Part shown: piece by piece, positions 1-34,187 of the stretch
Position numbering within the stretch: position 1 is the stretch's first letter
How the letters are laid out: every line of letters begins with the position of its first letter
Assembly: GCF_900128995.1 (NCBI RefSeq)
Contig: NZ_FQUE01000018.1
Location: 1-34,187, forward strand
DNA length: 34,187 nt
DNA from: Loktanella atrilutea
Lineage (GTDB): Bacteria > Pseudomonadota > Alphaproteobacteria > Rhodobacterales > Rhodobacteraceae
Direction of reading: 5' to 3'
Notes under the pieces: generated by a model
What the model was told of the DNA's origin: nothing
The model's input: the letters and a program-made list of their open reading frames with translations, nothing else
Database searches by the model: none
Translations under genes and position numbers: made by a program

Positions 1-252
1 CGCCTGAACCGAAGCTTTGGCTCGGCGATGACGCGCTTGCTGGATCGTCAGCGCAAAACACCAGTGAAAGCTGCGGAGATCATGAGCGTCGGCGGTCCTC
101 GGGCAACGACGGCGACACCACTGTCGGCGTTGTTGCCCCAGATGGCGGATGGAGCCGTCGATGCGGTCCCGGTTCTTGAGCGGGGGCGTATCGTGGGCAT
201 TGTGACGCGGACTGATTTAATCAGCGTATTGGCGCGGTCAAGCCTTGGCTAA
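1..252 (+). CDS. CBS-domain protein, 3' end only
   Basis: The reading frame is open from the first base to a TAA at 250-252, so this is the C-terminal part of a gene that begins outside the window. The visible 83 residues resemble one CBS motif: an AAEIMS entry strand, the turn region TTATPLSAL, a VDAVPVLERGRIVGIVTRTDL core and a final helix. CBS motifs bind adenine nucleotides and usually act in pairs as regulatory modules; in proteobacteria this C-terminal arrangement is common in HPP-family membrane proteins and in small CBS-only proteins. Which parent this is cannot be decided from the fragment. The ATG at 28 is internal and is not a convincing start, because the frame continues upstream without a stop. 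Confidence 0.75.
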   Translation, partial: RLNRSFGSAMTRLLDRQRKTPVKAAEIMSVGGPRATTATPLSALLPQMADGAVDAVPVLERGRIVGIVTRTDLISVLARSSLG

Positions 253-310
253 ATGCCCCTCGTTGTGTCGGATCATGCTGAACCACCCATCGTGCAACGA
301 AGAATCGATC

Positions 311-442
311 TCATCCAACCTGCCGAAGATATTTGACCAGCGCCAGCACGCCCAAGATCAGAAATGCACCCGCCAGCAACATGGCGGCACCGCACCCTGC
401 CATCGTCGACCCGGTCATCGGGCCATTCATCATGTTCATCAT
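311..442 (-). CDS. small single-pass membrane protein, 43 aa
   Basis: The frame extends upstream to 586, but the start at 442 is preferred because a GAGG Shine-Dalgarno lies about 5 bases before it and the protein then begins MMNMMNGPMTG. The Met-rich start is followed by one hydrophobic segment (about residues 17-37) and a short basic tail, KYLRQVG. Tiny Met-rich one-helix proteins like this are frequent beside heavy-metal transport genes, and this one sits about 170 bases downstream of the MerR-type regulator on the same strand. A role in metal binding or in modulating a transporter is inference only. No catalytic motif is visible. Confidence 0.5.
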   Translation of the reverse strand: MMNMMNGPMTGSTMAGCGAAMLLAGAFLILGVLALVKYLRQVG

Positions 443-613
443 ATAAACCTCAGCGATTTGGGTGGCAGGAAACGTCGTCAGCGTAAAGGCCGGGATGTTT
501 ATCGCAACGTCTTTGCCAGCTATTTTCCCCGCCCCACTAAAGCCTAAATCGCGAGCCAGTCTGCCACGACCATTAACGCAGTCCACGGGACTGTGGCATG
601 CTCCGCAGCATCG

Positions 614-1057
614 CTACAATGTCGCTTCTGCTTTAGGATGGCAGTGATCGCTGGACACGCAGAGAGAGTGATCGCCAAGCACCTCGATGACGCGGCAGTC
701 TGCGATGCGCCCGCCGGAGCACTGGATGAGCATCCGTTCCAACTCTATTTTCAAGGTTGTCAGTCGCAGAATACGGCTTTCGACCTCCGACAGTTGCTTG
801 CGCGCGATGACATCGACGGCGGCACATGAATGGTTAGGTTGATCCGACAGGCTCAAAAGGTCGCGGATCGCGTCCAGCGTAAAGCCAAGATCGCGCGCGT
901 GACGGATGAACGCAAGGCGGTCCAGCGTGGATTGTCCGTAAAGCCGCTGGTTTCCCGCACTTCGATCGGCTTCGGGCAATAGCTCGATCTGTTCGTAATA
1001 GCGGATCGTCGGCACCTTCACGCCGGTAGATGCCGCAAGCTTTCCTATGGTCAGCAT
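614..1057 (-). CDS. MerR-family Zn/Cd/Pb-responsive regulator
   Basis: This is a 147-residue MerR-family activator. The N-terminus (residues 1-70) carries the winged helix-turn-helix: IGKLAASTGVKVPTIRYYE, the NQRLYG wing, then the LAFIRHARDLGFTLDAI helix. A dimerisation coiled coil follows at about 80-112. Cys78, Cys113 and Cys121, with a further Cys133, match the spacing of metal-binding cysteines in ZntR, CadR and PbrR rather than the CxGxxxxDC loop of CueR copper sensors. It is transcribed divergently from the P-type ATPase gene and a typical MerR operator lies between them, so it very likely activates that ATPase in response to Zn, Cd or Pb. Which of the three it prefers cannot be read from the sequence. 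Confidence 0.88.
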   Translation of the reverse strand: MLTIGKLAASTGVKVPTIRYYEQIELLPEADRSAGNQRLYGQSTLDRLAFIRHARDLGFTLDAIRDLLSLSDQPNHSCAAVDVIARKQLSEVESRILRLTTLKIELERMLIQCSGGRIADCRVIEVLGDHSLCVSSDHCHPKAEATL

Positions 1058-1067
1058 CGGATTCCTC

Positions 1068-1097
1068 TTGAACCTCTAGTTGCTAGAGACATTAGGT
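1068..1097 (+). promoter_or_regulatory. MerR-type operator/promoter for the metal ATPase
   Basis: A -35-like TTGAAC (1068-1073) is followed by a perfect 6-bp inverted repeat, CTCTAG-TTG-CTAGAG (1074-1088), and a weak -10-like TTAGGT (1092-1097). The spacer is 18-19 bases, longer than the usual 17, as in promoters that MerR proteins remodel. It starts 11 bases from the regulator start and lies about 50 bases before the ATPase start, so one site can serve activation and autoregulation. Confidence 0.8.
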
Positions 1098-1144
1098 GGA
1101 CAGATAAGCGAAGGCAACTGCCCGTGCGGGGCAAGAGGAACACG

Positions 1145-3385
1145 ATGATGCAGACAGAGACTGAAAGCGCGATTGCATGCGACTGGACCGTCACTGGAAT
1201 GGACTGCGGCGCTTGCGGCACCAAGGTGCGGTCGGCCGTCGCGCGTTTGCCCGGTGTCAGCGGCGTCGAGGTCGGAATCATGACCGAACGTCTGCGCCTG
1301 ACGCTAGACGAAAGCCTGACGGCCCGCGACACGGTGGAAAAGACCGTGCGATCCCTTGGCTATGGTATCGGCCCGCGCGCGGCCAATGCCAAGAAGGACT
1401 TCGTGATGCCGGGCGAGGTGCCGATGCACCCTGCCAAGGACGATATTCCGGGTAAGATCGCAACGGGTGTCGCTGGCACCGTGGTGGACCACGGTCGCGC
1501 CACCCCGCGTTCCAATTTCTGGTACCAGACGCGTAAAGGTCGGTTGGTGATCCTGACGGGGCTGCTTCTGGCTGCAGCGTGGAGCGTGGAACTCATCGTG
1601 CCGCGGGCCGGCCTATGGGCTTTCGTTGCGGCCTGCCTGATCGGCGTCGCCCCCGTTGCACGCCGCGCGGGGGCGGCTGTGCGCGTGGGCCAGCCATTCA
1701 CCATTGAAGCCTTGATGACCCTCGCGGCTGTCGGTGCGCTGTTCATCGGTGCGGCAGAAGAGGCGGCGCTGGTCGTGTTTCTGTTCGCCGTTGGTGAGGT
1801 TCTGGAAGGTGTCGCGGCCAGCAAGGCCCGTGACGGCATTCAGGCGCTGGCGGACCTCGTTCCAAAAACAGCACTGCTGGAAACAAACGGCATCATCCGC
1901 GAAGTCCCCGCCGCAAGTCTTGCCGTGGGACAGCGGGTCCTTGTCCGTCCGGGCGATCGCATTCCGGCCGATGGCAAAATCTTTGACGGCATCAGCGGCA
2001 TCGACGAAAGCCCGGTGACGGGCGAAAGCATACCGGTGACGCGCGGCCCCGGTGACGGGGTTTTTGCAGGTGCGATCAACACAGAGGCCGTGCTGCGGAT
2101 CACGGTGACGAAGATGGCCGAGGACAACACGATTTCCCGGATCATCCGCCTGGTGGAGGAGGCGGAAGAAGCGCGGGCACCCACAGAGCGGTTCATTGAT
2201 CGTTTCAGTCGGTGGTACATGCCCGCCGTCGTAACGGTGGCGGCACTGGTCATCGTCGTGCCGCCACTGGCGTTTGCGCAGTCCTGGGACACGTGGATCT
2301 ATCGCGGCCTTGCGCTTCTGCTCATCGGATGCCCCTGCGCACTGGTAATCTCGGTCCCGGCGTCGATCGCATCCGCCATGTCGACGGGTGCGCGTCGCGG
2401 TCTGCTGATGAAAGGCGGTGCCGTCATCGAGGCGGCTGCACAAATCAGCCATGTCGCTTTTGACAAGACCGGCACCCTGACGCACGGGCGTCCAGTGGTC
2501 ACGGATGTGGTGACGCTTGGGGCGACGACGTCGGACGAACTTCTGGCTATTGCCGCCAGCGTGGAAAGCGGGTCCAGCCATCCCTTGGCCAAGGCAATCC
2601 TGACCAAGGCAGAGGAGGCAAAGATCACGCCATTGGTGGCGGAGGACGCAAGGGCCATTCCCGGCAGCGGCGTCGTCGCTACAGTGGATCACGCAAAGGT
2701 TTGGGTCACGTCGCCCCGCTATGCAGCCGATAACGGCGGAATTGTTGCGAAGCATCTGGAAGAGGCTGCGAGGTTGGAGAAGGAGGGCAAAACAGCCGTC
2801 GCCGTCTTTCTTGAAAACCAGCCGCTTGGCCTGATCGCGATGCGTGACGAACCCCGCGCCGATGCGGCAGAGGCGGTGCGCCAGCTTTTGGTCCTGGGAC
2901 TGACGCCTGTCATCCTAACCGGTGACAACCCGCGCACGGCAGCGGCCATCGCAGGCAACCTGGGCATGGCGTTTGAGGCGAACATGATGCCCGAGGACAA
3001 GTTTGCAGCCATCCGCACGATGAGCGCGCAAGGTGGCGTCATGATGATCGGCGATGGGATCAACGATGCCCCGGCCCTGAAACAGGCAAGTGTCGGCGTG
3101 GCGATGGGATCTGGCACCGACGTGGCGCTGGAAACAGCCGATGCAGCGATCCTGCGTGACCGGGTGACCGATATTCCCGCCACGATCCGCCTGTCACGGG
3201 CCGCGATGGCCAATATCCGGCAGAACGTCACTCTCGCGTTGGGGCTCAAAGCGGTGTTTCTAGTCACGACTGTTTTTGGGTTGACCGGACTATGGATTGC
3301 AATTTTAGCCGACACCGGGGCCACGGTTCTCGTCACGCTGAATGCGTTGCGGCTGCTGCGGTTCGATCCGGAACGGGCGCAATAA
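1145..3385 (+). CDS. zntA: Zn/Cd/Pb-translocating P1B-type ATPase
   Basis: This 746-residue inner-membrane pump exports divalent soft metals using ATP. An N-terminal heavy-metal-associated domain carries GMDCGAC (Cys21, Cys24). The core shows the actuator TGES at 292-295, the membrane CPC motif at 396-398, the phosphorylation site DKTGTLT at 440-446, the SSHPLAKA nucleotide-binding motif near 477, and GDGINDAP at 636-643. Lys702 and Asp723 in the last two helices are the residues expected for the Zn/Cd/Pb subgroup (P1B-2). ATG 1145 is chosen because AGAGGA ends 5 bases upstream; an in-frame GTG at 1124 has no better ribosome site. The gene is divergent from its likely MerR-family activator. 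It could equally be named cadA. Confidence 0.93.
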   Translation: MMQTETESAIACDWTVTGMDCGACGTKVRSAVARLPGVSGVEVGIMTERLRLTLDESLTARDTVEKTVRSLGYGIGPRAANAKKDFVMPGEVPMHPAKDDIPGKIATGVAGTVVDHGRATPRSNFWYQTRKGRLVILTGLLLAAAWSVELIVPRAGLWAFVAACLIGVAPVARRAGAAVRVGQPFTIEALMTLAAVGALFIGAAEEAALVVFLFAVGEVLEGVAASKARDGIQALADLVPKTALLETNGIIREVPAASLAVGQRVLVRPGDRIPADGKIFDGISGIDESPVTGESIPVTRGPGDGVFAGAINTEAVLRITVTKMAEDNTISRIIRLVEEAEEARAPTERFIDRFSRWYMPAVVTVAALVIVVPPLAFAQSWDTWIYRGLALLLIGCPCALVISVPASIASAMSTGARRGLLMKGGAVIEAAAQISHVAFDKTGTLTHGRPVVTDVVTLGATTSDELLAIAASVESGSSHPLAKAILTKAEEAKITPLVAEDARAIPGSGVVATVDHAKVWVTSPRYAADNGGIVAKHLEEAARLEKEGKTAVAVFLENQPLGLIAMRDEPRADAAEAVRQLLVLGLTPVILTGDNPRTAAAIAGNLGMAFEANMMPEDKFAAIRTMSAQGGVMMIGDGINDAPALKQASVGVAMGSGTDVALETADAAILRDRVTDIPATIRLSRAAMANIRQNVTLALGLKAVFLVTTVFGLTGLWIAILADTGATVLVTLNALRLLRFDPERAQ

Positions 3386-3565
3386 GTAGACAGCTTTTGG
3401 TTCTGAAGGCATGCAGTGGGGCAGGGCACAATATCGGCGTACGCTCAGGCAGACGACCAGCAAGCGTGTAACTGATAGACGCGGCTTGCAGAGATCTCAA
3501 AGGGTTCTCCGACTATCGGCATTTTCATTTTCTACCACGGCATGAAAATTCTCAGGTAATTCCTG

Positions 3566-4417
3566 CTATGGGTTGCATCTCTCACATTGCCCGGGATCCG
3601 CCTCCGCCAGACCATCCCGGCGTGGCTGGTGAGACAAGTGACTGCAAACCGTGCAGGACCAGATTTCTCCAACTGCCAGTCGCGTCGGATGTCCGCATCC
3701 GGCACAACGCAGGCCTTTTCGCGTGTCAGTCAGACCGAAACCCGCAGCGTCACAGGCGGGACACTTACAGGTAAGCCGGTCTGCCAGCTTCTCTGCCAGC
3801 AAACCAAGGCTCTCCATGCGCCGCGGATTGAGGTGGGCCGGCATGTCGGTCTGGATCAGGATGGTTTCACCAGCGGAGGATTTCGAAAGTGCAATCAGCG
3901 CGGTACCAAGACTATCCCGATCCTGTATGCCTTTGAATATTTTGTCCGTCTTGCCTTGGTTCCGCAGAATGACAGTCTGCTGCGGGAACCTGATCCGGTC
4001 GAGGAAGCTATCGAGTTCCGTTTGCGACCCATAGGTGATGTGATCGTAAACTGGACGTTCATCGAGAATGTGTTCGCGAATGACGCGCCCGGTGTGCGTG
4101 TCCAAAAGAACCGCAATTTCCAGACCTGCGCCAAGAAATGGGAAATGGGGATGCGGCCCATATGCCCCCTCGCTGGCGATGGCGAGACTGAGGCCTGTCT
4201 CTGCAGCACCCAGCCGGGCCTTAGCGATTGCAGTCTCTTCGATTGTGCCGGACCGCGGCACTTCGCCGGTAAACGTGCCGAGTGCATCGGTATCGAAACC
4301 GTCCGGCACAACGAGATCCCACCCCAGACGCTTGGCAAGGACCGGACCGAACGCCCGTTCCTTGCCATACATTGTTGCCACGACAACTTTCCGAACGGTG
4401 AGGTCTGTTAGCGTCAT
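3566..4417 (-). CDS. DUF6671-like protein with C-terminal zinc ribbons, third gene of dab operon
   Basis: This 283-residue protein has no recognisable catalytic motif. The first ~200 residues form an alpha/beta-looking domain with conserved-looking ATMYGKERA, VPRSGTIEETAIAKARLG and IASEGAYGPHPHFPF stretches. The last ~70 residues hold four Cys pairs (CKCPAC, CAGCG, CTVCS, CERCN), best read as two zinc ribbons. I believe the N-terminal part is the family now called DUF6671, but this is from memory. The start ATG overlaps the dabA stop by four bases (ATGA), so it is translationally coupled to the carbon transporter genes. A role in assembly or regulation of the DAB complex is a reasonable inference, not shown. 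Confidence 0.75.
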   Translation of the reverse strand: MTLTDLTVRKVVVATMYGKERAFGPVLAKRLGWDLVVPDGFDTDALGTFTGEVPRSGTIEETAIAKARLGAAETGLSLAIASEGAYGPHPHFPFLGAGLEIAVLLDTHTGRVIREHILDERPVYDHITYGSQTELDSFLDRIRFPQQTVILRNQGKTDKIFKGIQDRDSLGTALIALSKSSAGETILIQTDMPAHLNPRRMESLGLLAEKLADRLTCKCPACDAAGFGLTDTRKGLRCAGCGHPTRLAVGEIWSCTVCSHLSHQPRRDGLAEADPGQCERCNP

Positions 4418-6771
4418 GCGGCAGTTGGCACGGTGACAGGGTCTGTCACACGATCCGTCCAGCGGCTCTGCTCATACCGCCGGCGCACGTGGCCTGTCGC
4501 GTCAATCGTCACGAGTGTCAGCCAACCTTTCTCGAACAATGCCCGGACGTCAGGCTGGCGTGCACGAACCTGACTGATCATCTCTTCCGGCGCTTCGACC
4601 GCGACGACAAGTCGGCTGGGGTCATGGCGGGCCATCGTGCCGTCATGCACAGACTGCCATGGCAGCCCGGCCCTGAGTGCGCCGCCGTTGCCTTCCAGCA
4701 CGCCGATCCCGCCGACGACGTTGTGCAGCAGTTTGTTGCCTGCGCCAAAGGTCTCCGGTGCGATGGCTGAACCGTGATATTGAAGGGCGATCCAGCTGGC
4801 GACGACGACCGGGGCGCTGAGGATCAGTTCAAGCGTTGCGGCCCCGTCGTCCCTGCGCCAGTCGTAGTCGTGCAGGAAGATCCGGCCGCCAAGGTCGCAT
4901 CTCGACGTCCGCGACCGCGGTGCCGCGATAAAGCCCTGACATCCGGCCAGACCCCATTCGGGCCGCAGTTCCGACCAGTCCCGGCCGCGCCGCGCCAGCT
5001 CATCGGCGCGGCCTCTGGGAAGGGTCAGCGCACGCTCTGTCCGAGCCAGCGACCCGGCACGGGCCAATGCTGTGCAAAGCGCATCGCGGTCGGCGCGGTG
5101 CGTCGGCGCGATCGCATCGTCAAAGACGTGGACGTTGTCCGACACGGTGTCGTGCAAGCCCGCCACGAAATGCGTGTCGGCGGGGATCGCGATGCCATTC
5201 TTGACCAGTGCCTGCCGCACGTCAGCGTCGTTCAGCAGTGCCGCAAGAAGGCGCGCATTGACGTCTCCGGCGTGGCCGCCGCAGGCACCGCATTGCAGGA
5301 CGCTGGCGTGCGGTGCGTTGGTGACGGCAGATCCGTGGCCGCAGATCAACACCAGACGGGCAAAGCCATCGGTCAACGACATGGCACGCAGGATGCCGGC
5401 CGCGGCCTTGACCCGGTCATCCAGCCCAAGGTCGATCGCCGGCAGCGGCGTCTGCGCCGATTGTCCGGTCAACCCGAGGCTGTCGCGGATCAGCTTGCCG
5501 ACGTAGAGCGGCCCTGCGGCTTCGACGAAGGCAAAGGCCGAGACGGCGGCGCGCTTGAAACGACCCCAGGCGCGCATCGTCCGCAACCGGACACGGTCGG
5601 CCGTATCCGTGCCCGGCGTGCGGCTTTCTATCGACGGGGACAGCAGAATCGGTGCCCGCATTTCGGTAATGTCAGAGGCGTGACCCTTGTGCCGCACGGC
5701 CAGCCCGAAGAACCCGGCAAAGCCGATGGTCTGGATCTGTGGATCCTGCGTTTCCAGCGCGCGGCGGAAAACCTCTGATCGCACGTCGATGCAAAAGGCC
5801 GCCTGAATACTGGGCCGACCTGCGATCTTGTTGGCATCGGCGCCCGCCAACTGGTCTGCCAGACGGCGCTCTGCGCTTCTGTCGACGGCCTCCTGCAGGG
5901 CGGCATCGAGAACGGTTGCTGCATCGATCGTCACCTTGGCCGCAAACGCGGCCTGCTGGGCACCCCAGTCTGCGGCAAGCGGCGCGCCGCCGCGGTCCAG
6001 AATGGCAACCTCCCAGATCAACCTGACGGTCAACAAGTCGAAGAGTGTGCCGTCGTGCCCGCCATCGCGCGCAGCGATCCAGCCGAAGTGGCGAGCATAC
6101 TGCGCCCACCCTGAGAGAGTCATCAACAGGCGATGAAAATACATGGGTGCGGACTCAGGCTTCAGGCCAAGGTCCTCGCAGGCTCGAGAAAACGCCGTCT
6201 GCGCATCCGTCGGCGTCGCCGCGACATCGCCCGGAAAACCGGCCAGCCCAGCCAGGCCGGGAGTCAGGTCACGACTGGCAAAACCGCGCCAGGATGTCCA
6301 GGCGCTGCCGTCCGGCGCTGGCCAGAAGGCCTGCCCCCGGTCGAAATGCCCGGCGGCCCACAGCCCGAACCGCTCCTCGATCAGGGCAGACCAGTTGATG
6401 CCGGTCCGCGCCTGCGCAAGGTCAGCCACGCAGGGCAGGGGGGTTGCCGGTTCAACGCTTTCATCTGCGGCGTAGCGCAACGCCTTGGGGTCGATCCCGA
6501 ACGTGTCTGCCGCGGCGGTCAGATCCGCAGCCGAAACCTCGCCCGACCCGATCATGGAAGCAACGGTATCACGCGGCAGGAACATGCGACCGCCCCCGAC
6601 GCGCAGCAGACGCGCTGCGGCCACAGTCCGATCCTCGCGGGATTGGCCAAACCACGGGTTGACGGCCACGGTTGCGGCCAGAGGAAAAGCTGGCGGCACC
6701 TGATCAATGGCTGCCTGTGCCGCGGCAAAGAGCTCAAGGGTCTGGCCCGGCCAGCTCATATGCGCATTCAT
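4414..6771 (-). CDS. dabA: DabA, inorganic carbon accumulation subunit (DUF2309)
   Basis: This 785-residue protein is the large cytoplasmic subunit of the DAB (DUF2309/NuoL-like) bicarbonate accumulation system, a carbonic-anhydrase-like enzyme made vectorial by its membrane partner. The four predicted zinc and active-site residues are present: Cys327 and Asp329 in AAFCIDVRSE, His479 in CGHGS, and Cys494 in VLQCGACGG. The 15-residue His-Cys spacing matches characterised DabA. A longer open frame reaches 7008, but the ATG at 6771 overlaps the dabB stop as ATGA, has AGGA about 9 bases upstream, and gives the family N-terminus (FPLAATVAVNPWFG at 29-42). It is the middle gene of the dabB-dabA-DUF6671-like operon. 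Confidence 0.93.
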   Translation of the reverse strand: MNAHMSWPGQTLELFAAAQAAIDQVPPAFPLAATVAVNPWFGQSREDRTVAAARLLRVGGGRMFLPRDTVASMIGSGEVSAADLTAAADTFGIDPKALRYAADESVEPATPLPCVADLAQARTGINWSALIEERFGLWAAGHFDRGQAFWPAPDGSAWTSWRGFASRDLTPGLAGLAGFPGDVAATPTDAQTAFSRACEDLGLKPESAPMYFHRLLMTLSGWAQYARHFGWIAARDGGHDGTLFDLLTVRLIWEVAILDRGGAPLAADWGAQQAAFAAKVTIDAATVLDAALQEAVDRSAERRLADQLAGADANKIAGRPSIQAAFCIDVRSEVFRRALETQDPQIQTIGFAGFFGLAVRHKGHASDITEMRAPILLSPSIESRTPGTDTADRVRLRTMRAWGRFKRAAVSAFAFVEAAGPLYVGKLIRDSLGLTGQSAQTPLPAIDLGLDDRVKAAAGILRAMSLTDGFARLVLICGHGSAVTNAPHASVLQCGACGGHAGDVNARLLAALLNDADVRQALVKNGIAIPADTHFVAGLHDTVSDNVHVFDDAIAPTHRADRDALCTALARAGSLARTERALTLPRGRADELARRGRDWSELRPEWGLAGCQGFIAAPRSRTSRCDLGGRIFLHDYDWRRDDGAATLELILSAPVVVASWIALQYHGSAIAPETFGAGNKLLHNVVGGIGVLEGNGGALRAGLPWQSVHDGTMARHDPSRLVVAVEAPEEMISQVRARQPDVRALFEKGWLTLVTIDATGHVRRRYEQSRWTDRVTDPVTVPTAA

Positions 6772-8330
6772 GGGTTTGCATCCTGTTTGGAGGTCCAGCG
6801 ACCGCTGAGGCGATCGACGAACGCATTGATGTAAAGGCCATTCATCAGGTGCACCCGCAACCCGGCCACGGCCGGGTGGCCGGCCCAAAGCGGGAATGTC
6901 GTCTGTGCCACAGCGGCGAAGGCAAAACTTGCGAGCGCCATGACGATGATCGCCCAGATCAGCCCGTCGGGTTCGGGCGGCAGCGGTAGCGTCTGCATCG
7001 ACAGCCATGTCGCACCGTCCTGCAAGGCAAAGTAGGATGCGGTTGCAGCAACCGACATGACGACCGTTCGCCAGGTCAAAGCCCGCGGCGCCGCGTCAGC
7101 CAGACCCTGTGCGATCAAATAGACAACGCCGAAGATCAGGATGGCACCGAGGGCGATGGCCTGTGGCGGCTTGGACAAGATCCCGAACATCAGACCGACA
7201 CCGACGTAAAGGGTAAGCGCCAGGGTGAAGGACCGGGCCACTGCTCTGAACCCCGGCACCGCGACCGGCCCGGGCCGCCTAATACCGGCCACGTCACGCA
7301 CGGCCCCGCCGGACGACAGGAAGGCATGCGCCTTGTAAAGCGAATGTGCCACGATATGCAGTAGGGCCAGCGGAAACAGTGCCAGGCCGCATTGCAGCAC
7401 CATGAACCCCATCTGCGCACAGGTCGACCAGGCGAGTGCGGTCTTGACCGCCGGTTGCGTCAACGACACTGCCGCCCCGACCAGGGCACTGAAACCGCCC
7501 ACCAGCGCCAGCACAGCCAGCACACCCGGCGCCGCAATCAGCACGTCGGCGAAGCGGATCAGCAAAAACCCGCCCGCGTTCACGACGCCCGCATGAAGCA
7601 AGGCAGAGACAGGCGTCGGCGCTTCCATGACTTCCGTCAGCCAGCCATGCGTGGGCACCAATGCTGACTTGAAAATCGCGGCGACCGCCAACAGCAGGGC
7701 GGCCAGCCACAAGGACCCGCCTGCCGCACCCGTCCGGGCGGCCGCGTTGATCGCGGCGATATCGGCGGTGCCGAAGCCCGCCACGAGAATCGCGCCGGCG
7801 CACACCAGCGCCGCACTCGCCACAAGCCCACTCAGGGCCTTCTTGCGGGCGGCGCGGCGGGCCCGCGGCCGGTCGGCGTAGAACAAGAGCAGCCGGTTCA
7901 GCGCCATGCCGGTCGCCACCCAACCGACCGCAAGCTGGAGGATGTTGCCAGCCGTCACAAGAAGCAGGACGCAGGCAATTGTGGTTGCCATCCAGGCCAT
8001 GAACGCCGCCTGCCGCGCTTCGCCATCAAGGGCCACGCGCGAGAACCGCAAGACGATCCAGCCGACGAAGGCCACGGTCATCGCCATGGCGATGCTGACA
8101 AAGTCGCCGCGTGCCGACAGGCCGATGGACATGGCGCCGATCAGCGGACTAGTCGCGGGGCCTGCCACGGCCAGAGTCAGGGCCGCAAGGGACACCAGTC
8201 CCAAGGCGGCAAGCGACGCCAGTTCCGGCAGACGCAGGGACCATGCGCTGCGGGTCGGGGGGTAACGCGCCGCCACCAGCAGGGCGGCGATGGCCAATGC
8301 AAGCGGCGACACAAGAAGCAGAATTGTCAT
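6768..8330 (-). CDS. dabB: DabB, NuoL/MrpA-like proton-channel subunit
   Basis: This is a 520-residue polytopic membrane protein of the proton-conducting antiporter family (NuoL, NuoM, Mrp-like). It is hydrophobic throughout and keeps the family core: LVPTHGWLTEVMEAPTPVSALLHAG in the middle, a VSLTQPAVKTALAWSTCAQMGFM stretch, and a HIVAHSLYKAHAFLSSG helix. In DAB systems this subunit couples proton movement to DabA. The frame runs upstream to 8393, but ATG 8330 is chosen because GAGG lies 6 bases before it and a hydrophobic helix starts at once. It is the first gene of the operon and overlaps dabA by four bases. Confidence 0.9.
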   Translation of the reverse strand: MTILLLVSPLALAIAALLVAARYPPTRSAWSLRLPELASLAALGLVSLAALTLAVAGPATSPLIGAMSIGLSARGDFVSIAMAMTVAFVGWIVLRFSRVALDGEARQAAFMAWMATTIACVLLLVTAGNILQLAVGWVATGMALNRLLLFYADRPRARRAARKKALSGLVASAALVCAGAILVAGFGTADIAAINAAARTGAAGGSLWLAALLLAVAAIFKSALVPTHGWLTEVMEAPTPVSALLHAGVVNAGGFLLIRFADVLIAAPGVLAVLALVGGFSALVGAAVSLTQPAVKTALAWSTCAQMGFMVLQCGLALFPLALLHIVAHSLYKAHAFLSSGGAVRDVAGIRRPGPVAVPGFRAVARSFTLALTLYVGVGLMFGILSKPPQAIALGAILIFGVVYLIAQGLADAAPRALTWRTVVMSVAATASYFALQDGATWLSMQTLPLPPEPDGLIWAIIVMALASFAFAAVAQTTFPLWAGHPAVAGLRVHLMNGLYINAFVDRLSGRWTSKQDANP

Positions 8331-8407
8331 TGAAAACCTCACAGAACATGATCTTCCGGACGTATCGCGTCCTCTTGACATAAAAAAATACATTGTCTGG
8401 ATGAAAA

Positions 8408-8426
8408 CGTTCCGTTTTACAGAACG
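8408..8426. promoter_or_regulatory. LysR-type T-N11-A dyad in the dabB-lysR gap
   Basis: CGTTC (8408-8412) and GAACG (8422-8426) form a perfect 5-bp inverted repeat with a 9-base spacer. This contains the T-N11-A motif typical of LysR-type regulators. The dyad ends two bases before the lysR ATG, which suits autoregulation. It is the best operator candidate in the 98-bp divergent gap; a TTGACA at 8375-8380 could be the -35 of lysR, but no good -10 follows. Confidence 0.5.
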
Positions 8427-8428
8427 CC

Positions 8429-9328
8429 ATGCGGCTTAACTATCACCATCTGCGCTACTTCGAAGAGGTGGCTCGCGAAGGGAACCTGACCCGCGCCGCG
8501 GAGCGGCTGAACCTGTCCCAGTCGGCCCTGTCCACCCAGATCCGGCAGCTGGAGGACAGGTTGGGCCACCCGCTGTTCACCCGCACCAATCGGACGATGG
8601 TCCTGACAGAGGCGGGCCATATCGCCTTGGACCACGCCATACGAATCTTTGGCGTCGGTGACGATCTGATTGCCACGCTGACACGTAGCGGCGGCACCAT
8701 TGGCCCCTTGCGAGTGGGCGCACTCTCGACGCTATCGCGCAATTTTCAGCTTCGGTTTCTGCGGCCTATTCTGGCGGATGACGCTGCAGACCTCGTCCTG
8801 TCGTCGGGAAGCAGCCAGACTTTGCTGCGTGCACTGGAGGACTTGGCGCTTGATGTCGTCCTGCTGACCGATCCGCCCCCGCGAGAGACGTTTCCCGACT
8901 TGGTCGCACACCGTCTGGCAGAGCAGCCCGTTGCGATCCACGGCACGGTTCGGCGTCTGACGCATCCGACCCTGAACGCCCTTCTGTCTGCAGAGCCCGT
9001 GATCCTGCCGACCGAAAGCTCAATCCGGACGGGGTTCGACAGTCTTGTCGCCCGCCTCGGCGTCACGCCCCGGATCGCGGCGATCGTCGACGATATGGCG
9101 ATGGTCCGGCTGCTTGCGCGCGATGACGTTGGGCTGGCCATTACACCGGCGGTCGTGCTTGCCGATGAACTGGCCCAGGGGCTGCTCTGGACGGCTCCGT
9201 TTCCCCTCGAGATCGTCGAAAGCTTCTACGCTGTCACCGCCAAACGAACGTTTCCACATCCGCTGTCGAGCCGTTTGTTGTCCGGGAATGCGGCGGATTT
9301 GATCGAAGAGTTTAATGCATCGGCTTAG
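8429..9328 (+). CDS. LysR-family regulator divergent from dabBA
   Basis: This 299-residue LysR-type regulator has an N-terminal winged helix-turn-helix at about residues 3-62 (YHHLRYFEEVAREGNLTRAA, then LSQSALSTQIRQLE and LFTRTNRTMVLTEAG) and a substrate-binding domain from about 90. The NYHHLRYF beginning is typical of the NhaR-like branch. It is divergent from dabBA, so it probably controls carbon uptake, perhaps according to inorganic carbon or a central metabolite; the ligand is unknown. No clear Shine-Dalgarno precedes ATG 8429, but the start is fixed by the conserved N-terminus. Confidence 0.9.
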   Translation: MRLNYHHLRYFEEVAREGNLTRAAERLNLSQSALSTQIRQLEDRLGHPLFTRTNRTMVLTEAGHIALDHAIRIFGVGDDLIATLTRSGGTIGPLRVGALSTLSRNFQLRFLRPILADDAADLVLSSGSSQTLLRALEDLALDVVLLTDPPPRETFPDLVAHRLAEQPVAIHGTVRRLTHPTLNALLSAEPVILPTESSIRTGFDSLVARLGVTPRIAAIVDDMAMVRLLARDDVGLAITPAVVLADELAQGLLWTAPFPLEIVESFYAVTAKRTFPHPLSSRLLSGNAADLIEEFNASA

Positions 9329-9761
9329 AAAAGCAAATCAGCGGTCCACATTTCGGCCGAAGTTTGGTGCAATAGCGCCTCCAAATGATTGCGGAGCCTG
9401 TCTAATGTCAAAATTGTATTGTCGCGGTATGTCTGAGGGATTCAAGGGAGAGAGATCAGCCACCATGCAGGATCATTTATACAGGTAGAGGTTCAGCCTG
9501 ATCAAAAGTTCCTCAGCTAGACCATTAATTGGTTGGGCTTCCTCATTTGGCCAGGCCACCCTGCGATGTGATGTCTTCGCGCCTCGTGCGGACGAACTGC
9601 TTCATTAGCGAGGGGCGATTGAACAAATCTCGGTGCCAGACCGCGCGGTTCACAATCCCTTGCCGGCAACAGTTTCGCGTTGGTCCATCGTGTGGGGTGT
9701 CCTTCTGAGAGGTGTGAGCGTTTCTTCAATCGTCTCGCCCACATCATGCAAGGATGCATCC
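9329..9761. other. gene-free stretch of 433 bases
   Basis: I see no convincing gene here. GC falls below that of the neighbours in the first half. Open frames crossing the stretch lack ribosome sites and family motifs and run antisense to the DUF305 gene. It separates the carbon-uptake genes from the copper cluster and presumably carries the cluster's promoter, but no clear -35/-10 pair stands out. Confidence 0.5.
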
Positions 9762-10142
9762 ATGACCGACCGTCTCCGCCCTGCGGCAACCTTCGCCGCA
9801 CTCGTCGCCACCGTCTTCATGTCCGCCGCGCCCGCCATCGCGCAATCGACGGACCATGGCACCATGCACGGCACCCTGACCATGGACGAGGGCCGCATGG
9901 GTGCGATGGACACCATGATGGAGGCCATGGACGCCATCGAGCCGACCGGCGATGCCGATGCGGACTTCCTTCTCATGATGATCCCGCATCATCAGAGCGC
10001 CGTTGACATGTCGCGCGCCGCGCTGGCGGAGATGGACGACCCCGAAACCGTCGCCTTGGCCGATACCATTATCGAGGCACAGGAAGCCGAGATCGACATG
10101 ATGAAGGCGATGCTGGCCCGGCTGGGCCATCCCGTCGAATAG
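9762..10142 (+). CDS. secreted DUF305 protein
   Basis: This 126-residue protein starts with a signal peptide (basic MTDRLR, hydrophobic core, cleavage expected after AAPAIA at about residue 27). The rest is a four-helix DUF305 domain with the hallmark MMIPHHQSAVDMSRAAL and many methionines and acidic residues. DUF305 proteins are ferritin-like in predicted fold and are repeatedly found in copper clusters; a periplasmic metal-binding role is inferred. AGGA lies 7 bases before ATG 9762, which is preferred over the longer frame opening at 9633. It is the first gene of the copper-related group that includes the DUF411 and cytochrome c genes. Confidence 0.85.
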   Translation: MTDRLRPAATFAALVATVFMSAAPAIAQSTDHGTMHGTLTMDEGRMGAMDTMMEAMDAIEPTGDADADFLLMMIPHHQSAVDMSRAALAEMDDPETVALADTIIEAQEAEIDMMKAMLARLGHPVE

Positions 10143-10220
10143 GGCATGTCGTGTGGTGGACGGGCCAGCCGTCCGCCACTGCCCAGGAATATCACGCCCC
10201 GTCCATCCATGAGGTTCACC

Positions 10221-10706
10221 ATGACGTTTCATCCCTCGCTCAACCGCCGCTCTGCACTCGGGGCGATCGCCTGTGGCGTGACGTCCCTGGCGCTTCCCGC
10301 CATTGTGAGAGCAGAGGCACCGGCGACCCCGGTCTCGCTGCACGTCGCCAAGAGCCCGACCTGCGGCTGCTGCGAGGCCTGGGTCAACCTGGCCGTCGCC
10401 GAAGGGTTCGACGTCACGACGACGGAGATGGATGACGTCACTCCTGCCAAGGTGCAGGCCGGCGTGCCGCAGTCCCTGTGGTCCTGCCATACCGCATCGG
10501 TCGCGGGTTACGTCATCGAAGGCCATGTGCCGTTCGAGGCCATCGCCATGCTGCTGCGCGACCGGCCCGCGATCACGGGGCTGGCCGTGCCGGGCATGCC
10601 CATGGGCTCCCCCGGCATGGGCGATGACCCAGCGGCGCGCTTCGACGTGATCGCCTTCGGCGGCGCCGCGGCGGAGGGGCAGGTCTACTTCAAGGCCGGT
10701 GCATGA
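10221..10706 (+). CDS. DUF411 metal-binding protein
   Basis: This is a 161-residue exported protein. The N-terminus, [14 protein letters not shown], has a twin-arginine-like pair followed by a hydrophobic stretch ending near AIVRAEA, so Tat export is possible. The mature part begins with a thioredoxin-like strand and [10 protein letters not shown], the CxCC motif of DUF411, and continues with the family's SCHTA and [13 protein letters not shown] segments. DUF411 proteins are found with copper resistance genes and are thought to bind copper. ATG 10221 is chosen because GAGG lies 6 bases upstream; the in-frame ATG at 10209 has none. The stop overlaps the cytochrome c start as ATGA. Confidence 0.88.
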
Positions 10707-11152
10707 GGCGCAGCCTCATCGCCGGGGCGAGCGTCCTGGCCGCCGGGGCGATCTGGTTTGTCGTGGCCGACCGCACGGCAGAGGCCGAGTCCATCCAACT
10801 GCGGCCCAACTCCCCGGACGTGGTGGCGCAGGGGGCCGAGATCTACGCCACGGCCTGCGCCAGCTGTCACGGGGCCGATCTGGAGGGCCAGCCGAACTGG
10901 CGCTCCCGCAATGCCGACGGGCGGTTGCCCGCGCCGCCCCACGATGCAAGCGGCCACACCTGGCACCATGACGCCACCGCCCTGTTTCAGCTGACGAAGC
11001 TGGGGGTCGCCGAGATGATCGGCGATCCCGGATATGCCTCCGACATGCCGGCCTTCGCCGACACCCTGACGGATGCGGAGATCGTGGCGGTTCTGAGCTA
11101 CATCAAATCGACCTGGCCCTCCGACATCCGCGCGCGGCACGACGGGCTCTGA
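10703..11152 (+). CDS. periplasmic class I cytochrome c
   Basis: This 149-residue protein has an N-terminal signal or anchor helix (residues 4-21) and one cytochrome c domain. The haem attachment site is CASCH at 52-56, and Met115 in SDMPAF is the expected distal ligand, so it is a mono-haem electron carrier on the periplasmic side. Its ATG overlaps the DUF411 stop by four bases, indicating translational coupling and a shared role, perhaps copper redox chemistry. It ends 44 bases from the convergent csoR stop. Confidence 0.88.
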
Positions 11153-11195
11153 GGCTCACCGCATCTCTCGTGGCAAGGGCGGCCTGTCGCCTCTG

Positions 11196-11468
11196 TCAGG
11201 CCTGCGTCTTCTGCAACAGCGCGATCAGCTCTTGGAATTTCGCCTGCTGTTCCGCAGGGTCGCCGCTGTCGATGGCGGCCTGCACACAGTGGTGGGCGTG
11301 GTCTTCGAGGATCAGGCGCTCAACCGCCTTCAGCGCCGAGCGGACGGCCGCCGTCTGCGCCAGGATGTCGACGCAATAACGGTCCTCGGACACCATCTTG
11401 GCGATGCCGCGCACTTGGCCTTCGAGCCGGGCGAGCCGGTCTAGTGTCTTCTGCCTGTTTTCCTTCAT
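11196..11468 (-). CDS. csoR: CsoR-type copper-sensing repressor
   Basis: This 90-residue all-helical protein belongs to the CsoR/RcnR/FrmR family (DUF156). The core [25 protein letters not shown] is typical. Cys32, His57 and Cys61 have the spacing (25, then 4) of the Cu(I) triad of CsoR; RcnR would have His and FrmR usually Glu at the last position. It should therefore repress neighbouring genes until Cu(I) binds. The start at 11468 is preferred over the longer frame to 11483 because it gives the family N-terminus [12 protein letters not shown]. It is divergent from the membrane DUF305 gene and an inverted repeat lies between them. Confidence 0.85.
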
Positions 11469-11521
11469 CCGTCGTCTTCCCACTTGTCCGGTTGGAACTC
11501 TCCGCCGCGTCCTCGCGTTCG

Positions 11522-11538
11522 ATACCCATTAGGGGTAT
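11522..11538. promoter_or_regulatory. CsoR-family operator candidate
   Basis: ATACCC (11522-11527) and GGGTAT (11533-11538) form a perfect 6-bp inverted repeat with a 5-base spacer. TACCC/GGGTA half-sites are characteristic of CsoR/RcnR/FrmR operators. The site lies 54 bases upstream of csoR and 59 bases upstream of the membrane DUF305 gene, so it could control both directions. Confidence 0.7.
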
Positions 11539-11596
11539 ATAACAGCCGGGTGTCGGGCTGACTGCCCTCATCCTTCGAGATAGGACGGATCTGACC

Positions 11597-12477
11597 GTGG
11601 ACCACGACAGGGAAGGCAGCAGCTACGGACGGTTCTTCGCGATGATCGCAACCTCGACGATCGCGATGTTCGGCCTGATGTATCTCAACACCTACGCGCT
11701 GGAGCATGTCTATTTCTCGCAGACGCGGATGTGGATGGCGCTCTACTGGGGGCCTTTATGGCCATCATCATGCTGGCCTTCATGCTGGGAATGTATCGCA
11801 ACACGGTGCTGAACGCCGCGATCTTCGGCGGGGCGGCGGTGGCCTTCGCGCTGTGCCTCTGGCTGGTGCGGTCGCAGTCGACCGTGGACGACGTGGCCTG
11901 GATGAAGGCGATGATCCCACACCATTCCATCGCGATCATGACCTCATCCCGCGCCCACATCACCGACCCACGCGTGCGCAAGCTGGCGGACGAGATCGTG
12001 CTGGCTCAGAACCGCGAGATCTCGGAGATGCGCTGGATGGTCGCCGACATCGAAGCCAACGGCAAGCAGACCGCCTTCCCCCTGGGTGAGGCCGAGGGCG
12101 CCGCCCAGATCGCGACACTGGCCGACTCACTGGCCACGCCGGTGATCGCCGCCGTGGACCTCGCGCCCCTGACGGCGGAGGACGTGGCCCTCGCGGTGCC
12201 CGCGGGCGAGACCTGCGCCTTCCGGCGCGGCACCGACACCGATCCCGTCCTGGTCGTGGCCGCCGACGGCAGCGCGGCGACCAAGGTCTCCGGCCAGCTG
12301 ATCCAGCTGAACAGTGAGGCCGCGCCCACCGCCGCGGGTGCCGTGAGCTCGACCGACGGCTTGCGCATCACCGTGACTCCGACTGCCGCCGCAGGCGAGG
12401 CGACGCTGCTGTTCGACCTCGCCACCACCCCATCCCTGACCGTCGGCTACGACGGCTACTGGACCTGTGCTGCCTGA
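11597..12477 (+). pseudogene. membrane-anchored DUF305 gene with one-base frameshift
   Basis: The frame from GTG 11597 begins MDHDREGSSYGRFFAMIATS, continues through a membrane helix to TRMWMALY, then becomes meaningless after 11746. The next frame takes up GAFMAIIMLAFMLGMY and goes on to a normal DUF305 domain with MIPHHSIAIM. Restoring one base between 11746 and 11747 gives MALYMGAFMAI, the expected family sequence, so this is a one-base deletion or a sequencing error. The repaired protein would be about 293 residues: three N-terminal helices, DUF305, then an unrecognised ~125-residue Ala/Thr-rich tail with two cysteines. The distal frame can start at ATG 11731, so a shortened product is possible. 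It is divergent from csoR and 28 bases from the glutaredoxin fusion gene. Confidence 0.75.
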
Positions 12478-12505
12478 GGGCAGGCCATTCGACAAGGAGA
12501 ACACG

Positions 12506-13264
12506 ATGCCAAAGGATACCACCACCGCCAAGACGGCCGTCCTCTACCGGATGGTCATGCCGGAACATACCTGCCCCTATGGCCTCAAGTCCAAGGACCT
12601 GCTGGAGCGGGAAGGCTATACGATCGAGGATCACCACCTGAAGACGCGGGAGGAGACCGACGCATTCAAGGCCGAGCACGGCGTCAAGACCACGCCGCAG
12701 ACCTTCATCGACGGCAAACGCATCGGCGGCTATGACGATCTCGCCGTGCATTTTGGCAAGAAGGACCCCGACGACGACGGCCTGTCCTACACGCCAGTCA
12801 TCGCGCTCTTCTCGGTCGCAGCGCTGACGGCGGCGGCCTTCACCTGGTATGCCTTTGGGACGCTGCTGACCTGGCAGACGCTGGGCTGGTTCGTCTCGAT
12901 CTCGATGATCCTGCTGGGCTTGCAGAAGCTCAAGGACATCGAGAGCTTCTCGACCATGTTCCTAAACTACGACCTGCTGGCAAAGCGCTGGGTGCGCTAC
13001 GGCTACGTCTATCCATTCATCGAGACGGGGGCGGGCATCCTCATGACGGCGATGGTCGCGACTTGGCTGTCGGCGCCGCTGGCTTTGCTGATCGGCACGA
13101 TCGGTGCCATCAGCGTGTTCAAGGCGGTCTACATCGACAAGCGAGAGCTGAAATGCGCCTGCGTCGGCGGCGACAGCAACGTCCCACTGGGCTTTGTGTC
13201 GCTGACCGAGAACCTCGGCATGGTCGCCATGTCGATCACGATGCTGGTGCTGCTGCTGATGTGA
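12506..13264 (+). CDS. glutaredoxin-MauE-like membrane fusion protein
   Basis: This is a 252-residue two-part protein. Residues 10-85 are a glutaredoxin domain with active site CPYG (Cys23, monothiol) and the TTPQTFIDGKRIGGYDDL glutathione-binding region. Residues ~95-250 are a four-helix membrane domain resembling MauE/DoxX-type proteins, with LKDIESFSTMFLNYDLLAKR and a CAC pair followed by SNVPLGFVSLTEN. AAGGAGA ends 5 bases before ATG 12506. The arrangement suggests thiol or glutathione redox chemistry at the membrane, which fits copper stress or maturation of an envelope protein. It is the last gene of the copper cluster. Its substrate is unknown. Confidence 0.83.
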   Translation: MPKDTTTAKTAVLYRMVMPEHTCPYGLKSKDLLEREGYTIEDHHLKTREETDAFKAEHGVKTTPQTFIDGKRIGGYDDLAVHFGKKDPDDDGLSYTPVIALFSVAALTAAAFTWYAFGTLLTWQTLGWFVSISMILLGLQKLKDIESFSTMFLNYDLLAKRWVRYGYVYPFIETGAGILMTAMVATWLSAPLALLIGTIGAISVFKAVYIDKRELKCACVGGDSNVPLGFVSLTENLGMVAMSITMLVLLLM

Positions 13265-13411
13265 TTACGGTATGGAGGCGGCTCCCGAAAGGAACAGGTC
13301 ATTCCTGTTTCAGATCTATCTCTTCAAAGCACTCATGATAGTAAAGTCAATAATGCTGCCTTCAACAATTTCGCCGAGGATCGACTTTGGAATTCGTTGT
13401 CCTACCAATGA

Positions 13412-14247
13412 GTAAATGGAAAATCCCATCCTCAATTGCGGCCACTAAAAATCGCTCAATTCAATACCGGCATCCGCCCACTACCGATCCTCGTGCGCTT
13501 GTCCGAAGAGATTCGGAACAATCTGTTCTTTATAGGTGGGTTGCACGTCCCGAGCATGATCGGCGCACCGGTCCCGCTATGAGCTGTCACTAACATGGCG
13601 CTGTCGACGGATACGAGCTTGCTGAACGCTACGACCGCAAGTTCCGCACGTCTGTATACGCCGACTTCTCAGGCGGGGCGCTACTGAGTCAGGCAACGAT
13701 ATCAATTGACCCACTCTCCATTGCGACGGACATGCCGGAAGGCACCGAGATACAGAGCGCGGGCGCTTCCAAGGTTATGGGCGACATCCTCGGCCAGTTC
13801 GACATCGCGATGGGGGGCATCTTGCTGATCGATGTCGTACAGGCGCTGCTTTTATCCGGCTCCGTGCCTCCGACTAAAATCCTAATAGCTTTTCCCCTTG
13901 CCATCAGTGGCGCGATCTTCTCACCTTACGTCTATTGCCCGGTATCGGTTTGTGGGTTATTATCGTATTCTTGATGCTGATAGGAATTCTTATCAAATTC
14001 GCCATTGTTCGGGCGGAGTTCGAGATGGAAAGCATGTCCAGCAGCTTCGAAATTTCGCGGCATTGTTGAGCGCCTGCTACAAGCACGCGGTTCGGGCTAT
14101 GACCGCTAACCCAGTACTTGATGGTCTACTCATGTCCACCGTCTTGTCACTGCTCTCCTCGTCGTTGCACTTCAGCGTGATCGGCAACTTCAAGACAATG
14201 GCTCGCACGATGCTAGACACCACACTTGGGACGAACCAACCCGCACC
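13412..14247 (+). pseudogene. RND efflux pump remnant, interrupted by IS66
   Basis: Pieces of an RND (AcrB/CusA-like) permease can be read in order but in three frames. AQFNTGIRPLPILVRL and GGLHVPSMIGAPVPL come first, ending in a TGA at 13577-13579. ERYDRKFRTSVYADFSGG through PEGTEIQSAGASKVMGD, GILLIDVVQALLL and IAFPLAISGAIFS occupy a second frame. GLWVIIVFLMLIGILIKFAIV occupies a third, and SACYKHAVRAMTANPVLDG follows back in a downstream frame. These match the periplasmic loop, PxGxE, PLAIxGA, LMLMGIxxKNAI and RARPIxMT segments of RND pumps. The final frame runs to 14247, where an IS66 element is inserted; after it, codons PKEAA and TGA (16733-16735) finish the gene. Only the distal third of the pump gene survives. 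Bases 13265-13411 hold nothing I can recognise. Confidence 0.72.
14240..14247. repeat. IS66 target-site duplication, left copy
   Basis: CCCGCACC here is repeated exactly at 16712-16719. Eight bases is the duplication length made by IS66-family transposition, so the two copies fix both ends of the element. Confidence 0.95.
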
Positions 14248-14276
14248 GTAAGCGGTCGCTGGACCCCACCGGCCGT

Positions 14277-15833
14277 TTAGCGTGACGGCTTGAAGTTCCA
14301 CGGCAGCAGGTCGTCGAGGCGGTTTTGGGGGTGGCCGGTGGCGATCGCCGTGAGGGTGGCCTTCAGATAGGCGAAAGGCTCGATGCCGTTGATCTTGCAG
14401 GTCTCGATCAAGGAGGCGATGCGGCCCCATGCGATGCCGCCTTCGTCGTGACCGGCAAAGAGTGCGTTCTTGCGACTGAGGGCGATGGGTCGGATCAGGT
14501 TTTCGACGCGGTTGTTGTCGATCTCAACGCGGCCGTCGGTCAGGAAAGTTTGCAATCCGTCCCAGTGATTGTGGATGTAGGTGAGCTTTTCACCCAGCCG
14601 GGATTTGGCGGAGATCTTGCGGCGTTGCGCCTGTAGCCAGTCGCCGAAGGCGGCAACCAGAGCCGCGGTGCGGGCCTGACGGGCTGACAGCCGGTAGCTT
14701 GGCAAGTTACCACGGATGTCGGCTTCGACAGCATAGATTTCGGCAATGCGGCGCAGGCCTTCGGCCGCAATTTCAGAACCGTCGCGGTCAAAGACCTCTT
14801 TCAGCTTTCGCCGGGCGTGCGCCCAGCAATGGGCGACACGAACGGGGGCACCACCTTTGCGGCTCGGTTTGGTCAGCCTGTTGTAGCCGGTGTAACCGTC
14901 GATCTGCAAAATGCCGTCAAAGCCAGCCAGGAAGGTTTCGGCATTCTCGCCTGCGCGGCCGGGTGCGTAGAAGTACACCACGCCGGGCGGGTCCTCGCTG
15001 CGCCAGGGTCGGTCATCGCGCGCCAGTGCCCAGAGGTATCCGGTCTTCGTCGTCCCGCGCCCCGGATCCAGCACCGGGGCCGTCGTTTCGTCCATGAACA
15101 GCTTGCCCGATCGTTTCAGGTGTTCAGCCAGCCGGTCGACGACGGGCTTGAGATGGAACGCCGCCTTACCAACCCAATCGGCCAGCACGGCGCGGTGCAG
15201 ATCAAGACCCGCCCGCGCCAGGATCTGGCTCTGTCTATATAGCGGAAGGTGATCTGCATACTTGCTGACCAGTACATGAGCGATGCTGGCCTCGGTCGGC
15301 AGGCCGCCCATGATCAGATGCGATGGTGCTGGGGCTTGGGTGACCCCGTCGGTGCAGGTCCGGCACGCATATTTGGGGCGCACGGTGACGACGATGCGCA
15401 GCTGTGCCGGCACGATGTCCAGCCGTTCGCTGCGGTCTTCGCCGATCCTGTGCATGACACCGCAGCCGCAGGGGCAGATCAGACTGGCAGGCTCAATGAC
15501 CTCCTCGATGCGCGGCAGTGCGGCCGGCAGATTGCCGATGGTGCGCTTTGGCGCGGGTTTGGTCTTCCCGGTGTCTGCTTTGGCGGCACGGGCTTCCTTT
15601 TCCGCTTCAACCTCGGCCAGTGCGATGGAGAGGTCCTCGAAGGCCAGTTGCCGTTCGTCCTCGGACAGCTTCTCCGACCGTTTGCCATGCAGGGCATGGA
15701 TCAGCTCGGCGATCAGATGCTCTTGGCGCTTGGTGATATCCTTGAGGGCCGCCACCTCTTCCAGCAACGCCTGAACCGCCGCGCGCTGTGCAGCGGGGAT
15801 TGTAGACAGGTCAATGACAGGGGACGCAATCAT
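14277..15833 (-). CDS. tnpC: IS66 transposase TnpC
   Basis: This is the 518-residue IS66-family transposase. An N-terminal coiled coil (about 20-55, ending KRSEKLSEDERQLAFEDL) leads to a zinc-finger-like ICPCGCGVMHRIGEDRSERLD region near 115-140 and a CRTC pair. The catalytic core includes KLFMDETTAPVLDPG, DGYTGYNRL, HCWAHARRKLKEV and DNNRVENLIRPIALSRKNALFAG. The C-terminal SLIETCKINGIEPFAYL is the family end. The length is normal and no stop interrupts it. It lies 54 bases after tnpB. Confidence 0.95.
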   Translation of the reverse strand: MIASPVIDLSTIPAAQRAAVQALLEEVAALKDITKRQEHLIAELIHALHGKRSEKLSEDERQLAFEDLSIALAEVEAEKEARAAKADTGKTKPAPKRTIGNLPAALPRIEEVIEPASLICPCGCGVMHRIGEDRSERLDIVPAQLRIVVTVRPKYACRTCTDGVTQAPAPSHLIMGGLPTEASIAHVLVSKYADHLPLYRQSQILARAGLDLHRAVLADWVGKAAFHLKPVVDRLAEHLKRSGKLFMDETTAPVLDPGRGTTKTGYLWALARDDRPWRSEDPPGVVYFYAPGRAGENAETFLAGFDGILQIDGYTGYNRLTKPSRKGGAPVRVAHCWAHARRKLKEVFDRDGSEIAAEGLRRIAEIYAVEADIRGNLPSYRLSARQARTAALVAAFGDWLQAQRRKISAKSRLGEKLTYIHNHWDGLQTFLTDGRVEIDNNRVENLIRPIALSRKNALFAGHDEGGIAWGRIASLIETCKINGIEPFAYLKATLTAIATGHPQNRLDDLLPWNFKPSR

Positions 15834-15887
15834 GACCCGAGACTACGATAAAACCCCAGCAAAAACACGCAAAAGACAGCGGTTGAT

Positions 15888-16241
15888 TCATTCTGCCGCA
15901 GCTGGCGGGCGCGCCTCCAGAGCCTTGACGCGGCGCCAGTCGAGCCCGGCAAACAGCGCCTCGAACTGGGCATGGTTGAGCGTCATGATCCCGTCCTTGA
16001 TGGCGGGCCAGGTGAAGGTTGCATCCTCCAGCCGCTTGTAGGCCATCACCAAACCCGTGCCGTCCCAATAAAGCAGTTTCAGCCTGTCAGCCCGGCGCGA
16101 GCGGAACACAAACACTGTGCCTGTGAACGGATCCTTGCGCAGCACCGACGACACCAGTGCAGCCAGGCCATCATGCCCTTTGCGGAAGTCGACGGGCTGC
16201 GTGGACACCAGAACACGCACCCGGTTTGAGGGGAACATCAT
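15888..16241 (-). CDS. tnpB: IS66 accessory protein TnpB
   Basis: This 117-residue IS66 Orf2 protein has the family pattern VRVLVSTQPVDFRKGHDGLAALV, then DPFTGTVFVFRSRRADRLKLLYWDGTG and a final KRLEDATFTWP segment. It is required with TnpC for IS66 transposition, though its biochemical role is poorly known. The ATG at 16241 overlaps the tnpA stop as ATGA and is preferred over the longer open frame. Confidence 0.93.
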   Translation of the reverse strand: MMFPSNRVRVLVSTQPVDFRKGHDGLAALVSSVLRKDPFTGTVFVFRSRRADRLKLLYWDGTGLVMAYKRLEDATFTWPAIKDGIMTLNHAQFEALFAGLDWRRVKALEARPPAAAE

Positions 16242-16627
16242 GATCCTGCTGCCAAGGCGCGCACGACCGACGCAATCCGCTCCGCCGAGGCTCCGGTTTC
16301 CAAACGGATCGCCACCGCGCCCGCGACGATCTCGGGCCGGTCCGCGGTGCCCACGGCACAACGGGGGCCATCATCAACAGGGCTAATCATCAATGATGCA
16401 AATTCCACCGGATCCTCCGGCGCCGGCAGCACCAGCCGCCCTTTGCGTGCCAGCGTGCGCCAGGCAGAAACGTGGTTCGCCGGAACATCATGACGCCGCG
16501 CCACTGCGTTCACGGTCACACCCGGCATCAGCGTCTCCGCCACGATCCGGGCCTTCATCTCATCAGGCCACTTCCGGTTCCGACGGCCACGACCGCCAAC
16601 CGGGAGAAACTCCAATGTAGTCTCCAT
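16238..16627 (-). CDS. tnpA: IS66 protein TnpA (helix-turn-helix)
   Basis: This 129-residue first IS66 protein contains a transposase-type helix-turn-helix: WPDEMKARIVAETLMPGVTV, then NAVARRHDVPANHVSAWR. It probably binds the element ends. The ATG at 16627 (METTLEFLPVGG) gives the usual N-terminus; an upstream ATG at 16648 is possible. The reading frame overlaps tnpB by four bases. Confidence 0.9.
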   Translation of the reverse strand: METTLEFLPVGGRGRRNRKWPDEMKARIVAETLMPGVTVNAVARRHDVPANHVSAWRTLARKGRLVLPAPEDPVEFASLMISPVDDGPRCAVGTADRPEIVAGAVAIRLETGASAERIASVVRALAAGS

Positions 16628-16711
16628 GGAGAAAATCCATTCCAACAATCACCAAGGTCCAAAAACCCGATCAGGATGAAAGCCGGAAGGTGGGAGGCAG
16701 GAAACGCTTAC

Positions 16712-16719
16712 CCCGCACC
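16712..16719. repeat. IS66 target-site duplication, right copy
   Basis: CCCGCACC is identical to 14240-14247. Removing the element and one copy rejoins the upstream frame to codons PKEAA and a TGA that overlaps the next gene's ATG. Confidence 0.95.
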
Positions 16720-16731
16720 GAAGGAGGCAGC

Positions 16732-16980
16732 ATGACCTCGTCGCAAAAAGCAAGCTTATCAATGAAAATCGCCAGCGATCCGCTGGGCACTCCACATGTG
16801 GCAGCATTGGTAGATGGGGGGCGTTTTAGACTGCAATTTGCCCGCGGTGCCGGAATTACATATCCCATCCATCGTCTGCCACATTACAGGCGTTTTTATC
16901 GCCGGATGTCACGGTTGCACCCCCATCCTTCCTATAAGGCGATTGCAGACGCACTTGACCAGTTGACGGAGAACCTCTGA
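16732..16980 (+). CDS. hypothetical protein, 82 aa
   Basis: I do not recognise this basic 82-residue protein. It contains a HVAALVDGGRFRLQF strand-like segment, a YPIHRLPHYRRFYRRM basic patch and a C-terminal amphipathic helix, DALDQLTENL. GAAGGAGG lies 4 bases before the ATG. The ATG overlaps the restored RND stop codon (ATGA at 16732-16735), so it was the next gene in the RND operon before IS66 insertion. The IS66 element now separates it from its promoter. It may be a non-functional leftover. Confidence 0.5.
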   Translation: MTSSQKASLSMKIASDPLGTPHVAALVDGGRFRLQFARGAGITYPIHRLPHYRRFYRRMSRLHPHPSYKAIADALDQLTENL

Positions 16981-17201
16981 TGACGGACACTCCTTGAATA
17001 CAGGGACAGTGCTCAGATCAAGGGCCGAAGGCGAGTTCACCTCAGACTCATCCGGGACACGCTTAGTCTCATCGTAATGGACTAAAATCGACTGAAATGC
17101 GGCCCCCCGATCCAGCTGCGCGACCTTCAAAGTAAGCATCTGGCACATGCCGCGATTTGGCGCTCCAATTGGAGCCAGGTCAATGGCAGCAGTTTCGGCA
17201 A

Positions 17202-17378
17202 TCAAGAGGCTGTTGTATCGGGTAGTTGAGCCAACACATTGGCGAGCCAGGCCTGAGGATCGACCTTGTTTATCTTTGTCGTGACGATCAGGGAATACAC
17301 GAAGGCAGCGTGGTCTCCGCCTCGATCGGAATCGGTGAATAGCCAAAATTTCCGTCCCGATGCGATGCTATTGATTTT
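17202..17378 (-). pseudogene. C-terminal relic of a second IS66 TnpC
   Basis: A 58-codon leftward frame reads NSIASGRKFWLFTDSDRGGD, then AAFVYSLIVTTKINKVDPQA and WLANVLAQLPD, with a TGA at 17202-17204. This matches the C-terminal end of IS66 TnpC transposases (GRKNWLFAGSDRGG and VDPQAWLADVL). It belongs to a different subgroup from the complete copy at 14248-16711, whose equivalent end reads ETCKINGIEPFAYL. The upstream part is missing. Bases 16981-17201 between this relic and the 82-residue gene show nothing else convincing. Confidence 0.8.
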
Positions 17379-17464
17379 TACACGGAAATGACCCGGGTCT
17401 GGGTTGAACCCCTTGGGCTATTTCCTCGTAACATTCGGAGCGACAGAAGCGAAAGCTAGCTGTA

Positions 17465-17881
17465 TCAGTCATGCGGTTTATTCAAAGGAGGCGACGAAAT
17501 CTTCAGCCTGTCAACAATATGTTCCAATATCGGGGCGATCTTTTCAGTCGGATACGGTTTTGGAAAGAACGTTGATCCTTCTGGAACCTGCATATCTGCG
17601 AAGTCCACTTTTCCCGATGCGATGACGATCGCGACCGGGGGCCAGACGTTACGCACATGGGTGGCGAGCTCCATACCATCCATGGAGCCTGGCATGTCGA
17701 TGTCGGTGAACAGGATGCCGATGTCTTCGTGCAGCTCCATCAGAACGAGGGCGGCATCGGCGTTGGCAGCATCGTAGACCCTGAACCCAGCGTCCTCGAT
17801 CATATCAACGGCTTCCATTCGGATCAGGGGTTCGTCCTCGACCACAAGGATGGCGGGCAGCACTTTCGCTGTAGAGTTCAT
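17465..17881 (-). CDS. single-domain response regulator
   Basis: This 138-residue protein consists of one CheY-like receiver domain with no output domain. Acidic residues Glu15-Asp16, the phospho-acceptor Asp60 in LFTDIDMPG, Ser89 and Lys108 in FPKPY are all present, so it should be phosphorylatable. It lies 29 bases after the HWE kinase gene and is the third gene of the kaiC-kinase-regulator operon, so it is the obvious acceptor for that kinase. Stand-alone receivers of this type often act through protein-protein contacts or as phosphate sinks. Its target is unknown. Confidence 0.9.
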   Translation of the reverse strand: MNSTAKVLPAILVVEDEPLIRMEAVDMIEDAGFRVYDAANADAALVLMELHEDIGILFTDIDMPGSMDGMELATHVRNVWPPVAIVIASGKVDFADMQVPEGSTFFPKPYPTEKIAPILEHIVDRLKISSPPLNKPHD

Positions 17882-17910
17882 ACCAGCTCGTCCTCGCTCT
17901 TCTTTTTAGA

Positions 17911-19368
17911 TTATACTGTGAGGCCTGACAGAGGTGCTGTCAGATTGAAGGTCAAACCTCCCCGATTGTAGGCAAGTTCCGCCGCGCCAGTAAAATACCC
18001 TGCAAGTGCTCGTTCGATCATGCGGCTACCAAACCCCCGCCGCGTGGGCGTCATGACCTCAGGTCCACCACTTTCGCGCCATGAAAAAGCGAAGCCAGCA
18101 TCTGCGTCCTCCTGACTGACGTGCCAGGCAATATCGATGCGTCCCTGATCGGTAGAGAGTGCCCCATACTTGGTAGCATTCGTCGCAAGCTCGTGTAGAG
18201 CCATCGTCAACGCCAGGGCTTGCTTTGATCCGATCGGAAGGTTGGGCCCCGTAACACCGATACGGCCAAGACCGGTGCGATGCGGTATCAGCGCAGCCTC
18301 TACGACCTCGGCAATCTGCGTCTCTGTCCAAGTCGATTTGACCAGCCTGTCATGCGCTGCCGACATCATGCTGATGCGGGACTGGATGGCGATGCGGGCA
18401 TCATCAAGAGTGTCAGCCTGCCTCAGGGTCTGCGATACCATCGCGTGCACCATCGCAAGCGTATTCTTCACCCGATGGTTCATCTCGCCCAGCATGAGCT
18501 GCCGCTGCTCCTGAGCCACCTTGATGTCGTGGATGTCGGTGCAGCTCCCATACCACCGGGTGATATTACCGCTCATATCCCGCATGGGCTGTGCACGACC
18601 CAATACCCAGCGGTATTTGCCGGACTTATGCTTCAACCGATATTCGATCTCATAGGGTTGACCAGTCTTCAGGCTCTCTCGCCATGCTCCCCAGGCACGC
18701 TCCTGGTCATCGGGGTGAAACATCCCGTTCCAGGCATCACCATCAGTGCATCCCTCTGGAACGCCTGTAAAGTCATACCAGCGTTGATTATAATAATCAT
18801 GAAAACCATCAGGCTGTGTCGACCAGATCATTTGATCGACGGCATCGGCGATGGCATGGAATTTGGCTTCACTGTCCTGCAACTGACGTTCGCGTAGCTC
18901 TAGTTTCTCTACGTAACGTCGCGCGTCGTGCTGCCGCGCCCTTGCATTGAGGGCGGACGTGACCGCACGCACCAACTCTTCGGCATGCAGCGGCCGTGAC
19001 AGCAATGTTGCGTTTCGCAGTGTATCGATCCGCGCGACGGCTGCGTCAGATCGCCGGCCCACGCCCTGGTTGGCAAGGACGATGAAGGGAATGTCCGACC
19101 ACGGGGGTTGGATGTCCAGGACATCGGTCAGCCGATCTGTTCCGGGTGAACTTAAAGCCTCTTCGGTGACAAGGACGGCTCCCACCTGATCTGCAAGAAG
19201 ATTGGCTAGGTGATCAAGCGTCTCAGCCACAACGACCGGCAGGTTTGCCTCCTGCAAAAGCTGAGCCGCCACTGCCGCATCTCGACCGCGTGGCGCCAGG
19301 ATGGCGACAGTGGCTGTGAGTTCAGCCGGCGGCACGTGCGTGCCAGATGAAACGTCGCGATCGGTCAT
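17911..19368 (-). CDS. HWE-family histidine kinase with receiver-like and PAS domains
   Basis: This is a 485-residue soluble sensor kinase. Residues ~18-142 have the length and alternating pattern of a receiver domain, but the usual phospho-Asp is not evident (VGAVLVTEEAL in its place), so it may be a pseudo-receiver. A coiled coil (~147-170) leads to a PAS domain (~165-285) with FHAIADAVDQMIWSTQPDG, NQRWYDFTG, FHPDD and WVLGRAQPMRD. The HWE transmitter follows: phospho-His298 in GEMNHRVKNTLAMVHAM, N-box HELATNATKYGALS, and WRE at 430-432. It has no membrane segment, so the input is cytoplasmic. The start ATG overlaps the kaiC stop (ATGA). Confidence 0.9.
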   Translation of the reverse strand: MTDRDVSSGTHVPPAELTATVAILAPRGRDAAVAAQLLQEANLPVVVAETLDHLANLLADQVGAVLVTEEALSSPGTDRLTDVLDIQPPWSDIPFIVLANQGVGRRSDAAVARIDTLRNATLLSRPLHAEELVRAVTSALNARARQHDARRYVEKLELRERQLQDSEAKFHAIADAVDQMIWSTQPDGFHDYYNQRWYDFTGVPEGCTDGDAWNGMFHPDDQERAWGAWRESLKTGQPYEIEYRLKHKSGKYRWVLGRAQPMRDMSGNITRWYGSCTDIHDIKVAQEQRQLMLGEMNHRVKNTLAMVHAMVSQTLRQADTLDDARIAIQSRISMMSAAHDRLVKSTWTETQIAEVVEAALIPHRTGLGRIGVTGPNLPIGSKQALALTMALHELATNATKYGALSTDQGRIDIAWHVSQEDADAGFAFSWRESGGPEVMTPTRRGFGSRMIERALAGYFTGAAELAYNRGGLTFNLTAPLSGLTV

Positions 19369-20882
19369 GTTGCGGTAGCAACGCCTTCTTCTCCCAATGG
19401 CAACAGATCGCCTCGGGCGGGTGTATATACCGGTGCGCCCGACAGAATGCCGGTAAAATTGCGAATGGGGTCGCCGATCACAATGCCGCGCTCATCGATA
19501 CGAAGCTCCCGGATCGAGCGCTCATGATCCGATGTCCGTGTCTTGATCACGGAAATGGATTTGCGAACTTGCCCGGCGGCCTCGAAAAACCGGAGCATCA
19601 CGACTGTGTCGGCGAGGTAACTGATGTCGACGTCCGAGCGCAGATCGCCGGTGATGCCGTGTTGCCCAAGAATCATCAGCGACACGACGCCTTGCTGGGC
19701 AAGATAGCTCAGTAATTCGTGCATCTGTAGCACAAGAAAATTATCGCTGGGCATTGCATGAAGATAAGCATTGAGACTGTCGATGACGACAACATTGACC
19801 TGGTCTCTCTCCACCGCGGTGCGCACGGCGTTGGCAAATTCCCCCGGCGAAAGCTCCGCCGGATCGATCTGGCGAATCTCCAAAACGCCTTCATCGATAA
19901 AGGGTTGCAGATCCATGCCGAGTGCTTTCGAGCGGATCATCAGCGTCGAGAGGCGTTCGTCAAAAAGGAAGTAGGCGGCCTTCTGGCCGCGCTTCAGCGC
20001 GGCAATCATGCAGCGCACGGCGGTTGTTGTTTTGCCCACTCCGGCGGGACCGGCCAGCAGGGTATTGGTCCCCGGGAACAGACCGTCCCCCAGCAGGGCA
20101 TCGAGGGCGGCGAGGCCACTGGTGACCGGCTCGCTGGTAAAGCTGCGGCCATGGTCAGCCGCGACCAGTCGCGGGTAGACACAGATGCCGCCGGGTTCGA
20201 TGGAAAAGTCGTGGTAGCCGCCGTAGTATTGCACGCCTCGCATCTTGACAATACGTAGTCGCCGGCGCTCGGAGCCGAAATCGCTGACCAGCTGCTCCAG
20301 CGAGATCACACCGTGGGCGATGGAATGCAACTGGAGATCACCGGGCTCGGAAGTACGATCATCCAGCATCAGGACAGTGCATTTACGCCGGGAGAAGAAA
20401 TGCTTCAGTGCCAGAATCTGACGCCTGTAGCGCAGGGGGTTCTGTGCCAGAAGGCGAAGTTCCGACAGGCTGTCGAGGACGACCCGGGCAGGGTCAAGTC
20501 GTTCAACAAGGCCTATGATGCCCCGCACCGTCTCTCCCAGCTCAACCTCGCTCGGATGCAGGAGCGTTTGCTCATGGTCCGCGCTAAATTCATCCTCGGC
20601 GACCATCTCAAACAGATTGATTCCATCGAGTGTCCAGCCATGGGATTTAGCTACGGCCCGCAATTCGGATTCCGTTTCCGACAGCGTAATGTAGAGGCTG
20701 CGGTCGCCCGCGCGACGCCCTTCCATAAGAAACTTCAGAGCCAACGTTGTCTTGCCCGTCCCGGGCGTGCCCTCGACGAGATACAGTCGTTCCGGTGTCA
20801 GTCCGCCTCTGAGCACTTCATTCAAGCCGGGCGTACCGGTCATGAGCTTGGGTTGGAGATCGTCCACTGTGATGTTGGCCAT
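19365..20882 (-). CDS. kaiC: KaiC-like double-domain ATPase
   Basis: This 505-residue RecA/RadA-superfamily protein contains two KaiC domains. Walker A motifs are at 38-46 (GTPGTGKTT) and 278-286 (GPAGVGKTT), and Walker B-like strands are ARVVLDSLSEL and VNVVVIDSLNAY. The catalytic acidic pair is SE (68-69) in the first domain and DE (308-309) in the second. At the position of the cyanobacterial KaiC phosphosites Ser431-Thr432, this protein reads Ser421-Tyr422 in DVDISYLADT, so one hydroxyl site remains. The KaiC-type end, IKTRTSDHERSIRELRI, is present. No kaiA or kaiB is in the window. It is co-transcribed with the HWE kinase and receiver, so it probably feeds a phosphorelay; clock function is not implied. 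Confidence 0.9.
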   Translation of the reverse strand: MANITVDDLQPKLMTGTPGLNEVLRGGLTPERLYLVEGTPGTGKTTLALKFLMEGRRAGDRSLYITLSETESELRAVAKSHGWTLDGINLFEMVAEDEFSADHEQTLLHPSEVELGETVRGIIGLVERLDPARVVLDSLSELRLLAQNPLRYRRQILALKHFFSRRKCTVLMLDDRTSEPGDLQLHSIAHGVISLEQLVSDFGSERRRLRIVKMRGVQYYGGYHDFSIEPGGICVYPRLVAADHGRSFTSEPVTSGLAALDALLGDGLFPGTNTLLAGPAGVGKTTTAVRCMIAALKRGQKAAYFLFDERLSTLMIRSKALGMDLQPFIDEGVLEIRQIDPAELSPGEFANAVRTAVERDQVNVVVIDSLNAYLHAMPSDNFLVLQMHELLSYLAQQGVVSLMILGQHGITGDLRSDVDISYLADTVVMLRFFEAAGQVRKSISVIKTRTSDHERSIRELRIDERGIVIGDPIRNFTGILSGAPVYTPARGDLLPLGEEGVATAT

Positions 20883-21346
20883 CGAATCGCTGTTCCTGTC
20901 GAATTCGCATATAGGTGGACGCTCTACAGATGGGTGAACTTGCCAGTAAAGCTGTGTTCAGTTTAGGTCCATAAAAAGCGCTTTAACGGATGTCGGCGAT
21001 CTTCAGCAAACGTTTTTAATGCGCCCAAGCAGGTTCTTTGCTTCACTCATATTGCATTGCACGAGTTGAACATAAATGCCGTCGAATATCTCGCCTTGTT
21101 GTGCGACGATGGGCATGTCGAAGTAATCTGGTCGCTGGATCAGACCACCCGCAAGTTCGATATCAACTGATCGGAACATGACGGGCCGCCCTTCGTGCCC
21201 CCGCCATCGAAAGGGTTCGGATCCACGGTGATTGACCAGATGGCGGGCTCCGTTTTTGGCCGCCAATGTTCACCGAGACTACGCACCCACGACCACCATA
21301 ATACGGCCACGAAGTTTTGCGATACAGGAAGCATTGGACGAGGAAC
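20883..21346. other. divergent intergenic stretch between kaiC and the 5TM kinase
   Basis: These 464 bases separate two divergent signalling genes. A leftward frame from ATG 21179 to 21003 (58 residues, MFRSVDIELAGGLIQRPDYF at its start) is open, but its ribosome site is poor and I do not recognise it. No clear operator or promoter pair stands out. Confidence 0.35.
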
Positions 21347-23062
21347 ATGCCGGCAATGAAACCGCTTTGGATGGAGCTGCTGGCACTGCATGCCATGGTC
21401 GGGCTGTCTGTGATCCTGTGGTCACTCTTGGACACCTATATGCCGGCGGTCTCGAGAAGTCGCATTGGTCCTGGGATGGTCCTGGGCCTTGTGGGCGTCA
21501 TGACGATGGCTATGGCGGTAGAGGTGCTGCCTGGAATTCGAATCGATTTGCGTCACGCCCTGATCGCAGCAGGTGGACTGGTGTTCGGTCCCGTGTCAGG
21601 CTTGATAACCGGCGCTATTTCGAGTGCAGTGCGGATCAGCTACGGGGGTGCCGGTGTTCTGGCCGGCCTAACTGGTATTGCATCGTCAACATTTCTCGGA
21701 GGTGCGGCGAACCTTGCATTGAAAGGCCGCATACCAGATCTTCAGCAGTGTATCGTTTTCGCGGCTGTCGTGGGGCTCGGCGCTCTGACAAGTCTTCTGC
21801 TCGTTCCGAGCGAAGTGCGGGGCACGATCTTCCAACAATCGTGGCTCCCGCTCCTGACCCTGACATTTACAAGCACCCTGTTTACCTCCTACTTCTTCTC
21901 AATCGAGCGTGCGAGATACGTCGAGTTTCAGAACCTTTCGCTTTACCGCAAGATGGTCGATGCGCTTCCGGATTGCTTGAACGTCAAGGATCTCGACGGC
22001 AGATTCATCATCGCGAACAAAGCGACCGCAGACCTCATGAAGGCGCGGGACGCATCGGATCTCATAGGAAAAACAGATTTTGATTTCTATCCCCATGCCG
22101 TTGCGGCAGGATACCGGGATGACGAGACCGCCGTCCTAAAAGGAACCGGTGCTCAGCGGTTGGAGCAGATGGTCGATTTCAAGGACGGAAAGATCGGGTG
22201 GCTAGAGACAGTCAAGGTTCCGATCAGAAGCGAGGCCGGCGCCTTGACCGGATTGATTTCCTACAATCGCGATATAACCGATATCCATGCATCGAACGAA
22301 TTGAAGGCGCAGTTCGTGTCCACGATAAGTCACGAAATACGCACGCCACTGACATCCATCTGTGGCTCGTTGCGACTGATTGCGGAGGCTTTTCCCGACG
22401 AACTGCCACCCAAGGCAGTTCGACTAATTGCGGTTGCTGACCGCAATGCGCGGCATCTCAACGAGCTGATCGACAATCTGCTCGTCTCCGAGAAACTCGA
22501 CGCCGGGCAGACAGACTTTTCGCCTGAGATTTTGGATATGACCCGGCTCGCGAAAGATGCGGTCGAAAGCATGAAGCACTACTTGCCGCATAAGGATCTG
22601 TCCTGGGCTATGTCGCACTCGGCCGAGGACACAAAAATCCATGTTCACCCGCTTCGGCTGCAACAGGTGCTGCTCAACCTTTTGTCCAACGCAGCCAAAT
22701 TCTCTCCGGCTAAAGGTATCATCGAAGTCGATATTTTACAGATCGATGGTATGGTTCGCCTTATCGTGCGTGACGCGGGTCCTGGCGTGCAACCTGACTT
22801 CGAAGCCTCATTGTTCAGTCGGTTCCGTCAGGAAGAGGCAACCGCGCGGGTCAACAAGGCTGGTGGAACGGGCCTTGGACTCAGTTTGGCAAAATCTTTT
22901 GTTGAACACATGTCCGGCAGCATCTCCTATCGAAGGCTGAACGATAAGACTGAATTTTGCGTCGAATTTCCGTCCCTGTCTGACAGTCATGAATTGAAGG
23001 GGCATTTGGCCCCAAATCGGTTATCAGCATCGGATCCGGCATTCGGTGCAGGCGCGGCCTGA
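21347..23062 (+). CDS. membrane sensor histidine kinase (5TM-LYT, PAS, HisKA, HATPase)
   Basis: This is an approximately 571-residue membrane kinase. Residues ~5-190 contain hydrophobic helices with GIRIDLRHALIAAGGLVFGP and AVRISYGGAG, the pattern of the 5TM receptors of the LytS type. A PAS domain follows at ~200-315 (MVDALPDCLNVKDLDGRFII, YNRDITDIH). Then come HisKA with phospho-His329 in STISHEIRTPL and a HATPase domain with NLLSNAAKFSP, DAGPGV and GGTGLGLSLAKSF. ATG 21347 and ATG 21356 are both possible, as GAGGA at 21340-21344 is close to the first and far from the second. No response regulator follows, so it may signal to the receiver encoded at 17465. It is divergent from kaiC. Confidence 0.88.
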   Translation: MPAMKPLWMELLALHAMVGLSVILWSLLDTYMPAVSRSRIGPGMVLGLVGVMTMAMAVEVLPGIRIDLRHALIAAGGLVFGPVSGLITGAISSAVRISYGGAGVLAGLTGIASSTFLGGAANLALKGRIPDLQQCIVFAAVVGLGALTSLLLVPSEVRGTIFQQSWLPLLTLTFTSTLFTSYFFSIERARYVEFQNLSLYRKMVDALPDCLNVKDLDGRFIIANKATADLMKARDASDLIGKTDFDFYPHAVAAGYRDDETAVLKGTGAQRLEQMVDFKDGKIGWLETVKVPIRSEAGALTGLISYNRDITDIHASNELKAQFVSTISHEIRTPLTSICGSLRLIAEAFPDELPPKAVRLIAVADRNARHLNELIDNLLVSEKLDAGQTDFSPEILDMTRLAKDAVESMKHYLPHKDLSWAMSHSAEDTKIHVHPLRLQQVLLNLLSNAAKFSPAKGIIEVDILQIDGMVRLIVRDAGPGVQPDFEASLFSRFRQEEATARVNKAGGTGLGLSLAKSFVEHMSGSISYRRLNDKTEFCVEFPSLSDSHELKGHLAPNRLSASDPAFGAGAA

Positions 23063-23172
23063 CCCCAGCGTTCAACTGACGTTGATCAGCGGGTCTGTGG
23101 CTGCGGCAGATGGAATGCTACCTTTTGCCGGACAAGGGCGTTTAAAGCCAGACACCCTAAGAGGACGTATAA

Positions 23173-23793
23173 ATGTTTGACTGGATATCCGGCTTCATAG
23201 ACGCGGTCGGGCTGGCCGGAATCGCACTCTTGATGTTCATCGAGAATGTTTTTCCGCCGATTCCGTCCGAATTGATCATGCCTTTGGCAGGGTTCAATGC
23301 GGCGAGTGGTGAACACAATCTTTTTGCCGTCATCACAGCAGGGTCAGCAGGATCGTTGGCCGGTGCCGTCTTGTGGTATTGGGTCGGTATGCGTATCGGC
23401 ACCGACCGGCTGAAACGCCTTGCCCGGCGCCATGGCCGATGGCTGACAATCTCACCCGACGAAATTGATCAGTCGAATGCGTGGTTCAAGCGACACGGCG
23501 GCATGGCCGTTATGGTGGGTCGGCTGATTCCGACGGTGCGCACATTTATCTCCGTTCCGGCGGGCGTGTCAGAAATGTCATTTTTGAAGTTTTTGACCTA
23601 TTCGACTGTTGGCACTGTCGCCTGGACCAGCTTTCTGACCTTGGCGGGCTACTGGTTGCAGTCTCAATACGAAAAGGTCTCGGCTTGGATGAACCCGGTA
23701 TCAACCAGTGTCGTTATACTGATCTTAGCGTGGTATCTTTGGCGCGTCGCAACCTACCGTCGTCGCGTGCCAAAAGAGGGCAGCACTCAGTGA
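23173..23793 (+). CDS. DedA-family membrane protein
   Basis: This 206-residue inner-membrane protein has the DedA/SNARE-associated pattern: MFIENVFPPIPSELIMPLAG near the N-terminus, GSLAGAVLWYWVGMRIG, then a KRHGGMAVMVGRLIPTVRTF and SVPAGVSEMSFLKFL core containing the family arginines. DedA proteins include polyprenyl-phosphate and phospholipid flippases and influence membrane homeostasis and drug tolerance. AGAGGA lies about 8 bases before the ATG. It is 110 bases downstream of the kinase on the same strand and may be co-transcribed with it. The specific substrate is not readable. Confidence 0.9.
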   Translation: MFDWISGFIDAVGLAGIALLMFIENVFPPIPSELIMPLAGFNAASGEHNLFAVITAGSAGSLAGAVLWYWVGMRIGTDRLKRLARRHGRWLTISPDEIDQSNAWFKRHGGMAVMVGRLIPTVRTFISVPAGVSEMSFLKFLTYSTVGTVAWTSFLTLAGYWLQSQYEKVSAWMNPVSTSVVILILAWYLWRVATYRRRVPKEGSTQ

Positions 23794-23978
23794 TTCAGTC
23801 GATTACTATATAAATTTACGGGAAACTTCGGCAGATTTTTGGCAGATTTACCGCTAGTTCGACATCAAGCTGCCGTCGCGCGATGTTTGCTCACGCCTTG
23901 AGATCTTGGCATGTAGCACCGTAGTTAAGAGAAATTTTGCTATTCATGAATCATAAACGATGTATATTTTGAGGCATG

Positions 23979-24194
23979 ATGTTGAGCTCGACAAGCCATC
24001 CCGTTCTGACCCGTGAGTTGCGGCTAGGATGGGCACGTGCTGTGCGCGCTGATATAAGTCCACATTCAGATGCCCGAATTCGGCGTGCTTGTCGTATCTT
24101 CCTCTCTGAGGGGGGTGCTCAAGATTGGTGTGATCGAAGCTGGGCTACCGAGATGCTGAAGGTCTTGTCGCCCGAGAGGGGGGAGCCAGCGTGA
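23979..24194 (+). CDS. hypothetical small protein, 71 aa
   Basis: This is a short open frame in an otherwise gene-free stretch (23794-24478). GAGG lies 4 bases before ATG 23979; an ATG three bases earlier is too close to it. The product is Arg-rich, with TRELRLGWARAVRAD, ARIRRACRIFLSEGGAQDW and a C-terminal helix WATEMLKVL. No family is recognised. The upstream part (23794-23975) is AT-rich and shows nothing. The downstream part (24195-24478) contains a short hairpin, CACCCGC-ATC-GCGGGTG (24375-24391), without a T-tract. Confidence 0.35.
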   Translation: MLSSTSHPVLTRELRLGWARAVRADISPHSDARIRRACRIFLSEGGAQDWCDRSWATEMLKVLSPERGEPA

Positions 24195-24478
24195 GCCGAA
24201 AGCGGCTGCTTCCGAGCTTGTTTACTGGTGCGGCGCCAATCGCGCCCACGTCGTCGCTCGGGCCGCCGCTTTGATACGACTTGTTACGTGTGACCTGCAT
24301 CGTTGTCCGACCGAGATATTTGACCTAGTGTCGGCACATGTCTTTCACACGTGTCATACCGCCACGCTCATAGACACCCGCATCGCGGGTGGCTTTGACC
24401 TGCGCGGATGACCTGAAATCAACCCCCCCAGGACCCATCGCCGCCTACGTGAGCCTCCATCACGACCAGGAAGAGCAC

Positions 24479-25033
24479 ATGGTCAACTGGTATACGGCCG
24501 ACCCCCACTTCGGGCCCGAGAACATTATTAAATTCTGCAAACGCCCGTTTCACAGCACAGCGCACATGGGGAAGGTCCTGCTGGGCAATCTGCAGGCCTG
24601 CGTCGGGGATGATGATGATCTCTGGATTCTCGGCGATCTGGTGGTAGGCCCCCGCGCCAAGAGCCGTCATTTTCTGCACAGCCTCTTCGGCCTGCTGCCC
24701 AACCGCCGCAGACATCTGGTCACCGGCAATCACGACAAGGAACTGGTTCTCTCATTGCCTTGGGACACGGTGACGCCGCTGGCCGAAGTGCGGGACGGGC
24801 CGAAGAACCAGAACTACACCCTGTGCCACTACCCGATGCTCACCTGGAACCACGTGCGCCGCGATGCGCTCATGATGTTCTGCCACGTGCATGACAACTG
24901 GCCGGGGTACCGGAACTGCGTGAACGTCGGGGTGGACCTCTGGGGCTTCAAACCGGCGCTGTTCGAGGACATCGCGGCGCGGGGGGCGGTGCTCCCCGCC
25001 AGGCCACACTGGGCGGCCGTTGAGCCATCATAG
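24479..25033 (+). CDS. phage-like metallophosphoesterase
   Basis: This 184-residue calcineurin-like phosphoesterase has the metal motifs in order: ADPHFG (D-x-H) near the start, WILGDLV, VTGNHDKEL, LCHYPML and FCHVHDNWPG. The ADPHFGPENIIKFCKRPF opening is typical of small phosphoesterases found in phages and accessory regions. The start at ATG 24479 is chosen because AGGA is about 7 to 8 bases upstream and the domain begins at once; a longer frame opens at 24389. The substrate is unknown; nucleic acid or phosphoprotein are both possible. No neighbour is clearly co-transcribed. Confidence 0.85.
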   Translation: MVNWYTADPHFGPENIIKFCKRPFHSTAHMGKVLLGNLQACVGDDDDLWILGDLVVGPRAKSRHFLHSLFGLLPNRRRHLVTGNHDKELVLSLPWDTVTPLAEVRDGPKNQNYTLCHYPMLTWNHVRRDALMMFCHVHDNWPGYRNCVNVGVDLWGFKPALFEDIAARGAVLPARPHWAAVEPS

Positions 25034-25259
25034 CGACAATGGCAGTGGGTGTGCGAGCGTGGCGTTACTGTTCACGATGTAGCGGTTATCTGACAAAGTG
25101 CTTCTAACGCTCGTCCCCAGCGCCAAGCGCATCAGAAAATTTTGCACCAACTTGGCGCCGAATTCAATCATCATGGCCACACCAAGCGGCCTTTCCATCT
25201 GCAAAAAGGGAAGCGGTCGAAACAAGAAAGCACGGCCATGTCCCACCAGTTGGTGTAAG

Positions 25260-25491
25260 AGGCCGCGCGCGGAGCCTCTGGCGTATGTTCAGGGGATTTC
25301 CACCCGCTCGGTCGATGATCTTGTGAGGGCCATGGGCGCGAACGGCATGTGCGTCAGCCGCCTGTGTGCTGAGATTAATGACCAGGTGAACGCTTTCCTG
25401 ACCCGGCCGCTGGAAGGAGCCTTGGCCCTACCTCTGGCTGGATGCCACCTACCTCAAGGTGCGTTAGGGCGGGCGGATCGTCAGCCGTGCC
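25260..25491 (+). pseudogene. IS256-family transposase relic
   Basis: The frame reads AYVQGISTRSVDDLVRAMG, then VSRLCAEINDQVNAFLTRPL, the signature of IS256/mutator transposases just before the first catalytic Asp. After an extra base near 25424 the next frame continues WPYLWLDATYLKVR, where LDATYLKV holds the catalytic Asp, then meets a TAG at 25473-25475 and goes on GGRIVSRA before homology stops. Only about 75 codons remain, with a frameshift and a stop, so it is dead. Its right end directly abuts the truncated phosphatase gene. Bases 25034-25259 show nothing recognisable. Confidence 0.8.
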
Positions 25492-25494
25492 GAG

Positions 25495-26190
25495 GATTGC
25501 CGGCGTGTGCCCGTGAGCGACGACGGTGGGGCCACGCATATGGGCATCAGCATCCTCCCGGTCGCAGCCCCCGGTCCAAGTCAGGAACTCATTCCGGACT
25601 GTTGACCAGTGCATGTCATTGCGCAACCTGTCCCGCGCGAGGAAAGCCTCACGGTCGGTATGAGGGTCAAGGCCCGCATGGACGAAGAGTAGATCGCCAA
25701 TCGTCAGGTGAGCAGGTGCCGACCTAATCCCGACGATCCAGTCCGCCGGAAATGCTGTCCTGAGGTCGCTAAGGACTTCATCCCAAGGACGCGAACTCCA
25801 ATTCGGATCAACCTCATCCATGACGGTTCGTCCGCCGTTCTAAAGCCACAGTGCCGGGTCGCAACGGTCCAGCACGTCCACCAGCGCGAGCTCGTGATTG
25901 CCAGGCAGCATCACGACGCGGTCAGCCCGGATCAAAGGCCCTGCTGCCAATGCCGTGCGCACGGCGCCAATACTATCCGCGCCGCGGTCGATCAGGTCAC
26001 CGAGGAAGATCAGGACGCGTTCCGTGCCGAGTGCTTTCGGCTGGCCACCGATCTCGCGCAGGACACCACGCAGCACAGCTGCTTGGCCATGCACGTCGCC
26101 GATAGCGAAGATCTCTGTGCTGAAACCGATCTGGCCCGGCAGATGGCGCGCGCCCAGCGATGCGGTCGTCGTTGCCACGTTGTCTGACAT
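25495..26190 (-). pseudogene. PP1-like protein phosphatase gene, nonsense-mutated and truncated
   Basis: The leftward frame from ATG 26190 reads a serine/threonine phosphatase-type metallophosphoesterase: EIFAIGDVHGQ, LIFLGDLIDRGADS and VVMLPGNHELALVDVL. A TAG at 25840-25842 (after CDPALWL) interrupts it; the same frame then continues NGGRTVMDEVDP and LFVHAGLDPHTDRE to VVAHGHTPAI, all expected family segments. The stop probably replaces an Arg codon, as family members read LWLRNGG. The last ~25 residues are missing where an IS256 relic begins. The first part could still be translated as a ~116-residue fragment lacking the last metal ligands. Confidence 0.85.
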
Positions 26191-26302
26191 GAGCGTTTCT
26201 CCGACCTCAATGGGGCCGAGATCCATCCTGCTGATCTTGTCCGGTATTGGCCAGATGCTTACCTTTGGTTCACCGACACTGAATCTGCACCTGTCGCACG
26301 CC

Positions 26303-26332
26303 AAGGGGCGGCACGATCCCGTGCCGCCCCTT
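26303..26332 (-). terminator. strong GC-rich hairpin after the PRC-barrel gene
   Basis: A perfect 13-bp inverted repeat (arms AAGGGGCGGCACG and its complement) encloses a 4-base loop. It lies 28 bases past the stop of the PRC-barrel gene. There is no T-tract of note after it, so it may be a terminator-like RNA-stabilising hairpin rather than a classical intrinsic terminator. Confidence 0.6.
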
Positions 26333-26360
26333 GATCCGTCTTGTGCTGCTGCTGTTACAC

Positions 26361-26657
26361 TCAGTGATGATGCTCGGGAAGATCCTTGAGCTGATCCTTG
26401 GTCATCAACGAGGTCGCATGCACATCGCCGCTCTCGTCACGCATGAAGTTCAGGCTGGAGACGTCCAGTGCGACCGGCTTTGCGCCGATCCCCAGAAAGC
26501 CGCCGACGTCCACGATCACTTGGGCATTGGCACCAGCGCCGTGGAGGTGCGCGACGCTCCCGATCTTGCTGTCATCGGGTCCGTAGACAGTGGCACCGTC
26601 CAGGTTGGCTTCCGTCAGCTCGTCCGACCGCAGTGGAATATGCTTGGAATGGTCCAT
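26361..26657 (-). CDS. PRC-barrel domain protein, 98 aa
   Basis: This is a short PRC-barrel-like protein. It begins MDHSKHIPLRSDELTEANLDG and has a beta-barrel core: VYGPDDSKIGSVAHL, AQVIVDVGGFLGIGAKPVAL and LNFMRDESGDVHATSLMTK, ending with DQLKDLPEHHH. PRC barrels occur in photosynthetic reaction centre H subunits, RimM and many stress-related small proteins; this GxGxKPVA form is common in Rhodobacterales and rhizobia. The start at 26657 is preferred over the open frame to 26789, which lacks family sequence. It is followed by a strong hairpin, suggesting a monocistronic gene. The role is unknown. Confidence 0.85.
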   Translation of the reverse strand: MDHSKHIPLRSDELTEANLDGATVYGPDDSKIGSVAHLHGAGANAQVIVDVGGFLGIGAKPVALDVSSLNFMRDESGDVHATSLMTKDQLKDLPEHHH

Positions 26658-26867
26658 GATATTGCTCGCTTTCGTTATTGCTTCATTGGGTGATGAACCC
26701 CGTGGTCGCGGGCGATGTTCCAATAAACCGCCGTTGCTACGCGGATCAGCGGAGAAGCGTCCGCCTGACAAGGTTGCCGGCGGCGGCAAATGCGCATGCA
26801 GCTTGGTGTGCGATAGAACTGACCATCATGAGCTTCGTGGTGGGCTTTCATGCCCTACCGTCGCGCG

Positions 26868-27164
26868 TCACTTATTGCCGTCGATCCACTTCGACATCAG
26901 GCCCTTGTCGCGGAAGCATTCGTCCGGCACAGCACGCCGCTTGATCCGTGCGAGCTTCTCCGCAAAAGCGACCTGCTTCGAGCTTGGCCGGGGATCGTTG
27001 TTTGCGGCCGGTGCCAGTAAGGTCTGCTTTTCGATCCAGGCGCTAAGCGTGCGGCGATCCTGCTGGACGTTCCATGGCAGGAGGGTGCGGTTACGATCTG
27101 CAAGGGACCGTGCGTAGGCAAGCTGGCGCGGTGTGGCGGGCAAGGTAAAGGCTGATGTTTCCAT
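26868..27164 (-). CDS. tandem-repeat small protein, 98 aa, LexA-box promoter
   Basis: This 98-residue basic protein is built of two related ~37-residue units. Each starts with a helix, TPRQLAYARSLADRNR or SSKQVAFAEKLARIKR, passes a Pro-containing turn (LLPWNVQQD, AVPDECFRD) and ends LSAWIEKQ or MSKWIDGNK. The pattern resembles SAP-like helix-extended-loop-helix modules of DUF3072 type, which suggests nucleic-acid binding, but this is inference. GGAG lies 8 bases before ATG 27164. A LexA-type box, GAAC-N7-GAAC, lies 35 bases further upstream and an SOS-associated peptidase gene is divergent, so it may be a DNA-damage-inducible protein. I know no characterised homologue. Confidence 0.7.
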   Translation of the reverse strand: METSAFTLPATPRQLAYARSLADRNRTLLPWNVQQDRRTLSAWIEKQTLLAPAANNDPRPSSKQVAFAEKLARIKRRAVPDECFRDKGLMSKWIDGNK

Positions 27165-27199
27165 GACAGAACTCCAACGATGACTGGAGTTCAGATATA

Positions 27200-27214
27200 G
27201 AACATAACAAGAAC
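27200..27214. promoter_or_regulatory. LexA-type SOS box (GAAC-N7-GAAC)
   Basis: GAAC (27200-27203), seven bases, GAAC (27211-27214) is the direct-repeat LexA operator of alphaproteobacteria (read leftward, GTTC-N7-GTTC). It is 35 bases before the 98-residue repeat-protein gene and about 240 bases before the divergent SRAP gene. The inner half-site also pairs with GAAC-complementary bases further left (GTTC-N7-GAAC when read leftward). Confidence 0.65.
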
Positions 27215-27455
27215 ACAATCAAGATTCACTTGCCGCGGGCAAAGGCTTACCTGATTTCCGCGGAGAAGAATGGCTTGATCAAAAGCTGTGCGAGCGCGTT
27301 ACGTATCGGCCACCGCGTATGCGTGGCCAGCGAGGATCGCTATACTCAGTCCGGCATGTCGATCGACTTGTGAACTGGTTGGTTTGGCAGAGCGTCGAAT
27401 GGCACTGTCAAAAAATCAGGTGTTGACGCGCCCTCAACGCTCTATCCTCGGATAC

Positions 27456-27761
27456 ATGTGCAACCTCTATTCCAACACGATGGCCAAGGACGCAATGCGA
27501 CAGCTCTTCGCGGTCGACGCAGGCCATGACGATCTCGGCAATGCGGAGCCGCTGACCGCCATTTTCCCGAAGGGCCTGTCACCGATCGTAGGTGCGAACG
27601 CCGACGGCACACGCTGGCTGCAGACGGCGCACTGGGGTTTCGTCATGCCGCAGGTCTCCAAGAAGACAGGCAAGCCGATCCGGCCGAAGGCCGTGAACAA
27701 CGCTCGCGACGACAAGCTGCGCACTTTACGCTTCTGGACGAAGAGTTTCGAGGAGTGGCGC
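27456..27761 (+). pseudogene. SRAP (SOS-associated peptidase, YedK-like), 5' part
   Basis: The frame from ATG 27456 begins MCNLYSN; SRAP proteins expose Cys2 after Met removal and use it to crosslink to abasic sites in single-stranded DNA. It continues with TRWLQTAHWGFVMP, then PKAVNNARDDKLR (the active-site Asn region) and FWTKSFEEWRC, where family sequence stops at the edge of an IS21-family element. Any protein read through would end in about 35 unrelated residues. The catalytic Glu region expected next (xFYEW) is absent. The 3' part of the gene lies at 30341-30565 beyond the element. Confidence 0.85.
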
Positions 27762-27943
27762 TGTGATGAGCGACAACCATCTTGGCCGGTGCCGACAACC
27801 ACCTTGGCCGGTGGGGCTGAACGGAGGACGGGCATGCCCGTCCGGAGGGCAGCCCCACCGGCCTGATTGATATTTTGGGAGTAGGTGCTGGTCGCTGCGG
27901 GTTGGTAAGCCGGAATCCTCTGCGTTCATACGGAGGAGCCGGT

Positions 27944-29452
27944 TTGGCCTACAAACCCATCACCGACCAGCAATTGAGATTATACATGACCGACCTACAA
28001 AACCACAGTCAGCGCACATCGGCCGCCCGCGCCAGGTTCAGCGAGCGGAGCGCCAGGCGTTTCGATGCGGACCCGACCCCGCCTTCGCAGCGCAAGATCG
28101 TTCACGGACGCGCATTGGCCGATCCCCTTGAAGGCTATTGGGAGACCGACCTTCTGCCGCTGCTTCTGACCGACAGCGCGTTACAGGCGGTCACCCTGCT
28201 GCGCCATCTTCAAAGCGAGCATCCTCGGGCCTTCCCTGATGATCGTGTCCGCCGCACCCTGGAGCGGCGGGTGCGGCAGTGGCGGGCGCTGAACGGTCCC
28301 GAGCGCGACATCATCTTCCGCCAGACACCCGAGCCGGGATACATGGCACAGTCCGACTTAAACCATGCCGAGGAACTGGAGGTGACAATCGCAGGCCAAT
28401 CGTTCCCGCACCTGCTTTACCACTTCGTCATGGTCTACAGTCGTTGGGAGCATGTCGGCGTGGTTCTTGGCGGGGAAAGCTTCACGGCGCTGGCCGAGAA
28501 CTTGCAGCAGGCCCTCTGGTCACTCGGCGGTGCGCCGCAAAACCACCGGACTGATAGCCTCTCGGCCGCTTTCCGCAACCTGACCGCCGACCAGCGTAAG
28601 GACATGACCAAGCGCTATGATGCGTTCGTCGGCCATTACGGCATGGACGCCAGCCGCAACAATCGCGGTGAGGCCCATGAGAACGGGGCGGTTGAATCGC
28701 AAAACTGGCACCTGAAGACGGCCATCAAGCAGGCGCTGATCCTGCGGGGCAGCCGCGACTTTGCCTGCATCGAGGACTACCGGCGTTTCATCGACATGCT
28801 GGTGGCGCGGCGCAACCGCCAGCGGGCGGCAGCCGTTCAGGCGGAACGGGCCCACCTGAAGCCTTTGCCGCAGCGGCGCACCACCGACTTCACCGAGATC
28901 GTGGTGCCGGTCTCGCGGACTGGCGGTTTCCTGGTCAAGAGCATCTTTTACAGCGCTCCGTCGCAGCTGATCGGGCAACGTCTGCGTGTCCACCTTTACG
29001 ATGATCGCATCGAGGCGTTTCTCGGCGCCGCCCTGGTCGTCAGCCATCCCCGGGCCCGTGGTCGCGGCGATGGTCACCGCGTCCATGTCATCAACTACCA
29101 CCATGTCATCCACTCCCTGCGACGCAAACCGCAGGCCCTGTGGAGCTCGATCTATCGCGACAGCCTGTTCCCCCGGACCGAATACGCCGAAGCCTGGAAG
29201 GTGCTGCAACGGGACCTGCCAAGACGGGATGCCTGCCGCCGCATGGTCGAACTACTCTTCATCGCCCATGAGCAAGCCTGCGAGGCGGAACTGGCGCATC
29301 TGCTGGCGGCTGACCTTTATGCGGGCCAGGTGCCGGACACCAAGGCCCTGGCTTCACGGCTGGCGCCAAGGCTCATGACGATGCTCAAGGATGTGGCTGT
29401 CGCCCACCCATCGCTGGCCAGCTTCGACGCTCTGCTGGGGGCAAGCGCATGA
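27944..29452 (+). CDS. istA: IS21-family transposase IstA
   Basis: This is a 502-residue DDE transposase. The start is taken as TTG 27944, because GGAGGA ends about 6 bases before it and the protein then begins with the family sequence MAYKPITDQQLRLYM. An N-terminal helix-turn-helix (SAARARFSERSARRFD) leads to the rve-type core, with HHFVMVYSRWEHVGVVLGG-like residues near 155-175, then RNNRGEAHENGAVESQNWHLK, where the catalytic Glu lies, and a C-terminal Mu-type domain, FLVKSIFYSAPSQLIGQRL. The length is normal and there is no stop. It overlaps istB by four bases (ATGA). Confidence 0.93.
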   Translation: MAYKPITDQQLRLYMTDLQNHSQRTSAARARFSERSARRFDADPTPPSQRKIVHGRALADPLEGYWETDLLPLLLTDSALQAVTLLRHLQSEHPRAFPDDRVRRTLERRVRQWRALNGPERDIIFRQTPEPGYMAQSDLNHAEELEVTIAGQSFPHLLYHFVMVYSRWEHVGVVLGGESFTALAENLQQALWSLGGAPQNHRTDSLSAAFRNLTADQRKDMTKRYDAFVGHYGMDASRNNRGEAHENGAVESQNWHLKTAIKQALILRGSRDFACIEDYRRFIDMLVARRNRQRAAAVQAERAHLKPLPQRRTTDFTEIVVPVSRTGGFLVKSIFYSAPSQLIGQRLRVHLYDDRIEAFLGAALVVSHPRARGRGDGHRVHVINYHHVIHSLRRKPQALWSSIYRDSLFPRTEYAEAWKVLQRDLPRRDACRRMVELLFIAHEQACEAELAHLLAADLYAGQVPDTKALASRLAPRLMTMLKDVAVAHPSLASFDALLGASA

Positions 29453-30249
29453 CTGTCCGCGAGGTCGACATCCACACGCTGCCCAGCATGCTGACCGCGC
29501 TGCGGCTGCCCAGTTTCCAAAAACTCTGGGCCGAGATCGCCGCGCGCGCCGACACCGAAGGCTGGCCCGCCGCCCGTTTCCTCGCCGTGCTGGCGGAATA
29601 CGAACTGGCCGAGCGCGACATGCGTCGCATCCGGCGCCATCTGAACGAGTCGCAGCTGCCCGCAGGCAAGATGCTGGCGACCTTCGACTTCAAGGCCCTG
29701 CCGACCCTGCCACGCGCCCGGGTGGAGGCTTTGGCGGCCGGCGACTGGCTGGACGGGGGCGGCAACCTGATCGCCATCGGCAATTCCGGCACCGGCAAGA
29801 CACACATCCTTTGCGCGATCGGTCATGTTCTGATCGAGGCAGGACACCGCGTCTTCTACACCCGGACCAGCGATCTGGTGGAAAGGCTCCAGGCGGCCCG
29901 CGGCGATCTCGTCCTCGAGGCCGCACTGGCAAAACTCGACAAGTTCGACCAGATCATCCTCGACGACATCACCTACGCCCACAAGGATCGGGCCGAAACC
30001 GGCGTCCTCTTTGAACTGATCGCCCGGCGCTACGAATACCGCAGCATTGCCATCGCGGCCAATCAGCCGTTCAGCGGATGGGATCAGATCTTCCCGGACA
30101 AGGCCATCGACCGCCTTGTCCACCAAGCAAGCATCCTCGAGATGAACGCCAAAAGCTTCCGTCAGCGCGCCGCAGCCTCCAACAAGAATGCTCAGGCCGA
30201 AACGTCAGCGACAACCAATACCGACAACCAAAACGAAGGAGAAACCTGA
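29449..30249 (+). CDS. istB: IS21-family ATPase helper IstB
   Basis: This 266-residue AAA+ ATPase is related to DnaC and drives IS21 target-DNA selection with IstA. Walker A is GNSGTGKTH at about 112-120, Walker B is IILDDI near 164-169, and sensor-like AIAANQPF follows. The N-terminal helical part (LPSMLTALRLPSFQKLW) is typical. The C-terminal tail (NKNAQAETSATTNTDNQ) is low-complexity and probably disordered. The start overlaps the istA stop. Confidence 0.93.
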   Translation: MTVREVDIHTLPSMLTALRLPSFQKLWAEIAARADTEGWPAARFLAVLAEYELAERDMRRIRRHLNESQLPAGKMLATFDFKALPTLPRARVEALAAGDWLDGGGNLIAIGNSGTGKTHILCAIGHVLIEAGHRVFYTRTSDLVERLQAARGDLVLEAALAKLDKFDQIILDDITYAHKDRAETGVLFELIARRYEYRSIAIAANQPFSGWDQIFPDKAIDRLVHQASILEMNAKSFRQRAAASNKNAQAETSATTNTDNQNEGET

Positions 30250-30340
30250 GCCAAGACACCAAACCACACACTAACCCCGGTGGCTTCAAAACCGGCCAAG
30301 GTGGTTGTCGGTCAAGGACAAGGTGGTTGACGCGCTACAG

Positions 30341-30565
30341 CGTGAGATGGTCATGAGCTCGATGGTCACCTCGACGCCGAACGCACTGGTCAGGGAGTAC
30401 CATCTGGACCGGATGCCGGTGATCCTCGATCCCGACGATTACGCGCACTGGCTGACAGGCACACCGGACGAGGCTTTCGCATTACTAAAGGCGGTCCCAG
30501 CGGAGCGCAGGGTGATCAATCAGAGCGGCAAAGGGCTGAAGTCGGACCACGGCGGGTTGGACTGA
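30341..30565 (+). pseudogene. SRAP gene, 3' part
   Basis: Just past the IS21 end the frame reads VTSTPNALVREYHLDRMPVI, then LDPDDYAHWLTGTPDEAFAL and a short tail, ending at a stop at 30563-30565. This is the C-terminal part of an SRAP peptidase: the TxxPN, H-x2-RMPVIL (active-site His) and WL segments are all recognisable. Roughly 50-90 residues between this and the 5' part (27456-27761) are missing, including the catalytic Glu, so the gene cannot be restored by precise excision of the element. Confidence 0.82.
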
Positions 30566-30591
30566 TGGCGGAATCCCCGTTCAGTCTACCC

Positions 30592-30789
30592 TCACTTCCG
30601 CACATCCTTTAGACGGTGCACGGGGGCGCTTGCGATGTACTGTCTGGTGCGTTTCGGATCATGAGGCCGATCGCAACCGCTGACCTTCACAATGTGACGC
30701 ACATAAATGGCGCCCGAAGCCGCCGCTGCTACGGACGAGGCGCTGAGAACGATCTTGAATAGGATCTCGGCGGTTCTCCATCCTGTCAT
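30592..30789 (-). CDS. hypothetical small membrane protein, 65 aa
   Basis: The leftward frame gives a 65-residue protein with one hydrophobic helix, IVLSASSVAAAASGAIYV (about residues 12-30), followed by a basic tail with CDRPHDPKRTRQY. No family is recognised and no clear Shine-Dalgarno precedes ATG 30789. It lies 25 bases beyond the H-NS family gene on the same strand and could share its transcript. Confidence 0.4.
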   Translation of the reverse strand: MTGWRTAEILFKIVLSASSVAAAASGAIYVRHIVKVSGCDRPHDPKRTRQYIASAPVHRLKDVRK

Positions 30790-30814
30790 CGTTCAATCGC
30801 AGCGTCTGCTCACG

Positions 30815-31135
30815 TCACTTGATCAAGAAATCGTCTTTCGACTGCCCATTCTCCAGAGCATCCTTCATCCAATCGGGCTGACGGCCACGCCCGGTCCAAG
30901 TCTGCTCCGGATTTTCCGGATGGCGATATTTCGGCGGCGACACTGCCTTGCCTTTCTTGGATGCCATTCCTGTCAGTTCGGCGAGAGAGTATCCATTTTC
31001 GCGTGCTGCGGCCTCGACTGCCGCAAGCGCAGCCTTGCGCTGTTTACCTTCATAACCATCGATGGCCTTGCCAACATTTTTCTGCAGCTTCTTGAGTTCG
31101 TCCAGCGACATGCTGTCCAGATCGATATCGTCCAT
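30815..31135 (-). CDS. H-NS/HvrA-family nucleoid protein
   Basis: This 106-residue protein has an N-terminal coiled coil for oligomerisation (LDSMSLDELKKLQKNVGKAI, to about residue 45) and a C-terminal DNA-binding domain with KYRHPENPEQTWTGRGRQP and DWMKDAL. The (T/S)W(T/S)GRGR core is the AT-hook-like motif of H-NS proteins that enters the minor groove of AT-rich DNA; HvrA of Rhodobacter is the closest named relative. ATG 31135 is preferred over the frame opening at 31153, giving MDDIDLDSMSLDEL. It sits among insertion sequences and AT-rich DNA, which it may silence. Confidence 0.88.
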   Translation of the reverse strand: MDDIDLDSMSLDELKKLQKNVGKAIDGYEGKQRKAALAAVEAAARENGYSLAELTGMASKKGKAVSPPKYRHPENPEQTWTGRGRQPDWMKDALENGQSKDDFLIK

Positions 31136-31372
31136 TGTTATTCCTCGTCTCATTGGCGCAGCAAACCGGGCATCTCGAATTATTTATATACGATTAGCTA
31201 GAAATGGAATACATTGCAACGCACCTTGATCTGCTAATTATTTTTGACGTCAAAACTCGAGGACGAGATAAGTCGCATTGGCAGCGTTGTCAGCATGATT
31301 TACTTCGAAGCCTAGGTCTGGATGAATGGTCGTGGTAATCCTCCCGTTTTTAACGGGGTGCTACCGTAGAAC

Positions 31373-32131
31373 TTACGCAGCCATTTTCAGTTTCATTGCA
31401 GGCGTGATGCCGCCAATACCCATGTTCGGGCGATCGTTGTTGTAAGTCCAGAGCCACTGGGTGGCGAAGTGCTGGGCCTCCTCGATGCTGTTGATGATGT
31501 ATTGGTCCAGCCATTCGTGCCGGATGGTGCGGTTGTAGCGCTCGATGTAGGCGTTCTGCTGGGGCTGACCGGGCGGGATGTGGGCCAGGGAAATGCCATG
31601 TTTCTCAGCCCATTCCAGGAGCGCATGACTGATGTATTCGGGGCCGTTGTCCACGCGGATGGTCTTTGGCTTCCCGCGCCATTCAATGATGTTGTTCAGG
31701 CTGCGGATGACCCGCTCTGTCGGAAGGGAGAAATCCACCTCGATCCCCAGACCTTCGCGGTTGAAGTCATCCAGCACGTTTAGCAACCGGAAGGCCCGAC
31801 CGTCCTCAAGCCGATCGGCCATAAAGTCCGTCGACCAGGTCACATTAGGCCTCTCTGGCACAGCCAGAGCGTCTGGCACGTCCCTCTTCAACCGTTTGCG
31901 TGGCTTGATCCGCAGGTTCAGCTCAAGGGCGCAATAGATCCGATAGACGCGTTTGTGGTTCCACGGGTGCCCCTTCACGTTGCGCAGATGCAGGAAACAC
32001 AGCCCAAATCCCCATGTCTTGCGAGCATCGGTCAGGCCGACCAGAAGGTCAGCGATCAACTCGTTCTCATCGCTCAAAAGTGGGCTGTAGCGATAGCACG
32101 TCTCGCTCACACCGAATGCCCGGCAGGCCAA
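31373..32131 (-). pseudogene. IS3-family OrfB (IS407-type), 5' truncated
   Basis: About 252 codons of an IS3-family transposase remain: [15 protein letters not shown] at the left of the protein, [15 protein letters not shown], the DDE core with [43 protein letters not shown] and [15 protein letters not shown], and the end [18 protein letters not shown]. OrfA and the first ~25-30 residues of OrfB, usually ending in a ...HHG-type motif before LACRAFG, are missing; homology ends exactly where another IS3-family element starts at 32134. A small hairpin, CCCGTT-TTT-AACGGG, lies just past the stop and may be near the original element end. It cannot transpose on its own. Confidence 0.88.
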
Positions 32132-32187
32132 AGTGGACTTGCCCGAAAAATTTGGAGAGCACCAACTGAGGAACCAGGAGGTGTTCT

Positions 32188-32472
32188 ATGGGAAACGCAA
32201 ACAGACCGACGCCGGAGTTTCGGCGTGAAGCGGTGCGGCTGGCACTGACCAGCGGCCGGACGCGGCGGGAGATCGCGGAGGATCTTGGCATTGGCCTTTC
32301 GACGCTGACGCGGTGGCTGAGCCAAGAGCGCGATGCCCGCGAGCCGAGCGAGGCGCCGGTCGACGTGCATGCCGAGCTGAAGCGGCTGCGACGGGAGAAT
32401 GCGGTCCTGAAGCAGGAGCGCGACATCTTAAAAAAAGCCGCGGCCTTCTTCGCGAAAGAGACAAGTCGATGA
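32188..32472 (+). CDS. IS3-family OrfA
   Basis: This 94-residue protein has a helix-turn-helix (FRREAVRLALTSGRTRREIA, LGIGLSTLTRWL) and a leucine-zipper-like coiled coil (ELKRLRRENAVLKQERDILKK). AGGAGG lies 6 bases before the ATG. The run A7 at 32430-32436 (frame TTA AAA AAA G) is a typical slippery site: a -1 shift there would join OrfA to the OrfB frame as a single transposase. Without the shift OrfA ends at TGA 32470-32472, overlapping the OrfB ATG. Confidence 0.92.
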   Translation: MGNANRPTPEFRREAVRLALTSGRTRREIAEDLGIGLSTLTRWLSQERDAREPSEAPVDVHAELKRLRRENAVLKQERDILKKAAAFFAKETSR

Positions 32473-33335
32473 CCTTCGGCTTCATCGAGGCGGAGAAGGC
32501 CAGCTTCCCGATCAGTCGGATGTGCCGTGCCCTGGGCGTCAGCCAGAGCGGCTTCTTCGCGTGGCAGGACCGTCCGGCCTGTCGCCGCCAGCAGCAGGAC
32601 ATGGTCTATCTCGCACACATCCGGACGGCCTTCGCTCTGTCGAACGGCACCTATGGCAGCCCGCGCATGCACCGCGACCTCATCGACGAGGGCCATGAGA
32701 TCGGGCGGCATCGCACGGCGCGGCTGATGCGCGAGAACCGGTTGATCGCGCGGCAGAAGCGGCGCTTCAAACGCACGACCGACAGTGAACATGCCTGGCC
32801 TGTCGCGCCCAATCTCGTGGCGCAGGACTTCGCGGCAGACGGCCCGGACCAGAAGTGGGGGGCCGACATCTCCTACATCTGGATGGCGGAGGGCTGGCTC
32901 TACCTCGCCGTCGTGCTCGACCTCTTCTCGCGACGGGTCGTCGGCTGGGCCACGAGTGACCGCCTGAAGCGCGACCTCGTCGTCGAAGCGCTGCGCCGGG
33001 CTCTGGTTGCTCGCAACCCTGCGCCGGGGCTGGTCCATCATTCCGACCGCGGATCGCAATACTGCTCTATCGACTACCAGGCGCTGCTCCGCCAACGTGG
33101 CATTCTGATCTCGATGAGCGGGCGCGGGAACTGCTACGACAACGCGATGGTCGAAACCTTCTTCAAGACCATCAAGTCCGAACTGGTCTGGCCCGTCGCC
33201 TGGCAATCCCGCCAGCAGGCCGAAAACGCCGTCGCCAGATACATCGACGGGTTCTATAACCCCGTCAGGCGTCATTTATCGCTCGGCTTCCAGAGCCCCA
33301 TCGCCTTCGAGCGAAAGGCCCGGGAAGTGAGCTAA
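32469..33335 (+). CDS. IS3-family OrfB transposase
   Basis: This is a 288-residue DDE transposase when started at ATG 32469, or the C-terminal part of an OrfAB fusion made by -1 frameshifting at 32430-32436. An HTH_21-like region (SRMCRALGVSQSGFFAW, YGSPRMHRDLIDEGHEIG) precedes the rve core: first Asp in KWGADISYIW, second Asp in HHSDRGSQY, Glu in NAMVETFFKTIKSEL. The NPVRRHLSLGFQSPIAFE end is typical of the IS3 subgroup. The frame is intact, so the element may be active. Confidence 0.93.
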   Translation: MTFGFIEAEKASFPISRMCRALGVSQSGFFAWQDRPACRRQQQDMVYLAHIRTAFALSNGTYGSPRMHRDLIDEGHEIGRHRTARLMRENRLIARQKRRFKRTTDSEHAWPVAPNLVAQDFAADGPDQKWGADISYIWMAEGWLYLAVVLDLFSRRVVGWATSDRLKRDLVVEALRRALVARNPAPGLVHHSDRGSQYCSIDYQALLRQRGILISMSGRGNCYDNAMVETFFKTIKSELVWPVAWQSRQQAENAVARYIDGFYNPVRRHLSLGFQSPIAFERKAREVS

Positions 33336-33364
33336 ACGCTCTCCACTAAATCCGGGCAAGTCCA

Positions 33365-33568
33365 GCTTGTGTCCGTAAAGACAACAGTGGAGCCAACGCC
33401 AGACGTCGGAAAATAAACCAGATCGATGGCCTGGTCCGGCTCTTCTAGAACAAATCCTCTCTCCAACACCACCTGCTTCAGGTGAGGCTCAATCAGCGCA
33501 CGATCGTCGCTGGACAGCGTATAGATGAGATTATTTTGGCTCAAGGGGCAGGTCAGACGTCTAACCAA
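33365..33568 (-). pseudogene. Crp/Fnr-family regulator, truncated by IS3 element
   Basis: The leftward frame from a TTG at 33568 (GGAGAG about 7 bases upstream) reads NNLIYTLSSDDRALIEPHLK, then VVLERGFVLEEPDQAIDLVY and FPTSGVGSTVVFTD. This is the start of the cyclic-nucleotide-binding-like domain of Crp/Fnr regulators (LSxxDRAxLxPHL and PxxGxxS). After about 68 codons the IS3 tip intervenes and adds about 10 unrelated residues before a stop at 33332. The DNA-binding part is absent from the window. Confidence 0.78.
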
Positions 33569-33698
33569 GATACGCTCTCCAATCTGTAAGAGCGCTGGAC
33601 GTAAGACCGTTTAATAGGCGCCGCCCGGACCTTGCGACGCCCAATAGGGGTACACTAACCATCCCCGGAAGATTATACTACAATTCAAATATGTACGC

Positions 33699-33711
33699 TT
33701 TCGTACCAAGA
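33699..33711. repeat. 13-bp direct repeat, copy 1
   Basis: TTTCGTACCAAGA; copy 2 is at 33871-33883 in the same orientation. The element lies upstream of the truncated Crp/Fnr gene. Its meaning is unknown. Confidence 0.7.
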
Positions 33712-33870
33712 CCGAGATGCGGGATCGTCTGATGATAGGTGGGGGCATCTGCACAAAAATGGATAAATATTGCAATATGTGTAAAAAACTTTCGGTGGTC
33801 TGATAACTTTCTGCAGTTACTCCCGTAGCCATCCTGATACGACGGCGTCATAAATCAATGGTGTGTGCGA

Positions 33871-33883
33871 TTTCGTACCAAGA
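33871..33883. repeat. 13-bp direct repeat, copy 2
   Basis: Identical to copy 1 at 33699-33711. Both copies are preceded by a similar TGT-purine-CG-N stretch, so the imperfect repeat is about 20 bases long. Confidence 0.7.
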
Positions 33884-34158
33884 TAGGGCTTGGTGTGAAC
33901 TCATGAATTGGATTATAGGGCTCACGATCTGATAAGCTGGGCCACGCATATCAAAACAATCAAAATGCAGGGCTACTGGCGTTTTTAAAGTCGTAACTGA
34001 GCAGCGTCGTTTCTAAAGCCCTCCCAGACATCGTGATCGTGATACACAACGGGCAGCCTACTCAACAGGTCGGAAATATGAGTTTTAGATCGTGACCTGC
34101 CCCCCGCAATATCCCTCAGCCTGATGTAGAGTTTGCTCAACCGTGAAGGAGCAGACGA

Positions 34159-34187
34159 ATGAGAAAGAGCCGTTTCACCGAGGCGCA
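34159..34187 (+). CDS. IS3-family OrfA, first codons only
   Basis: The window ends within this gene. The visible codons read MRKSRFTEAQ, the standard beginning of OrfA in IS407-like IS3-family elements, and AAGGAG lies about 8 bases upstream. It marks the start of a further insertion sequence continuing outside the window. Whether it is the same type as the truncated OrfB at 31373-32131 cannot be told from ten residues. Confidence 0.75.

Follow-up and report, generated by a model that had tools for sequence, protein, structure and literature searches.

A KaiC-like protein, a pseudo-receiver histidine kinase and a lone receiver encoded together in Loktanella atrilutea: a candidate two-component switch

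Results

Three adjacent genes encode a KaiC-like protein, a histidine kinase and a receiver

We analyzed a 34,187-nucleotide stretch of DNA from Loktanella atrilutea (contig NZ_FQUE01000018.1; "the window"), in which three neighboring minus-strand genes have the following features:

19365..20882, minus strand: kaiC-like gene, 505 amino acids (PF06745, 236.9 bits in two stretches; alignment with PDB KaiC; clade tree)
about 20169-20843, minus strand: KaiC CI domain (PF06745 stretch)
about 19470-20123, minus strand: KaiC CII domain (PF06745 stretch)
20679-20681, minus strand: KaiC Ser68, at the place of Glu77 (alignment with PDB KaiC)
19959-19961, minus strand: KaiC Asp308, at the place of Glu318 (alignment with PDB KaiC)
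19617-19622, minus strand: KaiC Ser421-Tyr422, at the places of 431/432 (alignment with PDB KaiC)
17911..19368, minus strand: histidine kinase, 485 amino acids, with pseudo-receiver, PAS domain and HWE core (Pfam HWE_HK 81.2 bits, PAS_3 77 bits)
18931..19311, minus strand: putative pseudo-receiver, kinase residues 20-146 (AlphaFold, Foldseek, profile matches, hhalign, pocket columns)
18547..18795, minus strand: PAS_3 domain, kinase residues 192-274 (Pfam, full-length model)
17914..18498, minus strand: HWE kinase core, residues 291-485 (Pfam, HWE kinase alignment)
17465..17881, minus strand: stand-alone receiver, 138 amino acids (Response_reg, 57.9 bits)

The kaiC-like and kinase genes overlap by 4 bases (minus-strand ATGA, 19368-19365), placing the kinase start codon over the kaiC stop, and kinase and receiver lie 29 bases apart (17910-17882); a preliminary description of the locus had given the same leftward orientation, overlap and gap. 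From this layout we infer that the three genes form one transcript. Co-transcription of kaiC and kinase has been reported, by RT-PCR, for the corresponding pair of Ramlibacter (PMC3164672). Transposase genes are also present on the contig. The absence of kaiA and kaiB, noted earlier for the operon, extends to the whole genome, where searches for KaiB and for KaiA returned no match. KaiB is missing from 39 of the 43 carrier genomes tested; in three of the four that have it, it adjoins a different KaiC, the fourth being G045.

The KaiC-like protein belongs to a clade with altered catalytic and phosphorylation sites

In the KaiC-like protein the two Walker A motifs are retained, as GTPGTGKT (Lys44) and GPAGVGKT (Lys284), and alignment with PDB KaiC sequences gives catalytic pairs of Ser68-Glu69 and Asp308-Glu309 and a phosphosite of Ser421-Tyr422, all as the preliminary description had read them. 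It thus has SE, DE and SY rather than the clock residues EE, EE and Ser431/Thr432, and scores 163.4 bits against the curated equivalog TIGR02655, below the cut-off of 546.25; on these grounds we reject membership in the cyanobacterial clock family.

The window and 81 further linked pairs share one arrangement, kaiC followed directly by a kinase with a conserved N-terminal domain. Residue counts over these 82 omit L107, which sits at a contig end; L035, whose contig stops behind kaiC; L051, whose kaiC is broken into two frames; and L060 and L114, whose kinase is likewise broken and which are probably one record twice. The place of CI Glu77 holds Ser or Ala in all 82 KaiC sequences and that of CII Glu318 holds Asp in 77. 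Positions 431/432 read SY in 51, TY in 26, SF in 4 and GY in 1, giving Tyr (78) or Phe (4) at 432; position 426 is variable, with Ser in 40, Thr in 21, Ala in 15 and other residues in 6. In Synechococcus elongatus, E77Q/E78Q KaiC is reported to retain 22% of its ATPase activity and to bind no KaiB (PMC5007536), and E318D to abolish rhythm (PMC2777353). The loss of Glu77 and the change of Glu318 to Asp therefore argue against an oscillator of the cyanobacterial type. The CI domain is not necessarily dead, because Asp174 is present in 82 of 82 sequences, Asp175 in 79 and Glu78 in 79; judged from these residues, hydrolysis may survive through the two aspartates, with Glu78 also kept.

One alternative is an hourglass that runs without KaiB, or a similarly rudimentary daily timer: KaiC would phosphorylate itself at Ser421, and perhaps at Tyr422, and lose the phosphate slowly, and the kinase would read the phase. 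An hourglass was suggested for the Ramlibacter KaiC of this group (PMC3164672). Such a timer is consistent with Ser or Thr at 431 in 81 of 82 sequences, and with both P-loop lysines and the Lys/Arg residues corresponding to 224/226 and 457/459, present in all 82. It is nonetheless unlikely, given the Asp at a position where the same substitution is arrhythmic in S. elongatus, the Tyr or Phe at 432, the variable 426 and the loss of CI Glu77 throughout the clade.

The kinase begins with a pseudo-receiver

AlphaFold predicts a receiver fold for the first ~146 residues of the kinase (pLDDT 91.0, pTM 0.85). Among the best 50 of 1537 Foldseek matches, 49 are receiver-containing proteins, including a few that we take to be so though their titles are silent on it; the remaining one is a methylmalonyl-CoA mutase. 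A profile of the domain matched 37 PDB entries up to E 1, two of them below 0.001, and all 37 carry names of regulators (two-component, chemotaxis or transcriptional) or of sensor proteins. Alignment to receivers by hhalign gave a probability of 95.6%, and single-sequence Pfam searches made no receiver call. The phosphoacceptor column holds Glu69 in the window kinase and Glu instead of Asp in 67 of the 82 linked kinases; the pocket Lys is replaced by Arg125 in all 82, and Ala25 (74) and Pro26 (75) occupy other pocket columns. We conclude that the N-terminal domain is a pseudo-receiver, with a predicted receiver fold that lacks a normal phospho-acceptor pocket. This accords with the earlier suspicion of a receiver-like start without its Asp; an ordinary receiver with an intact Asp, named beforehand as the refuting result, was not observed. 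We reject a KaiB-like or SasA-like domain, as neither KaiB nor SasA appears among the best 50 of the 1537 Foldseek matches or the 37 profile matches; PF07689 (KaiB-like) had no match in the organism's own genome, and the window kinase is not of SasA type.

The kinase engine behind the pseudo-receiver has been exchanged

In a full-length model (pLDDT 79.5, pTM 0.37) one helix (residues 129-176) connects the pseudo-receiver to the PAS domain. The core that follows scores well above the Pfam cut-off for HWE_HK (81.2 against 22.8 bits), and His298, His392, Asn397 and Trp430-x-Glu432 are invariant in 16 of 16 aligned HWE kinases. We take the N-box His392/Asn397 and the WxE motif at 430-432 as marks of HWE kinases (PF07536), and His298 is presumed to be the phosphorylated residue. 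The lone receiver has the catalytic set, Glu15/Asp16, Asp60 and Lys108 (alignment of 13 lone receivers); Response_reg is its sole Pfam family up to E 1, and no output domain was found.

Of the 82 KaiC-linked kinases, 23 are of HWE type. Between the window and the hybrid kinase locus L118, identity is 78% in KaiC, 62% in the pseudo-receiver and 71% in the PAS domain, against 35% over 65 residues of the core, and a quick KaiC tree implies at least six changes between HWE and HisKA. Sequence comparison thus shows that the kinase engine behind the pseudo-receiver has been exchanged. Because PAS domain and engine differ or are missing among linked kinases, the pseudo-receiver is the sole part of the kinase kept throughout.

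The KaiC-kinase pair is strictly linked and accessory

A pseudo-receiver kinase gene lies just downstream of kaiC in 38 of 38 KaiC-clade copies, found in 36 of 398 phylum genomes at a clade limit of our own choice, over 390 bits. Below this limit, the pair is present in G375 and G457 (312-330 bits) and missing from G015, G578 and G790 (288-307 bits). Among the 36 carriers, only G000, G278, G283 and G012 supplied rows to the search alignment under G handles. In 289 genomes of the class, KaiC clade and pseudo-receiver occur in the same 18, whose rows are within the search alignment; some named loci may coincide with genomes counted here without a name. The full triplet of KaiC, HWE kinase and lone receiver, whose conservation the preliminary description had proposed checking, is present at 13 loci including the window; a triplet confined to this locus, one of the refuting results named beforehand, was not observed. 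Retention of the pair in every clade copy and of the triplet at 13 loci places the arrangement beyond chance.

Could the three genes simply be operon neighbors, KaiC and a two-component pair that move together as an accessory set with no direct coupling between them? The pair is indeed an accessory unit, present in 5 of 198 family genomes; pseudo-receiver matches occur in 220 of 72,556 plasmid records, counted irrespective of kaiC adjacency, and the contig has its transposases. We regard mere co-travel as very unlikely, because the pair is retained across the phylum with near-zero gene distances, and also in one Acidobacteriota MAG (L058), and because the N-terminal domain is constant over different engines while little else around it recurs. 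Rough clustering, which recovered kaiC and kinase in 23 of 27 loci and the receiver in 11 of 13, found no other gene family in more than 3 of the 27 loci, and a larger conserved island is rejected.

We also identified three orphan pseudo-receiver kinases without an adjacent KaiC, making 85 kinases with the 82 linked ones; 40 domain copies were counted at an 85-bit limit, under which the orphan L126 falls at 68.5 bits. The orphans bear on a reading in which a different partner, or a small molecule, is what the pseudo-receiver binds, and KaiC affects the kinase at some other site or serves only as an ATP-dependent remodeller. The pseudo-receivers of CikA and KaiA are described as binding quinones, and that of CikA also KaiB (PMC12632262); one orphan has an intact signature. 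The other two retain 5 and 4 of 11 signature residues, and the domain adjoins KaiC in every phylum copy while PAS domain and engine come and go, which makes this reading improbable. Docking onto KaiC, in the place of SasA's KaiB-like domain, is the presumed role and the best reading of the pseudo-receiver, because strict linkage to KaiC is combined with exchange of the engine. Residues conserved specifically in the clade show no significant concentration in CI (15 of 67 conserved columns, against 6 of 42; Fisher p 0.33) and so point to no docking face on KaiC.

Comparison with known KaiC systems

The KaiC-kinase pair is already known. De Luca et al. (2011; PMC3164672) describe one in Ramlibacter tataouinensis (Rta_04330/Rta_04340), within a 'dark-blue' kaiC group with SY, TY or SF sites and no kaiB, and proposed both KaiC docking and the hourglass. 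As in the window, the kinase is directly downstream. Its conserved N-terminal domain, named RtaNt, is suggested in the paper to be the KaiC-binding part and is compared there both with SasA/KaiB, at 10-16% identity, and with a receiver. We equate our pseudo-receiver with RtaNt by the paper's description only, not by sequence. The window shares the linked kinase, the SY site and the lack of kaiB, and differs in the kinase, which is HisKA plus HATPase_c according to the figure legend for the Ramlibacter pair and an HWE core with a separate receiver here.

Cyanobacterial KaiABC with SasA and CikA likewise combines a double-domain KaiC with histidine kinases, and CikA and KaiA carry pseudo-receivers. 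The window, in contrast, has no KaiA or KaiB match, an HWE kinase, a receiver without output domain, and a KaiC that differs at the Glu77, Glu318 and 432 positions. Alphaproteobacterial KaiBC-kinase operons, Bradyrhizobium BRADO1478-1481 as described (PMC3899966) and L163, also cluster kaiC with a PAS histidine kinase and a receiver (a separate gene in BRADO, fused in L163) but have kaiB in between; L163 KaiC keeps Glu77 and an SS site, and no pseudo-receiver kinase was found in L163. A sister group (L165-L167) has a KaiC of 36-38% identity, with Glu77 lost (Gly), an SY site and a partner directly downstream, but the partner is a GAF-GGDEF-EAL protein (GGDEF-EAL in 3 of 3) without a pseudo-receiver match. 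Its N-terminus gave an hhalign probability of 0.5% against the pseudo-receiver and no Pfam receiver match; three of its seven PDB matches (E 0.099-1.1) are two-component proteins.

Discussion

We suggest that the unit is probably a KaiC-gated two-component switch. KaiC would act as a double-ring ATPase whose shape alters with its nucleotide state, and perhaps with phosphorylation of Ser421; the pseudo-receiver would dock on the KaiC ring and relay the signal to the HWE core by way of the long helix and PAS domain; the core would phosphorylate His298 and, after it, Asp60 in the lone receiver, which may act through contact with a further protein. The unit is most likely a switch set by nucleotide or phosphorylation state. 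With the CI general base lost and neither KaiB nor KaiA found, the change in KaiC is probably no circadian cycle of the KaiB-dependent kind. A sensor of nucleotide or energy state, at most a one-way timer, fits best, and a clock seems less likely than a switch or sensor. Of the preliminary interpretation, the conserved KaiC-kinase unit, the domain with a disabled pocket and, as the best reading, its docking on KaiC are supported; the timer run by KaiC ATPase activity is less so, in view of the Glu77 and Glu318 changes.

A broader evolutionary scenario is possible, and we offer it tentatively. The KaiC lineage may have given up the CI hydrolysis that triggers KaiB binding and become a signalling hub, in which the CI catalytic acid has perhaps shifted to the invariant Asp174; a pseudo-receiver made permanently 'on'-looking by its Glu would plug KaiC into exchangeable engines (HisKA hybrid, HWE alone, HWE with separate receiver), and the sister lineage would have plugged into c-di-GMP enzymes.

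To the published pair we add the identity of the pseudo-receiver by fold, the exchanged engine (in the window, HWE with separate receiver), and the clade-wide loss of CI Glu77 with its accompanying change at Glu318. Many bacteria carry KaiC relatives without KaiA or KaiB. The unit described here is compact and often accessory or carried on plasmids, and its hosts include alphaproteobacteria that can be cultured, among them Paracoccus, Loktanella and Sulfitobacter; nature has swapped its kinase engine and kept the presumed docking domain. If KaiC does gate the kinase, a clock-protein family would here be working as a non-circadian switch.

A kaiC-kinase-receiver array

Three leftward genes form the array in the window:

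20882-19365, minus strand: KaiC-like gene (505 aa; two KaiC ATPase stretches by Pfam)
19368-17911, minus strand: histidine kinase gene (485 aa; PAS_3 and HWE_HK by Pfam), with an ATGA common to the kaiC end
17881-17465, minus strand: receiver gene (138 aa; Response_reg by Pfam), 29 bases after the kinase

The overlap and spacing are as the preliminary description had them, and its SE and DE catalytic pairs were found as Ser68-Glu69 in the first ATPase domain and Asp308-Glu309 in the second; its assignment of Ser421-Tyr422 to the cyanobacterial 431/432 places is correct, and the kaiA and kaiB genes it reported lacking have no match in the genome (46 contigs, estimated as 100% complete; KaiA none, KaiB none). 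The KaiC scores 163.4 bits against the circadian KaiC equivalog, far under the 546.25 cut-off.

De Luca et al. (2011; PMC3164672) delimited a kaiC group by its SY, TY or SF sites, by the absence of kaiB and by a specific kinase gene that comes next after kaiC, and they showed that the Ramlibacter pair is co-transcribed. There the kinase N-terminus was named RtaNt, proposed to bind KaiC, and likened to a receiver at 19% identity and, less closely, to SasA (16%) and KaiB (10%); we equate it with our pseudo-receiver by that description. The window resembles this group in linkage, site residues and kaiB absence, but its kinase core is HWE, in contrast to the HisKA of the figure legend. No description of a KaiC tied to an HWE kinase was found in the literature searched, mostly outside subscription journals, nor in passages of PMC12632262, PMC3164672, PMC5520375, PMC11832031, PMC5007536 and PMC2777353.

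Conservation of the pair

We searched genome samples with A1, an alignment of kinase N-termini with 46 rows, and searched KaiC over the same samples. KaiC of the window-type clade and the domain co-occur in the same 18 of 289 class genomes (KaiC above 500 bits in 17 and, in addition, G071, whose copy is divided between two contigs; domain above 90 bits), and the next-best domain match drops to 31.2 bits. Domain matches in these genomes arise by construction, because A1 rows came from them; absence elsewhere does not. The phylum sample (398 genomes) held 38 clade KaiC copies (above 390 bits) in 36 genomes, 4 of which had supplied rows of A1 under G handles, and the domain lay directly downstream in 38/38, the aligned stretches being separated by -3 to 66 bases. 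Since 40 domain copies exceed 85 bits there, against 38 linked, two are orphans, without an adjoining kaiC; a third, weaker orphan (L126) was also read. The kinase adjoins kaiC in 30 of 31 named loci with clade KaiC, and the contig of the remaining locus ends first.

Within the family the pair is present in 5 of 198 genomes and absent from the only other same-genus genome of that sample. Of 43 carrier genomes searched for KaiB (the window's own, 21 of the 31 named loci, 17 class and 4 family), 4 have it, three of them beside a different KaiC. Among plasmid records, 220 of 72,556 match the domain, and the annotation of one Loktanella salsilacus plasmid shows the same triplet. The window contig itself looks like accessory DNA; its other features include:

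614-3385: MerR regulator and, divergent from it, a P-type ATPase of the heavy-metal type
4414-9328: gene for a DabA inorganic carbon transporter next to a Proton_antipo_M gene; the LysR regulator there is divergent
14277-16648, 27875-30249, 31373-33335: IS66 transposase gene (Pfam) and neighbours; Mu-type transposase C-domain gene, which we take to be IS21-like; IS3-like genes (by eye)
20967-21356, plus strand: remnant of a further HWE kinase, broken into two parts that occupy different frames (32.7 and 18.9 bits); kaiC lies on one side of it and the divergent kinase gene on the other
21317-23062, plus strand: divergent kinase gene (5TM-5TMR_LYT region, PAS, HisKA, HATPase_c)

A dead receiver at the kinase N-terminus

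Predicted fold and residues together indicate that the kinase N-terminal domain (residues 20-146) is a dead receiver. Its AlphaFold model is (beta-alpha)5 (pLDDT 91.0, pTM 0.85), and of 50 Foldseek PDB matches listed, 49 are receiver-containing proteins, a few of them under titles that do not name a receiver, and one is a methylmalonyl-CoA mutase. A profile search of PDB sequences gave 37 matches up to E 1, two below 0.001, and every one is named as a regulator (two-component, chemotaxis or transcriptional) or as a sensor protein; compared with ten receivers from the data set, the domain reached an hhalign probability of 95.6%. Single-sequence Pfam found no Response_reg in the domain, which counts against receiver identity. 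The phosphoacceptor column of the hhalign alignment holds Glu69 (Glu in 67/82, Asp in 4/82), bearing out the earlier reading of a receiver-like N-terminus without its Asp. By position after the first strand, the acidic-pair place is Ala25-Pro26 (74/82 and 75/82); by position after the last, the Lys place is Arg125 (82/82). The domain's own signature (G28-R29-D30, E69-E70, W90-S91-D92, N119, R125-P126) is whole in 58/82.

Of its 11 residues, the orphans keep 5 (L100), 4 (L126) and 11 (L125). L100:3866-6223, in the window's own genome (C26:985865-988222), is a pseudo-receiver-PAS-PAS-HisKA-receiver hybrid with no KaiC near; it adjoins an aconitase-like gene (by eye), and its PAS is 73% identical to that of the operon kinase. 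L125:1627-3350 (G852:C11) is a pseudo-receiver HisKA kinase overlapped by a lone receiver; its genome has the KaiC pair on a different contig, and this kinase is possibly a second output in trans.

KaiC residues

Judged by its residues, clade KaiC differs at sites on which the clock depends. In S. elongatus KaiC, Glu77 activates the CI water and Glu318 the hydroxyls of the phosphosites, and the E318D mutant has no rhythm (PMC2777353); E77Q/E78Q KaiC has 22% of its ATPase left and its KaiB binding gone (PMC5007536). Among 82 clade members, the Glu77 place is Ser (76) or Ala (6) and the Glu318 place Asp (77) or Glu (5); Glu78 is retained in 79 and Glu319 in 82. Glu77 loss and KaiB absence would make sense as one change. 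Both P-loop lysines, and Lys/Arg at the 224/226 and 457/459 places, are found in 82/82. Asp174 is likewise invariant (82/82), its place being taken by Gly, Ala or Ser in nine other KaiC used for comparison, and it may stand in for Glu77; the adjoining Asp175, at the Glu183 place, occurs in 79/82. Tabulating the 431/432 pair, as had been proposed, gave SY 51, TY 26, SF 4 and GY 1; because 432 is Tyr or Phe, this suggests that one phosphosite, Ser/Thr421, is the more likely.

Exchange of the kinase engine

The 85 kinases (82 linked, 3 orphans) comprise 60 HisKA hybrids with fused receiver (58 linked), 13 HWE kinases with separate receiver, 10 HWE kinases for which no lone receiver turned up within 600 bases, and 2 HisKA kinases that lack a fused receiver, namely L058 and L125, the orphan that has a lone receiver. 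A search for triplets of the window's kind, advised by the preliminary description, gave 13 loci, the window among them. Its further suggestion, a KaiC phylogeny (quick IQ-TREE, 89 rows), places the window's kind among the hybrids, with at least six HWE/HisKA changes; well-supported branches force, by label, 4 changes for HisKA-REC, 3 for HWE alone and, for HWE with receiver, only 1, and long branches leave some placements unsure.

The window and the hybrid L118 are 78% identical in KaiC, 62% in the pseudo-receiver and 71% in PAS, but only 65 residues of the kinase core align (35% identical). Among eight linked hybrids compared, six show a PAS identity of 67-73%, and the other two, L050 and L062, one of 29-32%; PAS is missing from some kinases. 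Because KaiC, pseudo-receiver and PAS are similar and the core divergent, the exchange point in this branch lies behind PAS; one form carries its receiver fused, the other as a separate gene. In a full-length kinase model of modest quality (pTM 0.37, 16 sequences), helix 129-176 links pseudo-receiver to PAS and helix 280-317 enters the kinase core.

KaiC and its proposed outputs

Sister-group KaiC (n=3) are 36-38% identical, with Gly at the Glu77 place and SY. None of the three has a pseudo-receiver kinase; a GAF-GGDEF-EAL protein of 764-770 aa directly follows kaiC in 3/3 (L165:1732-5459, L166:4452-8206, L167:3058-6821). Its N-terminus (about 160 residues) is receiver-like by eye, with no significant match. 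With a kinase beside clade KaiC and GGDEF-EAL beside sister KaiC, the wider group therefore adjoins different signalling outputs. Roseomonas sp. KE2513, the genome of locus L061, also carries a second, KaiB-linked system (L163:2433-6520), in the order kaiC, two kaiB, PAS-HisKA-receiver hybrid kinase.

From the linkage, predicted fold, dead pocket, exchange and residue changes shown here, we think that a path runs from KaiC ring to kinase to receiver; we infer ring formation, docking, control direction, phosphotransfer and target. The kinase would dock on the ring via its pseudo-receiver, the ring would signal its nucleotide or phosphorylation state to it, and the signal would pass to the free receiver (Asp60). 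Two results count against this path: the clade-specific residues of KaiC gave no docking-face signal, and orphan kinases exist without an adjoining KaiC. By sequence comparison, the constant part of the system is KaiC with the pseudo-receiver, and the engine behind the pseudo-receiver has been exchanged.
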